Assembly: GCA_017431515.1 (NCBI GenBank)
Contig: JAFRKV010000049.1
Location: forward strand, 1 to 39,264
From: Lachnospiraceae bacterium
GTDB lineage: Bacteria; Bacillota; Clostridia; Lachnospirales; Lachnospiraceae
DNA: 39,264 nt
Direction: 5' to 3'
In this document: in pieces, positions 1 to 39,264 of the stretch
How positions within the stretch are numbered: position 1 is the stretch's first letter
Layout: each line of letters begins with the position of its first letter
Notes under the pieces: model-generated
What the model was told of the DNA's origin: nothing
Database searches by the model: none
Seen by the model: only the letters and a program-made list of their open reading frames with translations
Translations under genes and position numbers: made by a program

Positions 1-141
1 AGCCGACTTTGGACTAATCTCTATGCTGGACTACTACACCGTAAGGTGTGTTACTTGTTAAGTTGATTGAACCGCCGTATACCGAACGGTACGTACGGTG
101 GTGTGAGAGGTCGGCGGTCATTGACCGCCTCCTACTCGATT
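1..141 (+). mobile_element. 3' end of a group II intron (domains V and VI)
   Basis: Domain V is visible at 71-102: a 9-bp helix (71-79 with 94-102), a 2-nt bulge CG at 92-93, a 4-bp upper helix and a GAAC loop at 84-87. Domain VI follows at 105-137, with GAGAGG pairing to CCTACTC around a bulged A at 134, the likely branch point. A GGCGGTC/GACCGCC stem caps it. A 3' splice site about 7 nt past the branch A puts the intron end near 140-142. The hairpin at 36-50 probably belongs to domain IV or its border with V. The reverse transcriptase ORF would lie upstream, outside the window. Pairing is seen directly; the intron class is not assigned. Confidence 0.85.
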
Positions 142-206
142 TCCGAAACAATGGAAAAAATTCAACTTTCCGGAAAAGGTTTCCCATTTTTCGCGTGCGG
201 CTTTTG

Positions 207-215
207 TGATACAAT
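207..215 (+). promoter_or_regulatory. Extended -10 promoter of the arabinose operon
   Basis: TG-A-TACAAT is an extended -10 element. The -35 region about 17 bp upstream is poor (T-rich), as often seen with extended -10 promoters. Transcription would start near 222 and give a leader of about 130 nt before the GTG start of the kinase. The promoter lies downstream of the intron end, so the operon does not depend on intron transcription. Confidence 0.5.
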
Positions 216-250
216 GACAGCAGGTTTCGGCTTGAAAAAAGTATGGAGGA

Positions 251-305
251 GCCAGATGCCGTTCGAACCCGCAATGCGGGTGAGATTACGGCATCGGGTG
301 CGAAC
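251..305 (+). ncRNA. Folded 5' leader RNA, candidate cis-regulator
   Basis: GATGCCG (255-261) pairs perfectly with CGGCATC (289-295), enclosing a second perfect hairpin CCCGC-AAT-GCGGG (268-280). GTTCGAACCC (261-270) can also pair with GGGTGCGAAC (296-305): nine pairs and one mismatch, crossing the first helix. The leader could therefore form a pseudoknot or switch between two folds. The kinase ribosome site (GGAGGAGGG, about 337-345) lies about 30 nt downstream. I do not recognise a known riboswitch class. The pairings are seen; the regulatory role is inference. Confidence 0.4.
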
Positions 306-350
306 CGGTATCATTCAGATGAAAAATAGCATAACGGAGGAGGGAAAAAA

Positions 351-1943
351 GTGGGAAACGCAAAGGAATTGATTGACAGCGGCAAAGCGGTGATGGGCTT
401 GGAATTCGGCTCCACGCGGATCAAGGCGGTCCTGATCGGTGATGATTACGCGCCGATTGCATCCGGCGCCTATGACTGGGAGAACCGGTTTGAGGACGGG
501 GTCTGGACCTACAGCCTGCAGGACATCCACGAGGGGATTCAGGACTGCTACCGGGATCTGCTGCGGGATGTGAAGGAGCAGTACGGTACGACGATCAAGA
601 GCCTGGCAGCCATCGGGATTTCCGGCATGATGCACGGCTATCTGCCCTTTGATGGGAAGGGCGAGTTGCTGGTGCCTTTCCGCACCTGGCGCAATACCAT
701 CACCGGGGAAGCGGCAGCGGCATTGACCAAGGAGTTCAATTTTAATATTCCCCAGAGATGGAGCATCGCCCATCTGTATCAGGCGATCCTGAACAAGGAG
801 CCCCATGTGAAGGACATCGCCCATTTCACGACACTGGCGGGATACATCCACTGGAAGCTGACGGGAGAGAAAGTGCTCGGCGTCGGCGAGGCTTCCGGTA
901 TGTTCCCGATTGATGACGCGACGGGGACGTTTGACACGGCGATGATCAAACGGTTCGACGAACTGATCGCGCCTCAGGGCTTCCCGTGGAAGCTGGAGGA
1001 GATCCTGCCGAAGGTGTTGAACGCAGGAGAAAAGGCAGGGACGCTTACGGCGGAAGGCGCGGCATTCCTGGATCCCAGCGGCAATCTTTCCGCAGGCATC
1101 CCGTTCTGCCCGCCGGAAGGAGACGCAGGCACCGGCATGGCGGCGACGAATTCCGTGGCGAAACGAACCGGAAATGTCTCGGCAGGGACGTCCTTTTTCG
1201 CAATGGTGGTTTTGGAGAAGCCGCTTTCCAAAGTCCATGAGGAACTTGATATCGTGGCGACTCCGGACGGCGCGCCGGTGGCTATGGCGCACTGCAACAA
1301 CGGCACGACGGACCTGAACGGCTGGGTCAATCTGTTTGGAGAATTTGCGAAAGCATCAGGCCATCCCATGGATGCGGGTGACCTCTACGGCCTGCTTTAC
1401 AATAAAGCCCTGGAGGGAAAGAAAAACTGCGGCGGACTGCTCGCTTATAACTATAACGCGGGAGAGGCCATCACCGGGCTGAATGCCGGGAGACCGCTTT
1501 TCGTGCGGACGCCGGACGCGGATTTTTCCCTGGCAAACTTTATGCGTTCCCATCTTTACGCATCCCTTTCCACGTTGAAGATCGGATGCGACATCCTGTT
1601 TAAAGAAGAAGGCGTGCAGGTGGATAAGCTCTACGGACACGGCGGATTCTTTAAGACCAAGGGCGTCGGTCAGTCCATGCTGGCGGCGGCGATGAATGCG
1701 CCGGTGGCTGTCATGAAGACGGCGGGCGAAGGCGGTCCCTGGGGGATGGCGCTTCTGGCAGCCTATATGATCAACGGCAGCGGCGCTGATCTCGGCAGCT
1801 TCCTGTCGGACAAGGTGTTCGGCGGCGAATCCGGCGATGTGATGAACCCGGATCCGGAAGATGTGAAAGGGTTTGATGAGTACATTGAAGTCTACAAGAA
1901 AACGCTCCCGGCGGAAGCCGCGGCAGCTGCTTTTGAACTGTAG
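351..1943 (+). CDS. FGGY-family carbohydrate kinase, probable L-ribulokinase
   Basis: Predicted cytoplasmic sugar kinase that phosphorylates L-ribulose to L-ribulose-5-phosphate; the substrate is inferred from araA and araD in the same operon. The GTG start is preceded by GGAGGAGGG at suitable spacing. The 530-aa length fits the FGGY fold. Near the N-terminus the first phosphate-binding motif is visible (EFGSTRIK, residues 18-25, Glu where many members have Asp). The catalytic Asp is probably D258 in PPEGDAGTG, followed by the GNVSAGTS loop at about 274-281. A Gly-rich ATP-binding stretch (GEGGPWG) lies near residue 460. It does not look like classical AraB; it resembles the separate FGGY kinases found in Clostridia arabinose operons. 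A xylulokinase role is the main alternative. Confidence 0.85.
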
Positions 1944-2015
1944 TGGCACTGGAAGCGATGAGTTTCGTGACAACGGATGTGATGAGTCTTAGCGAGTAAA
2001 AAGAAAGGAGACAAT

Positions 2016-2840
2016 ATGGATAACAAGGAACTGATGAAAACCGCGAACGAAGTCCGTAAAGGGATCGTCACGGCAACGTATCACGCAAAGAGCGGACACC
2101 CGGGAGGATCTCTTTCGGCAGCCGATCTTTACACATACCTTTACTTTGAGGAGATGAACATTGACCCCAAAGATCCGAAGAAAGCGGATCGGGATCGCTT
2201 CGTCCTTTCCAAAGGACACACGGCGCCGGGCTTTTATTCGACGCTTGCGAACCGCGGCTTTTTCCCGGTGAAGGATCTGGAGACCCTGCGCCATACGGGA
2301 TCCTACCTTCAGGGACATCCGGACATGAAGCATATCCCCGGCGTGGATATGAGCTCCGGGTCGCTCGGACAGGGACTTTCCGCAGCAGTCGGCATGGCGC
2401 TGGCAGGAAAGATGGACAATAAGGATTACCGCGTATACTGCCTCTGCGGCGACGGCGAGATCCAGGAGGGACAGATCTGGGAAGCTTCCATGTTTGCCGG
2501 CTTCCGCAAGCTGGACAACCTGGTGGTGATCGTGGACAACAACAATCTCCAGATCGACGGACCCATTGACGAGGTCTGCTCCCCCTATCCCATTGACAAG
2601 AAATTCGAGGCCTTCAATTTCCATGTGATCAACATCAACGGCAATGACTTTGACGAGATCCGCAGCGCCTTCAAAGAGGCGAGAGAGACGAAGGGCATGC
2701 CGACGGCGATCATCGCGAAGACTGTGAAGGGCAAAGGCGTTTCCTTTATGGAGAATCAGGTGGGCTGGCACGGTAAAGCGCCGAACGAGGAAGAGTACCA
2801 TCAGGCAATGGACGAACTGTCAAAAGGAGGTGCTGCATAA
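2016..2840 (+). CDS. Transketolase, N-terminal (TPP-binding) subunit
   Basis: First half of a split transketolase (274 aa); with the next gene it transfers two-carbon units between pentose phosphates in the cytoplasm. The TPP/Mg motif is clear: GDGEIQEGQ near residues 148-156, ending in VDNNN near 174-178. A conserved His lies in KGHTAPGFY (about 67-75). The ribosome site is AAAGGAG before ATG. Its stop overlaps the next start (TAATG), indicating translational coupling and equal subunit supply. Placement between the kinase and araA suggests it is dedicated to carrying arabinose-derived xylulose-5-phosphate into the pentose phosphate pathway. Split subunits are common in Firmicutes and archaea. 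Confidence 0.95.
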   Translation: MDNKELMKTANEVRKGIVTATYHAKSGHPGGSLSAADLYTYLYFEEMNIDPKDPKKADRDRFVLSKGHTAPGFYSTLANRGFFPVKDLETLRHTGSYLQGHPDMKHIPGVDMSSGSLGQGLSAAVGMALAGKMDNKDYRVYCLCGDGEIQEGQIWEASMFAGFRKLDNLVVIVDNNNLQIDGPIDEVCSPYPIDKKFEAFNFHVININGNDFDEIRSAFKEARETKGMPTAIIAKTVKGKGVSFMENQVGWHGKAPNEEEYHQAMDELSKGGAA

Positions 2841-3778
2841 TGGCTGACGTAAAGAAGATTGCAACCCGTGAGAGTTACGGTAACGCCCTTGCGGAGCTTG
2901 GAAAAGAAAAAGAAGCTCTCGTCGTATTGGATGCGGACCTTGCGGGCGCGACCAAGACAGGTATTTTCAAGAAAGCATTCCCGGATCGTTTCATCGACTG
3001 CGGGATCGCAGAGTGTGATATGGCAGGTATTGCAGCAGGACTTGCGACCTGCGGCAAAGTGCCGTTCATGAGCTCCTTTGCCATGTTTGCGGCAGGGCGC
3101 GCTTACGAGCAGGTGCGCAACTCCATCGGCTATCCGCACCTCAATGTGAAGATCGGCGCCACCCATGCGGGTATTTCTGTCGGCGAGGACGGCGCGTCCC
3201 ATCAGTGTCTCGAGGACCTGGCGTTGATGCGTGAGATCCCGGGGATGGTGGTGATCAACCCCAGTGATGATATTGAAGCAAAGGCAGCAGTACGCGCAGC
3301 CTATGAACATGAGGGACCGGTTTACATGCGTTTCGGGCGCGCGGCAGTTCCGGTGATCAACGACAATGCAGATTACAAGTTTGAGATCGGCAAGGGCGTG
3401 CTTTTAAAAGAAGGAAAGGATCTGACGATCATCGCAACGGGACTTTGCGTGCCCGAAGCGTTGGGTGCGGCGGAACTTCTCAAGGCAAAAGGGATTGACG
3501 CGGAAGTGATCAACATCCATACCATTAAGCCGTTGGATGAAGAACTGGTGCTTGCGTCCGCAAAGAAGACCGGACGTGTCTTTACGGCAGAAGAGCATTC
3601 GATCCTCGGCGGATTGGGCAGCGCGGTGGCGGAAGTGCTTTCCGAGAAATGCCCGACGAAGCTGACCCGGATCGGCGTCAATGATGTATTCGGCGAGTCC
3701 GGACCGGCCGCGGAGCTCATTCATAAATACGGTCTGGATGCGGAAGGCATCGCAAAGAAGATCGAAGAAACGAGATAA
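2840..3778 (+). CDS. Transketolase, C-terminal subunit
   Basis: Second half of the split transketolase (312 aa), containing the pyrimidine-binding and C-terminal domains. The catalytic-type Glu that activates TPP is in GIAECDMAGIAAG (about residues 54-66). The conserved sequence GEDGASHQCLEDLALMR follows, then the regulatory-fold C-terminal domain ending in the FGESGPAAEL region. It starts inside the previous stop codon (TAATG) and ends in a TAATG overlap region with the araA gene. No part of the family fold appears to be missing. Function as a heterodimer or heterotetramer with the preceding product is established for this family. Confidence 0.95.
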   Translation: MADVKKIATRESYGNALAELGKEKEALVVLDADLAGATKTGIFKKAFPDRFIDCGIAECDMAGIAAGLATCGKVPFMSSFAMFAAGRAYEQVRNSIGYPHLNVKIGATHAGISVGEDGASHQCLEDLALMREIPGMVVINPSDDIEAKAAVRAAYEHEGPVYMRFGRAAVPVINDNADYKFEIGKGVLLKEGKDLTIIATGLCVPEALGAAELLKAKGIDAEVINIHTIKPLDEELVLASAKKTGRVFTAEEHSILGGLGSAVAEVLSEKCPTKLTRIGVNDVFGESGPAAELIHKYGLDAEGIAKKIEETR

Positions 3779-3789
3779 TGGAGGCAATG

Positions 3790-5244
3790 ATGAGTAACAA
3801 AAGCAAACTGTATTTTATCCCGGGCAGTCAGGATCTGTATGGCGAGGAGTGTTTGGCCGAGGTGCGGAAAGACTGCCAGAAGATGGTGCAATTTCTGAAC
3901 GGAAAGCTTTCGGACGTGGCGGAAGTGGTGCTGATGCCCACGGTGGAGACCTCGAGGATCTGCGTGGAGGACATCCGGGCGGCGGAGAATGATGACGACT
4001 GTGTCGGCGTCATCACCTGGATGCACACGTTCTCGCCGGCCAAGATGTGGATCAAGGGACTGCAGATCCTGCGGAAACCCTTGCTGCATCTGCATACCCA
4101 GGCGAATGAGCGCCTGCCCTACAGCGAGATCGACATGGATTTCATGAATCTCAATCAGGCGGCGCACGGGGATCGCGAGTACGGGTTTATTCTGGCGCGG
4201 CTTGGCATCCCGCATGAGGTGGTTGCGGGCTTTTATCAGCATGAGGATGTGGTGGAAAAGATCCGCCGTTTTGCCCATGTGGCATCTGCCATTGCGTGCG
4301 GCAGGAACCTCACGGTGGCGACCTTCGGCAACAACATGCGTGACGTGGCGGTGACTGACGGCAACCGCCTGGAGTGCGAGATCAAATACGGCTGGGAGAT
4401 CAAATACTGGGGGATCGGTGAGATCGCTTCCCTCGCCAACAGCCTTTCCGAAGACGAGATCGACCAGAAAATGGGAGAGTATCAGTCGAAGTACACCATG
4501 GCCACTGACAACCGGGAAGCGGTGCGGGAGCAGGCAAAGTACGAAGTGGCGTTGGAGACTTTTATGCAGCAGAACGGTGTGGGCGCCTTTACGGACACGT
4601 TCCAGGATCTGCACGGACTGAAGCAGCTTCCGGGTCTGGCTTCCCAGAACCTGATGGCAAAGGGCATCGGTTTCGGACCGGAAGGAGATTACAAGATCAG
4701 CGCCCTTTCCGCAGTGCTGATGAAGATGTCGGAAGGCAGAGAGGGTGCTACCGGATTTATCGAGGATTATACCTACGATCTGCAAAAGGGACAGGAGCTG
4801 GAGCTGGCTTCCCACATGCTGGAGGTGCCGCCGGCGTTTGCGGCGACGAAGCCGGAGATTCAGGTGCATCCTTTGGGGATCGGCGGAAAGGAAGACCCGG
4901 CGCGTCTGGTGTTTGACGGCGTGACCGGCGACGGGATTCAGGTGACTTTGATCGACCTCGGGGATCATTTCCGGATCATCTGTGCGGACATCGAGCTGGT
5001 AAAGCAGCCGGAGCCCATGCCGAAGCTTCCTGTGGCGCGGATCATGTACCGCCACAAACCGGATTTTGCCATCGGCACCGCGGCGTGGTGCTATGCGGGC
5101 GGCGCCCATCATTCCGTGGTTTCCACGGCGCTGACGAGAGAAGATATCGCCATGTTTGCGCGGCTCACGGGGACGGAACTGATCACCATCGGCGACGATA
5201 CCACAGAAGCGGATCTGCAGAAGTTTTTTACACCGGGGAGGTAA
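3790..5244 (+). CDS. araA: L-arabinose isomerase
   Basis: Converts L-arabinose to L-ribulose in the cytoplasm. Start choice: GGAGG at 3780-3784 is 5 nt before ATG 3790; ATGs at 3787 and 3778 (overlapping the previous stop) are also in frame but poorly spaced. The protein opens with the family signature PGSQDLYGEE (11-20). Metal and active-site residues match E. coli AraA: E298 in GPEGDYK, E325 in FIEDYTYD, H342 in SHMLEVPP, and the His pair in the GGAHHSV segment near the C-terminus. Length of about 484 aa is normal. It lies between the transketolase genes and araD, which completes a kinase-isomerase-epimerase set in one operon. Confidence 0.97.
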   Translation: MSNKSKLYFIPGSQDLYGEECLAEVRKDCQKMVQFLNGKLSDVAEVVLMPTVETSRICVEDIRAAENDDDCVGVITWMHTFSPAKMWIKGLQILRKPLLHLHTQANERLPYSEIDMDFMNLNQAAHGDREYGFILARLGIPHEVVAGFYQHEDVVEKIRRFAHVASAIACGRNLTVATFGNNMRDVAVTDGNRLECEIKYGWEIKYWGIGEIASLANSLSEDEIDQKMGEYQSKYTMATDNREAVREQAKYEVALETFMQQNGVGAFTDTFQDLHGLKQLPGLASQNLMAKGIGFGPEGDYKISALSAVLMKMSEGREGATGFIEDYTYDLQKGQELELASHMLEVPPAFAATKPEIQVHPLGIGGKEDPARLVFDGVTGDGIQVTLIDLGDHFRIICADIELVKQPEPMPKLPVARIMYRHKPDFAIGTAAWCYAGGAHHSVVSTALTREDIAMFARLTGTELITIGDDTTEADLQKFFTPGR

Positions 5245-5247
5245 GAC

Positions 5248-5940
5248 ATGCTGGAGCAATTAAAAAAAGAGGTTTATGAAGCCAATATGGAACTGCCGAA
5301 GCGCGGCCTCATCACGTATACCTGGGGCAATGTTTCCGGGATCGACCGGGAGAGCGGCTACTTCGTCATCAAGCCCAGCGGCGTGGATTATGACAAACTG
5401 ACGCCGGAGGACATGGTGGTGATGGATCTGGAAGGGAACCGCATTGAAGGGAAATATAAGCCCTCCAGTGATACCGCGACCCACATCGAGCTTTATAAAA
5501 AATACGAGGTCATCGGCGGCATCGTGCATACCCATTCGCCGGAGGCGGTTGCCTGGGCCCAGGCGGGACGTGACATCCCGTTGTATGGCACCACCCATGC
5601 GGATTATTTCCTCGGACCGATCCCCTGCGCGCGGAATCTGACCACGGAGGAGATCAACGAGGCGTATGAAAAGAACACGGGTCTTGTGATCATTGAGACC
5701 TTTGAAGGCCGTGGCATTCAGCCGCAGTATACCCCGGCAGTGCTTTGTCAGAACCATGGCCCCTTTACCTGGGGGAAAGACGCGGCAGAGGCGGTGCATA
5801 ACGCAGTGGTGCTGGAAGAGGTGGCGAAGATGGCGCGCAACACGGAGGCGCTGAATCCGAATGTGAAGCCGGCGCCGGACAACATCAAGGAAAAGCATTT
5901 CTACCGGAAGCACGGGGAGAATGCTTACTACGGGCAGTAA
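5248..5940 (+). CDS. araD: L-ribulose-5-phosphate 4-epimerase
   Basis: Class II aldolase-fold enzyme that interconverts L-ribulose-5-phosphate and D-xylulose-5-phosphate. The zinc ligands H94, H96 (in VHTHSPEA) and H170 (QNHGPF) and the nearby D75 are offset by one from E. coli AraD (His95, His97, His171, Asp76). Substrate-loop residues GNVSG (27-31) and KPSG (42-45) are present. The 230-aa length is typical. It starts 3 nt after the araA stop with GGGGAGG upstream, so the two genes are co-translated. The product is the substrate of the transketolase encoded upstream. Confidence 0.97.
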
Positions 5941-5946
5941 ACTTTC

Positions 5947-6201
5947 ATGGAACAAAGCACGGGCAGGGTCTGCAGGCAGTGTCTTCTTCGGGATCTGGCC
6001 GAAGAGGATCAGAAGGACTTGAAAAAATATCTGGCGGTCATTAAGCCGGAGGACCGGGCGAGTGAGGCGCTTTATGAAGAACGCCTTGCTGTCTGCCGCG
6101 GCTGCGAAAAGCTTTCCGAAGCGACCTGCGAAGCCTGCGGATGCTATGTGGAGATCCGCGCCTATGCAGCGAAAAACCGCTGCCCAAAGAAGAAGTGGTA
6201 G
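5947..6201 (+). CDS. Small cysteine-rich protein, DUF6171-like
   Basis: An 84-aa protein of unknown function. Eight cysteines stand out: a CRQC pair (9, 12), a CRGC pair (50, 53) and a C-terminal cluster CEACGC ending in CPKKKW. This layout suggests zinc binding. The C-terminal pattern (CGCYVEIRAYAAKNRCPKKKW-like) resembles the Firmicutes family annotated as DUF6171, recalled from memory. It starts 6 nt after araD without a clear Shine-Dalgarno, so it probably depends on coupling to araD translation. It is probably a passenger at the operon end. No reaction can be assigned. Confidence 0.7.
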   Translation: MEQSTGRVCRQCLLRDLAEEDQKDLKKYLAVIKPEDRASEALYEERLAVCRGCEKLSEATCEACGCYVEIRAYAAKNRCPKKKW

Positions 6202-6222
6202 AGCACGAGCAGGAGGAGAGAG

Positions 6223-6603
6223 ATGAATCAGGCAATCAAAACCAAGGATGCGCCGGCGGCCATCGGACCGTATTCCCAGGCCATCAGAAGCGGCAACACA
6301 ATCTATGTATCGGGACAGATCCCCATTGATCCGGCGACAGGCGAATTTGCAGGGGCGGATATTAAGACCCAGACCAGACAGAGTCTGACTAACATCAAAA
6401 ACATCCTTGCCGCAGCAGGGGCAAAGATGTCTGATGTGGTGAAGACCACAGTCCTGTTATCCGATATTGGCAATTTTACGGCGATGAATGAAGTCTATGC
6501 GGAATTCTTTACCGAACCGTTTCCGGCCCGCGCGGCATTTCAGACCGCTGCCATCCCGAAGGGGGCTTTGGTGGAGATCGAAGCGATCGCGGTGGTGGAG
6601 TAG
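6223..6603 (+). CDS. ridA: RidA family enamine/imine deaminase
   Basis: A 126-aa RidA/YjgF/UK114 protein. This trimeric family hydrolyses reactive 2-aminoacrylate-type enamines released by PLP enzymes. Signatures visible: AAIGPYSQAI (12-21), YVSGQIP (28-34), the essential Arg R103 in PFPARAAFQ, and the C-terminal GALVEIEAIAVVE. The ribosome site AGGAGGAGAG precedes ATG. It is probably co-transcribed with the arabinose genes, although its function is general metabolite repair; two PLP aminotransferases lie far downstream in another operon. It is separated by 5 bp from the convergent gene at 6609. Confidence 0.95.
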   Translation: MNQAIKTKDAPAAIGPYSQAIRSGNTIYVSGQIPIDPATGEFAGADIKTQTRQSLTNIKNILAAAGAKMSDVVKTTVLLSDIGNFTAMNEVYAEFFTEPFPARAAFQTAAIPKGALVEIEAIAVVE

Positions 6604-6608
6604 CAATC

Positions 6609-7646
6609 CTACCCCTCAAAAGACACGTTACAGACAAAGCTGCTTTGCGGTGCGGAAGAGAGCGCCGTGAAGCAGTTTTCGTTTCCGCCTTTTTCGTATA
6701 GATACGAGATCATGCTTTTCAGATAATCCATGTCAGCGCGGGTGATCTCTTTCTGCTCCGAATGGCGGTGTTTCTGCACCATTTCCTTGAAGTCTTCTTC
6801 GCTCATGTGAGGAGATGCCATCTCAAGCCCCTCTATCTGGACAAGGGTCTCCTCCAGCATTTCCATGGCTTCTTCCTCCGCATCATCGAAAAATGCCTGC
6901 ATTTCTTCCTGCATCTCGGCAGACAGCAGCTCAGCCTGCTCTTCGGACTGTGCTTTGGCCTCTGCCGCGGCAAGTTCTTCTGCCAAGGCTTCTTTCATTG
7001 CTTTCCGCTCTTCTTCCGACTCTGCCAGGACTTCCTCCTGGCCTTCGATGAGCCGTTCCTCTGCCTGAGAAAGGAGAGAAGCAGCAGCATCACCGTTTGC
7101 GCTGTCCTCTGCTTCCTGATCCAGATGGTTCTTTGCGTATTCTTCGATCTCCAGATGCCGCTGCTTCCGGCGGGCGGCGATCTCCATCCGCTTCGCGTGG
7201 TTGAGTGCGATGGCGATTTCCTCTTCGTCCGCATCCTTGGCGGCCAGCTTCCGTTTTAATTCCACCACCTTGCGTTTCGCCTGAGAGACGGCTTTTCCTG
7301 CGGCTACCGCGTTCTTCGCGCGGAAGATCTGGGCGGAGATCTCCTTGAAGTTGTAGGAGAGCTTCTTTTTCGTCGTGGTTTTCTCTTCCTTTTTGGAGGT
7401 CTTCGCAGCAGGCTTCAGTTGATTGGCCTCTTCCGCAGCCTGACGAAGGCGTCTTGCGAAGGCGGACTGTTTTGCGGCTTCGTGGGGATCGTTTTTCTCG
7501 GCCGGATGGATGCCGGTGCCGGAAAGATGCAGGGCGTTTTGATGCAGAGCGGTCTGTCCCGGGAACAGTGTATGGGATTGCCCGGACATGGCGGAGCCGC
7601 GGGATGGATCGGAATGTAAATAAGACGGATAGACAGATAGATTCAT
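6609..7646 (-). CDS. Charged coiled-coil protein, function unknown
   Basis: A 345-aa soluble protein with no signal peptide. I chose ATG 7646 because GGAGGG lies 6 nt upstream; an in-frame upstream extension has no ribosome site. Residues about 1-60 are low-complexity and polar. A basic region (KKEEKTTTKKK) then precedes a conserved-looking core (YNFKEISAQIFRAKNAVAAGKAV, about residues 95-120 in parts). A long Glu/Ala-rich coiled coil fills most of the C-terminal half. Similar proteins occur in Lachnospiraceae as hypotheticals (recalled, not checked). Upstream on this strand, at 7708-7715, GCCGATAT matches seven of eight bases of a flagellar sigma-28 -10 element, but no convincing TAAA -35 accompanies it. 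Possible cytoskeletal or motility-linked role is speculation. Confidence 0.7.
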   Translation of the reverse strand: MNLSVYPSYLHSDPSRGSAMSGQSHTLFPGQTALHQNALHLSGTGIHPAEKNDPHEAAKQSAFARRLRQAAEEANQLKPAAKTSKKEEKTTTKKKLSYNFKEISAQIFRAKNAVAAGKAVSQAKRKVVELKRKLAAKDADEEEIAIALNHAKRMEIAARRKQRHLEIEEYAKNHLDQEAEDSANGDAAASLLSQAEERLIEGQEEVLAESEEERKAMKEALAEELAAAEAKAQSEEQAELLSAEMQEEMQAFFDDAEEEAMEMLEETLVQIEGLEMASPHMSEEDFKEMVQKHRHSEQKEITRADMDYLKSMISYLYEKGGNENCFTALSSAPQSSFVCNVSFEG

Positions 7647-7772
7647 AGTGTACCCTCCCTGGTAACTGTTTTGCGCTTCCGTGCGCAAAGATATTATTCC
7701 ATTATCTATATCGGCAGGACGTTCTGAAAACTGAAGAGGATTGACGGTATGAGGTAGTTTTTTGATGGTTAA

Positions 7773-8313
7773 TATGTTATTATTTACATATTTACCGGCG
7801 GCATGCCTGAAGTGGTGCAGGGGGTTGCCGACAAACGCCCGCCGGAAGAACTCCGAAATATTCAGAAACAGATTCTTTCCGATTATGCTCTTGATATTTC
7901 AAAACATGCGGATTCATCGATCCTTGGACGGATTCACCAGGTATGGTATTCCGTGCCGCAGCTGCTCGCAAAAAGCAATAAAAAGTTTATCTATGGGGAT
8001 ATTCAAAAAGGCGCAAGGGCAAAAGATTTTGAGTTAGCCATTCAGTGGCTTCTTGATGCGGGACTCATCTACAGAATCCCAAGAGTGAGACAGACCGGAG
8101 TTCCGCTCAAGTTTTATGAGGACTTTTCAGCATTCAAACTGTTTCTGCTGGATCATGGTCTGATGGGGGCAATGACGGATGCTCCTATTACAGAGATTCT
8201 GGTGCAGATGGATGGAACGCTGGTTCCGGTTGAAGTGAAGGCCGAGGAGAATCTCAGTGAATCTTCCTTTATATGCGGCGGGTCGGTTAGAGGACGCCTG
8301 TAGTAAAGGATGA
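7773..8313 (+). pseudogene. Remnant of an AAA ATPase with DUF4143 domain
   Basis: From 7773 the frame reads IYIFTGGMPEVVQ, the conserved segment of DUF4143-containing ATPases, then about 160 residues including ISKHADSSILGRI, VWYSVPQLLAKSNKKFIY and the C-terminal LVPVEVKAEENL motif. The N-terminal Walker ATPase is absent: a stop (TAA 7770-7772) lies directly upstream. After AEENL the sequence jumps. A shifted frame then gives VNLPLYAAGRLED, the usual C-terminus of such proteins, up to the stop at 8311-8313. So the gene has lost its 5' half and has an internal deletion with a frameshift. An ATG at 7803 gives an apparent 166-aa ORF that is unlikely to be functional. Confidence 0.75.
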
Positions 8314-8390
8314 AGAGTATCGCTTTAGGAAAAGAAAAGTACGGTCTGCCTGAAAAAGAAGAATGGCAGCCGACACATTTTATCAGATGA
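8310..8390 (+). other. Short ORF in decayed region before the HD-GYP gene
   Basis: A 26-codon ORF begins with ATG overlapping the end of the pseudogene and reads KEKYGLPEKEEWQPTHFIR near its end. There is no convincing ribosome site. The stretch 8391-8528 holds no other supportable gene. The whole 7690-8520 segment looks like eroded coding DNA. Confidence 0.2.
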
Positions 8391-8528
8391 GATGGAGAAC
8401 GCTTTCAAAGACGGAATGACGTTGAAGTAATATGCTAAGATGTGATGCGTATCGGGAAAAATGCCTTTCTGCGTCATAATCGTCAATGGAAGTACTTTGT
8501 GAAAAGATTGGAATAGTAGAGGGAAAGC

Positions 8529-9419
8529 ATGAATCTGATTATATATGGAATGATAATATGCGGTATCGTTATCATGGCCACAAACATCTATCGGTTTTAT
8601 CGTTATGTCAAGGGATCGAAGGACGTGTTTTCTGCCGGTTCGAAAAAAAAGGGCGTCTGGGAATATGCAGCCCTTTCACTTCTGATTTTCTTTTTCATCG
8701 GTTATATCTTAGTTGCGATTTTAGGAAAACCCGATCTTGTAATTGCAGGAATCCTGTTTGGCGGAAGCATTTTTGTTGCTTTAGTGCTAAGCCTTTTATT
8801 CTATCTGACCGCCACGATCAAGGAAAATGCACTAAATATAGCTGAAACACTGATCAGCGTCGTTGATGCGAGAGACCCTAACCTTCGTGGCCACAGCAGG
8901 TATGTGCAAAATGTTACGATGGCACTCTATGACCACCTTCCACAGGAGAAAAAGGAGGGAATCAACAGGGTAAGTCTAGAATTCGGGGCGCTCATGCATG
9001 ATGTCGGAAAGCTGGGCATTCCAGAGGAGATTCTTAATAAGCCGGGACCGCTGGATGATCAGGAATGGGCAATCATGAAAAATCACCCGAGACTTAGCCG
9101 TAAGATCATGCAGCCACTCAAATCTCTTCAGGAGATATTGCCATGGGTAGAATTTCATCATGAACGCATCGACGGAAAAGGCTATTACGGACTGAAGGAA
9201 CAGGATATTCCTTATGCGTCAAAGATCATAGCTGTTGCCGACACCTATTCTGCGATAACAATGAAACGATCCTATAAGCCGTCCAGATCTTATGAGGAGG
9301 CGATAGAGGTTATGAAGGAAGCATCCGGAACACAGCTTGATAAGGAGCTTATGGAAGTGTTTTCCGGTATTCCGAAAGAGGATCTGTTGTCATGCGTTCC
9401 TGAAGGTGTAGAGGTGTAA
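8529..9419 (+). CDS. Membrane-anchored HD-GYP domain protein
   Basis: A 296-aa protein with three predicted membrane helices (about 2-22, 47-65, 69-94) and a cytoplasmic HD-GYP domain. HD-GYP proteins usually hydrolyse cyclic-di-GMP. Metal-site residues seen: H122 in GHSRYV, the HD pair H157-D158 in MHDVGKLGIP, H185-type His in KNHP, HH at 210-211 and D238 in VADTYSAIT. The eponymous motif reads DGKGYY (215-220), Tyr replacing Pro, so it is a GYY variant. DPNLRGHS and LNKPGPL are intact. There is no extracellular sensor. ATG is preceded by GAGGGAAAGC. Function as a phosphodiesterase is likely; other cyclic dinucleotides remain possible. Confidence 0.9.
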   Translation: MNLIIYGMIICGIVIMATNIYRFYRYVKGSKDVFSAGSKKKGVWEYAALSLLIFFFIGYILVAILGKPDLVIAGILFGGSIFVALVLSLLFYLTATIKENALNIAETLISVVDARDPNLRGHSRYVQNVTMALYDHLPQEKKEGINRVSLEFGALMHDVGKLGIPEEILNKPGPLDDQEWAIMKNHPRLSRKIMQPLKSLQEILPWVEFHHERIDGKGYYGLKEQDIPYASKIIAVADTYSAITMKRSYKPSRSYEEAIEVMKEASGTQLDKELMEVFSGIPKEDLLSCVPEGVEV

Positions 9420-9420
9420 A

Positions 9421-9534
9421 CATAGGTGTGGTGATATTTCCAGTATCCTTTACGGGGATACAAATACAATCGACGTTATGCTTAATGGGGGCAGCCTGTT
9501 CGTTGACATGGATCTATACGAAGAGTGCAAATGA
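9421..9534 (+). other. Unexplained short reading frame after HD-GYP gene
   Basis: In the +1 frame relative to the HD-GYP gene, about 37 codons run without a stop and read GDISSILYGDTNTIDVML, followed by a segment ending DLYEEC. The composition looks protein-like, but there is no start codon with a ribosome site. It may be the 3' remnant of a lost gene. I recognise no family. Confidence 0.2.
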
Positions 9535-9562
9535 AAAACTCCCTTGCTCCCCTGACGGAGCA
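9534..9562 (-). terminator. Weak candidate terminator after leader-peptide gene
   Basis: On the minus strand TGCTCC pairs with GGAGCA (9545-9550 with 9557-9562). A TTTTT run lies 6-7 nt after the stem (9534-9538 on the plus strand). The gap between stem and T-run makes it a poor intrinsic terminator, but it sits in the right place just downstream of the 9593-9832 gene. Confidence 0.3.
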
Positions 9563-9592
9563 CATGCTCGTCTACTTTGTTAGAGACCTTGA

Positions 9593-9832
9593 TCACAGAA
9601 AGGGCCCCTGATCCCGGAATGGGTTCAGCGGATCGCAGGAGCATATTCCGAGATAAGTATTTCCGCATCTCGAGCATACCCGAAAAAAGGATGTACCACC
9701 GTAGTCTCCTCCCGACACCTGATCCAGTTCATCATCACTGAGGATTATACCGGCTTTTGCGATGGGTTTCTTTGCCTGTTCCTTGTTTTCGGCTTTTTCA
9801 ACGTTTTCTTTCAGCTTTCCTGTCAGTTTCAT
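9593..9832 (-). CDS. Double-glycine leader peptide (RiPP/bacteriocin-like precursor)
   Basis: A 79-aa peptide with a long charged leader (MKLTGKLKENVEKAENKEQ...) ending in LSDDELDQVSGG at about residues 31-42. That is the classic double-glycine cleavage site of Nif11-type and class II bacteriocin leaders. The predicted core of about 37 residues starts DYGGTSFF and holds four Cys as CSRCG and CSC, a pattern that could form two disulfides, a metal site or thioether links. The ribosome site AGAGGAGA lies 7 nt before ATG. It has its own promoter (9868-9898) and lies between two terminator-like hairpins. No modification enzyme or peptidase-transporter is in the window, so it is an orphan precursor or a secreted signalling peptide. 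The leader class is recognised; the product is unknown. Confidence 0.75.
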   Translation of the reverse strand: MKLTGKLKENVEKAENKEQAKKPIAKAGIILSDDELDQVSGGDYGGTSFFRVCSRCGNTYLGICSCDPLNPFRDQGPFL

Positions 9833-9867
9833 AGGGCATCTCCTCTTGCAGATTTGATAGTTCTACC

Positions 9868-9898
9868 TTATTATACGATGAAATTGTCGATGTGGCAG
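9868..9898 (-). promoter_or_regulatory. Promoter of the leader-peptide gene
   Basis: On the minus strand a perfect TATAAT (9870-9875) is preceded, with 17-bp spacing, by CTGCCA (9893-9898), a partial match to TTGACA. It lies in the 71-bp gap between the upstream GH43 stop and this gene's ATG, downstream of the GH43 terminator. Confidence 0.6.
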
Positions 9899-9903
9899 TT
9901 TTT

Positions 9904-11586
9904 TTATCTCTGCAAAAAAACAGAGACCGCAAATGCTGCGGTCTCCGAACTCACCACAAAGGATGCACTCGCAGCATCCGCACCATCGGTGAGGGTCAGG
10001 ATGCCGTCCACGATCGTAAGATACTTGGCAGGATCTGTGACGGTCTGGAAGGAGACAGCATCGGGATTGCCGTTTAAGCCTGTGACGCTGCGGAAGGTCT
10101 GGGCGGCAGCCGTTTCTGCTTTACCGTCGGTGTCCTGTGCGAGGCTGACGGAGCCGTCTTCCTTTGCGGTCAGGAACAGACCGGTCTTATTTTCCGCCTG
10201 AATGGAAACAAGGGCGGGATCATCTTCGTCGCTTTTTCCGGCGACAATCACCCATTGCGCATCTTTTTCCTCATCGGAAAGTCCTGTGCCGACAGCGATA
10301 TCCGTATAGGGATAGGCGCCGTCCGAGGAGGAGTTGTCAAAATGTGTGTGGGAGAGCGGCGTCCCGTCTGCGGTCGTGATCGAGGAGATGGTGCCGGTGA
10401 GGCCGGAAGCGGATTCCTCCATCATGGAAAGGGTGCCGTCTTCGTTCCAGACAAGCTCCTGGAGGCATGCACTGCGGCGATAACCGTTGCCGCCCGGCAG
10501 CGCGCCGTCGTGGTACATCATGTAGGTTTTGCCCTGAAAATCAAAGATCGCTTCGTGATTGGTGTTGCAGGTGGCGGTGGGGAGCATGAAGATCTGGGAG
10601 TTCTTCCAGACACCGCTTCGTAAATCCGTGGTGGTGGAATAGGCCATGGACTCCCGCCATTCGGAAGCATAGAACAGATAGTAGTCGCCGGTGTAACTGC
10701 CGTCGGCATCCGTCCGGCGGTAAAGCCAGGGTGCTTCCGTATAGGAGAGCAGTCCCTTGTTGTTGCTCATGATATCCGCGTCCTCCAGATTGTGGCCGCA
10801 GGTGATCTTGCCATCGCCGTTCTGATCTTTGACGGAGATCATGTCCGGATTCAATTCGCACAGATAGAAGATCGCATTTCCCCAGGCGAGGTAGCGGCGC
10901 TCCTCGCCGTTTTCATCTGTGTCTACAAAGACCGTCGGATCGATGTCGTTCCAGGCGGAAGTCTGTGGCTTTGTGATCACGCCCATGACAAGCGGCTCTC
11001 CGATGTCCGTAAAAGGTCCGGTGGGGCTTTCTGCAACCGCCACGCCGATGGACTGCTTGCCGCCGCCCGTCTTATCCCAGGAACAGAAATAGAGATAGTA
11101 AAGATCCTTCCCGGTGTCCGGATCTGTGTGTTTGGTGACCTGGCTGGCCCAGGCGCTGATGTGATCCTTTGCCCAGGAAACGTCTTTCATATTCATGACA
11201 ACGCCTTCCGGCGTCCAGGTCAAAAGATCCTTGGAAGAGTAGCAGAAATACTCGGGGATGTGATAAGCCGCTTCGGAGACCTCCACATCCGTGGATATAT
11301 CATGCCCGGTATAAAGATAGGCGGTGTCGCCGTCGACATACACCGCCGGGTCGCCGCCGTAAATGCGATCCCCTTTTTCGTCCGTAAGCCGGATGATGGG
11401 ATTGCCGTAAGCGCTTTTTTCAAGAGTGACATCTTCCGGCACAGCCTCGGAAGCGGATGCAGTCCTCTCCGTTGCGGGAGATGCCGCCGTTTGGGTAGAG
11501 ACGGGAGCAGCTGCGTCCGTACTGCCGCAGCCTGCAAGCATGGTGATGGTGAGGAAACCGGGCAACAGAAAATGTTTTTTATTCAT
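9904..11586 (-). CDS. Secreted GH43 lipoprotein with C-terminal AbfB-like domain
   Basis: A 560-aa glycoside hydrolase family 43 enzyme, probably an arabinofuranosidase or arabinanase. ATG 11586 is chosen because AAAGGA lies 6 nt upstream; ATG 11589 is next to it. The signal peptide ends in the lipobox LAGC (C20), so it is anchored outside the membrane. The GH43 catalytic triad is visible: D79 (GGDPAVYV), D216 (NDIDPTVFV) and E284 (TEAPWLYR), with H344 (TNHEAIF) as the likely calcium-site His. Residues about 450-550 resemble a CBM42/AbfB beta-trefoil (VSIQAENKTG, TFRSVTGLNG, VSFQTVTDPAKYLT), an arabinose-binding fold. The last codons run through an intrinsic terminator. It is cotranscribed with, and downstream of, the ArsR-type regulator. 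Confidence 0.88.
   Translation of the reverse strand: MNKKHFLLPGFLTITMLAGCGSTDAAAPVSTQTAASPATERTASASEAVPEDVTLEKSAYGNPIIRLTDEKGDRIYGGDPAVYVDGDTAYLYTGHDISTDVEVSEAAYHIPEYFCYSSKDLLTWTPEGVVMNMKDVSWAKDHISAWASQVTKHTDPDTGKDLYYLYFCSWDKTGGGKQSIGVAVAESPTGPFTDIGEPLVMGVITKPQTSAWNDIDPTVFVDTDENGEERRYLAWGNAIFYLCELNPDMISVKDQNGDGKITCGHNLEDADIMSNNKGLLSYTEAPWLYRRTDADGSYTGDYYLFYASEWRESMAYSTTTDLRSGVWKNSQIFMLPTATCNTNHEAIFDFQGKTYMMYHDGALPGGNGYRRSACLQELVWNEDGTLSMMEESASGLTGTISSITTADGTPLSHTHFDNSSSDGAYPYTDIAVGTGLSDEEKDAQWVIVAGKSDEDDPALVSIQAENKTGLFLTAKEDGSVSLAQDTDGKAETAAAQTFRSVTGLNGNPDAVSFQTVTDPAKYLTIVDGILTLTDGADAASASFVVSSETAAFAVSVFLQR
9914..9945 (-). terminator. Intrinsic terminator inside the GH43 3' coding end
   Basis: Minus strand: a 9-bp stem GAGACCGCA/TGCGGTCTC (9937-9945 with 9923-9931) with a 5-nt loop, then TG and seven T (9914-9920). 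This is a textbook intrinsic terminator. The GH43 stop codon (9904-9906) lies 3' of the T-run, so transcripts ending here would lack a stop codon. Confidence 0.8.
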
Positions 11587-11594
11587 CATGATTC

Positions 11595-11690
11595 CTTTCT
11601 TGAATGACAGGGGCGTATAGCCCCATTCCTGAGTGACAGCGGCATACAGCCGGTCCATTTCTGAGTTACAGCGGCATATAGCCGATCCTG
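11595..11690 (-). repeat. Three tandem stem-loop repeats before the GH43 start
   Basis: Three imperfect copies with a period of about 31 nt lie between the regulator and GH43 lipoprotein genes. Each has a short hairpin: 11672-11684 (CGGC/GCCG), 11640-11652 (CGGC/GCCG) and 11610-11624 (GGGGC/GCCCC). Each is followed on the minus strand by CTGT-A-TCA-GAA-GG-type sequence, which in the last copy is the ribosome site. The copy nearest the GH43 gene has changed both stem arms together. The first copy encodes the last codons of the regulator. Confidence 0.65.
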
Positions 11691-12580
11691 ACGGCGATGT
11701 CCTGCGCATAGTTGCCGAAGGTCTTGCCGAAAATGGTGAGGCCGCCCACATGCGCCGCGTCCTCCTCCACCGCAAGGCGGAATTTGATCTGGCTGTTGCT
11801 GGTCAGGGCGAGATCCGTCGTCGTGACCTCGGAGATCTGGCGGCCGTCAATAAACGTGCCGTTGCGGTTCACAACCAGAAGCTTTAACAACCCGTATTGG
11901 TTCCAGTTCGGATACCACCAGTCGGGGGTAAAGATCCCCTGCACGTCGCCGAAGTCTCCCGGAGAAGTCCATTCCCCCACATTCTGTCCGTTCAGGTAAA
12001 AGCGGATGTCGCTGGGCCAGTTGTTGTTGACCCCCGGCGCCTCTGAGGAGATCTCCATCTCGATCATCAGTTCCGTGATCTGCTGGTTCGGCGGAATGAA
12101 ATTCGGCACATCGTATTCCACAAAGCCTCGCGTGAACCAGAGAATATCCGCGTTATAGCGATCCGGATGGGAAAAATACCGCGGATCGTCCACCTCCCCT
12201 ACCATGGCTTCTGCCGATGCCAGCCCGCAGGTCGGATAAACCTCGTGGTTGGAATAATGTCCGACCTTGATGCTGCTCTGGTAAAAATCATCCATCGGCG
12301 TGCCCGGCATCAGATCGATCAGGATCTTATCCACATGTACGGTACAGATCTTTTGATTGCCGTGGCTGGCTGCTTCACTGCTGGTCTGCACGATGCCGCA
12401 GGACTCCAGCTTCTTAATATGAGAAGTCAGGGCGCCGTTGGTGATCTTGAGCCGTCCGGCCAGCTCGTTCATATTCATGCCGGGATGCTGCAGAAGCTGA
12501 CGGATGATCTCGATCCGCACGTCGGAACCCAGCGATTTAAACAGCTCCAGGCCGTCTTCCAGATTTTCAATGTGTAACAT
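11666..12580 (-). CDS. ArsR-type HTH regulator with C-terminal beta-rich domain
   Basis: A 304-aa transcription factor. Residues about 9-85 form an ArsR-like winged helix: LELFKSLGSDVRIEIIRQL, MNMNELAGRLKITNGALTSHIKKLESCGIV as the HTH with recognition helix near 48-62, and a wing to about 82. ArsR repressors usually stop near 110 aa; here about 200 residues follow. These are rich in Trp, Tyr, Asn and Pro (WPSDIRFYLNGQNVGEW, FTPDWWYPNWNQYG) and look like a beta-sandwich that could bind a sugar. ATG 12580 is chosen (GAGGAG 10 nt upstream). The gene is divergent from the arabinan operon and upstream of a GH43 gene, so it probably controls both in response to an arabinoside. The HTH is clear; the ligand is inference. 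Confidence 0.85.
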   Translation of the reverse strand: MLHIENLEDGLELFKSLGSDVRIEIIRQLLQHPGMNMNELAGRLKITNGALTSHIKKLESCGIVQTSSEAASHGNQKICTVHVDKILIDLMPGTPMDDFYQSSIKVGHYSNHEVYPTCGLASAEAMVGEVDDPRYFSHPDRYNADILWFTRGFVEYDVPNFIPPNQQITELMIEMEISSEAPGVNNNWPSDIRFYLNGQNVGEWTSPGDFGDVQGIFTPDWWYPNWNQYGLLKLLVVNRNGTFIDGRQISEVTTTDLALTSNSQIKFRLAVEEDAAHVGGLTIFGKTFGNYAQDIAVRIGYMPL

Positions 12581-12620
12581 AAGAAACAATCTCCTCGCTT
12601 ATCGTGATGGTGGTAAGAAG

Positions 12621-12684
12621 ATGTTTCATCCGCCGCAAGCGTGATGGAGTTTGCACATCATAGAAGTTACGCCGACTGAAACAT
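12621..12684 (-). promoter_or_regulatory. Inverted repeat in the regulator's 5' leader
   Basis: ATGTTTCA (12621-12628) and TGAAACAT (12677-12684) are a perfect 8-bp inverted repeat enclosing 48 nt within the roughly 125-nt untranslated leader of the regulator mRNA. It may fold as a stem or act as a DNA operator pair. Role unknown. Confidence 0.3.
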
Positions 12685-12711
12685 ATTCTTTAGAATCCTC
12701 TCGATTATTTT

Positions 12712-12739
12712 AGTATAGCATAAAAGCAAAAAAGGTCAA
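12712..12739 (-). promoter_or_regulatory. Promoter of the ArsR-type regulator
   Basis: Minus strand: TTGACC (12734-12739), a 16-bp spacer, and TATACT (12712-12717). Transcription would start near 12705, leaving a leader of about 125 nt. TTTAGA at 12689-12694, just inside the transcript, and the palindrome at 12747-12762, just upstream of -35, suggest autoregulation. Confidence 0.65.
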
Positions 12740-12746
12740 TTATATA

Positions 12747-12768
12747 TTTAGAAAAATCTAAAATTATT
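12747..12768. promoter_or_regulatory. Operator palindrome, likely for the ArsR-type regulator
   Basis: TTTAGA-AAAA-TCTAAA is a 6-bp inverted repeat with a 4-bp spacer, followed by ATTATT. Positions 12752-12768 match 12895-12911 at 16 of 17 bases. It lies 8 bp upstream of the regulator's -35 box. A half-site TTTAGA recurs at 12689-12694. Repeated A/T-rich dyads of this kind suit ArsR-type dimers; the assignment is inference. Confidence 0.5.
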
Positions 12769-12786
12769 CGTACTGTTCCAAAACGA

Positions 12787-12804
12787 TTGTGAAAAGTTTC
12801 ACAA
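12787..12804. promoter_or_regulatory. CRP/FNR-like palindrome TGTGA-N6-TCACA
   Basis: TTGTGAAAAGTTTCACAA is a perfect 8-bp inverted repeat with a 2-bp centre. It contains TGTGA-N6-TCACA exactly, the consensus recognised by E. coli CRP and many CRP/FNR relatives. It lies about 110 bp upstream of the arabinan-operon -35 box. The cognate protein in this organism is unknown. Confidence 0.5.
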
Positions 12805-12817
12805 AAAACCGGGTTTA

Positions 12818-12831
12818 CGAAAACGTTTTCG
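12818..12831. promoter_or_regulatory. LacI/CcpA-type operator CGAAAACGTTTTCG
   Basis: A perfect 14-bp palindrome centred on CG, as typical of LacI/GalR-family operators. It is close to but not identical to the CcpA cre pattern, because the outer TG and CA are CG here. It sits about 80 bp upstream of the -35 box. A local LacI-type regulator is not encoded in the window. Confidence 0.5.
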
Positions 12832-12891
12832 CGAAAATACACAAAAGACACAGGGATTTTTTATCACATTTGACAAAATGCTAAACTAATT

Positions 12892-12911
12892 CAAAAAAAT
12901 CTAAAATAATT
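12892..12911. promoter_or_regulatory. Second copy of the regulator operator, abutting -35
   Basis: AAAAATCTAAAATAATT (12895-12911) matches the 12752-12768 site at 16 of 17 bases and ends 1 bp before the -35 hexamer of the arabinan operon. Bound protein here could occlude or contact RNA polymerase. Only the right half of the palindrome is well kept (TTCAAA replaces TTTAGA). Confidence 0.45.
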
Positions 12912-12912
12912 A

Positions 12913-12941
12913 TTGACATCGTAAAATACATTCGATATGAT
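12913..12941 (+). promoter_or_regulatory. Strong promoter of the arabinan operon
   Basis: A perfect TTGACA (12913-12918), a 17-bp spacer and TATGAT (12936-12941). Transcription would start near 12948 and give a leader of about 50 nt with AGGAGG before ATG 13001. A near-consensus promoter with operators directly upstream suggests that it is held off by a repressor. Confidence 0.8.
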
Positions 12942-13000
12942 ACGAATCAGAGATGGAAATCTCGAACCTGTTAACGAAGCATGAAATAGGAGGAAGGACT

Positions 13001-14449
13001 ATGAAGAAGAAATTAGTCAGTGTTCTGCTTTGCGGGACGATGGCGGCAAGTCTTCTTGCAGGCTGCGGCGGTGCAAACGCCGGAAGCACAGGGGACGCAG
13101 AAGTGGATGCAGCAGTAGAGGCTGCAGAGGAAGAGGCTGCTGAGGTTGAGGAAGCGGAAGGCGAAGAAGCGGCGGAAGAGGTTGAGGCCGTGACCGACAC
13201 TACGGGACCGGAAGACGGTACACCCCTCGAGCTGTGGACATTCGTTGAGCTGCACGGCACATTCTACCGCGATATGGCTGACAAGTGGAATGAAGAGAAT
13301 CCGGACAAGCAGATCAGACTGACCACCGTGACTTATCCTTACGGCGATATGCATCAGAAGATGATCATGAGCCTTCAGACCGGCACCGGCGCTCCGGATA
13401 TCTGCGACGTCGAGGTCGGACAGTTCCCGAACGTGGTGGCATACAAAGATGAAGGACTGGTTCCGCTGAATGACTATGTTGCTCCTTATGAAGCAACAAT
13501 GGTAAAATCCCGTCTCGATACCTATGCAGGCGATGACGGCAACTACTACGGCGCACCGTTCCATGTAGGCGCGACCCTGATGTACTACAATCTGGCTGCA
13601 ATGGAAGAAGCAGGACTTTCTCAGGCTGATATCGATGCAGTTGACACCTGGGATGACTGGGTGGCTCTCGGTGAGAAGTATCTGGATGGCATCGGTCATG
13701 AAGACGGAAAGTACTGGACCTCTGTTGATACGGGCGGCACGGACTGGATGTGGCTTGCGATGGCTGAGTACGGCGAAGACTGGACCGGCGGTTTTGACGG
13801 ACCGGCAAATGTACAGTTAGACTCCGTGAAGAAGATGCTGACCATGCAGCAGGATTGGCTGAACAGCGGTCTGGCAGAGATTTCTCCGGACGGACACGTA
13901 GACCTTGAGGCCGGCTTCCAGAACATTCTGGATCACAACATTGTTTCCTTCCCGAAGGCAGCATGGTATATGAGCCGTTTCTTGAACTACATGCCGGAGG
14001 AAAAAGGCAACTGGTATCTGGCTCCCTGCCCGGTATTTGAGTCTGGTCAGGGTCATTCCGTAGGTATCGGTGGTACCGGTACGGTCGTTACGGATCAGTC
14101 CGAAGCACAGGAACTTGCAGCAGAGTTTGTCTGCTGGGCAAAGATGGGCGAAGAAGGTGAGAATTACATCTGGGAGAACCTCGGATTCGATGTTTGCAAC
14201 ACCGCTCTTTGGACGCAGGATGACTTTGCACATGATGACAGCAACCAGTACAACCAGTTCTTCCGGAACTATCCGTACGATGTGCTGAATAAGGTCAAAG
14301 ACGGCATTGGCAAGATCTCTGTTGTATCAATCAGCCCGACGATCAATGACTACTTCTGCACAACGACCGCAAATGAGGTTTTGGAGCAGGGCATGGATGT
14401 GGACGAGGCACTGCAGGAACTTCAGGATGCAGTTGATCTGGAGCAGTAA
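13001..14449 (+). CDS. ABC transporter sugar-binding lipoprotein
   Basis: A family 1 extracellular solute-binding protein of 482 aa. ATG 13001 has AGGAGGAAGGACT upstream; an in-frame ATG at 12953 lacks a ribosome site. The signal peptide (MKKKLVSVLLCGTMAASLLAGC) ends in a lipobox. A long Glu/Ala-rich linker (about 30-65) lifts the binding domain off the membrane. The mature domain has typical features: LELWTFVELHG, FYRDMADKWNEENPDKQI, MIMSLQTGTGAPDICDVE. It feeds the two permeases downstream. From the neighbouring arabinan enzymes the ligand is probably arabino-oligosaccharide (inference). As first gene of the operon, followed by an mRNA hairpin, it is likely expressed above the permeases. 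Confidence 0.93.
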   Translation: MKKKLVSVLLCGTMAASLLAGCGGANAGSTGDAEVDAAVEAAEEEAAEVEEAEGEEAAEEVEAVTDTTGPEDGTPLELWTFVELHGTFYRDMADKWNEENPDKQIRLTTVTYPYGDMHQKMIMSLQTGTGAPDICDVEVGQFPNVVAYKDEGLVPLNDYVAPYEATMVKSRLDTYAGDDGNYYGAPFHVGATLMYYNLAAMEEAGLSQADIDAVDTWDDWVALGEKYLDGIGHEDGKYWTSVDTGGTDWMWLAMAEYGEDWTGGFDGPANVQLDSVKKMLTMQQDWLNSGLAEISPDGHVDLEAGFQNILDHNIVSFPKAAWYMSRFLNYMPEEKGNWYLAPCPVFESGQGHSVGIGGTGTVVTDQSEAQELAAEFVCWAKMGEEGENYIWENLGFDVCNTALWTQDDFAHDDSNQYNQFFRNYPYDVLNKVKDGIGKISVVSISPTINDYFCTTTANEVLEQGMDVDEALQELQDAVDLEQ

Positions 14450-14480
14450 AAGTAACCGGACACTACGAGGCATTCACATA

Positions 14481-14505
14481 TAGGGGCTGTCTGAGACAGC
14501 CCCTA
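14481..14505 (+). promoter_or_regulatory. mRNA stem-loop between binding protein and permease
   Basis: TAGGGGCTGT pairs perfectly with ACAGCCCCTA (14481-14490 with 14496-14505) around CTGAG. No T-run follows (ATTTCC), so it is not a strong intrinsic terminator. Such hairpins after the binding-protein gene commonly stabilise the 5' segment or partly attenuate the operon. Confidence 0.7.
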
Positions 14506-14527
14506 TTTCCAAAAAGGGGTAAGGAAA

Positions 14528-15445
14528 GTGGAGAAAAAGAAGAAAGGAAATGTGTTTTCGCATTTTTTGTATTCCCAAAAGACGGCACCGTATGTTTTTG
14601 TGCTGCCGTTTCTTCTGAGCTTTGCCATCTTCTGGATCTACCCGATGATCAGCACCGTCATTATGAGTTTCCAAAACGTGAAACCCGCCGGTGCGGAGTG
14701 GGTCGGATTTGATAACTATGCGAAGCTGCTGAAGGACAGTGTGTTTCATCAGGCGGTCGGCAATTCCGTGCTATACATGGTTCTGACGCTGGTGCTTTTG
14801 ATTCCGTTCCCGATGCTGTGGGCTGTCCTGATCGACAGCAATCTGGTGAAAGCAAAGGGAGTCTGGAAAGCGATCCTTTACATTCCGGCGCTGACCTCTG
14901 TGGTCATCTCCGGTACACTGTTCCGATTGATGTTTTCCGAGTACAAAACCGGTTTTATGAACCAGGTGCTCGAATTCTTCGGACAGTCACCGATTAAGTG
15001 GCTAAAAATGTACCCGACGGCGTATTTCGCATTGCTGCTTCTTTGCTGCTGGCGATGGACCGGTGTGAATATGCTGTATTTCCTGTCGGGACTGAAAAAT
15101 ATAGATCCCGCACTTTATGAATCTGCGGATATTGACGGGGCGTCCGCATGGCAGAAATTCCGTTATGTGACGATCCCGCTCTTGAAGCCCACGATCATCT
15201 ACGTGTTGACGATCTCTGTCTACGCAGGTCTTGCGATGTTCCTGGAAAGCTTCATGTTATGGGCAGGTAATTCCTCGCCGAAGAATATCGGTCTGACGAT
15301 CGTCGGGTATCTGTACAAACGAGGCATCGAAAAGAACCAGATGGGTTATGCATCGGCGGTTGGTCTGGTGCTTCTGGTGGTAGCGCTTGCGATTAATATG
15401 GTACAGCTCGTTGCGACCGGAACCTTCAAGAAGGAGGAAAAGTAA
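14528..15445 (+). CDS. Sugar ABC transporter permease (AraP/MsmF type)
   Basis: Inner-membrane permease of the CUT1 carbohydrate family, 305 aa with six predicted helices; the first begins near residue 18 (APYVFVLPFLLSFAIFWIYP). The EAA loop that contacts the ATPase is visible as ESADIDGASAWQKFRYVTIPLLKP (about residues 199-222). Start is GTG 14528, after GTAAGGAAA. It ends in a ribosome site shared with the next gene, the second half of a heterodimeric channel. No ATPase gene lies in the operon, as is usual for clostridial CUT1 systems served by a shared MsmK-type ATPase. Confidence 0.92.
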   Translation: MEKKKKGNVFSHFLYSQKTAPYVFVLPFLLSFAIFWIYPMISTVIMSFQNVKPAGAEWVGFDNYAKLLKDSVFHQAVGNSVLYMVLTLVLLIPFPMLWAVLIDSNLVKAKGVWKAILYIPALTSVVISGTLFRLMFSEYKTGFMNQVLEFFGQSPIKWLKMYPTAYFALLLLCCWRWTGVNMLYFLSGLKNIDPALYESADIDGASAWQKFRYVTIPLLKPTIIYVLTISVYAGLAMFLESFMLWAGNSSPKNIGLTIVGYLYKRGIEKNQMGYASAVGLVLLVVALAINMVQLVATGTFKKEEK

Positions 15446-15446
15446 G

Positions 15447-16343
15447 ATGGCAAAAACACTTACCGTTTCGAAAAGAAGAAATACGATCGGCGGTACGAAG
15501 CACACGGTGCTTTCCATCCTTGCAACCGTCTTTTTCCTGGGATTATCTCTGATCATTGCATTTCCGCTATTTGCGGGACTCCTAGCCTCCTTCAGACCGG
15601 GGCGTGAGCTGATCAGAAAAGGTCTCTCCATCGATCTGGATTTTTCGACGATGACGCTGGACAACTATATCTATCTGTTTGGCGGGAACGGCGGAAAGCA
15701 GGACTCGTCGAAGTATTTTATGTGGTTTAAGAACAGTCTGCTCCTGACGCTGATCACGGTGGTCGGGACACTTCTGATCTGCTATTTTGTGGCATACGGG
15801 CTTTCCATGTATGATTTCAAATTGAAAAACCTGCTGTTTTTCCTGGTGATCGCGACGATGATGGTGCCGTTTGAGATCTTAATGCTTCCGCTTTATCAGG
15901 AAATTATCAACCTGAAGCTGATAGACACCACATGGGGTGTGATTCTGCCGGGACTCTGTGCCGCCGGAACGATTTTCTTCTTCCGACAATATATGCAGGG
16001 ATTGCCGAAGGAGCTTTTGGATGCGGGACGTATTGACGGTGCCAACGAGTATCGGATCTGCGTGCAGATCATGATGCCCATTACAAAGCCGGCCTTTGCT
16101 TCCATGGCGATCCTTTGTGCCATGGGCGCATGGAACAATCTCCTCTGGCCCATGCTGGTGTATCGTTCCTCGAACAAATTTACCCTGCCAATCGGTCTGA
16201 ACACGCTGCTGACGCCCTATGGAAATAACTATGACGTGCTGATTGCGGGTTCCATGTTTTCCATCCTTCCGGTACTGGTTGTGTTCCTGATCTTCCAGAA
16301 ATACCTGATCGATGGTATGACCGCAGGCGCTGTAAAGGGTTAG
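15447..16343 (+). CDS. Sugar ABC transporter permease (AraQ/MsmG type)
   Basis: Second CUT1 permease, 298 aa with about six helices. ATG 15447 is chosen: AAGGAGGAAAAGTAAG lies directly upstream and the previous stop is only 2 nt away; an in-frame ATG at 15387 would overlap the previous gene without a ribosome site. The EAA motif is seen as LLDAGRIDGANEYRICVQIMMPITKP (about 191-216). The N-terminal TM begins near residue 21 and the C-terminus ends YLIDGMTAGAVKG, the usual ending of MsmG-type proteins. It pairs with the preceding permease. Confidence 0.92.
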   Translation: MAKTLTVSKRRNTIGGTKHTVLSILATVFFLGLSLIIAFPLFAGLLASFRPGRELIRKGLSIDLDFSTMTLDNYIYLFGGNGGKQDSSKYFMWFKNSLLLTLITVVGTLLICYFVAYGLSMYDFKLKNLLFFLVIATMMVPFEILMLPLYQEIINLKLIDTTWGVILPGLCAAGTIFFFRQYMQGLPKELLDAGRIDGANEYRICVQIMMPITKPAFASMAILCAMGAWNNLLWPMLVYRSSNKFTLPIGLNTLLTPYGNNYDVLIAGSMFSILPVLVVFLIFQKYLIDGMTAGAVKG

Positions 16344-16359
16344 GAGGAACCGGATAAAG

Positions 16360-17310
16360 ATGAATGCGACACTTACCTACAATAAACCATGGATCCTGCA
16401 GCGGGCAGATCCTTATGTTTGCCGGCATACGGACGGAAGCTATTATTTCACGGCTTCCGTGCCGGCGTATGACGGGATCGTTCTGCGAAGGGCAGAGCAT
16501 CTGTCGGATCTTCCGGAGGCGGAAGAGGTTGAGATCTGGCATTGCCATGAGTCCGGACCCATGAGTCAGCATATCTGGGCACCGGAGCTGCATTATCTGG
16601 AGGGGCGCTGGTATCTTTATTTTGCGGCCAGCAGAAAGGATGATATCTGGGCACTCCGACCGTATGTGCTGGAGTGCTCCGGACAGGATCCCATCAGGGA
16701 CAGCTGGAGAGAGCTTGGCAAAATGCAGCGGGCGGAGGAGGATGAATTTTCCTTTGAAGCCTTTTCACTGGATGGCACCGTATTTGAGAATCATGGAAAG
16801 CATTATTATGTGTGGGCGGAAAAGGTCGGCGTGGGAAAGCAGATCAGCAACCTTTATATCGCCGAAATGGAAACGCCTCATAAGCTGAAGACAGTTCAGG
16901 TGCTGCTGACAACGCCGGATTACGACTGGGAGCGCGTCGGGTTCTGGGTCAATGAGGGACCCTCCGTAATCAAGCGGGGCGGAAAGGTCTTTATGACATA
17001 CTCCGCCAGCGAAACCGGAGCGGCCTATTGCATGGGAATGCTGACGGCATCCGAGGACAGTGACCTTCTGGATCCCCGTTCCTGGAAGAAGGAGCGGCAT
17101 CCCGTGCTGGCAACGGATGCATCCAAGGGCATTTACGGACCGGGACACAATTCCTTTACCGTGGATGAGGATGGCAACGACATTCTGGTTTATCATGCCA
17201 GAATCGAATCGAAAATAGAGGGAGATCCCCTATATAACCCGAACCGGCATGCGCAATTGATGAAGATCCGATGGGATGATAACAATCGACCGGTATTTTC
17301 TTATGAGTGA
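16360..17310 (+). CDS. Cytoplasmic GH43 alpha-L-arabinofuranosidase
   Basis: A 316-aa single-domain GH43 enzyme without signal peptide, so it acts on imported oligosaccharides. The catalytic triad is visible: D17 (QRADPYV), D138 (SLDGTVFE) and E199 (VNEGPSVI). It also has IWAPELHYLEGRWYLYFAA (72-90). RADPYV, IWAPELHY and NEGPSV together resemble exo-1,5-alpha-L-arabinofuranosidases of the GH43_26 kind (family memory, not checked). Start ATG with TTAGGAGG about 12 nt upstream. It sits between the permease genes and GH127, matching a role in trimming arabinan fragments to arabinose. Beta-xylosidase activity is less likely in this context. Confidence 0.87.
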   Translation: MNATLTYNKPWILQRADPYVCRHTDGSYYFTASVPAYDGIVLRRAEHLSDLPEAEEVEIWHCHESGPMSQHIWAPELHYLEGRWYLYFAASRKDDIWALRPYVLECSGQDPIRDSWRELGKMQRAEEDEFSFEAFSLDGTVFENHGKHYYVWAEKVGVGKQISNLYIAEMETPHKLKTVQVLLTTPDYDWERVGFWVNEGPSVIKRGGKVFMTYSASETGAAYCMGMLTASEDSDLLDPRSWKKERHPVLATDASKGIYGPGHNSFTVDEDGNDILVYHARIESKIEGDPLYNPNRHAQLMKIRWDDNNRPVFSYE

Positions 17311-17316
17311 TCGGAG

Positions 17317-17376
17317 GATGTTGGGGTCAAGAGTGCGGAGCGATGCAAGCGGCATGTGACTTTTGACCCCAACATC
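17317..17376. repeat. Long perfect inverted repeat, intergenic repeat-like
   Basis: GATGTTGGGGTCAA (17317-17330) is the exact reverse complement of TTGACCCCAACATC (17363-17376). They form a 14-bp stem around a 32-nt loop that itself has GC-rich complementary ends. No T-run follows. It fills the 110-bp gap between GH43 and GH127. The form suggests a palindromic repeat (REP or MITE-like) or a processing hairpin. Only this copy is in the window. Confidence 0.6.
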
Positions 17377-17420
17377 ATGATATGAGTCGTCCGACAATGC
17401 CTCGGGACAGGTGAACATGT

Positions 17421-19352
17421 ATGAAGAAGCTGAACACGATTTCCCTGAATGAGATTCGTCTGACGGATGATTTTTTCGGGAAATATACAGAGCTTGTGAC
17501 GAAGGAAATCATCCCTTACCAATGGCGTGTGCTGAATAACAGAGAACCGTCGGCGGAAAAGAGCAACTGCATTGAAAATTTCAAAATTGCCTCCGGCGAG
17601 GCAGAGGGCGAATTCTATGGATTCGTGTTCCAGGACACGGATCTGGCGAAGTGGCTGGAGGCAGTGGCATATTCCCTTTCCTACGAAAAAAATGAGGAGC
17701 TGGAGCGCATGGCGGATCAGGCGATTGAGCTGATCGGCCGTGCGCAGCGCCCCGACGGCTATCTGGATACCTATTTCATCATCAAGGAGCCGGAGGGGAA
17801 ATTCACGAATCTAAGGGAAGGGCACGAGCTATACACAGCCGGGCATTTTATGGAGGCGGCTGTGGCATATTATGAGGTGACCGGCAAGGATCGCCTCCTT
17901 TCCATTATGGAAAAAAACGCGGATCTGATCTGCGAAACGTTTCACACAAAGGTCTATGAAACGGCGGTGCCGGGGCATCAGGAGGTGGAAATCGGTCTGA
18001 TCCGTCTGTATGAGGCCACCGGAAAAGAAAAGTACCTTGCTATGGCAAAGGATTTTATCGACCGCCGGGGGACGGAGCCGAACTACCTGATACATGAGCA
18101 TGAACATCAGAACTGGACGGATGTGTTTCACAATCCGGATCCGTTTTTTCCGGCCTATTCCCAATGCGACGAGCCGGTACGTCAGCAGAAAACCGCCAGG
18201 GGACATGCGGTGCGCGCGGTGTATATGTACTGCGCCATGGCGGATCTCGCCGCAGCGTATGATGATAAGGAGCTGCTGGACACCTGCCGGACGTTGTACC
18301 GGAATATCACGGAGAGGCAAATGTACCTTACGGGAGGCATTGGCAGCAGCGGAATTTATGAACGGTTCACTGTAGACTATGATCTGCCCAATGACCGGAA
18401 TTACGCGGAGTCCTGCGCATCCATAGGTCTTGCTCTTTTCTGCAGAAGAATGGCGCAGATCACGCATGAGACCCGGTATCTGGAAACGATGGAGACCGCG
18501 CTTTACAACACCGTGCTGGCAGGGATTGCCATGGATGGAAAAAGCTTCTTCTATGTCAACCCGCTGGAGGTGGTACCGGAGTTTTGCATGGATTTTTCTT
18601 CCATCGGTCATGTGAAGCCTGTGCGGCAAAAATGGTTCGGCTGCGCGTGCTGCCCGCCGAATATCGCAAGGACACTGGCTTCTCTTGGCGCATACCTTTG
18701 CTTTACGGAGGAGAAGGCGGTTTATCTCAATCTTCATGTTTCCTGCAGCTTTTCCGCGACGATTTCGGGAAAGACCGTTCGGTTTTCCGTGAAAACCCGG
18801 ATGCCGTTCTATGGTGAAACGGAACTATCCGTGGACAATCCGGAGCAGACCTCCGGAACGGTTTTCATCCGGATTCCGGCCTATGCAAAGGATCCCCTGC
18901 TACAATGCGACGAGGGAGAGGTTATGAAAACGGATGCCGGGATATACGCGGCGGTACCGCTTACGAAGGAATTGAAGACCATAAGGCTTCGGTTTTCCAT
19001 GCCGGCGGAGTATGTTTACGCCGACCCGCAGGTTCGTGCGGATGTGGGGAAGGTAGCGGTGAAAAAGGGTCCCCTTGTCTATGCAATGGAGGAAGCGGAT
19101 AACGGGAAAAATTTGGCCGCCTTTTTCGCAGATACCGGGATACAGCCCAAAGAGGTGTTTGAAAAAGAGCTTCTGGGAGGGACGATGACACTCCTTGTGG
19201 AGGGCTGGCGTCTTTTGCGGGGGGATGGAGAATCCGGATTGTACAGGATTGTCAGGCCTGAACGGGAACGGACATCGGCAAGACTGATTCCCTATTGCTA
19301 CTGGAACAATCGGCAGCCGGGAGAGATGCTGGTCTGGATGAGGGAAGCATGA
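17421..19352 (+). CDS. GH127 beta-L-arabinofuranosidase
   Basis: A 643-aa enzyme of the DUF1680/GH127 family, cytoplasmic (no signal peptide). It removes beta-linked L-arabinofuranose, as in plant extensins or arabinan side chains. The metal and nucleophile residues of the Bifidobacterium enzyme HypBA1 (Glu338, Cys340, Cys417, Cys418) have clear counterparts: E330 and C332 in YAESCASIG, and C410 and C411 in FGCACCPPN. The (alpha/alpha)6 barrel region carries the conserved GHELYTAGHFMEAAVAYYEVTG (134-155) and TGGIGSSG (304-311); C-terminal beta-sandwich domains follow. Start ATG has only a weak ribosome site (ACAGGTGA). It overlaps no neighbour and ends 41 bp before the next gene. Confidence 0.95.
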   Translation: MKKLNTISLNEIRLTDDFFGKYTELVTKEIIPYQWRVLNNREPSAEKSNCIENFKIASGEAEGEFYGFVFQDTDLAKWLEAVAYSLSYEKNEELERMADQAIELIGRAQRPDGYLDTYFIIKEPEGKFTNLREGHELYTAGHFMEAAVAYYEVTGKDRLLSIMEKNADLICETFHTKVYETAVPGHQEVEIGLIRLYEATGKEKYLAMAKDFIDRRGTEPNYLIHEHEHQNWTDVFHNPDPFFPAYSQCDEPVRQQKTARGHAVRAVYMYCAMADLAAAYDDKELLDTCRTLYRNITERQMYLTGGIGSSGIYERFTVDYDLPNDRNYAESCASIGLALFCRRMAQITHETRYLETMETALYNTVLAGIAMDGKSFFYVNPLEVVPEFCMDFSSIGHVKPVRQKWFGCACCPPNIARTLASLGAYLCFTEEKAVYLNLHVSCSFSATISGKTVRFSVKTRMPFYGETELSVDNPEQTSGTVFIRIPAYAKDPLLQCDEGEVMKTDAGIYAAVPLTKELKTIRLRFSMPAEYVYADPQVRADVGKVAVKKGPLVYAMEEADNGKNLAAFFADTGIQPKEVFEKELLGGTMTLLVEGWRLLRGDGESGLYRIVRPERERTSARLIPYCYWNNRQPGEMLVWMREA

Positions 19353-19393
19353 AGACCGGCGATGGAAGGAACTACGGGAAAGGGTGTAACGCG

Positions 19394-20950
19394 ATGAAAT
19401 GGATTAAACCAAAAAAGATGGTGCGGATGATGGCAATCATGACAGGAGCGGCGGTGCTTGCCGCCGGATGCGGTGCAGGCGGAAGCGCACTGCCGGAGGA
19501 GCTTCCGGAGGAAGAAATCAAGGAGGGAGCTTTCAGCGCAGGCGCATCTCTGCATGATCCGTTTATCATAGAGGGAGACGATCATCTCTATTACTGCTAT
19601 GGCTCCCATATGACCGCCGCAACCACCGACAATCTCCGGTCTTTTAAAATGTGGGCGGACGGTGTTGACGAAAAGAATCCGATCTATGACAATTTGCTGA
19701 CGGAACCTTTTGACGCATTTTCTTTTGTGGGAAAAAACAGCGACAAATGGTATTCAGTATGGGCGCCCAGCGTGATCTACAATAAAACCACAGGGGAGTA
19801 CCTGATGTATTTTTGCACCACAAGCTCCTATATCATGTCAGATCTTTGTTACGCAACGAGCAAGGATATCAAGGGACCCTATCATTATCAGGGGACGGTG
19901 ATCTACTCCGGCTTTACAAAGCCAAATGCCACAAAGACCAATTATTATGAGATCAACGGAGAGGATAAGAAGCTGCGGGAACGCTACATCACGGTTGCGG
20001 GCTTTAATAACCAGTATTATCCGAACGCCATCGACCCGGCTATGTTTTATGACGCCGACGGGAGGATGTGGATGGTCTACGGCTCTTGGTCCGGCGGGAT
20101 CTTTTTGCTGGAGCTGGATCCGGAGACGAATGAACCGATTCACCCCGAGACGGACGATGCAAACGCCGTGGATCATTATTACGGGAAACGGCTGGTGGGC
20201 GGATTCCACCACCCCATTGAGGGACCCTATATCCAGTATGATGAGAAGTCCGGCTATTACTATCTGTTCCTTTCCTACGGAAACCTGCAGCAGATGGGGG
20301 GATACCAGATCCGGGTATTTCGAAGCGACAAGCCGGACGGCGTCTATACCGATGCTTCCGGGCATACGCTGGGGATCGATGACGACCTAGATCACTACGA
20401 AAACTACGGGACGAAGCTGATGGGAAATTATACGCTGCCGTCCCTTGCACAGACCTATATGGCGCCGGGAGGGCAGTCCACCTTTGTATCGGACGGCAAG
20501 CTTTTTATCGTTTATCATCAACGCTTCAAAAAAATGGATGAGTATCACGAACCGCGGGTGCATCAGATGGCGGTGAACGAGGCCGGGTGGCCTTGTATCT
20601 TCCCCTTCGCGACCTGCGGAGAGAGCCTGTCGGAAAAGGGATATCAAAAGAATGACCTTTCCGGGACGGTCTACCTTTTGAACCACGGACTGGCAGTGGA
20701 CGCAAAGGTGAATGAAGCGGTTCAGTGCAATTTTGCGGAAGGACAGATTACAGGCGGTCTGACCGGTACTTATGAGGTGAAGGAGGGCACGAATTACGCG
20801 GATATTACAGTGGACGGAATCACCTATCACGGCGTGCTGGTGGAAATGACCGATGAAGCGGGAAACAATACATTCTGCTTCTCCGGTGTGGGAGAAAATA
20901 ACCAGTCCCTATGGGGCATAAAATATTTAAAGGACAAGGAGGGAAATTAG
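19394..20950 (+). CDS. Secreted GH43 endo-1,5-alpha-L-arabinanase lipoprotein
   Basis: A 518-aa two-domain GH43 enzyme. ATG 19394 starts a signal peptide ending in the lipobox LAAGC (C26). The catalytic triad appears as D55 (LHDPFII), D214 (NAIDPAMF) and E276 (PIEGPYI). [12 protein letters not shown] (119-130) and [13 protein letters not shown] (230-242) match endo-arabinanases such as B. subtilis Abn2, which also carry a C-terminal beta-barrel; here that domain covers about residues 420-515 ([25 protein letters not shown]). It would cut arabinan at the cell surface and make the oligosaccharides taken up by the ABC system. The ribosome site is weak; GAAAGGG is about 13 nt upstream. It precedes GH51 by 2 bp. 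Confidence 0.92.
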
Positions 20951-20952
20951 GT

Positions 20953-22458
20953 ATGGCAAAACTGGTAATCAATGAAACCAACAAGCTTGGAAAGATTGAA
21001 CCGGAGATTTACGGACACTTTTCCGAGCATTTGGGACGGTGCATCTATGAGGGCTTGTATGTCGGGGAAAATTCCGATATTCCGAATGTAAACGGTATGC
21101 GTACGGACGTGGTCAACGCCCTGAAGGAGATTCAGGTGCCGGTACTTCGCTGGCCGGGGGGCTGCTTTGCGGATGAATATCACTGGAAGGACGGGATCGG
21201 AGAAAAGAGCAAACGGAAAAAGATGATCAACACCCATTGGGGCGGCGTGACCGAGGACAACAGCTTTGGAACCCACGAATTCATGGAGCTGTGCCGGCAG
21301 CTTGGATGCAAGACCTATGTCAACGGGAATGTGGGAAGCGGAACCGTGCAGGAAATGTCCGAGTGGGTGGAGTACATGACCTTCAAAGGCGTTTCTCCCA
21401 TGGCGGATCTCAGAAAAGAGAACGGTCACGAGGAGCCCTGGCGGGTGGATTATTTTGGTGTGGGGAATGAAAACTGGGGCTGCGGCGGCAATATGACGCC
21501 GGAGTTTTATGCCAACGAGTACCGGCGCTATCAGACCTATGTACGTCAGTATGATGAAAAGAATCCCATCAAGAAAATCGCCTGCGGACCGAATGTGGCG
21601 GATTACGCATGGACAGAGGGCGTCATGAAGACCTGCTTCAGGAACGCACCGGACTTCATGCACGGATTTATGGATCTCATTTCCCTGCATTATTACACCC
21701 ATCCGGAGGGCTGGGAAATCAAGGGAAGCGCAACGGATTATACCGACGAGGGATGGTATAAGACCTTGAACAAGGCGTATTATATGGATGAGCTGATCCG
21801 CCGTCACGGTGCTATCATTGACCAGTATGATCCGGAGAAGAAGATCGGGCTTTCCGTGGATGAATGGGGTACCTGGTTTACGGTGGAGCCGGGAACCAAT
21901 CCGGGCTTCCTGTATCAGCAAAGCACCGTGCGTGACGCGCTTGTGGCAGGAATTCACTTCAATATTTTCAACAAGCATTGTGACCGCGTGAAGCTGGCCT
22001 GTGTCGCGCAGATGGTCAATGTGCTGCAGGCAGTCATCCTGACCGATGGCGAGAAGATGCTGAAAACTCCGACCTGGCACGTGTTCCATATGTATCGTCA
22101 TCATCAGGGAGCAACGCTTTTGGAAAGCGCTCTTTCAGGAGTCGGCGAAACCGGCATGGACGAATGGAAGGTACCGGAGCTGACAGAGTCCGTTTCCGAA
22201 AAGGACGGTGTGATCACGATCACAGTCAACAACCTTTCCATATCGGATGCGAAGGAGCTGGAGGTGCAGTTCGCCGGAGACAAGGCGATGGAGGTAACGG
22301 AGGCAAGCATTGTCACCAGTGCGGATGTGCATGACCACAACACCTTTGACGCACCGGAGGTCGTGAAAGAGGAGACATTTACGGGATACCGCGCAGAGGG
22401 AGGAAAGCTTTCCCTGACACTGCCAAAGAGCAGCGTGGTATGCATCCGGGTAAAATAA
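20953..22458 (+). CDS. abfA: GH51 alpha-N-arabinofuranosidase
   Basis: A 501-aa GH51 enzyme that releases alpha-L-arabinofuranose from oligosaccharides in the cytoplasm. ATG 20953 is preceded by AAGGAGGGAAATTAGGT, and the preceding stop is 2 nt away. Catalytic residues: acid/base E173 in [11 protein letters not shown] and nucleophile E304 in SVDEWGTWF. Other signatures are [17 protein letters not shown] (19-35) and [13 protein letters not shown] (66-78). The TIM barrel is followed by the usual C-terminal beta-sandwich from about 390. It acts with the GH43 and GH127 enzymes of the same operon. The length is normal and no lesion is seen. Confidence 0.97.
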
Positions 22459-22523
22459 CAGGGGAAATGCCGGCTTCATCGGCAGCTCCTGAAAATTCTA
22501 GGATTGATCCGGGGAGACAAAGG

Positions 22524-24476
22524 ATGAATGAACAGGAATACAGAGATTATCTGACCGGATTGTACAATCGAAAATGGCTGTTTGAGCAGTGCCCGCTGAA
22601 AAGGAACCGGGAACCCTTCAGTCTGATCTATATAGATCTGGACAATTTTAAGACGGTGAACGACCTTTACGGGCATGAAGAGGGAGACCTTGTGCTGAAA
22701 CAGGTTGCGGACGCGCTTTCTCAAAGCGCGTCCGATGTTTTCGCCGTACGTATGAGCGGCGATGAATTTGTGCTGGTGCTTTCCGGGGAGCAGGACAGAA
22801 AAACCCTTACGGCGATTTATGAAACAGTATTGTCGAAAATCGAAGAAAAACGGTGCGAAGTACCGGGACTGTCGGTTGTATCCGTGAGCGCCGGAGCCGT
22901 CAACAGCACGGAAGCGGAAGGGGATCTTTTGACGGCTTTAAATCTCGGAGATGACGCCATGTATGCCGCCAAGCGTTCCGGGAAGCATCGTTGCGTCTTT
23001 TATGAAGATATCAGAGAGGAGATGCTTCGCGTAAAGCGAATTCAGGATGAGGCACCGGAGGCCGTGGCACAGGATCGGTTTGAGCTTCTATGCAATCCGC
23101 TGCTGAATCTTCAGAACGGGACGCTGATGCAGACCAGAATCGTGGCACTCTGGCACCGGGAGGACAAAACCGTCCTTTATCCCTCCCAGTACCGGCCGAC
23201 GCTGGAAAGCAACGGATTCATCCGCGTGCTGGATCAGTTTTTGCTGGAGAAGCTGCTACGGGAGATGTCATGCTTTTCCGACCGAAGACTATTGAAAAGA
23301 AAGCTTCGATTCAGTCTTGAGATTTCCGCCATTCTCCTTCTGGACAGGGGGCTCCCGGAAAAGCTGAAAGCGCTGCTGGCGGAAAACGGGGTAAAGCCGT
23401 CGGAGCTGGATTTTTCCGTTACGGAACGATGTCTGCTTTCCCGGGACGCAGCGTCTTTGATTGAAGGGATGCGGGAAATTGCAAAAACCGGTGTCAGTCT
23501 TTCCTTGAAAAATTACGGAGCGAATTTTGCGGCGATCCGCTATCTGAATCTGCTTCCGGTGGAGACCTTCCGGTTTGACCAGAGGTGGCTGCGGCAGAGT
23601 CTGAAAAACCATCAGGATCGGAAAATCGTGAAATCCGTCATCCGAATGACCAAGGACGCAAAAAAGACGGTTGCGGCAGTTGGAGAATTTGACGGAGATG
23701 AAAGAAAATTTCTTGCGTCCTGCGGATGCGATGCCTCCGGCGATTATGGAGAGGACGGACTTTTTGACGGAACGGCATATAAAAAATATATCAAAGAGAC
23801 TCTTCCCAAAGACGGCGGAGTAGTGTATGATTTTTTGCATACGCTGGAAGATCGGGACAGGCATTATCCGGGAGTAATCCGGGGAGAGGGCATTGCTTTC
23901 GTGTCCGGTATTTCCGATCTGCACGGGGCAGTACACTTCCCCGGGGGCAATATCGGCGAGAATGTGATCGAGCTGCCGCCGAGGCTTTTCGCGCAGAACA
24001 GCTACTCCATTGCCTTCTGGATCAGACCGGAAAAAATGACGAATTGGAGCAGTGCGGTCTATATGCGCTTTGAGGGCGGATTTTCCTCCTTTGTGCCATA
24101 TACCAACGCGGATGACGGGATCAGCGTTTACCGTATCAGTGTGGATGACGAGGGCTTTTTTGACACCACCTCCCGCGCCACGCGTCTCGGCGAATGGAGC
24201 TTTCTCTGCTTTGCCTATGATGCTACGGGAGAAGCGCTGCGTTATTACATCAACGGAAGACGGGCGCATTTTGAAACGGATATGCCCCTCCAGCTCGGAT
24301 GCAGGCAGGTGCTGTTGGGGGGAGATCCGTTCCAACGGTCTTTTGAAGGCGCGATTTCGTCCCTCTGCATTTACGAATATGCGCTTTCCGACGGCGAAGT
24401 TGGAAAGATGTATCAGAGTTACTTGAAGGAACCCGGATTTGCAGGTTCGACGGAAGACTACTGGATGGACAGCTGA
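22524..24476 (+). CDS. GGDEF / degenerate EAL / LamG-like fusion protein
   Basis: A 650-aa soluble protein; ATG 22524 follows GGGGAGACAAAGG (an in-frame ATG at 22440 overlaps abfA). Residues 8-160 are a GGDEF domain with active-site motif SGDEF (78-82), IDLDNFKTVND (37-47) and no RxxD inhibitory site. Residues 185-425 align with EAL domains but lack the catalytic set: VAL replaces EAL (207-209), LKNYG replaces DDFG (328-332), and VGEFD replaces EGVET (386-390). Residues about 430-635 look like a LamG/concanavalin-A-like fold (YSIAFWIRPEKM, LGEWSFLCFAYDATGEALRYYINGRRAHF, FEGAISSLCIYEYALSDGEV). There are no membrane segments. It is the last sugar-operon gene before YesL. Likely a diguanylate cyclase controlled by a sugar or polymer ligand; the lectin role is inferred. 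Confidence 0.85.
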   Translation: MNEQEYRDYLTGLYNRKWLFEQCPLKRNREPFSLIYIDLDNFKTVNDLYGHEEGDLVLKQVADALSQSASDVFAVRMSGDEFVLVLSGEQDRKTLTAIYETVLSKIEEKRCEVPGLSVVSVSAGAVNSTEAEGDLLTALNLGDDAMYAAKRSGKHRCVFYEDIREEMLRVKRIQDEAPEAVAQDRFELLCNPLLNLQNGTLMQTRIVALWHREDKTVLYPSQYRPTLESNGFIRVLDQFLLEKLLREMSCFSDRRLLKRKLRFSLEISAILLLDRGLPEKLKALLAENGVKPSELDFSVTERCLLSRDAASLIEGMREIAKTGVSLSLKNYGANFAAIRYLNLLPVETFRFDQRWLRQSLKNHQDRKIVKSVIRMTKDAKKTVAAVGEFDGDERKFLASCGCDASGDYGEDGLFDGTAYKKYIKETLPKDGGVVYDFLHTLEDRDRHYPGVIRGEGIAFVSGISDLHGAVHFPGGNIGENVIELPPRLFAQNSYSIAFWIRPEKMTNWSSAVYMRFEGGFSSFVPYTNADDGISVYRISVDDEGFFDTTSRATRLGEWSFLCFAYDATGEALRYYINGRRAHFETDMPLQLGCRQVLLGGDPFQRSFEGAISSLCIYEYALSDGEVGKMYQSYLKEPGFAGSTEDYWMDS

Positions 24477-24539
24477 TGTCAGAACATATCATTCCCTGCG
24501 GTTACGACAAATCGGGGGTTTTGAACGAGGTAGGATATC

Positions 24540-25214
24540 ATGGGCGGATTTTTCAGTTACGAAGGCAAATTTTCACAGGTGATGAACAAGATCGTCGATA
24601 TCGTGGTGACGAGCTTTTTGTGGGTTGTGTTCTGCATTCCGATCTTTACCATCGGCGCCTCCACCACCGCTCTTTTCACGGTGATCCGTCAGGTGATCCG
24701 TCAGGAAAAGGGCTACGTGTTCAGAAATTTCTGGAACGCCTTCAAGTCGAATTTCAAGCAGGCCACCGGGATCTGGCTGCTGCTGTTTGCGATCTATGTG
24801 GTCCTTTATCTGGACCGCTATCTCATGCTGAATTATTTCCTGCCCCAGGGGTCGCCCATTGGCGCACTCCACATTTTTTTCACGTTTTTAATGGTCTACG
24901 AGACGATCTGGGCGGTTTACATTTTTGCTTATATTTCCCGCTTTGAACTGGATTGGAAGCATATCCTGAAAAACGCGGCCATCCTTTCCGTGACGAATCT
25001 CCCCTGGTCCGCGCTGATGACCGGGATGGTGATCCTCGCGGGGATTTTGATCCGCTATGTGTCGCCGGCGCTGATCTTTGTGTTCCCGGCCGGCTTTGGC
25101 TGGATCTTTTCCATTATCCTGGAGCGGATCTTCCGGAAATACATGACGCCGGAGGATCTGAAAAAACTGGAGGAAGAGGAAGCGGCGCTGAAGGAAAACG
25201 GAGGCCGCAGATGA
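24540..25214 (+). CDS. YesL family membrane protein (DUF624)
   Basis: A 224-aa integral membrane protein with about five helices. The N-terminal signature FSQVMNKIVDIVVTSFLWVVFCIPIFTIGASTTAL (about 12-45, in parts) is diagnostic of YesL/DUF624. The C-terminus is charged (DLKKLEEEEAALKENGG). YesL genes typically sit in clusters for uptake and breakdown of plant oligosaccharides beside CUT1 permeases; the biochemical role is unknown. GAGGTAGGATATC precedes ATG. Its stop overlaps the next start (ATGA), tying it in translation to the aminotransferase gene, so it bridges the sugar operon and the following genes. Confidence 0.9.
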   Translation: MGGFFSYEGKFSQVMNKIVDIVVTSFLWVVFCIPIFTIGASTTALFTVIRQVIRQEKGYVFRNFWNAFKSNFKQATGIWLLLFAIYVVLYLDRYLMLNYFLPQGSPIGALHIFFTFLMVYETIWAVYIFAYISRFELDWKHILKNAAILSVTNLPWSALMTGMVILAGILIRYVSPALIFVFPAGFGWIFSIILERIFRKYMTPEDLKKLEEEEAALKENGGRR

Positions 25215-26425
25215 TCGCAAGGAAGACGGAGGAAGGGATCTTAAAAGGCTCAGTGATCCGGGCCATGTTCACGGAAGGCAAGGCCATGGCGGAGCGTTAC
25301 GGCGCGGAAAATGTCTATGATTACAGTCTCGGCAATCCCGCGGTGCCGGCCCCGGAGAAACTGAAGAGCGTGATCGCGGATCTCGTGAAGGAGGCCGACC
25401 CCCTGGAGCTCCACGGCTACATGAATAACGCCGGTTTCCCGGAGGTGCGGGACCGGATCGCGGAGGATTTAAACCGTCGCTTCGGAACGAGTTACGACGG
25501 CGCACACATTGTAATGACGGTGGGCGCTGCTGGCGGACTGAATGTGGCATTGAAGACGATCCTCGATCCCGGGGACGAGGTGATCGTGTTTGCCCCCTAT
25601 TTCGGGGAATACAAAAATTATGTCGCGAACTGGGACGGCGCGCTGGTGGAAGTGTCGCCGGATCTTTTTGCCTTTCAGCCGAATCTGACAGAATTGGAGG
25701 AAAAGATCACGCCCCGGACGAAGGCGGTCATCATCAATACGCCCAACAATCCCACAGGCGTCCTGTATTCGGAAGAGACCTTGAAGCGGCTGGGGGAGAC
25801 CCTGACAAAAGCGGGGGAGCGGATCGGACATGCGATCTGCCTGCTTTCGGACGAACCCTATCGGGAGCTGGTGTATGACGGCGCGCAGCAGTCTTTTCCC
25901 GCGAAGCATTACAAGCATACAATTGTCTGCTATTCCTTCAGCAAGTCCTTATCCCTCCCGGGGGAGCGGATCGGGTATCTGGCGGTTTCGCCGGAGATCG
26001 AAGACGAAGACCGCCTTCTGGAGGGACTCACCCAGAGCAACCGCGTGTTGGGATTTGTCAATGCCCCGTCCCTGATGCAGAAAGCAGTGGCAGCATGCCT
26101 TTCGGAAAAAACCGAGCTGGCCTTCTATGACAAAAACCGGAAGCGCCTGTATGAAAGCCTGACGGCATGCGGGTTTTTCTGTGTCAAACCGGAGGGCGCG
26201 TTTTATCTTTGGATGAAGGTGCCGGGAGCGCCGGAAGGGAAAACGGTGACCGCGGAAGAGGAGCAGGCCTTTGTGGACAGGGCGAAGGAGGAGCGGCTTC
26301 TTTTGGTAAAGGGCAGCGCTTTCGGCTGCACCGGATATGTCCGGATCGCGTACTGCGTGTCCCCGGAGATGATTGAGAGGTCGTTGGCGTCGTTTCGGCA
26401 ACTAGCAAAGCACACAGTGAACTGA
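25211..26425 (+). CDS. PLP-dependent aminotransferase, class I/II
   Basis: A 404-aa fold-type I aminotransferase; closest in pattern to aspartate/aromatic or alanine aminotransferases. PLP lysine is K245 in YSFSKSLSLPGERIGY. N180 lies in INTPNNPTGV, D214 and Y217 in LSDEPYREL, and the substrate-carboxylate Arg near the C-terminus in GYVRIAYC. An N-terminal DYSLGNPAVPAPEKL stretch matches the class. ATG 25211 overlaps the YesL stop (ATGA). It is followed after 4 bp by a HisC-like gene. The substrate cannot be fixed from sequence; amino donor specificity and pathway are unassigned. Confidence 0.9.
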   Translation: MIARKTEEGILKGSVIRAMFTEGKAMAERYGAENVYDYSLGNPAVPAPEKLKSVIADLVKEADPLELHGYMNNAGFPEVRDRIAEDLNRRFGTSYDGAHIVMTVGAAGGLNVALKTILDPGDEVIVFAPYFGEYKNYVANWDGALVEVSPDLFAFQPNLTELEEKITPRTKAVIINTPNNPTGVLYSEETLKRLGETLTKAGERIGHAICLLSDEPYRELVYDGAQQSFPAKHYKHTIVCYSFSKSLSLPGERIGYLAVSPEIEDEDRLLEGLTQSNRVLGFVNAPSLMQKAVAACLSEKTELAFYDKNRKRLYESLTACGFFCVKPEGAFYLWMKVPGAPEGKTVTAEEEQAFVDRAKEERLLLVKGSAFGCTGYVRIAYCVSPEMIERSLASFRQLAKHTVN

Positions 26426-26429
26426 GACT

Positions 26430-27506
26430 ATGATGAGATACTTCGAACAACACATCCGGCGGGTGACCCCCTATACGCCGGGGGAACAGCCGAAAGAAAC
26501 GGATATCATCAAACTGAATACCAATGAGAACCCTTATCCGCCGGCGCCGGGCGTCAGGAAGGCATTGCAGGAAATGGATTATGATCTCCTGCGGCGCTAT
26601 CCGGATCCTGCGGGAGAACCTTTACGTTCCGCCATCGCCCGGGAACTGCATCTGAAAAAAGAAGAGGTCTTTGTGGGCGTAGGGTCGGATGATGTGCTGG
26701 CCATGCTGTTTCTCACGTTTTTCAACGGCGACCGTCCGATCCTGTTTCCGGACATCACCTATTCCTTTTATGATGTCTGGGCGGAGATGCTGCGGATCCC
26801 CTACGAGACCAAGCCGTTGGATCAAAACTTCACCATCAGAAAAGAGGATTATTTCGGGGAGAACGGCGGCATCGTCATCGCAAACCCCAACGCTCCCACG
26901 GGAACGGCGCTTGACCTTTCGGCGCTGCGGGAGATCATAGAGAGAAACCGGGAGTCCATCGTCATCGTGGATGAAGCCTACATTGATTTCGGGGGAGAAA
27001 GCGTGGTACCCTGGATCCGGGAATATGACAACCTTCTGGTGACCCAGACCTTTTCCAAATCCAGATCCCTGGCGGGCATGCGGATCGGGGAGGCGCTTGG
27101 CTGCGAAACCCTGATCCGTTATCTGAACGACGTGAAGTATTCCTTTAATTCCTATACCATGAATACGACGGCGATTCTGGCCGGTGCCGCAGCCCTTTCA
27201 GACCGCGCTTATTTTGAGGAGACGAGGCAGAAGATCATCGAAACCCGCATCTGGACGGCGGAGAAACTTCGGGAACTGGGGTTTGCTTTTTCGGATTCTG
27301 TCACGAATTTTCTGTTTGTGACCCATCCGGTGGTGGACTGCGAGGCGCTTTATGTAGCGCTGCGGGAGCAGAAGATCTACGTGCGGCATTTCAGTAAGCC
27401 CGCGCGGATCGCGCCTTACCTCCGGATCACCATCGGGACAAAGGAAGAAATGGAGGCGCTGCTTGGCGCCATCCGGGAATATATGAAAAAAGAAGGAGCA
27501 TTATGA
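26430..27506 (+). CDS. hisC: Histidinol-phosphate aminotransferase-like
   Basis: A 358-aa HisC-type aminotransferase, typically converting imidazole-acetol phosphate and glutamate to histidinol phosphate. PLP lysine is K210 (TFSKSRSLAGMRIG). LNTNENPYPP (29-38), ANPNAPTGT (151-159) and VDEAYIDF (180-187) are HisC hallmarks. RYPDPAGEPLRSAIA (56-70) fits the substrate cap. No other histidine gene is nearby, so it may instead serve aromatic or phenylalanine transamination, or be a second copy. Start ATG 26430 (or 26433) lacks a good ribosome site and lies 4 bp after the previous gene, so coupling is likely. Its stop overlaps the next start (ATGA). Confidence 0.85.
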   Translation: MMRYFEQHIRRVTPYTPGEQPKETDIIKLNTNENPYPPAPGVRKALQEMDYDLLRRYPDPAGEPLRSAIARELHLKKEEVFVGVGSDDVLAMLFLTFFNGDRPILFPDITYSFYDVWAEMLRIPYETKPLDQNFTIRKEDYFGENGGIVIANPNAPTGTALDLSALREIIERNRESIVIVDEAYIDFGGESVVPWIREYDNLLVTQTFSKSRSLAGMRIGEALGCETLIRYLNDVKYSFNSYTMNTTAILAGAAALSDRAYFEETRQKIIETRIWTAEKLRELGFAFSDSVTNFLFVTHPVVDCEALYVALREQKIYVRHFSKPARIAPYLRITIGTKEEMEALLGAIREYMKKEGAL

Positions 27507-28366
27507 AAGCATTCGGAGCATTTATCAAAGACATTCTGAAAGGCATCGTGATCGGCCTGGCCAACGTGATCCCCGGGGTCAGCGGCGGCACCATGATGGT
27601 GGTCATGGGGATCTATGACAAACTGATCCATTGCCTCAGCCACCTTTTCAAGGAGTTTAAGAAAAACATCATCTTTTTGCTGCCCATCATCATCGGTATG
27701 CTGATCGCGATCTTCGGCGGTTCGGTGGTGATCGAGTTTTGCTTTAACAGGTTTCCGTTTCCCACGACCCTGTTTTTCATCGGCCTGATCCTGGGCGGTC
27801 TGCCGATGATGATCGGAAAGGTGAAAGGAAATAAAGTGAAGGCCGGTCATGTGATCGCCTTTGCCGCTTTCTTTGCCCTGGTCATCGCCATGGCGCTGCT
27901 GTCCGGCACTACAGGAAAAGAAGCGGTGCTGACGATGGAGCCCTTAAGCCTGCTGCTGCTGTTTTTGGTGGGCGTGATCTCCGCGGGAACCATGGTGATC
28001 CCCGGCGTCAGCGGATCCATGGTGCTGTTGATCCTGGGCTATTATAATCCGGTGATCAGTACCATCAGCCAGTTCATGTCCGCGTTGAAGAACGGTGACA
28101 AGGAAGTCCTGATCCAGAGTTTTGTCTTCCTGCTGCTGTTCGGCATCGGCGTGCTGGTGGGGATTGCGGGCTTCGCGAAGCTCATCGAAGCGATTTTCAA
28201 GAAGTTCCCGCTCTATGCATATTGGGCGATTATCGGACTCATTGTGGCGTCACCCATCGGCATCATCATGATGGCAAACTTCGGCGCGCTGACGGTGGGA
28301 CCTGTGCTGATCGGCATCGTCTGTCTGGCGGCAGGATGCCTCATTGCATACAAACTGGGTGAATAA
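27503..28366 (+). CDS. DUF368 membrane protein, undecaprenyl-phosphate flippase type
   Basis: A 287-aa polytopic membrane protein with about eight helices. Two internal repeats each carry the PGVSG signature: NVIPGVSGGTMMVVMGIYD (about 21-39) and VIPGVSGSMVLLILGYYN (about 164-181). DUF368 proteins (PopT) have been shown to help recycle undecaprenyl phosphate across the membrane for wall synthesis. The start overlaps the hisC stop. The following gene encodes a peptidoglycan-type deacetylase, which fits a wall-related pair. The family is recognised with confidence; activity in this organism is inferred. Confidence 0.92.
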   Translation: MKAFGAFIKDILKGIVIGLANVIPGVSGGTMMVVMGIYDKLIHCLSHLFKEFKKNIIFLLPIIIGMLIAIFGGSVVIEFCFNRFPFPTTLFFIGLILGGLPMMIGKVKGNKVKAGHVIAFAAFFALVIAMALLSGTTGKEAVLTMEPLSLLLLFLVGVISAGTMVIPGVSGSMVLLILGYYNPVISTISQFMSALKNGDKEVLIQSFVFLLLFGIGVLVGIAGFAKLIEAIFKKFPLYAYWAIIGLIVASPIGIIMMANFGALTVGPVLIGIVCLAAGCLIAYKLGE

Positions 28367-28387
28367 AAAAGGAGCAGAAGAGACCGT

Positions 28388-29446
28388 ATGGAAAAGGGAA
28401 AAGAAAAGAAACCGTTATGGATACGCCTTCTGATTTGCGCCGGCGCACTGGGCGCTGTGGTGCTGGTGTTTCTCCTGATCGAAAAGGGGATCGACAAATC
28501 CGGCGCCGTGGAAAAAGCGGAGGCGAAGCTGCAGGAGCGTGTGGCGAAACGCGAGGAAAAGAACGCCATGGATGCGGTGGTGACGGAGACACCGGCGACG
28601 GAAACCGCTGCAGCCGTCACGGAAACCGCAGAAGCCGTGCCGGAGACTGAGACGGAGCTTGCCTTCCCCACGGTGACGGAAGAGGGAAGCACGGATCCGG
28701 AAGGAAATGTGACCTCCATCGCGCTGACGAATCCGCAGCTGGATGTCAGTGCTTACGACCCCACCCTGGTGGAATGGGGAAGCGGCGGACCGACGGATGC
28801 GTATGGCAGGCCGGACGGCTGCACCCTGTACCAGAAAAAATACGGCGATCTGTCCGCATACTTTATCATGCCCTGGGACGAGGGAGAACCGAAAAAAGTT
28901 TACCTGACCTTTGACATCGGTTATACCAACGAATACACGGTGCAGATCCTGGACACCTTGAAGGAAAAGGGCGTGAAGGGCGTCTTTTTCGCGACGCTTC
29001 CCGTAGTGCAGGAGGACAAAGAGATCTGCCAGCGGATCATCAACGAGGGACACGAACTGGGCAACCACAGCGTGACCCATACCAATATCGTCGCAAAGAG
29101 CGTGGAGGAACAGCAGAAGGAACTGATGGACGTCCACAATGCTGCCGTGGAAAACTACGGCTATGTCATGCATCTGTGGAGGTATCCGGAAGGCAAGTTT
29201 TCCCAGCAGGGGCTTGCGGTAGTGAATAACTGCAATTACCGCAGCGTGTTCTGGAGCTTTGCGCACAGGGATTGGTATGTGGACAATCAGCCGGATGTGA
29301 ATGAAACCAGGACGAAGGTGATCAACGCGCTGCATCCGGGGGCGATCTATCTTTTGCACGGGATCTCCGCGACAAACGCGGCGGTGCTGGGGGATCTCAT
29401 CGACGCCGGAATCGCCCAGGGATACACCTTCGAATTGCTTCAGTAG
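28388..29446 (+). CDS. Membrane-anchored polysaccharide deacetylase, PdaA-like
   Basis: A 352-aa CE4 (NodB) enzyme, probably acting on peptidoglycan outside the membrane. There is one N-terminal helix (about 11-30), then a long Thr/Glu-rich linker (about 60-115). Motif 1 reads TFDIGY (174-179): the catalytic-base Asp D176 is kept, but the second, usually metal-binding Asp is Ile. The B. subtilis muramic-acid deacetylase PdaA also departs from TFDD here. Motif 2 HSVTH (227-231) and R265 in RYPEGKFS are intact, as is the ending AIYLLHGISATNAAVLGDLID, which resembles PdaA. A spore-cortex or delta-lactam role is possible but not shown. GGAGCAG precedes the ATG. Confidence 0.88.
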   Translation: MEKGKEKKPLWIRLLICAGALGAVVLVFLLIEKGIDKSGAVEKAEAKLQERVAKREEKNAMDAVVTETPATETAAAVTETAEAVPETETELAFPTVTEEGSTDPEGNVTSIALTNPQLDVSAYDPTLVEWGSGGPTDAYGRPDGCTLYQKKYGDLSAYFIMPWDEGEPKKVYLTFDIGYTNEYTVQILDTLKEKGVKGVFFATLPVVQEDKEICQRIINEGHELGNHSVTHTNIVAKSVEEQQKELMDVHNAAVENYGYVMHLWRYPEGKFSQQGLAVVNNCNYRSVFWSFAHRDWYVDNQPDVNETRTKVINALHPGAIYLLHGISATNAAVLGDLIDAGIAQGYTFELLQ

Positions 29447-29482
29447 GCGGGTGGAATGCGGTTTTGCGCAGGCCGCTGCGGG

Positions 29483-29511
29483 TTGAATTTTTCCGTTTTT
29501 TCTGGCATAAT
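29483..29511 (+). promoter_or_regulatory. Promoter of the chemoreceptor gene
   Basis: TTGAAT (29483-29488), a 17-bp spacer and CATAAT (29506-29511), each one or two mismatches from consensus. It lies 36 bp upstream of ATG 29547. A vegetative sigma-A type site; no sigma-28 motif is seen. Confidence 0.6.
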
Positions 29512-29546
29512 ATTTGCGTATGAAAATGGTTTGGGGGGAACAGCAT

Positions 29547-30887
29547 ATGGGGACTACCAATGGAGAGACATCCCGGGCGAAGGTGCCGCTGACGCGGTCA
29601 ATGCTGGCGAAGATTTTGCTGGTGCTTTGCGCGGGAGTCCTTTTTACAGGGATCGTATTGATCGTGATCGCAGCCACGGAACTTAAGAACAATGTGGCTG
29701 ACAGCGCGCTGGTGAACCGCGCTGTGGGGCAGATGATTCTCGCGGGGGTCATCATCTTTGCCATCGTGCTGGTGATCGGGATCGTGGCTGTGAGACAGAT
29801 GATCCGTCCGCTGACCCAGTTGACGGCCATTGCGGATAAAGTGGCGGATCTGGACTTTACGGAGAATCCCGAACAGGAGAAATTAAATCAGCGGAGTGAC
29901 GAGATCGGCATGACGAGCCGCGCCATTGACAGGCTTCATACGGAGCTTTCCGCGATCATTTCCGCGATCCGCGTGCAGGGCGAACAGCTGCGCTCCACGA
30001 ATACCGCCTTTACCAGAGAGTTTGACGAGATCGTGGAAAATGTGATCCATGTCAACAGCGCGGTGGAGGAGATCGCCAGCGGCAGCACCACCCAGGCGAA
30101 TGAGACCAGCGGCGCGGGAGAAGCAGTAAATGACATCGGCGATGCTATCGCTTTGAACGGGGAGTCGGTGCATTCCCTGGAAGACTCCATCCTGAAGATG
30201 AACGATCTGTCCGACCAGTCCAACGACATGTTGAACGACCTGGAGGACATCAATAACAAGACCACTCTGGCCATCAACACGGTGACGGAGCAGACGAATG
30301 CGACCAACCGCTCCGCGGAAAAGATCCGCGACGCAGTGACGCTGATCCAGGATATCGCCGCCCAGACCAATCTCCTTTCTCTGAACGCATCCATCGAAGC
30401 GGCCCGCGCCGGCGAAGGCGGCAGAGGATTTGCGGTGGTGGCGGAGGAGATCAGGAAGCTTGCGGAGAATTCCGCAGAGTCAGCCGGCACCATCGAAGAG
30501 ATCACCTACGAACTGATCGGCAATTCCGAGGATTCCGTGGAACGGATGAAAGGGCTTTCCGAGGACGCCGTGATCCAGGCGGAGAAACTGAAAAACACCA
30601 AGGATTCCTTTGCGGGGCTGCAGCAGGAAATCCTCAATGTATCGGAAGCGTCCCATGATATCTTTAACCATACGGATACCATCAACAAATTGAAGAACCA
30701 TATCAGTGATGCCATCGAGCAGCTGGCGGCCATCGCCCAGGAAAACGCGGCCTCCACGGAGGAAACCTCCGCCAGCATGAGCACGCTGACCACGACCATT
30801 GATAAATGCAAGGAAGAGACGGAGACGTTGTCGGAGCTGTCTGCAAAGCTGAATGAGCAGACCGGACGTTTCCGGTTTGATGCGTAA
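29547..30887 (+). CDS. Methyl-accepting chemotaxis protein, minimal sensor
   Basis: A 446-aa chemoreceptor. ATG 29547 is chosen because GGGGGGAA lies 6 nt upstream. Two helices (about 20-45 and 57-80) enclose only about a dozen extracellular residues, so there is no periplasmic sensing domain. A HAMP segment follows ([22 protein letters not shown], about 81-102). The signalling hairpin is highly conserved: [40 protein letters not shown] lies in the middle of the cytoplasmic coiled coil. No C-terminal CheR-tether pentapeptide is seen. It may sense through the membrane or from inside the cell, or respond to partner proteins. Confidence 0.93.
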
Positions 30888-30957
30888 AGGCGCAGCGAGG
30901 GCTGTGACAAGGATACATCAGAAAAGCCGTGACTTAGATCAGAAAGGAGGGAGCGTG

Positions 30958-32850
30958 ATGTTTAGTACAGGCTATACCCCTGTAGGCGATGTGCTTGCGA
31001 TGTCATTGTCGCTTCTTCTTGTGGTGCTCATCAGTACCGCTTACATGACGAAAAAGAAGACCTTCCTGATCTTCCAGGTCATGCTGGTGACGGAAATGGT
31101 GGCGGCGATCTCGGATATGGTCTATCACATGCTGTTGGATGTTGCGCCGGTGCCGATGGTTCCCGTTTATCTGCTGCGGATGCTCCAGCATGCCGCGCTG
31201 TACCTTCTGCTCTGGCTGTTTATCTATTACATTCAGGAAATTCTCCATCTTCCGAAACCGGCCAGACGGCATTATTTCTCCATTTCCGGCATTGCGGTTC
31301 TGGCAGCGTGCGGATTTGACATTGTGATGACCGTGACCGGCAAGGGCTTTCAGGTTTCCCCCTACGGGATCATCAGAGAATCCGGCGGGGTGTTCGCGAT
31401 TTCCTATGCGTTCTTTATCGGGATGATCTTTTTCCTGCTGATCCGTTACCGGGCGCGGCTGGTGCGACAGATCTTCCGCGGCCTGTTGTTGACCTTCTTT
31501 TTCTGCCTCGTTATTCACGGCATCCAGGGTTGGAACAGACAGTCGTCCTTTACCACGGCGATCTATATTCTGCCGATTATCGCGTTGATGTATCTCCTGC
31601 ATTCCAATCCTTATGAGACGACCACCGGCGCGGTCAATGAGGAATCTTTTACAGACACTGTCATAGAGGCTTATCGGAAGAAGCAGAGGATGATGCTGAT
31701 GTTTCTCCATCTGCAGGACTTTGAAAGCTACAACTCCTTTACCGAGGATCTGCAGTTTGAGATTTTCCGGTTCTTTACCGGCATTGTGAAAAAAGGCACT
31801 CTGTTCCGCGTGGCGGGAGGCCGGCTGGCACTGACTTTCAAGGAAGTGGACAACCCGGACATGGAAGATGTTTCCAGAAAGGTGGAGCAGAGTTTTTACA
31901 ACCTTTATGAGCGCTATCGGCTTCCGTTCAAAGTGGTGATCATGGAGAGCGACGAGGAGATCAGCAAACATGAGGCTTACACCAAGTTCCTGCTTTTCAT
32001 GGAGGACCGTATCCCGTTAAATACCTATTATCATGTGACGGATGGAGACAAAGCGCTGTTTAAGAAACAGCAGATGATCCTGGCGCAGTTGGAGGATATT
32101 GCGGAGAAAGGCGATCCGGATGATCCCCGGGTACGGGTCTACTGCCAGCCGGTTTATCATGTGAGGAACCAGATGTATGATACGGCGGAAGCCTTGATGC
32201 GTCTGGAATTGCCGGAGCTCGGCACGGTTTTTCCGGATCAGTTCATCCCCCTTGCGGAGGAGAACAGGCTGATCCATGCATTGTCTCTGGTGATATTGCA
32301 TAAGACCTGCCGTGAGATCCGAAAACTGACGGACGAGGGATACATCATCAACCGGATCTCCGTGAACTTCGCGGTGCAGGAAGTGTATGACCCGCATTTC
32401 TGCGAGGATATCCTGCGGATCATTCAGGCCAACGGCATCGGGTGTGAAAAGATCGCCATCGAGCTGACGGAGAGCCAGAACACCGCGGATTTTGAAATGG
32501 TGAAATCCAGGATCGAGGAGCTTCAGAAGCACGGCATCAAATTTTATCTGGATGATTTCGGCACCGGATACTCCAACGTGGAACGTATCATGGAGCTGCC
32601 CTTTGACATCATCAAATTTGACCGGTCGCTGGTGATTGAATCCGGCAAGAACGAAAATTCCGAATACATGGTCAACACCTTCGCGGACATGTTCCGGCAT
32701 TTGGATTACCGGGTTCTTTACGAGGGCGTGGAGGATGACAATGATGAGGAACGATGCATTCGGATGTATGCGCAGTACCTGCAGGGCTATAAGTACAGCA
32801 AGCCCATTGCGATCGAGCGGCTGCGCGATTTCCTGACAAAGGCGGCTTAA
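30958..32850 (+). CDS. Membrane EAL phosphodiesterase with degenerate GGDEF
   Basis: A 630-aa protein with about seven N-terminal helices (residues 10-215), a degenerate GGDEF domain (about 240-370; GGRLA at 287-291 replaces GGDEF) and a complete EAL domain (about 390-628). Catalytic residues are present: E411 in AEALMR, N470 in SVNFAV, E505 in LTES, D532-D533 in LDDFGTG, K553 in IKFDRS and E589 in EGVED (the usual T is D). It should hydrolyse cyclic-di-GMP. ATG 30958 has AGAAAGGAGGGAGCG upstream. It follows the MCP by 70 bp and precedes pcrA by 3 bp, so the three may be cotranscribed. Ligand of the membrane sensor is unknown. Confidence 0.92.
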   Translation: MFSTGYTPVGDVLAMSLSLLLVVLISTAYMTKKKTFLIFQVMLVTEMVAAISDMVYHMLLDVAPVPMVPVYLLRMLQHAALYLLLWLFIYYIQEILHLPKPARRHYFSISGIAVLAACGFDIVMTVTGKGFQVSPYGIIRESGGVFAISYAFFIGMIFFLLIRYRARLVRQIFRGLLLTFFFCLVIHGIQGWNRQSSFTTAIYILPIIALMYLLHSNPYETTTGAVNEESFTDTVIEAYRKKQRMMLMFLHLQDFESYNSFTEDLQFEIFRFFTGIVKKGTLFRVAGGRLALTFKEVDNPDMEDVSRKVEQSFYNLYERYRLPFKVVIMESDEEISKHEAYTKFLLFMEDRIPLNTYYHVTDGDKALFKKQQMILAQLEDIAEKGDPDDPRVRVYCQPVYHVRNQMYDTAEALMRLELPELGTVFPDQFIPLAEENRLIHALSLVILHKTCREIRKLTDEGYIINRISVNFAVQEVYDPHFCEDILRIIQANGIGCEKIAIELTESQNTADFEMVKSRIEELQKHGIKFYLDDFGTGYSNVERIMELPFDIIKFDRSLVIESGKNENSEYMVNTFADMFRHLDYRVLYEGVEDDNDEERCIRMYAQYLQGYKYSKPIAIERLRDFLTKAA

Positions 32851-32853
32851 CAG

Positions 32854-35154
32854 ATGGACTTATTTGAAAATCTCAATGAACAACAACAGGAAGCGGTGCG
32901 CACAGTAGACGGGCCGCTTCTTATTATTGCCGGCGCGGGCTCCGGAAAAACCAGAGTGCTGACGAACCGCACGGCTTATCTCATCAAAGAGCATGGCGTC
33001 GCGCCCTGGCATATTCTGGCGGTCACTTTTACCAACAAGGCGGCCGGCGAAATGCGGGAGCGGATTGACGACCTCGTGGGGTTTGGCTCGGACGGGATCT
33101 GGGTGGCGACCTTTCACTCCACCTGTGTGCGGATCCTCCGCCGTTTTATTGACCGGCTGGGCTACGGCACCAATTTCACCATCTATGACAGCGACGACCA
33201 GAAAACCGTGGTGAAAGATGTCTGCAAACGCCTTTCCATCGACACGAAGATGTTGAAGGAACGGATGTTTCTGAGCGCCATCTCCTCCGCCAAGGATGAA
33301 CTCATCGGTCCGGAGGAATATGAAAAGCGCTGCGGAAATGATTACAAGGAGCAGCGGATCGCGCGGGTTTACCGGGAATATCAGGACACGTTGAAAAAGA
33401 GCAATGCCCTGGATTTTGACGATCTGATCCGGCTCACGGTGGAACTTTTCAAACTGGACAAAGAGGTGCTGGATTACTATCAGGAAAAGTTCCGGTATCT
33501 CATGGTGGATGAGTATCAGGATACCAATACCGCACAGTTTGAACTGATCCGTCTGCTGGCATCGAAGTACCAGAACCTCTGCGTGGTGGGGGATGATGAC
33601 CAGTCCATTTATAAATTCCGCGGAGCCAACATTTACAACATCCTGAACTTTGAGCATCATTTTCCGGAGGCGAAGGTGATCAAGTTGGAGCAGAATTACC
33701 GTTCCACCCAGTGCATCCTGGATGCGGCCAATGCCGTCATCGCCCACAACGGCTCCCGTAAGGAAAAGCGGCTCTGGACCGAGAACCCCGGCGGGGAAAA
33801 GATCACCTTCCGGCAGTTTGATACCGCTTATGAGGAAGCGGAGTATATCTCTCATGATATCTGGCAGAAAAAGCAGCAGAAAGGCATTCCCTATTGCGAC
33901 AGCGCGATCCTCTACCGGACCAACGCCCAGTCAAGGCTTTTCGAGGAACGGTTTATCAATGCGGGAATCCCCTATAAGATCATCGGCGGCATCAACTTTT
34001 ACAGCCGGCGCGAGATCAAGGATATCCTGGCCTATCTGAAAACCGTGGACAATGCCAGCGATGACCTTGCGGTGAAGCGGATCATCAATGTGCCGAAGCG
34101 GGGGATCGGGGCCACCACCATCGCCAAGGCGGATACCTTTGCCATGGAGCGGGGCATCACATTTTTTGAAGCACTGGAGCAGGCGGAGGAGATTCCGGGA
34201 CTGTCCCGGGCGGCGGCGAAACTGAAGGGCTTTGTCAATTTCATTTACGTCCTGCGCTCGAAGGCAAGAGAGATGCTGATCTCCGAGCTGATCGAGGAGA
34301 TCTTTGAGGAAACGGGTTATATCCGGGAGTTGGAAGCGGAGAGCACGGAAGAAGCGGAAGCGCGGATCGAAAACCTGGATGAATTGATCAGCAAGGCGGC
34401 TGCCTACGAGGAGAGCTTTTCCGATCCGGAGGAGGATGAAGAAGACCTTGACGACGGGGACTTTACGGAGGACCGGGAGGAAAGGCCGACGTTGTCCGGC
34501 TTTCTGGAAGAGGTGGCGCTGGTGGCGGATATCGATGAACTTTCCGCGGACAGCGACTATGTGATCCTGATGACCCTGCACAGCGCGAAGGGGCTGGAGT
34601 TTCCGAATGTGTATCTGGCCGGGATGGAGGACGGGCTGTTTCCGAGTTACATGTCCATTACCAGCGAGAATCCCACGTCGGAGCTGGAGGAGGAGCGGCG
34701 GCTCTGTTATGTGGGGATCACCCGGGCGATGCGTTATCTGACCATCACTGCGGCGAAGATGCGGATGATCCGGGGAGAGACGCAGTATAACGCGGTTTCC
34801 AGGTTTGTAAAGGAAATCCCCCATGGGCTGTTGGACGGTGAAGTGCGTTCGGCGCGGACAAACGAAAGGGCAGAGGAGGCACCGTCCCAGAGTGCGAGAG
34901 CGGCTTATCGGCAGACCCCTTATTATCTGACCCAGAACAAGCCGAAAAGCTTTTCCAGCGGCAGAACGGAAAAGATCGTGCTGGATTACGGTGTGGGAGA
35001 CCGGGTCAGCCATGTGAAATTCGGAAGCGGCACCGTGACCGCGATTTTGGAGGGCGGCCGCGACTATGAGGTCACCGTGGCCTTTGACGGCGCGGGGGTC
35101 AAGAAGATGTTCGCAATGTTCGCAAAATTGAAAAAACTGGATGAAAAAGGATAG
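32854..35154 (+). CDS. pcrA: ATP-dependent DNA helicase PcrA/UvrD
   Basis: A 766-aa superfamily 1A helicase acting in DNA repair and in clearing RNA polymerase or RecA. Motifs in order: Walker A GAGSGKT (26-32), motif Ia TFTNKAAGEM, Walker B DEYQDTN, motif III GDDDQSIYKFRGAN, motif IV QNYRST, motif V VILMTLHSAKGLEF, motif VI EERRLCYVGITRA. An acidic insert (DPEEDEEDLDDGD, near 525-540) lies in the 2B/2A region. The C-terminal VGDRVSHVKFGSGTV is the PcrA tail domain that binds RNA polymerase. It starts 3 bp after the EAL gene stop. Confidence 0.97.
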   Translation: MDLFENLNEQQQEAVRTVDGPLLIIAGAGSGKTRVLTNRTAYLIKEHGVAPWHILAVTFTNKAAGEMRERIDDLVGFGSDGIWVATFHSTCVRILRRFIDRLGYGTNFTIYDSDDQKTVVKDVCKRLSIDTKMLKERMFLSAISSAKDELIGPEEYEKRCGNDYKEQRIARVYREYQDTLKKSNALDFDDLIRLTVELFKLDKEVLDYYQEKFRYLMVDEYQDTNTAQFELIRLLASKYQNLCVVGDDDQSIYKFRGANIYNILNFEHHFPEAKVIKLEQNYRSTQCILDAANAVIAHNGSRKEKRLWTENPGGEKITFRQFDTAYEEAEYISHDIWQKKQQKGIPYCDSAILYRTNAQSRLFEERFINAGIPYKIIGGINFYSRREIKDILAYLKTVDNASDDLAVKRIINVPKRGIGATTIAKADTFAMERGITFFEALEQAEEIPGLSRAAAKLKGFVNFIYVLRSKAREMLISELIEEIFEETGYIRELEAESTEEAEARIENLDELISKAAAYEESFSDPEEDEEDLDDGDFTEDREERPTLSGFLEEVALVADIDELSADSDYVILMTLHSAKGLEFPNVYLAGMEDGLFPSYMSITSENPTSELEEERRLCYVGITRAMRYLTITAAKMRMIRGETQYNAVSRFVKEIPHGLLDGEVRSARTNERAEEAPSQSARAAYRQTPYYLTQNKPKSFSSGRTEKIVLDYGVGDRVSHVKFGSGTVTAILEGGRDYEVTVAFDGAGVKKMFAMFAKLKKLDEKG

Positions 35155-35171
35155 TCAGAACCGTTGCTTTG

Positions 35172-35180
35172 TGGTATACT
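35172..35180 (+). promoter_or_regulatory. Extended -10 promoter before small membrane protein
   Basis: TG-G-TATACT is an extended -10 element. A second TATAAC lies at 35184-35189. No good -35 is present. It would drive the 35260 gene and the rRNA methyltransferase separately from pcrA. Confidence 0.45.
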
Positions 35181-35259
35181 GTCTATAACGTGATGACGAA
35201 GGAAATTCGTCCATGATTACGTGGGGATATACGATAAAGAGATAAAGGAGAGAAAGGTT

Positions 35260-35538
35260 ATGGGTACGAAAATGCAGGAATTAAAAGGACTTCTCGCAAC
35301 GAATATCGGCACAATGAGAGAGGCTATGCATGAGAGACAGCTCAAGATCAAAAAGCCGACTTTGAAGATGGTTCTGATCACCATCGCCATCGTCGTCGGC
35401 ATCGCCATTCTGATCTATGCACTGTATCGTTTCTTCTCACCGGATTATCTGGATGATTTTGAGGACGATTTTGACGATGATTTTGACGATGACTTCTTTG
35501 ATGATGACATCGACGATCCGGAAGACGCAGGAGCGTAA
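35260..35538 (+). CDS. Small membrane protein with Asp-rich C-terminal tail
   Basis: A 92-aa protein. ATG 35260 is chosen because AAGGAGAGAAAGG lies upstream; an in-frame start at 35221 is less likely. Basic N-terminus (residues 1-35), one transmembrane helix (about 36-57, MVLITIAIVVGIAILIYAL), then a tail of about 30 residues made mostly of Asp with Phe (DDFEDDFDDDFDDDFFDDD). Positive-inside rule puts the acidic tail outside the cell, where it could bind cations such as calcium or electrostatically repel. It could act on wall or membrane proteins; function is unknown. It lies between pcrA and the methyltransferase gene, 8 bp before the latter. Confidence 0.8.
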   Translation: MGTKMQELKGLLATNIGTMREAMHERQLKIKKPTLKMVLITIAIVVGIAILIYALYRFFSPDYLDDFEDDFDDDFDDDFFDDDIDDPEDAGA

Positions 35539-35546
35539 GCGCGGCG

Positions 35547-36782
35547 ATGGGATGTCCTCATTTCGGAAGCTGCGGCGGCTGTGACTGCCAGGATCTGACT
35601 TATGAAGAGCAACTGACAAAAAAGGAGCGCGAAGTAATGGCGCTCCTTTTTGACGTTGTGCAGAACAAAGACTGCCTCTATGAGAAGGCGGTGGAGAGCC
35701 CGCTCCATCAGGGCTACCGCAACAAAATGGAATTCACCTTCGGAAACGAAAGGAAAGACGGGCCACTGACCCTGGGACTCCACCGGAAGAAAAGCTTTTT
35801 TGATATTCTGCCGGTGACGGAGTGCAACATCGTGGACGCGGATTTCCGACGGATCCTGACCGCGACCACGGACTATTTCGGCGCGCGACAGATCCCATTC
35901 TTTCACCGCAAAAGCCATGAAGGGTATCTGCGCCATCTTTTGGTGCGGAAGGGGGCGCACACGGGGGAGATCCTCATCGACCTTGTCACCACCTGGAACG
36001 GAAAACGCCCGCAGGAACGATACGGAGACAAACGGGATTTCCCGGTGGACCGCTGCTTTGTGCCGGAGGAGGATGCGCTGCTTGCCGGTTATGTGGAGCT
36101 TTTGCAGTCCCTTCCTTTCGACGGAACTCTCTGCGGGATTCTGCACACGAGAAACGACAGCATGGCGGATGTGATCCGGGATGAAGGCACCGACCTTCTG
36201 TACGGCCGGGATTATTTCTTCGAGGAGCTGCTGTCTCTCCTTTTTCGCATCACACCCTTTTCCTTTTTCCAGACCAATTCCCTCGGCGCCGAGGCCCTCT
36301 ACTCCGTGGTGCGGGAGTACGTGCTGGTGGCCGGCAAGGAGTTCGGCAATGTCTATGACTTGTACTCCGGCACCGGCACCATCGCCCAGCTTCTTTCTCC
36401 CGTGGCCGCCCATGTGACCGGCGTGGAGATCGTGGAGGAAGCGGTTGCGGCCGCCCGAGACAACGCGGAGGAAAACGGCCTCTCCAACTGCACCTTCTAT
36501 GCAGGCGATGTCCTGAAAGTCCTGGACGACCTGACAGAGCTGCCGGACCTCATCGTTCTCGACCCGCCCCGGGACGGCGTCCAGGCAAAAGCCCTCTCCA
36601 AGATCCTGCAGTACGGCGTCCCGCATATCGTCTACGTCTCCTGCAAACCCACCTCCCTTGCCCGCGACCTCGTCCCCATCCAGGCAGCCGGCTACTCCGT
36701 GGAGCGTGTCCGCTGCGTGGATATGTTTCCGTTTACAAGGCATGTGGAGACTGCGGTGTTGCTACAAAGAAACGATACCTAG
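35547..36782 (+). CDS. rlmD: 23S rRNA (uracil-5-)-methyltransferase, RlmD/RumA family
   Basis: A 411-aa SAM-dependent RNA methyltransferase of the TrmA/RumA superfamily. An N-terminal cysteine cluster (C3, C9, C12 in CPHFGSCGGCDCQ) suits a 4Fe-4S site, followed by a short central domain without an extended TRAM. The SAM motif is VYDLYSGTGTIAQ (about 269-281). DPPRDG (about 343-348) and nucleophile VSCKPTSLARDL (about 371-382) are intact. The ribosome site is GCAGGAG, 12 nt upstream. Related rumA genes are known ICE insertion sites at their 3' end, and mobile-element-like genes begin about 180 bp after this stop. The exact uridine target is not certain. Confidence 0.92.
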   Translation: MGCPHFGSCGGCDCQDLTYEEQLTKKEREVMALLFDVVQNKDCLYEKAVESPLHQGYRNKMEFTFGNERKDGPLTLGLHRKKSFFDILPVTECNIVDADFRRILTATTDYFGARQIPFFHRKSHEGYLRHLLVRKGAHTGEILIDLVTTWNGKRPQERYGDKRDFPVDRCFVPEEDALLAGYVELLQSLPFDGTLCGILHTRNDSMADVIRDEGTDLLYGRDYFFEELLSLLFRITPFSFFQTNSLGAEALYSVVREYVLVAGKEFGNVYDLYSGTGTIAQLLSPVAAHVTGVEIVEEAVAAARDNAEENGLSNCTFYAGDVLKVLDDLTELPDLIVLDPPRDGVQAKALSKILQYGVPHIVYVSCKPTSLARDLVPIQAAGYSVERVRCVDMFPFTRHVETAVLLQRNDT

Positions 36783-36965
36783 AAATCCTTGAATTTACGC
36801 ACTTTTGTCGATTTTATTCCTTCGATAAGATCGGTGATAATCACAAAGAAAAGAATCTGATACATAGAATTTCGGTGGTTGTCGCTTTCGAGGTGGAGAC
36901 GGTTGACACAAAGAATGATATTCAAAAAACCAAGGATTCTGTCTTGAGAAGTGAGGAGGCAGGAG
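36783..36965. other. Junction between rlmD and mobile-type genes, possible att region
   Basis: No gene is visible. GTGGAGACGG at about 36891-36900 followed by ACAAAGAA and GATA repeats, in the same order, elements of the rlmD 3' end (GTGGAGACTG, then ACAAAGAA and CGATA near 36744-36777). This resembles a decayed duplicated attachment site. AATCCTTG (36784-36791) and CAAGGATT (36931-36938) are inverted copies flanking the gap. Base composition turns AT-rich here. The att reading is inference with modest support. Confidence 0.3.
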
Positions 36966-37910
36966 ATGGTATTTGAATATTATTATGGGATCGAGGCGGA
37001 ACAATTCACATTCCTTAGAATTCCCAAGGTATTGTTCACAGAAGAAAGATTTAAAGGGCTGAGCCTGGAAGCAAAGGTTTTATACGGATTACTTTTGGAA
37101 AGACTTTCTCTTTCCATGAAAAACGGATGGCTGGATGATGACAACAGGGTATTTATCCATTATACATTGGAAAATATCATGGAAGATCTCGGGTATTCAT
37201 CGGGCAAATGCGTGAAGATCATGCAGGAGCTTGATGATAAGAAAGGCATCGGACTCATTGAGAGGAAAAAGCAGGGGCTCGGAAAACCGGACATTATCTA
37301 TGTAAAGAATTTCCTGAAGTTAATCGGTGAAAATGAGCCTTCGAAAAGTGCGGAAACAGAAGACTTACAGAATTTGCAAGTCAAGACTTTTTCTGTTGAT
37401 AAGTCAGGAGTTGCAAGTGGTGAAACTGCGGACTTTCAAGAGTTGAAAGCAAATAATACAGATATTAAACATATTGAGTTTAGTAATACTGAATCCTTCA
37501 ATCCATCCGGCGAGAGTACAGCCACTATCCATTCTGAAGGGATGGATGAGATTGATTCTTACAAACAGCTTATCAGGGATAATATCGAGTACGATCACCA
37601 CATGAAGTATGGTGGCATCAGAGATAAAGAGCTCTATCAGGAATTGTACGAGCTTATCTGCGACATTGTTTGCGTGAGACGTAAGACAGTTCATATTGGG
37701 AAAACGGATTATCCATATGAGCTGGTCAGATCAAGATTTTTGAAACTTAACAGCAGTCATTTGGAGTATGTGATAGAGAGCCTGAACAATACAACATCTC
37801 ATATAACGGATATCAGAGGTTATTTGTTGACGGCACTGTACAACGCGCCGTCAACAATCAATACCTACTGGACGCAGAGAGTTCAGCATGACATGTATGG
37901 ATGCGGATAA
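36966..37910 (+). CDS. RepA/DUF6017-type replication initiator of a mobile element
   Basis: A 314-aa protein. ATG 36966 has GAGGAGG 6 nt upstream. The N-terminus (FLRIPKVLFTEERFKGLSLEAKVLYGLLLERLSLSMKNGW, residues 17-56 in parts) is the RepA_N domain of plasmids and integrative elements of Firmicutes: a winged-helix DNA-binding initiator. A Ser/Thr/Asn-rich linker (about 120-195) is followed by a C-terminal domain (YKQLIRDNIEYDHH ... YLLTALYNAPSTINTYWTQ) typical of the DUF6017 group found at one end of ICEs. Codon use is AT-rich compared with upstream genes, a sign of acquisition. The ParA/ParB genes usually next to it are missing; toxin-immunity genes lie here instead. Confidence 0.85.
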   Translation: MVFEYYYGIEAEQFTFLRIPKVLFTEERFKGLSLEAKVLYGLLLERLSLSMKNGWLDDDNRVFIHYTLENIMEDLGYSSGKCVKIMQELDDKKGIGLIERKKQGLGKPDIIYVKNFLKLIGENEPSKSAETEDLQNLQVKTFSVDKSGVASGETADFQELKANNTDIKHIEFSNTESFNPSGESTATIHSEGMDEIDSYKQLIRDNIEYDHHMKYGGIRDKELYQELYELICDIVCVRRKTVHIGKTDYPYELVRSRFLKLNSSHLEYVIESLNNTTSHITDIRGYLLTALYNAPSTINTYWTQRVQHDMYGCG

Positions 37911-37921
37911 CGGGGCTGCAG

Positions 37922-38371
37922 TCATTCTTCCTGAGACTTAATGACCGCAATCTCGGCTTGAATTCGCGGATCTCTTTCTGCAGTGTAAAGAGGTGTCTGC
38001 ATCATATCCAAAAGCCCTGCATTTTCTAAAACTGATATAGCCAGAGAGTCGAATATCTGCATTGCGTCTTCGTTTTCCAGAGTATTCACACGATAGTGAA
38101 GATAGGCAATAAAATGCACGGGATCCGGAATGTGACGGCCGCGGGCGTAATCAAAATAATTCTGTGCGAAATTTACAACTTCTGCGTCAGTTTTGCACTT
38201 GGTGTGAAGATACTCAACCCATGTTTCATAGACCTTAGGCCAGGTGAACTGAGAGACAAGTTTCTCAACCGTTGCTTCGAGTTCTATAATTTCTTCGTCG
38301 GTATAATCCCGTGTTGCATCTTGTGACAATATGTATTCTGAAGTCTTTTGCAAATCTAAAGCTTCGCTCAT
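37922..38371 (-). CDS. Putative immunity protein, paralogue 2
   Basis: A 149-aa soluble acidic protein. ATG 38371 has AAGGA 8 nt upstream; ATG 38386, overlapping the preceding stop (ATGA), would add five residues. It is clearly related to the adjacent 38383-38838 product: shared spacing of TW..VYETW.EYLH, CKT, NFAQ, IPDP, FIAYLHY, FDSLA, AGL and RDPRI. Last of three minus-strand genes after a toxin fragment, with 3- to 12-bp gaps, so one transcript. The role as an immunity protein is inferred from position and duplication; no known immunity family is recognised. Confidence 0.7.
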   Translation of the reverse strand: MSEALDLQKTSEYILSQDATRDYTDEEIIELEATVEKLVSQFTWPKVYETWVEYLHTKCKTDAEVVNFAQNYFDYARGRHIPDPVHFIAYLHYRVNTLENEDAMQIFDSLAISVLENAGLLDMMQTPLYTAERDPRIQAEIAVIKSQEE

Positions 38372-38382
38372 TATTATTTCCT

Positions 38383-38838
38383 TCATTCTGACTCGCGCTT
38401 CTTGAGTTTTTCTACTTCATCAATAATTCTTGGATCCTTTTCCGGCTTATAATATGGGTCTTTAACCAGATCGGCGAGGCCTGCCTTTGTCATGATCTCG
38501 CAGGCAAGACTATCGAAAGTTTCACCTGCTTTATCCCAGTATTTATTCATATCGACCATGTAATACAGGTATCCGATAAATGATACCGGATCCGGAATGA
38601 AATTGTCTGCTCCGTCATAATACATATAGAGATTTGCAAAATTTATTACGTCTTCCGGTGTTTTGCATTCTTCGTAAAGATGACGGCTCCACTCCTTATA
38701 GATTTCATTCCAGGAGTAATCTTTGAGAAGTTTTTCTGCTGTTTCGAGATGCTCTTCCTGTCCTTCGGGATCAAAATCATCAGCAAAAAAGTCGCAATCA
38801 AACAAGTATTTTGTTAATGAGGAAATTGTTTGTTCCAT
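38383..38838 (-). CDS. Putative immunity protein, paralogue 1
   Basis: A 151-aa soluble acidic protein with no signal peptide. GAAAGGAC precedes ATG; the stop of the toxin gene lies 2 nt upstream. Similar to its downstream neighbour: YSWNEIYKEWSRHLY, CKTPEDVINFANLYMYYD, FIPDPVSFIGYLYYMVD, ETFDSLACEIMTKAGL, EKDPRI. Conserved positions are mostly hydrophobic and aromatic, so the fold is probably helical. Directly downstream of a polymorphic-toxin C-terminus is the standard position for the cognate antidote. It probably neutralises the toxin in the cytoplasm; unproven. Confidence 0.72.
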   Translation of the reverse strand: MEQTISSLTKYLFDCDFFADDFDPEGQEEHLETAEKLLKDYSWNEIYKEWSRHLYEECKTPEDVINFANLYMYYDGADNFIPDPVSFIGYLYYMVDMNKYWDKAGETFDSLACEIMTKAGLADLVKDPYYKPEKDPRIIDEVEKLKKRESE

Positions 38839-38840
38839 CT

Positions 38841-39264
38841 TTAATGTCCTTTCTTTTTAAACAGTTTTGAAGAGAGCTTGCCAAATGCCTCATCTGCAAC
38901 CGGCATCGACTTGGGATTTGGCTTAAAATGACCGCTTATGTTGTCATAGGAAGCAATTTTTCCTCCCTGTATGTGCAACATTCCTGCCATTTGAACCTGG
39001 GGATCCTTCCCACCTATTAACGTAGGATGAGGAGTAGCAAGACCGCCCTTTCCGTTGCCGTTTCTTTTTCCAACGATAATATTCCCCTGCATATCAATGA
39101 CATAGGGCATATCCGTATTTGTGCGCTTATCTCCAATATAATTGCCATGAATCATGTCATTGAGATTCTGCGCAGTTGGGTTTTTGTCATATTTCCCATT
39201 GTGATAGATACCTTTGTCAATATCGGCTTGATGCATCTTCGGCTCAACGTGATAGGAAGGTGCA
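38841..39264 (-). CDS. Polymorphic toxin C-terminal domain (partial)
   Basis: An open frame that runs off the window edge; at least 141 residues, with the N-terminus outside. The visible part starts APSYHVEPKMHQADIDKG and includes GNIIVGKRNGNGKGG, ATPHPTLIGGKDPQVQMAGMLHIQGGKI and ASYDNISGHFKPNPKSMP, ending LFKKKGH. ATPHPTLIGG-PQV and DN-SGHFKP recur in C-terminal toxin domains of RHS- or LXG-type proteins (family memory). The ATG at 39236 is internal. The two following genes are likely antidotes. The mechanism of toxicity is not identified. A secretion-linked N-terminal domain is expected upstream. Confidence 0.7.
   Translation of the reverse strand, partial: APSYHVEPKMHQADIDKGIYHNGKYDKNPTAQNLNDMIHGNYIGDKRTNTDMPYVIDMQGNIIVGKRNGNGKGGLATPHPTLIGGKDPQVQMAGMLHIQGGKIASYDNISGHFKPNPKSMPVADEAFGKLSSKLFKKKGH

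Follow-up and report, generated by a model that had tools for sequence, protein, structure and literature searches.

The window, namely the whole stretch of 39,264 nucleotides that was analysed, takes up the whole of contig C62; the assembly to which it belongs has 2.35 Mb and an estimated completeness of 81.8%. The gene under study sits in an arabinan operon, as the preliminary description had it (Table 1): genes for a binding protein, two permeases, a GH43, a GH127, an AbnA-like GH43 and a GH51-type enzyme are followed, after a gap of 65 bp, by the GGDEF-EAL-LamG gene, which is the eighth of the co-directional run, with a DUF624 gene next. The AbnA-like arabinanase (GH43 + GH43_C) bears a lipoprotein-type signal (...LAAGC). 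A promoter-like site was found 5' of the first transporter gene, the count of such sites across the region being at chance level, and the winged-helix gene on the other strand perhaps encodes the regulator of the operon. No Rfam family reached its gathering score within the window, so no known c-di-GMP riboswitch lies there. Additionally, a second EAL protein of 665 aa is encoded at 30853-32850 (+), directly 3' of a chemotaxis receptor gene; it has no Pfam match ahead of residue 426, and similar EAL proteins adjoin the family gene in L106 and L111. Across the assembly, matches number 25 for GGDEF, 15 for EAL, two for PilZ and four for flagellin, and Laminin_G_3 is matched by the window protein alone.

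Table 1. Features of the arabinan operon and of the GGDEF-EAL-LamG gene in the window.
Feature	Coordinates	Strand	Basis or remark
Winged-helix (ArsR/MarR-type) regulator	11666..12589	-	Homologues at 9 other family loci
Promoter-like site TTGACA-17-TATGAT, 5' of first transporter gene	12913..12941	+	11/12 consensus bases
Sugar ABC transporter binding protein (SBP_bac_1)	12953..14449	+	Pfam
ABC permease 1 (BPD_transp_1)	14528..15445	+	Pfam
ABC permease 2 (BPD_transp_1)	15387..16343	+	ORF as called; real start probably later
GH43 without hydrophobic N-terminus, cytoplasmic type (GH43a)	16360..17310	+	
GH127, beta-L-arabinofuranosidase type	17421..19352	+	
AbnA-like GH43 + GH43_C arabinanase	19295..20950	+	5.4e-97 to 5ho0; likely start 19394
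GH51-type alpha-L-arabinofuranosidase (Alpha-L-AF_C)	20911..22458	+	
Likely ribosome-binding site GGGGAG, 7 nt 5' of ATG	22511..22516	+	Inferred
GGDEF-(dead)EAL-LamG CDS	22524..24476	+	650 aa, without signal peptide or TM
GGDEF domain, residues 6-155	22539..22988	+	RMSGDEF, Asp38 kept; Pfam and alignment
EAL domain, residues 176-404	23049..23735	+	7/8 catalytic residues gone; Pfam and alignment
LamG-type beta-sandwich, modelled residues 427-649	23802..24470	+	AbnA Domain 4 relative, from model and match
DUF624 protein, next downstream	24540..25214	+	

The gene boundaries proposed earlier hold, as do the readings of an active-type SGDEF, an EAL domain devoid of its catalytic residues and a chain lacking any membrane segment or signal peptide. 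Translation starts at ATG 22524 with GGGGAG (22511-22516) ahead of it, and an alternative in-frame ATG further upstream, at 22440, overlaps the GH51-type gene. A perfect 12-bp hairpin followed by ATGTTTT lies within the GGDEF coding region (22708-22734, +) and is terminator-like by pattern only. Pfam assigned three domains to the product, namely GGDEF (PF00990, E-value = 5.3e-29), EAL (PF00563, E-value = 1.8e-33) and Laminin_G_3 (PF13385, residues 479-626, E-value = 1.5e-18, with 67.8 bits against a cut-off of 27.6). The first scores above the Pfam cut-off and harbors the (G/S)GDEF signature, as RMSGDEF, together with the metal-binding Asp (Asp38), making the protein a putative diguanylate cyclase; no RxxD motif, which we take to be the inhibitory site of GGDEF domains, was seen in it by eye. 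The EAL domain reads R E E K N R V G as against E N E D D K E Q at the eight positions that we take, from published EAL enzymes, to be catalytic, so only E301 is kept (1/8), which does not qualify it as an EAL phosphodiesterase. In receptors of the LapD/FimX type both GGDEF and EAL are degenerate, whereas the GGDEF signature is intact here; the NCBIfam LapD model gave 83.2 bits against a cut-off of 1020, and no NCBIfam model exceeded its cut-off besides that of the generic GGDEF domain. The maximum 19-residue hydropathy is 0.93 and the GGDEF domain begins at residue 6, which leaves no signal or membrane segment.

The C-terminal region, for which a concanavalin/LamG-like fold had been suggested over residues ~430-635, was predicted as a beta-sandwich of 223 residues with a mean pLDDT of 95.1, and its best match is an arabinan-binding module. 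Specifically, superposition of the model by VIA-align 2 on Foldseek's top chains presented Domain 4 of AbnA as the closest solved structure among them in both fold and sequence (28% identity over 191 residues, rmsd 1.6). The window LamG is presumably related to this arabinan-binding domain and may bind arabinan as well. In the tree of LamG domains the family clusters by itself (support 85), apart from AbnA Domain 4, the other rows being long-branched. Trp758 of AbnA Domain 4 aligns with Phe545 of the window; according to the accessible text on AbnA, this tryptophan touches Domain 1 in one crystal state and hydrogen bonds join the two domains (PMC9110388). The aromatic positions of the Domain 4-type module are kept only in part in the window family, and at the site occupied by AW in most members with an intact EAL, the window protein and its two closest relatives show a 2-residue insertion. 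R537, D547 and D601 are invariant across the family alignment; Q604 differs in a single row once rows with a gap there are set aside.

Concerning the distribution of the family, the C-terminal part was searched in 299 genomes of the same family (one genome per genus), 31 of which gave a match; 14 were set apart by a gap in score (at least 85.3 bits versus at most 54.5) and used for co-occurrence. Of 20 neighbourhoods retrieved, 16 contain a GGDEF-EAL-LamG protein, whose GGDEF is degenerate in some; fragments are present in L044 and L045, and a GH43-LamG protein in each of L050 and L051. A scan of 84,980 species, with one genome each, led to 76 loci. Both searches combined gave 92 proteins with EAL and LamG, or 81 once 11 duplicates were removed, which are left out of all counts. 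By label these are the window, 51 Lachnospiraceae, 16 of the window's own family group, four others and nine without a label; ten of the 16 family-group loci have duplicates under Lachnospiraceae names. Scores of the family type (>240 bits) were obtained only within the window's family, both in an order-level sample of 392 genomes (elsewhere at most 68.9 bits) and in a phylum-level one of 398 (elsewhere at most 82.9 bits), searches in which misses are possible because they are samples with mostly no more than seven first-look candidates scored per genome. In plasmid records the C-terminal 221 aa found two matches with 28% identity, both annotated as LamG-like, and viral contigs gave five weak LamG matches (22-27% identity); a near-identity search of E. 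coli returned no match. The genes of relatives were called by a longest-ORF script and their starts are therefore approximate. In L127 the LamG is spread over two reading frames and in L111 the N-terminal half is gone, for which decay or assembly error is possible.

The dead EAL stands for the window protein; as a general trait of GGDEF-EAL-LamG proteins it does not, being confined to one clade. Among the 81 proteins, 32 keep at most three of the eight EAL residues, three keep four or five and 46 keep at least six, with all eight present in 41. Members in which both the EAL and the GGDEF motifs are intact include those of Butyribacter intestini TF01-11 and Eubacterium sp. MSJ-13. The (G/S)GDEF motif is intact in 31 of the 32 proteins with at most three, the remaining one being the truncated L111. 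Eleven proteins have lost or lack the motif; apart from L111 they all keep at least six EAL residues (eight in ten of them), and the called ORF of three has no GGDEF domain at all. When the tree was computed without the eight catalytic columns, 31 dead-EAL proteins fell on one side of a branch with an SH-aLRT support of 100, and partial decay outside this clade is seen in L088, L090, L111 and also L114. With L111 and four fragments excluded, mean pairwise identity in the dead clade (31 rows) is 0.51 for GGDEF, 0.48 for LamG and 0.41 for EAL, and in the live group (40 rows, seven or eight residues) 0.57 for EAL and 0.47 for both GGDEF and LamG. Values of dN/dS in ten close pairs range from 0.02 to 0.17 wherever computable, dS being often saturated. 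These identities and ratios indicate that the protein has kept the dead EAL as a component and that the LamG stays constant while the output enzyme changes. The sister group would join the LamG-type sensor to an apparently intact phosphodiesterase domain, and we propose that the two are coupled. Five longer proteins (L048, L117, L118, L124, L125) have two GGDEF-like domains with a degenerate SDN motif in addition to the LamG, and keep eight EAL residues, or six in L124. The contig of a close relative, L052, encodes a dead-EAL, cyclase-type LamG protein (8160-10133) and, about 3 kb downstream beyond PEPCK and endonuclease genes, a second LamG protein (13269-14792) whose EAL is intact and whose ORF lacks a GGDEF, as if LamG controlled both directions of the reaction.

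The conservation of arabinan genes in the neighbourhood, which the preliminary description had anticipated, was borne out in part: GH43 is the commonest adjacent family, and only 15 of 50 subfamilies have arabinan clusters. The subfamilies were defined at 70% identity by single linkage and are represented by 50 of the 81 proteins. Their near set holds 103 genes within 700 bp, one spurious ORF having been swapped for the DUF624 gene it overlapped; the far control comprises 102 of 103 genes drawn from 306 lying more than 4 kb away, one gene common to the near set having been dropped. GH43 was found in 8/103 near genes versus 2/102 far ones, a small difference taken alone, while GH43_C (6/103) and Alpha-L-AF_C (5/103) reach at most 1/102 each in the control, outside the 25 families listed. 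Within 10 kb, GH43_C occurs in 9/50 subfamilies and any of GH43_C, GH51-type or GH43a in 15/50, counts limited by truncated flanks at many loci and made without the L034 fusion; at 15/50 the link with arabinan genes is real but partial. GH43 + GH43_C genes lie within 600 bp in 18 of 24 cases, versus 142 of 897 other neighbours (p = 4.6e-10, related loci counted separately), and chemotaxis receptor genes, present within 10 kb at 18 loci, showed no enrichment near the family gene (p = 0.43). In the window, L052, L062, L065 and L098 the gene directly upstream is co-directional and of GH51 type, and one small gene intervenes in L057 (DUF6171) and L059. At genome level, GH43_C is present in 14/14 genomes with the family versus 37/285 others (p = 3.4e-12), and the GH10 xylanase taken as a control in 6/14 versus 45/285 (p = 0.019); these p-values are overstated since the genomes, one per genus, share ancestry, and as GH10 is likewise commoner in family genomes, part of the co-occurrence reflects a fibre-degrading lifestyle and kinship. 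As regards other neighbours, seven dead-EAL proteins (L070, L071, L073, L075, L076, L077, L079) adjoin an aminotransferase gene, with a tRNA-editing domain gene also near in five of the seven, and no arabinan gene cluster was found within 10 kb of these. In L087 a response regulator with AraC-type output is encoded 3 bp 3' of the family gene, and homologues hold this position in L092 and L095.

We propose that the window protein acts as a one-component sensor, in which the LamG would be the input, the dead EAL, kept though no longer an enzyme, a relay, and the GGDEF the output. The operon would bring in and degrade arabino-oligosaccharides, and since it imports the likely ligand, a cytoplasmic arabinan module would meet such oligosaccharides during arabinan use. 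Their intracellular level, or the load of an arabinan enzyme docked on the LamG, may shift LamG-EAL packing, favour GGDEF dimerisation and raise c-di-GMP; motility or adhesion is a possible output, given the other c-di-GMP enzymes, PilZ and flagellin of the window genome. Taken whole, this reading of a cytoplasmic cyclase, with an AbnA-Domain-4-related sensor through which arabino-oligosaccharides or a docked enzyme would raise c-di-GMP, seems to us about equally apt to prove right or wrong. Weighing against it are the separate group of the family in the LamG tree, Phe545 in place of Trp758 and the 2-residue insertion, the subfamily counts of 9/50 and 15/50, the dead-EAL group beside an aminotransferase gene, the failure to find a cytoplasmic GH43_C protein in the incomplete window assembly and the higher frequency of GH10 in family genomes.

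A narrower explanation is that the LamG docks a GH43 arabinanase and not free sugar, so that substrate load gates the cyclase as in a trigger enzyme. In L034 and L082 the enzyme belongs to one chain with the LamG, these being GGDEF-EAL-LamG-GH43-GH43_C proteins of 1093 and 1096 aa with the GGDEF at the N-terminus. In seven further loci a GH43 gene stands tail to tail with the family gene, six overlapping it by 4 or 8 bp and one lying 28 bp apart, and the fused GH43 parts have 47-53% identity to these seven as against 24-30% to the remaining GH43s, most of which have a signal. Six of the seven are 438-461 aa long without a hydrophobic N-terminus; L061 was called at 515 aa with an extra hydrophobic N-terminus, and as its start is probably wrong, the term cytoplasmic is taken from the other six. 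A regular-expression check found all four GH43 motifs in the seven tail-to-tail and two fused GH43s and missed at least one in every other GH43, the first pattern, at least, being too strict. The hydrogen bonds between Domains 1 and 4 of AbnA in the accessible text (PMC9110388) also speak for such docking. Close relatives of the tail-to-tail GH43 (E-value of 1e-84 or better, the next match being 5e-54) appear by sequence match in 8/14 family genomes versus 6/285 others (5.6e-9) and, within genomes having GH43_C, in 8/14 versus 6/37 (p = 0.011), yet in five of the eight both matches lie on different contigs or far apart. Furthermore, the incomplete window assembly holds no such GH43 at an E-value of 1e-30, and its one GH43_C protein has the lipoprotein-type signal, no cytoplasmic one being found in the 81.8% covered; the candidates for a partner there are consequently the small GH43a and the GH51-type enzyme. 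Docking of this kind is rather unlikely. For part of the clade an enzyme partner is favoured by the fusions and the overlapping genes; in the window genome, where no fused-type GH43 was found, direct sensing or another partner is favoured.

In another explanation the signal is expression alone: the operon would yield an always-on cyclase whenever arabinan is present, and the LamG would be a structural or dimerisation module. The co-directional gene, 65 bp past the GH51-type one, suits this, and LamG folds can act as protein-protein modules. However, the LamG is about as conserved as the GGDEF and stays constant while the catalytic domains decay in turn, it has the invariant R537, D547 and D601 (and Q604, with its one exception among rows with a residue there), and its best match is a binding module, all of which makes expression alone improbable. 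Under hitchhiking, the arabinan neighbourhood would have arisen by chance in a few lineages and the protein would respond to a different signal. This would fit the 35/50 subfamilies in which none of the three arabinan clusters lies within 10 kb and is very unlikely, because the link with GH43 appears repeatedly across both groups, with several gene orientations and in fused form, and holds in 14/14 family genomes. Returning to the sensor reading, its evolutionary extension is held more tentatively, at somewhat less than even confidence: a glycan-binding module of an arabinanase may have become a cytoplasmic c-di-GMP sensor in Lachnospiraceae, its output being swapped between cyclase and phosphodiesterase and an arabinanase being fused to the cyclase in some.

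To our knowledge, the input has been identified for only a minority of c-di-GMP enzymes. A relative of a glycan module on such enzymes offers a testable input for gut Clostridia, with a likely ligand pointed to by gene order, GH43 fusions and a solved homologue. If true, the breakdown of a plant polysaccharide would directly set a second-messenger level, tying consumption of a single fibre to whether cells swim or stay. Compared with known systems, the window protein resembles composite GGDEF-EAL proteins with a degenerate EAL in having an intact GGDEF and a non-catalytic EAL in one chain; their usual sensor is an N-terminal PAS, HAMP or membrane region, whereas here it is a C-terminal relative of a glycan module. 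Like the family in L034 and L082, a GH126 protein of Bacillus velezensis joins a glycoside hydrolase to a GGDEF-type domain, which is C-terminal with the degenerate motif SAERF; it differs in hydrolase family, and the accessible part of the source mentions no LamG, EAL or arabinan link (PMC7479077). The HAMP-GGDEF protein in the available text of another report (PMC5457731) is unrelated to the window family. As with trigger phosphodiesterases and trigger enzymes, at least as the available excerpt presents them (PMC5052742), an enzyme or binding event would gate c-di-GMP through protein contact, a possible likeness suggested by gene arrangement, namely the L034/L082 fusions and the seven tail-to-tail loci, the partner not being found in the window genome. 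The LamG shares with Domain 4, the CBM of the extracellular arabinanase AbnA of Geobacillus stearothermophilus (5ho0, 5hon), the ConA-like sandwich and the company of a GH43 + GH43_C arabinanase. Unlike the cytoplasmic window LamG on a c-di-GMP enzyme, AbnA is secreted and carries its module after the catalytic domain, and the window-family domains make a separate group in the tree. The earlier statement that no system with this layout has been described is not contradicted by the accessible portion of the open-access literature, where no description of GGDEF-EAL-LamG proteins was found. Sensor domains on c-di-GMP enzymes are known as a kind; what appears new is the use of a LamG-type sensor, the exchange of output across the family and the fusion to an arabinanase.
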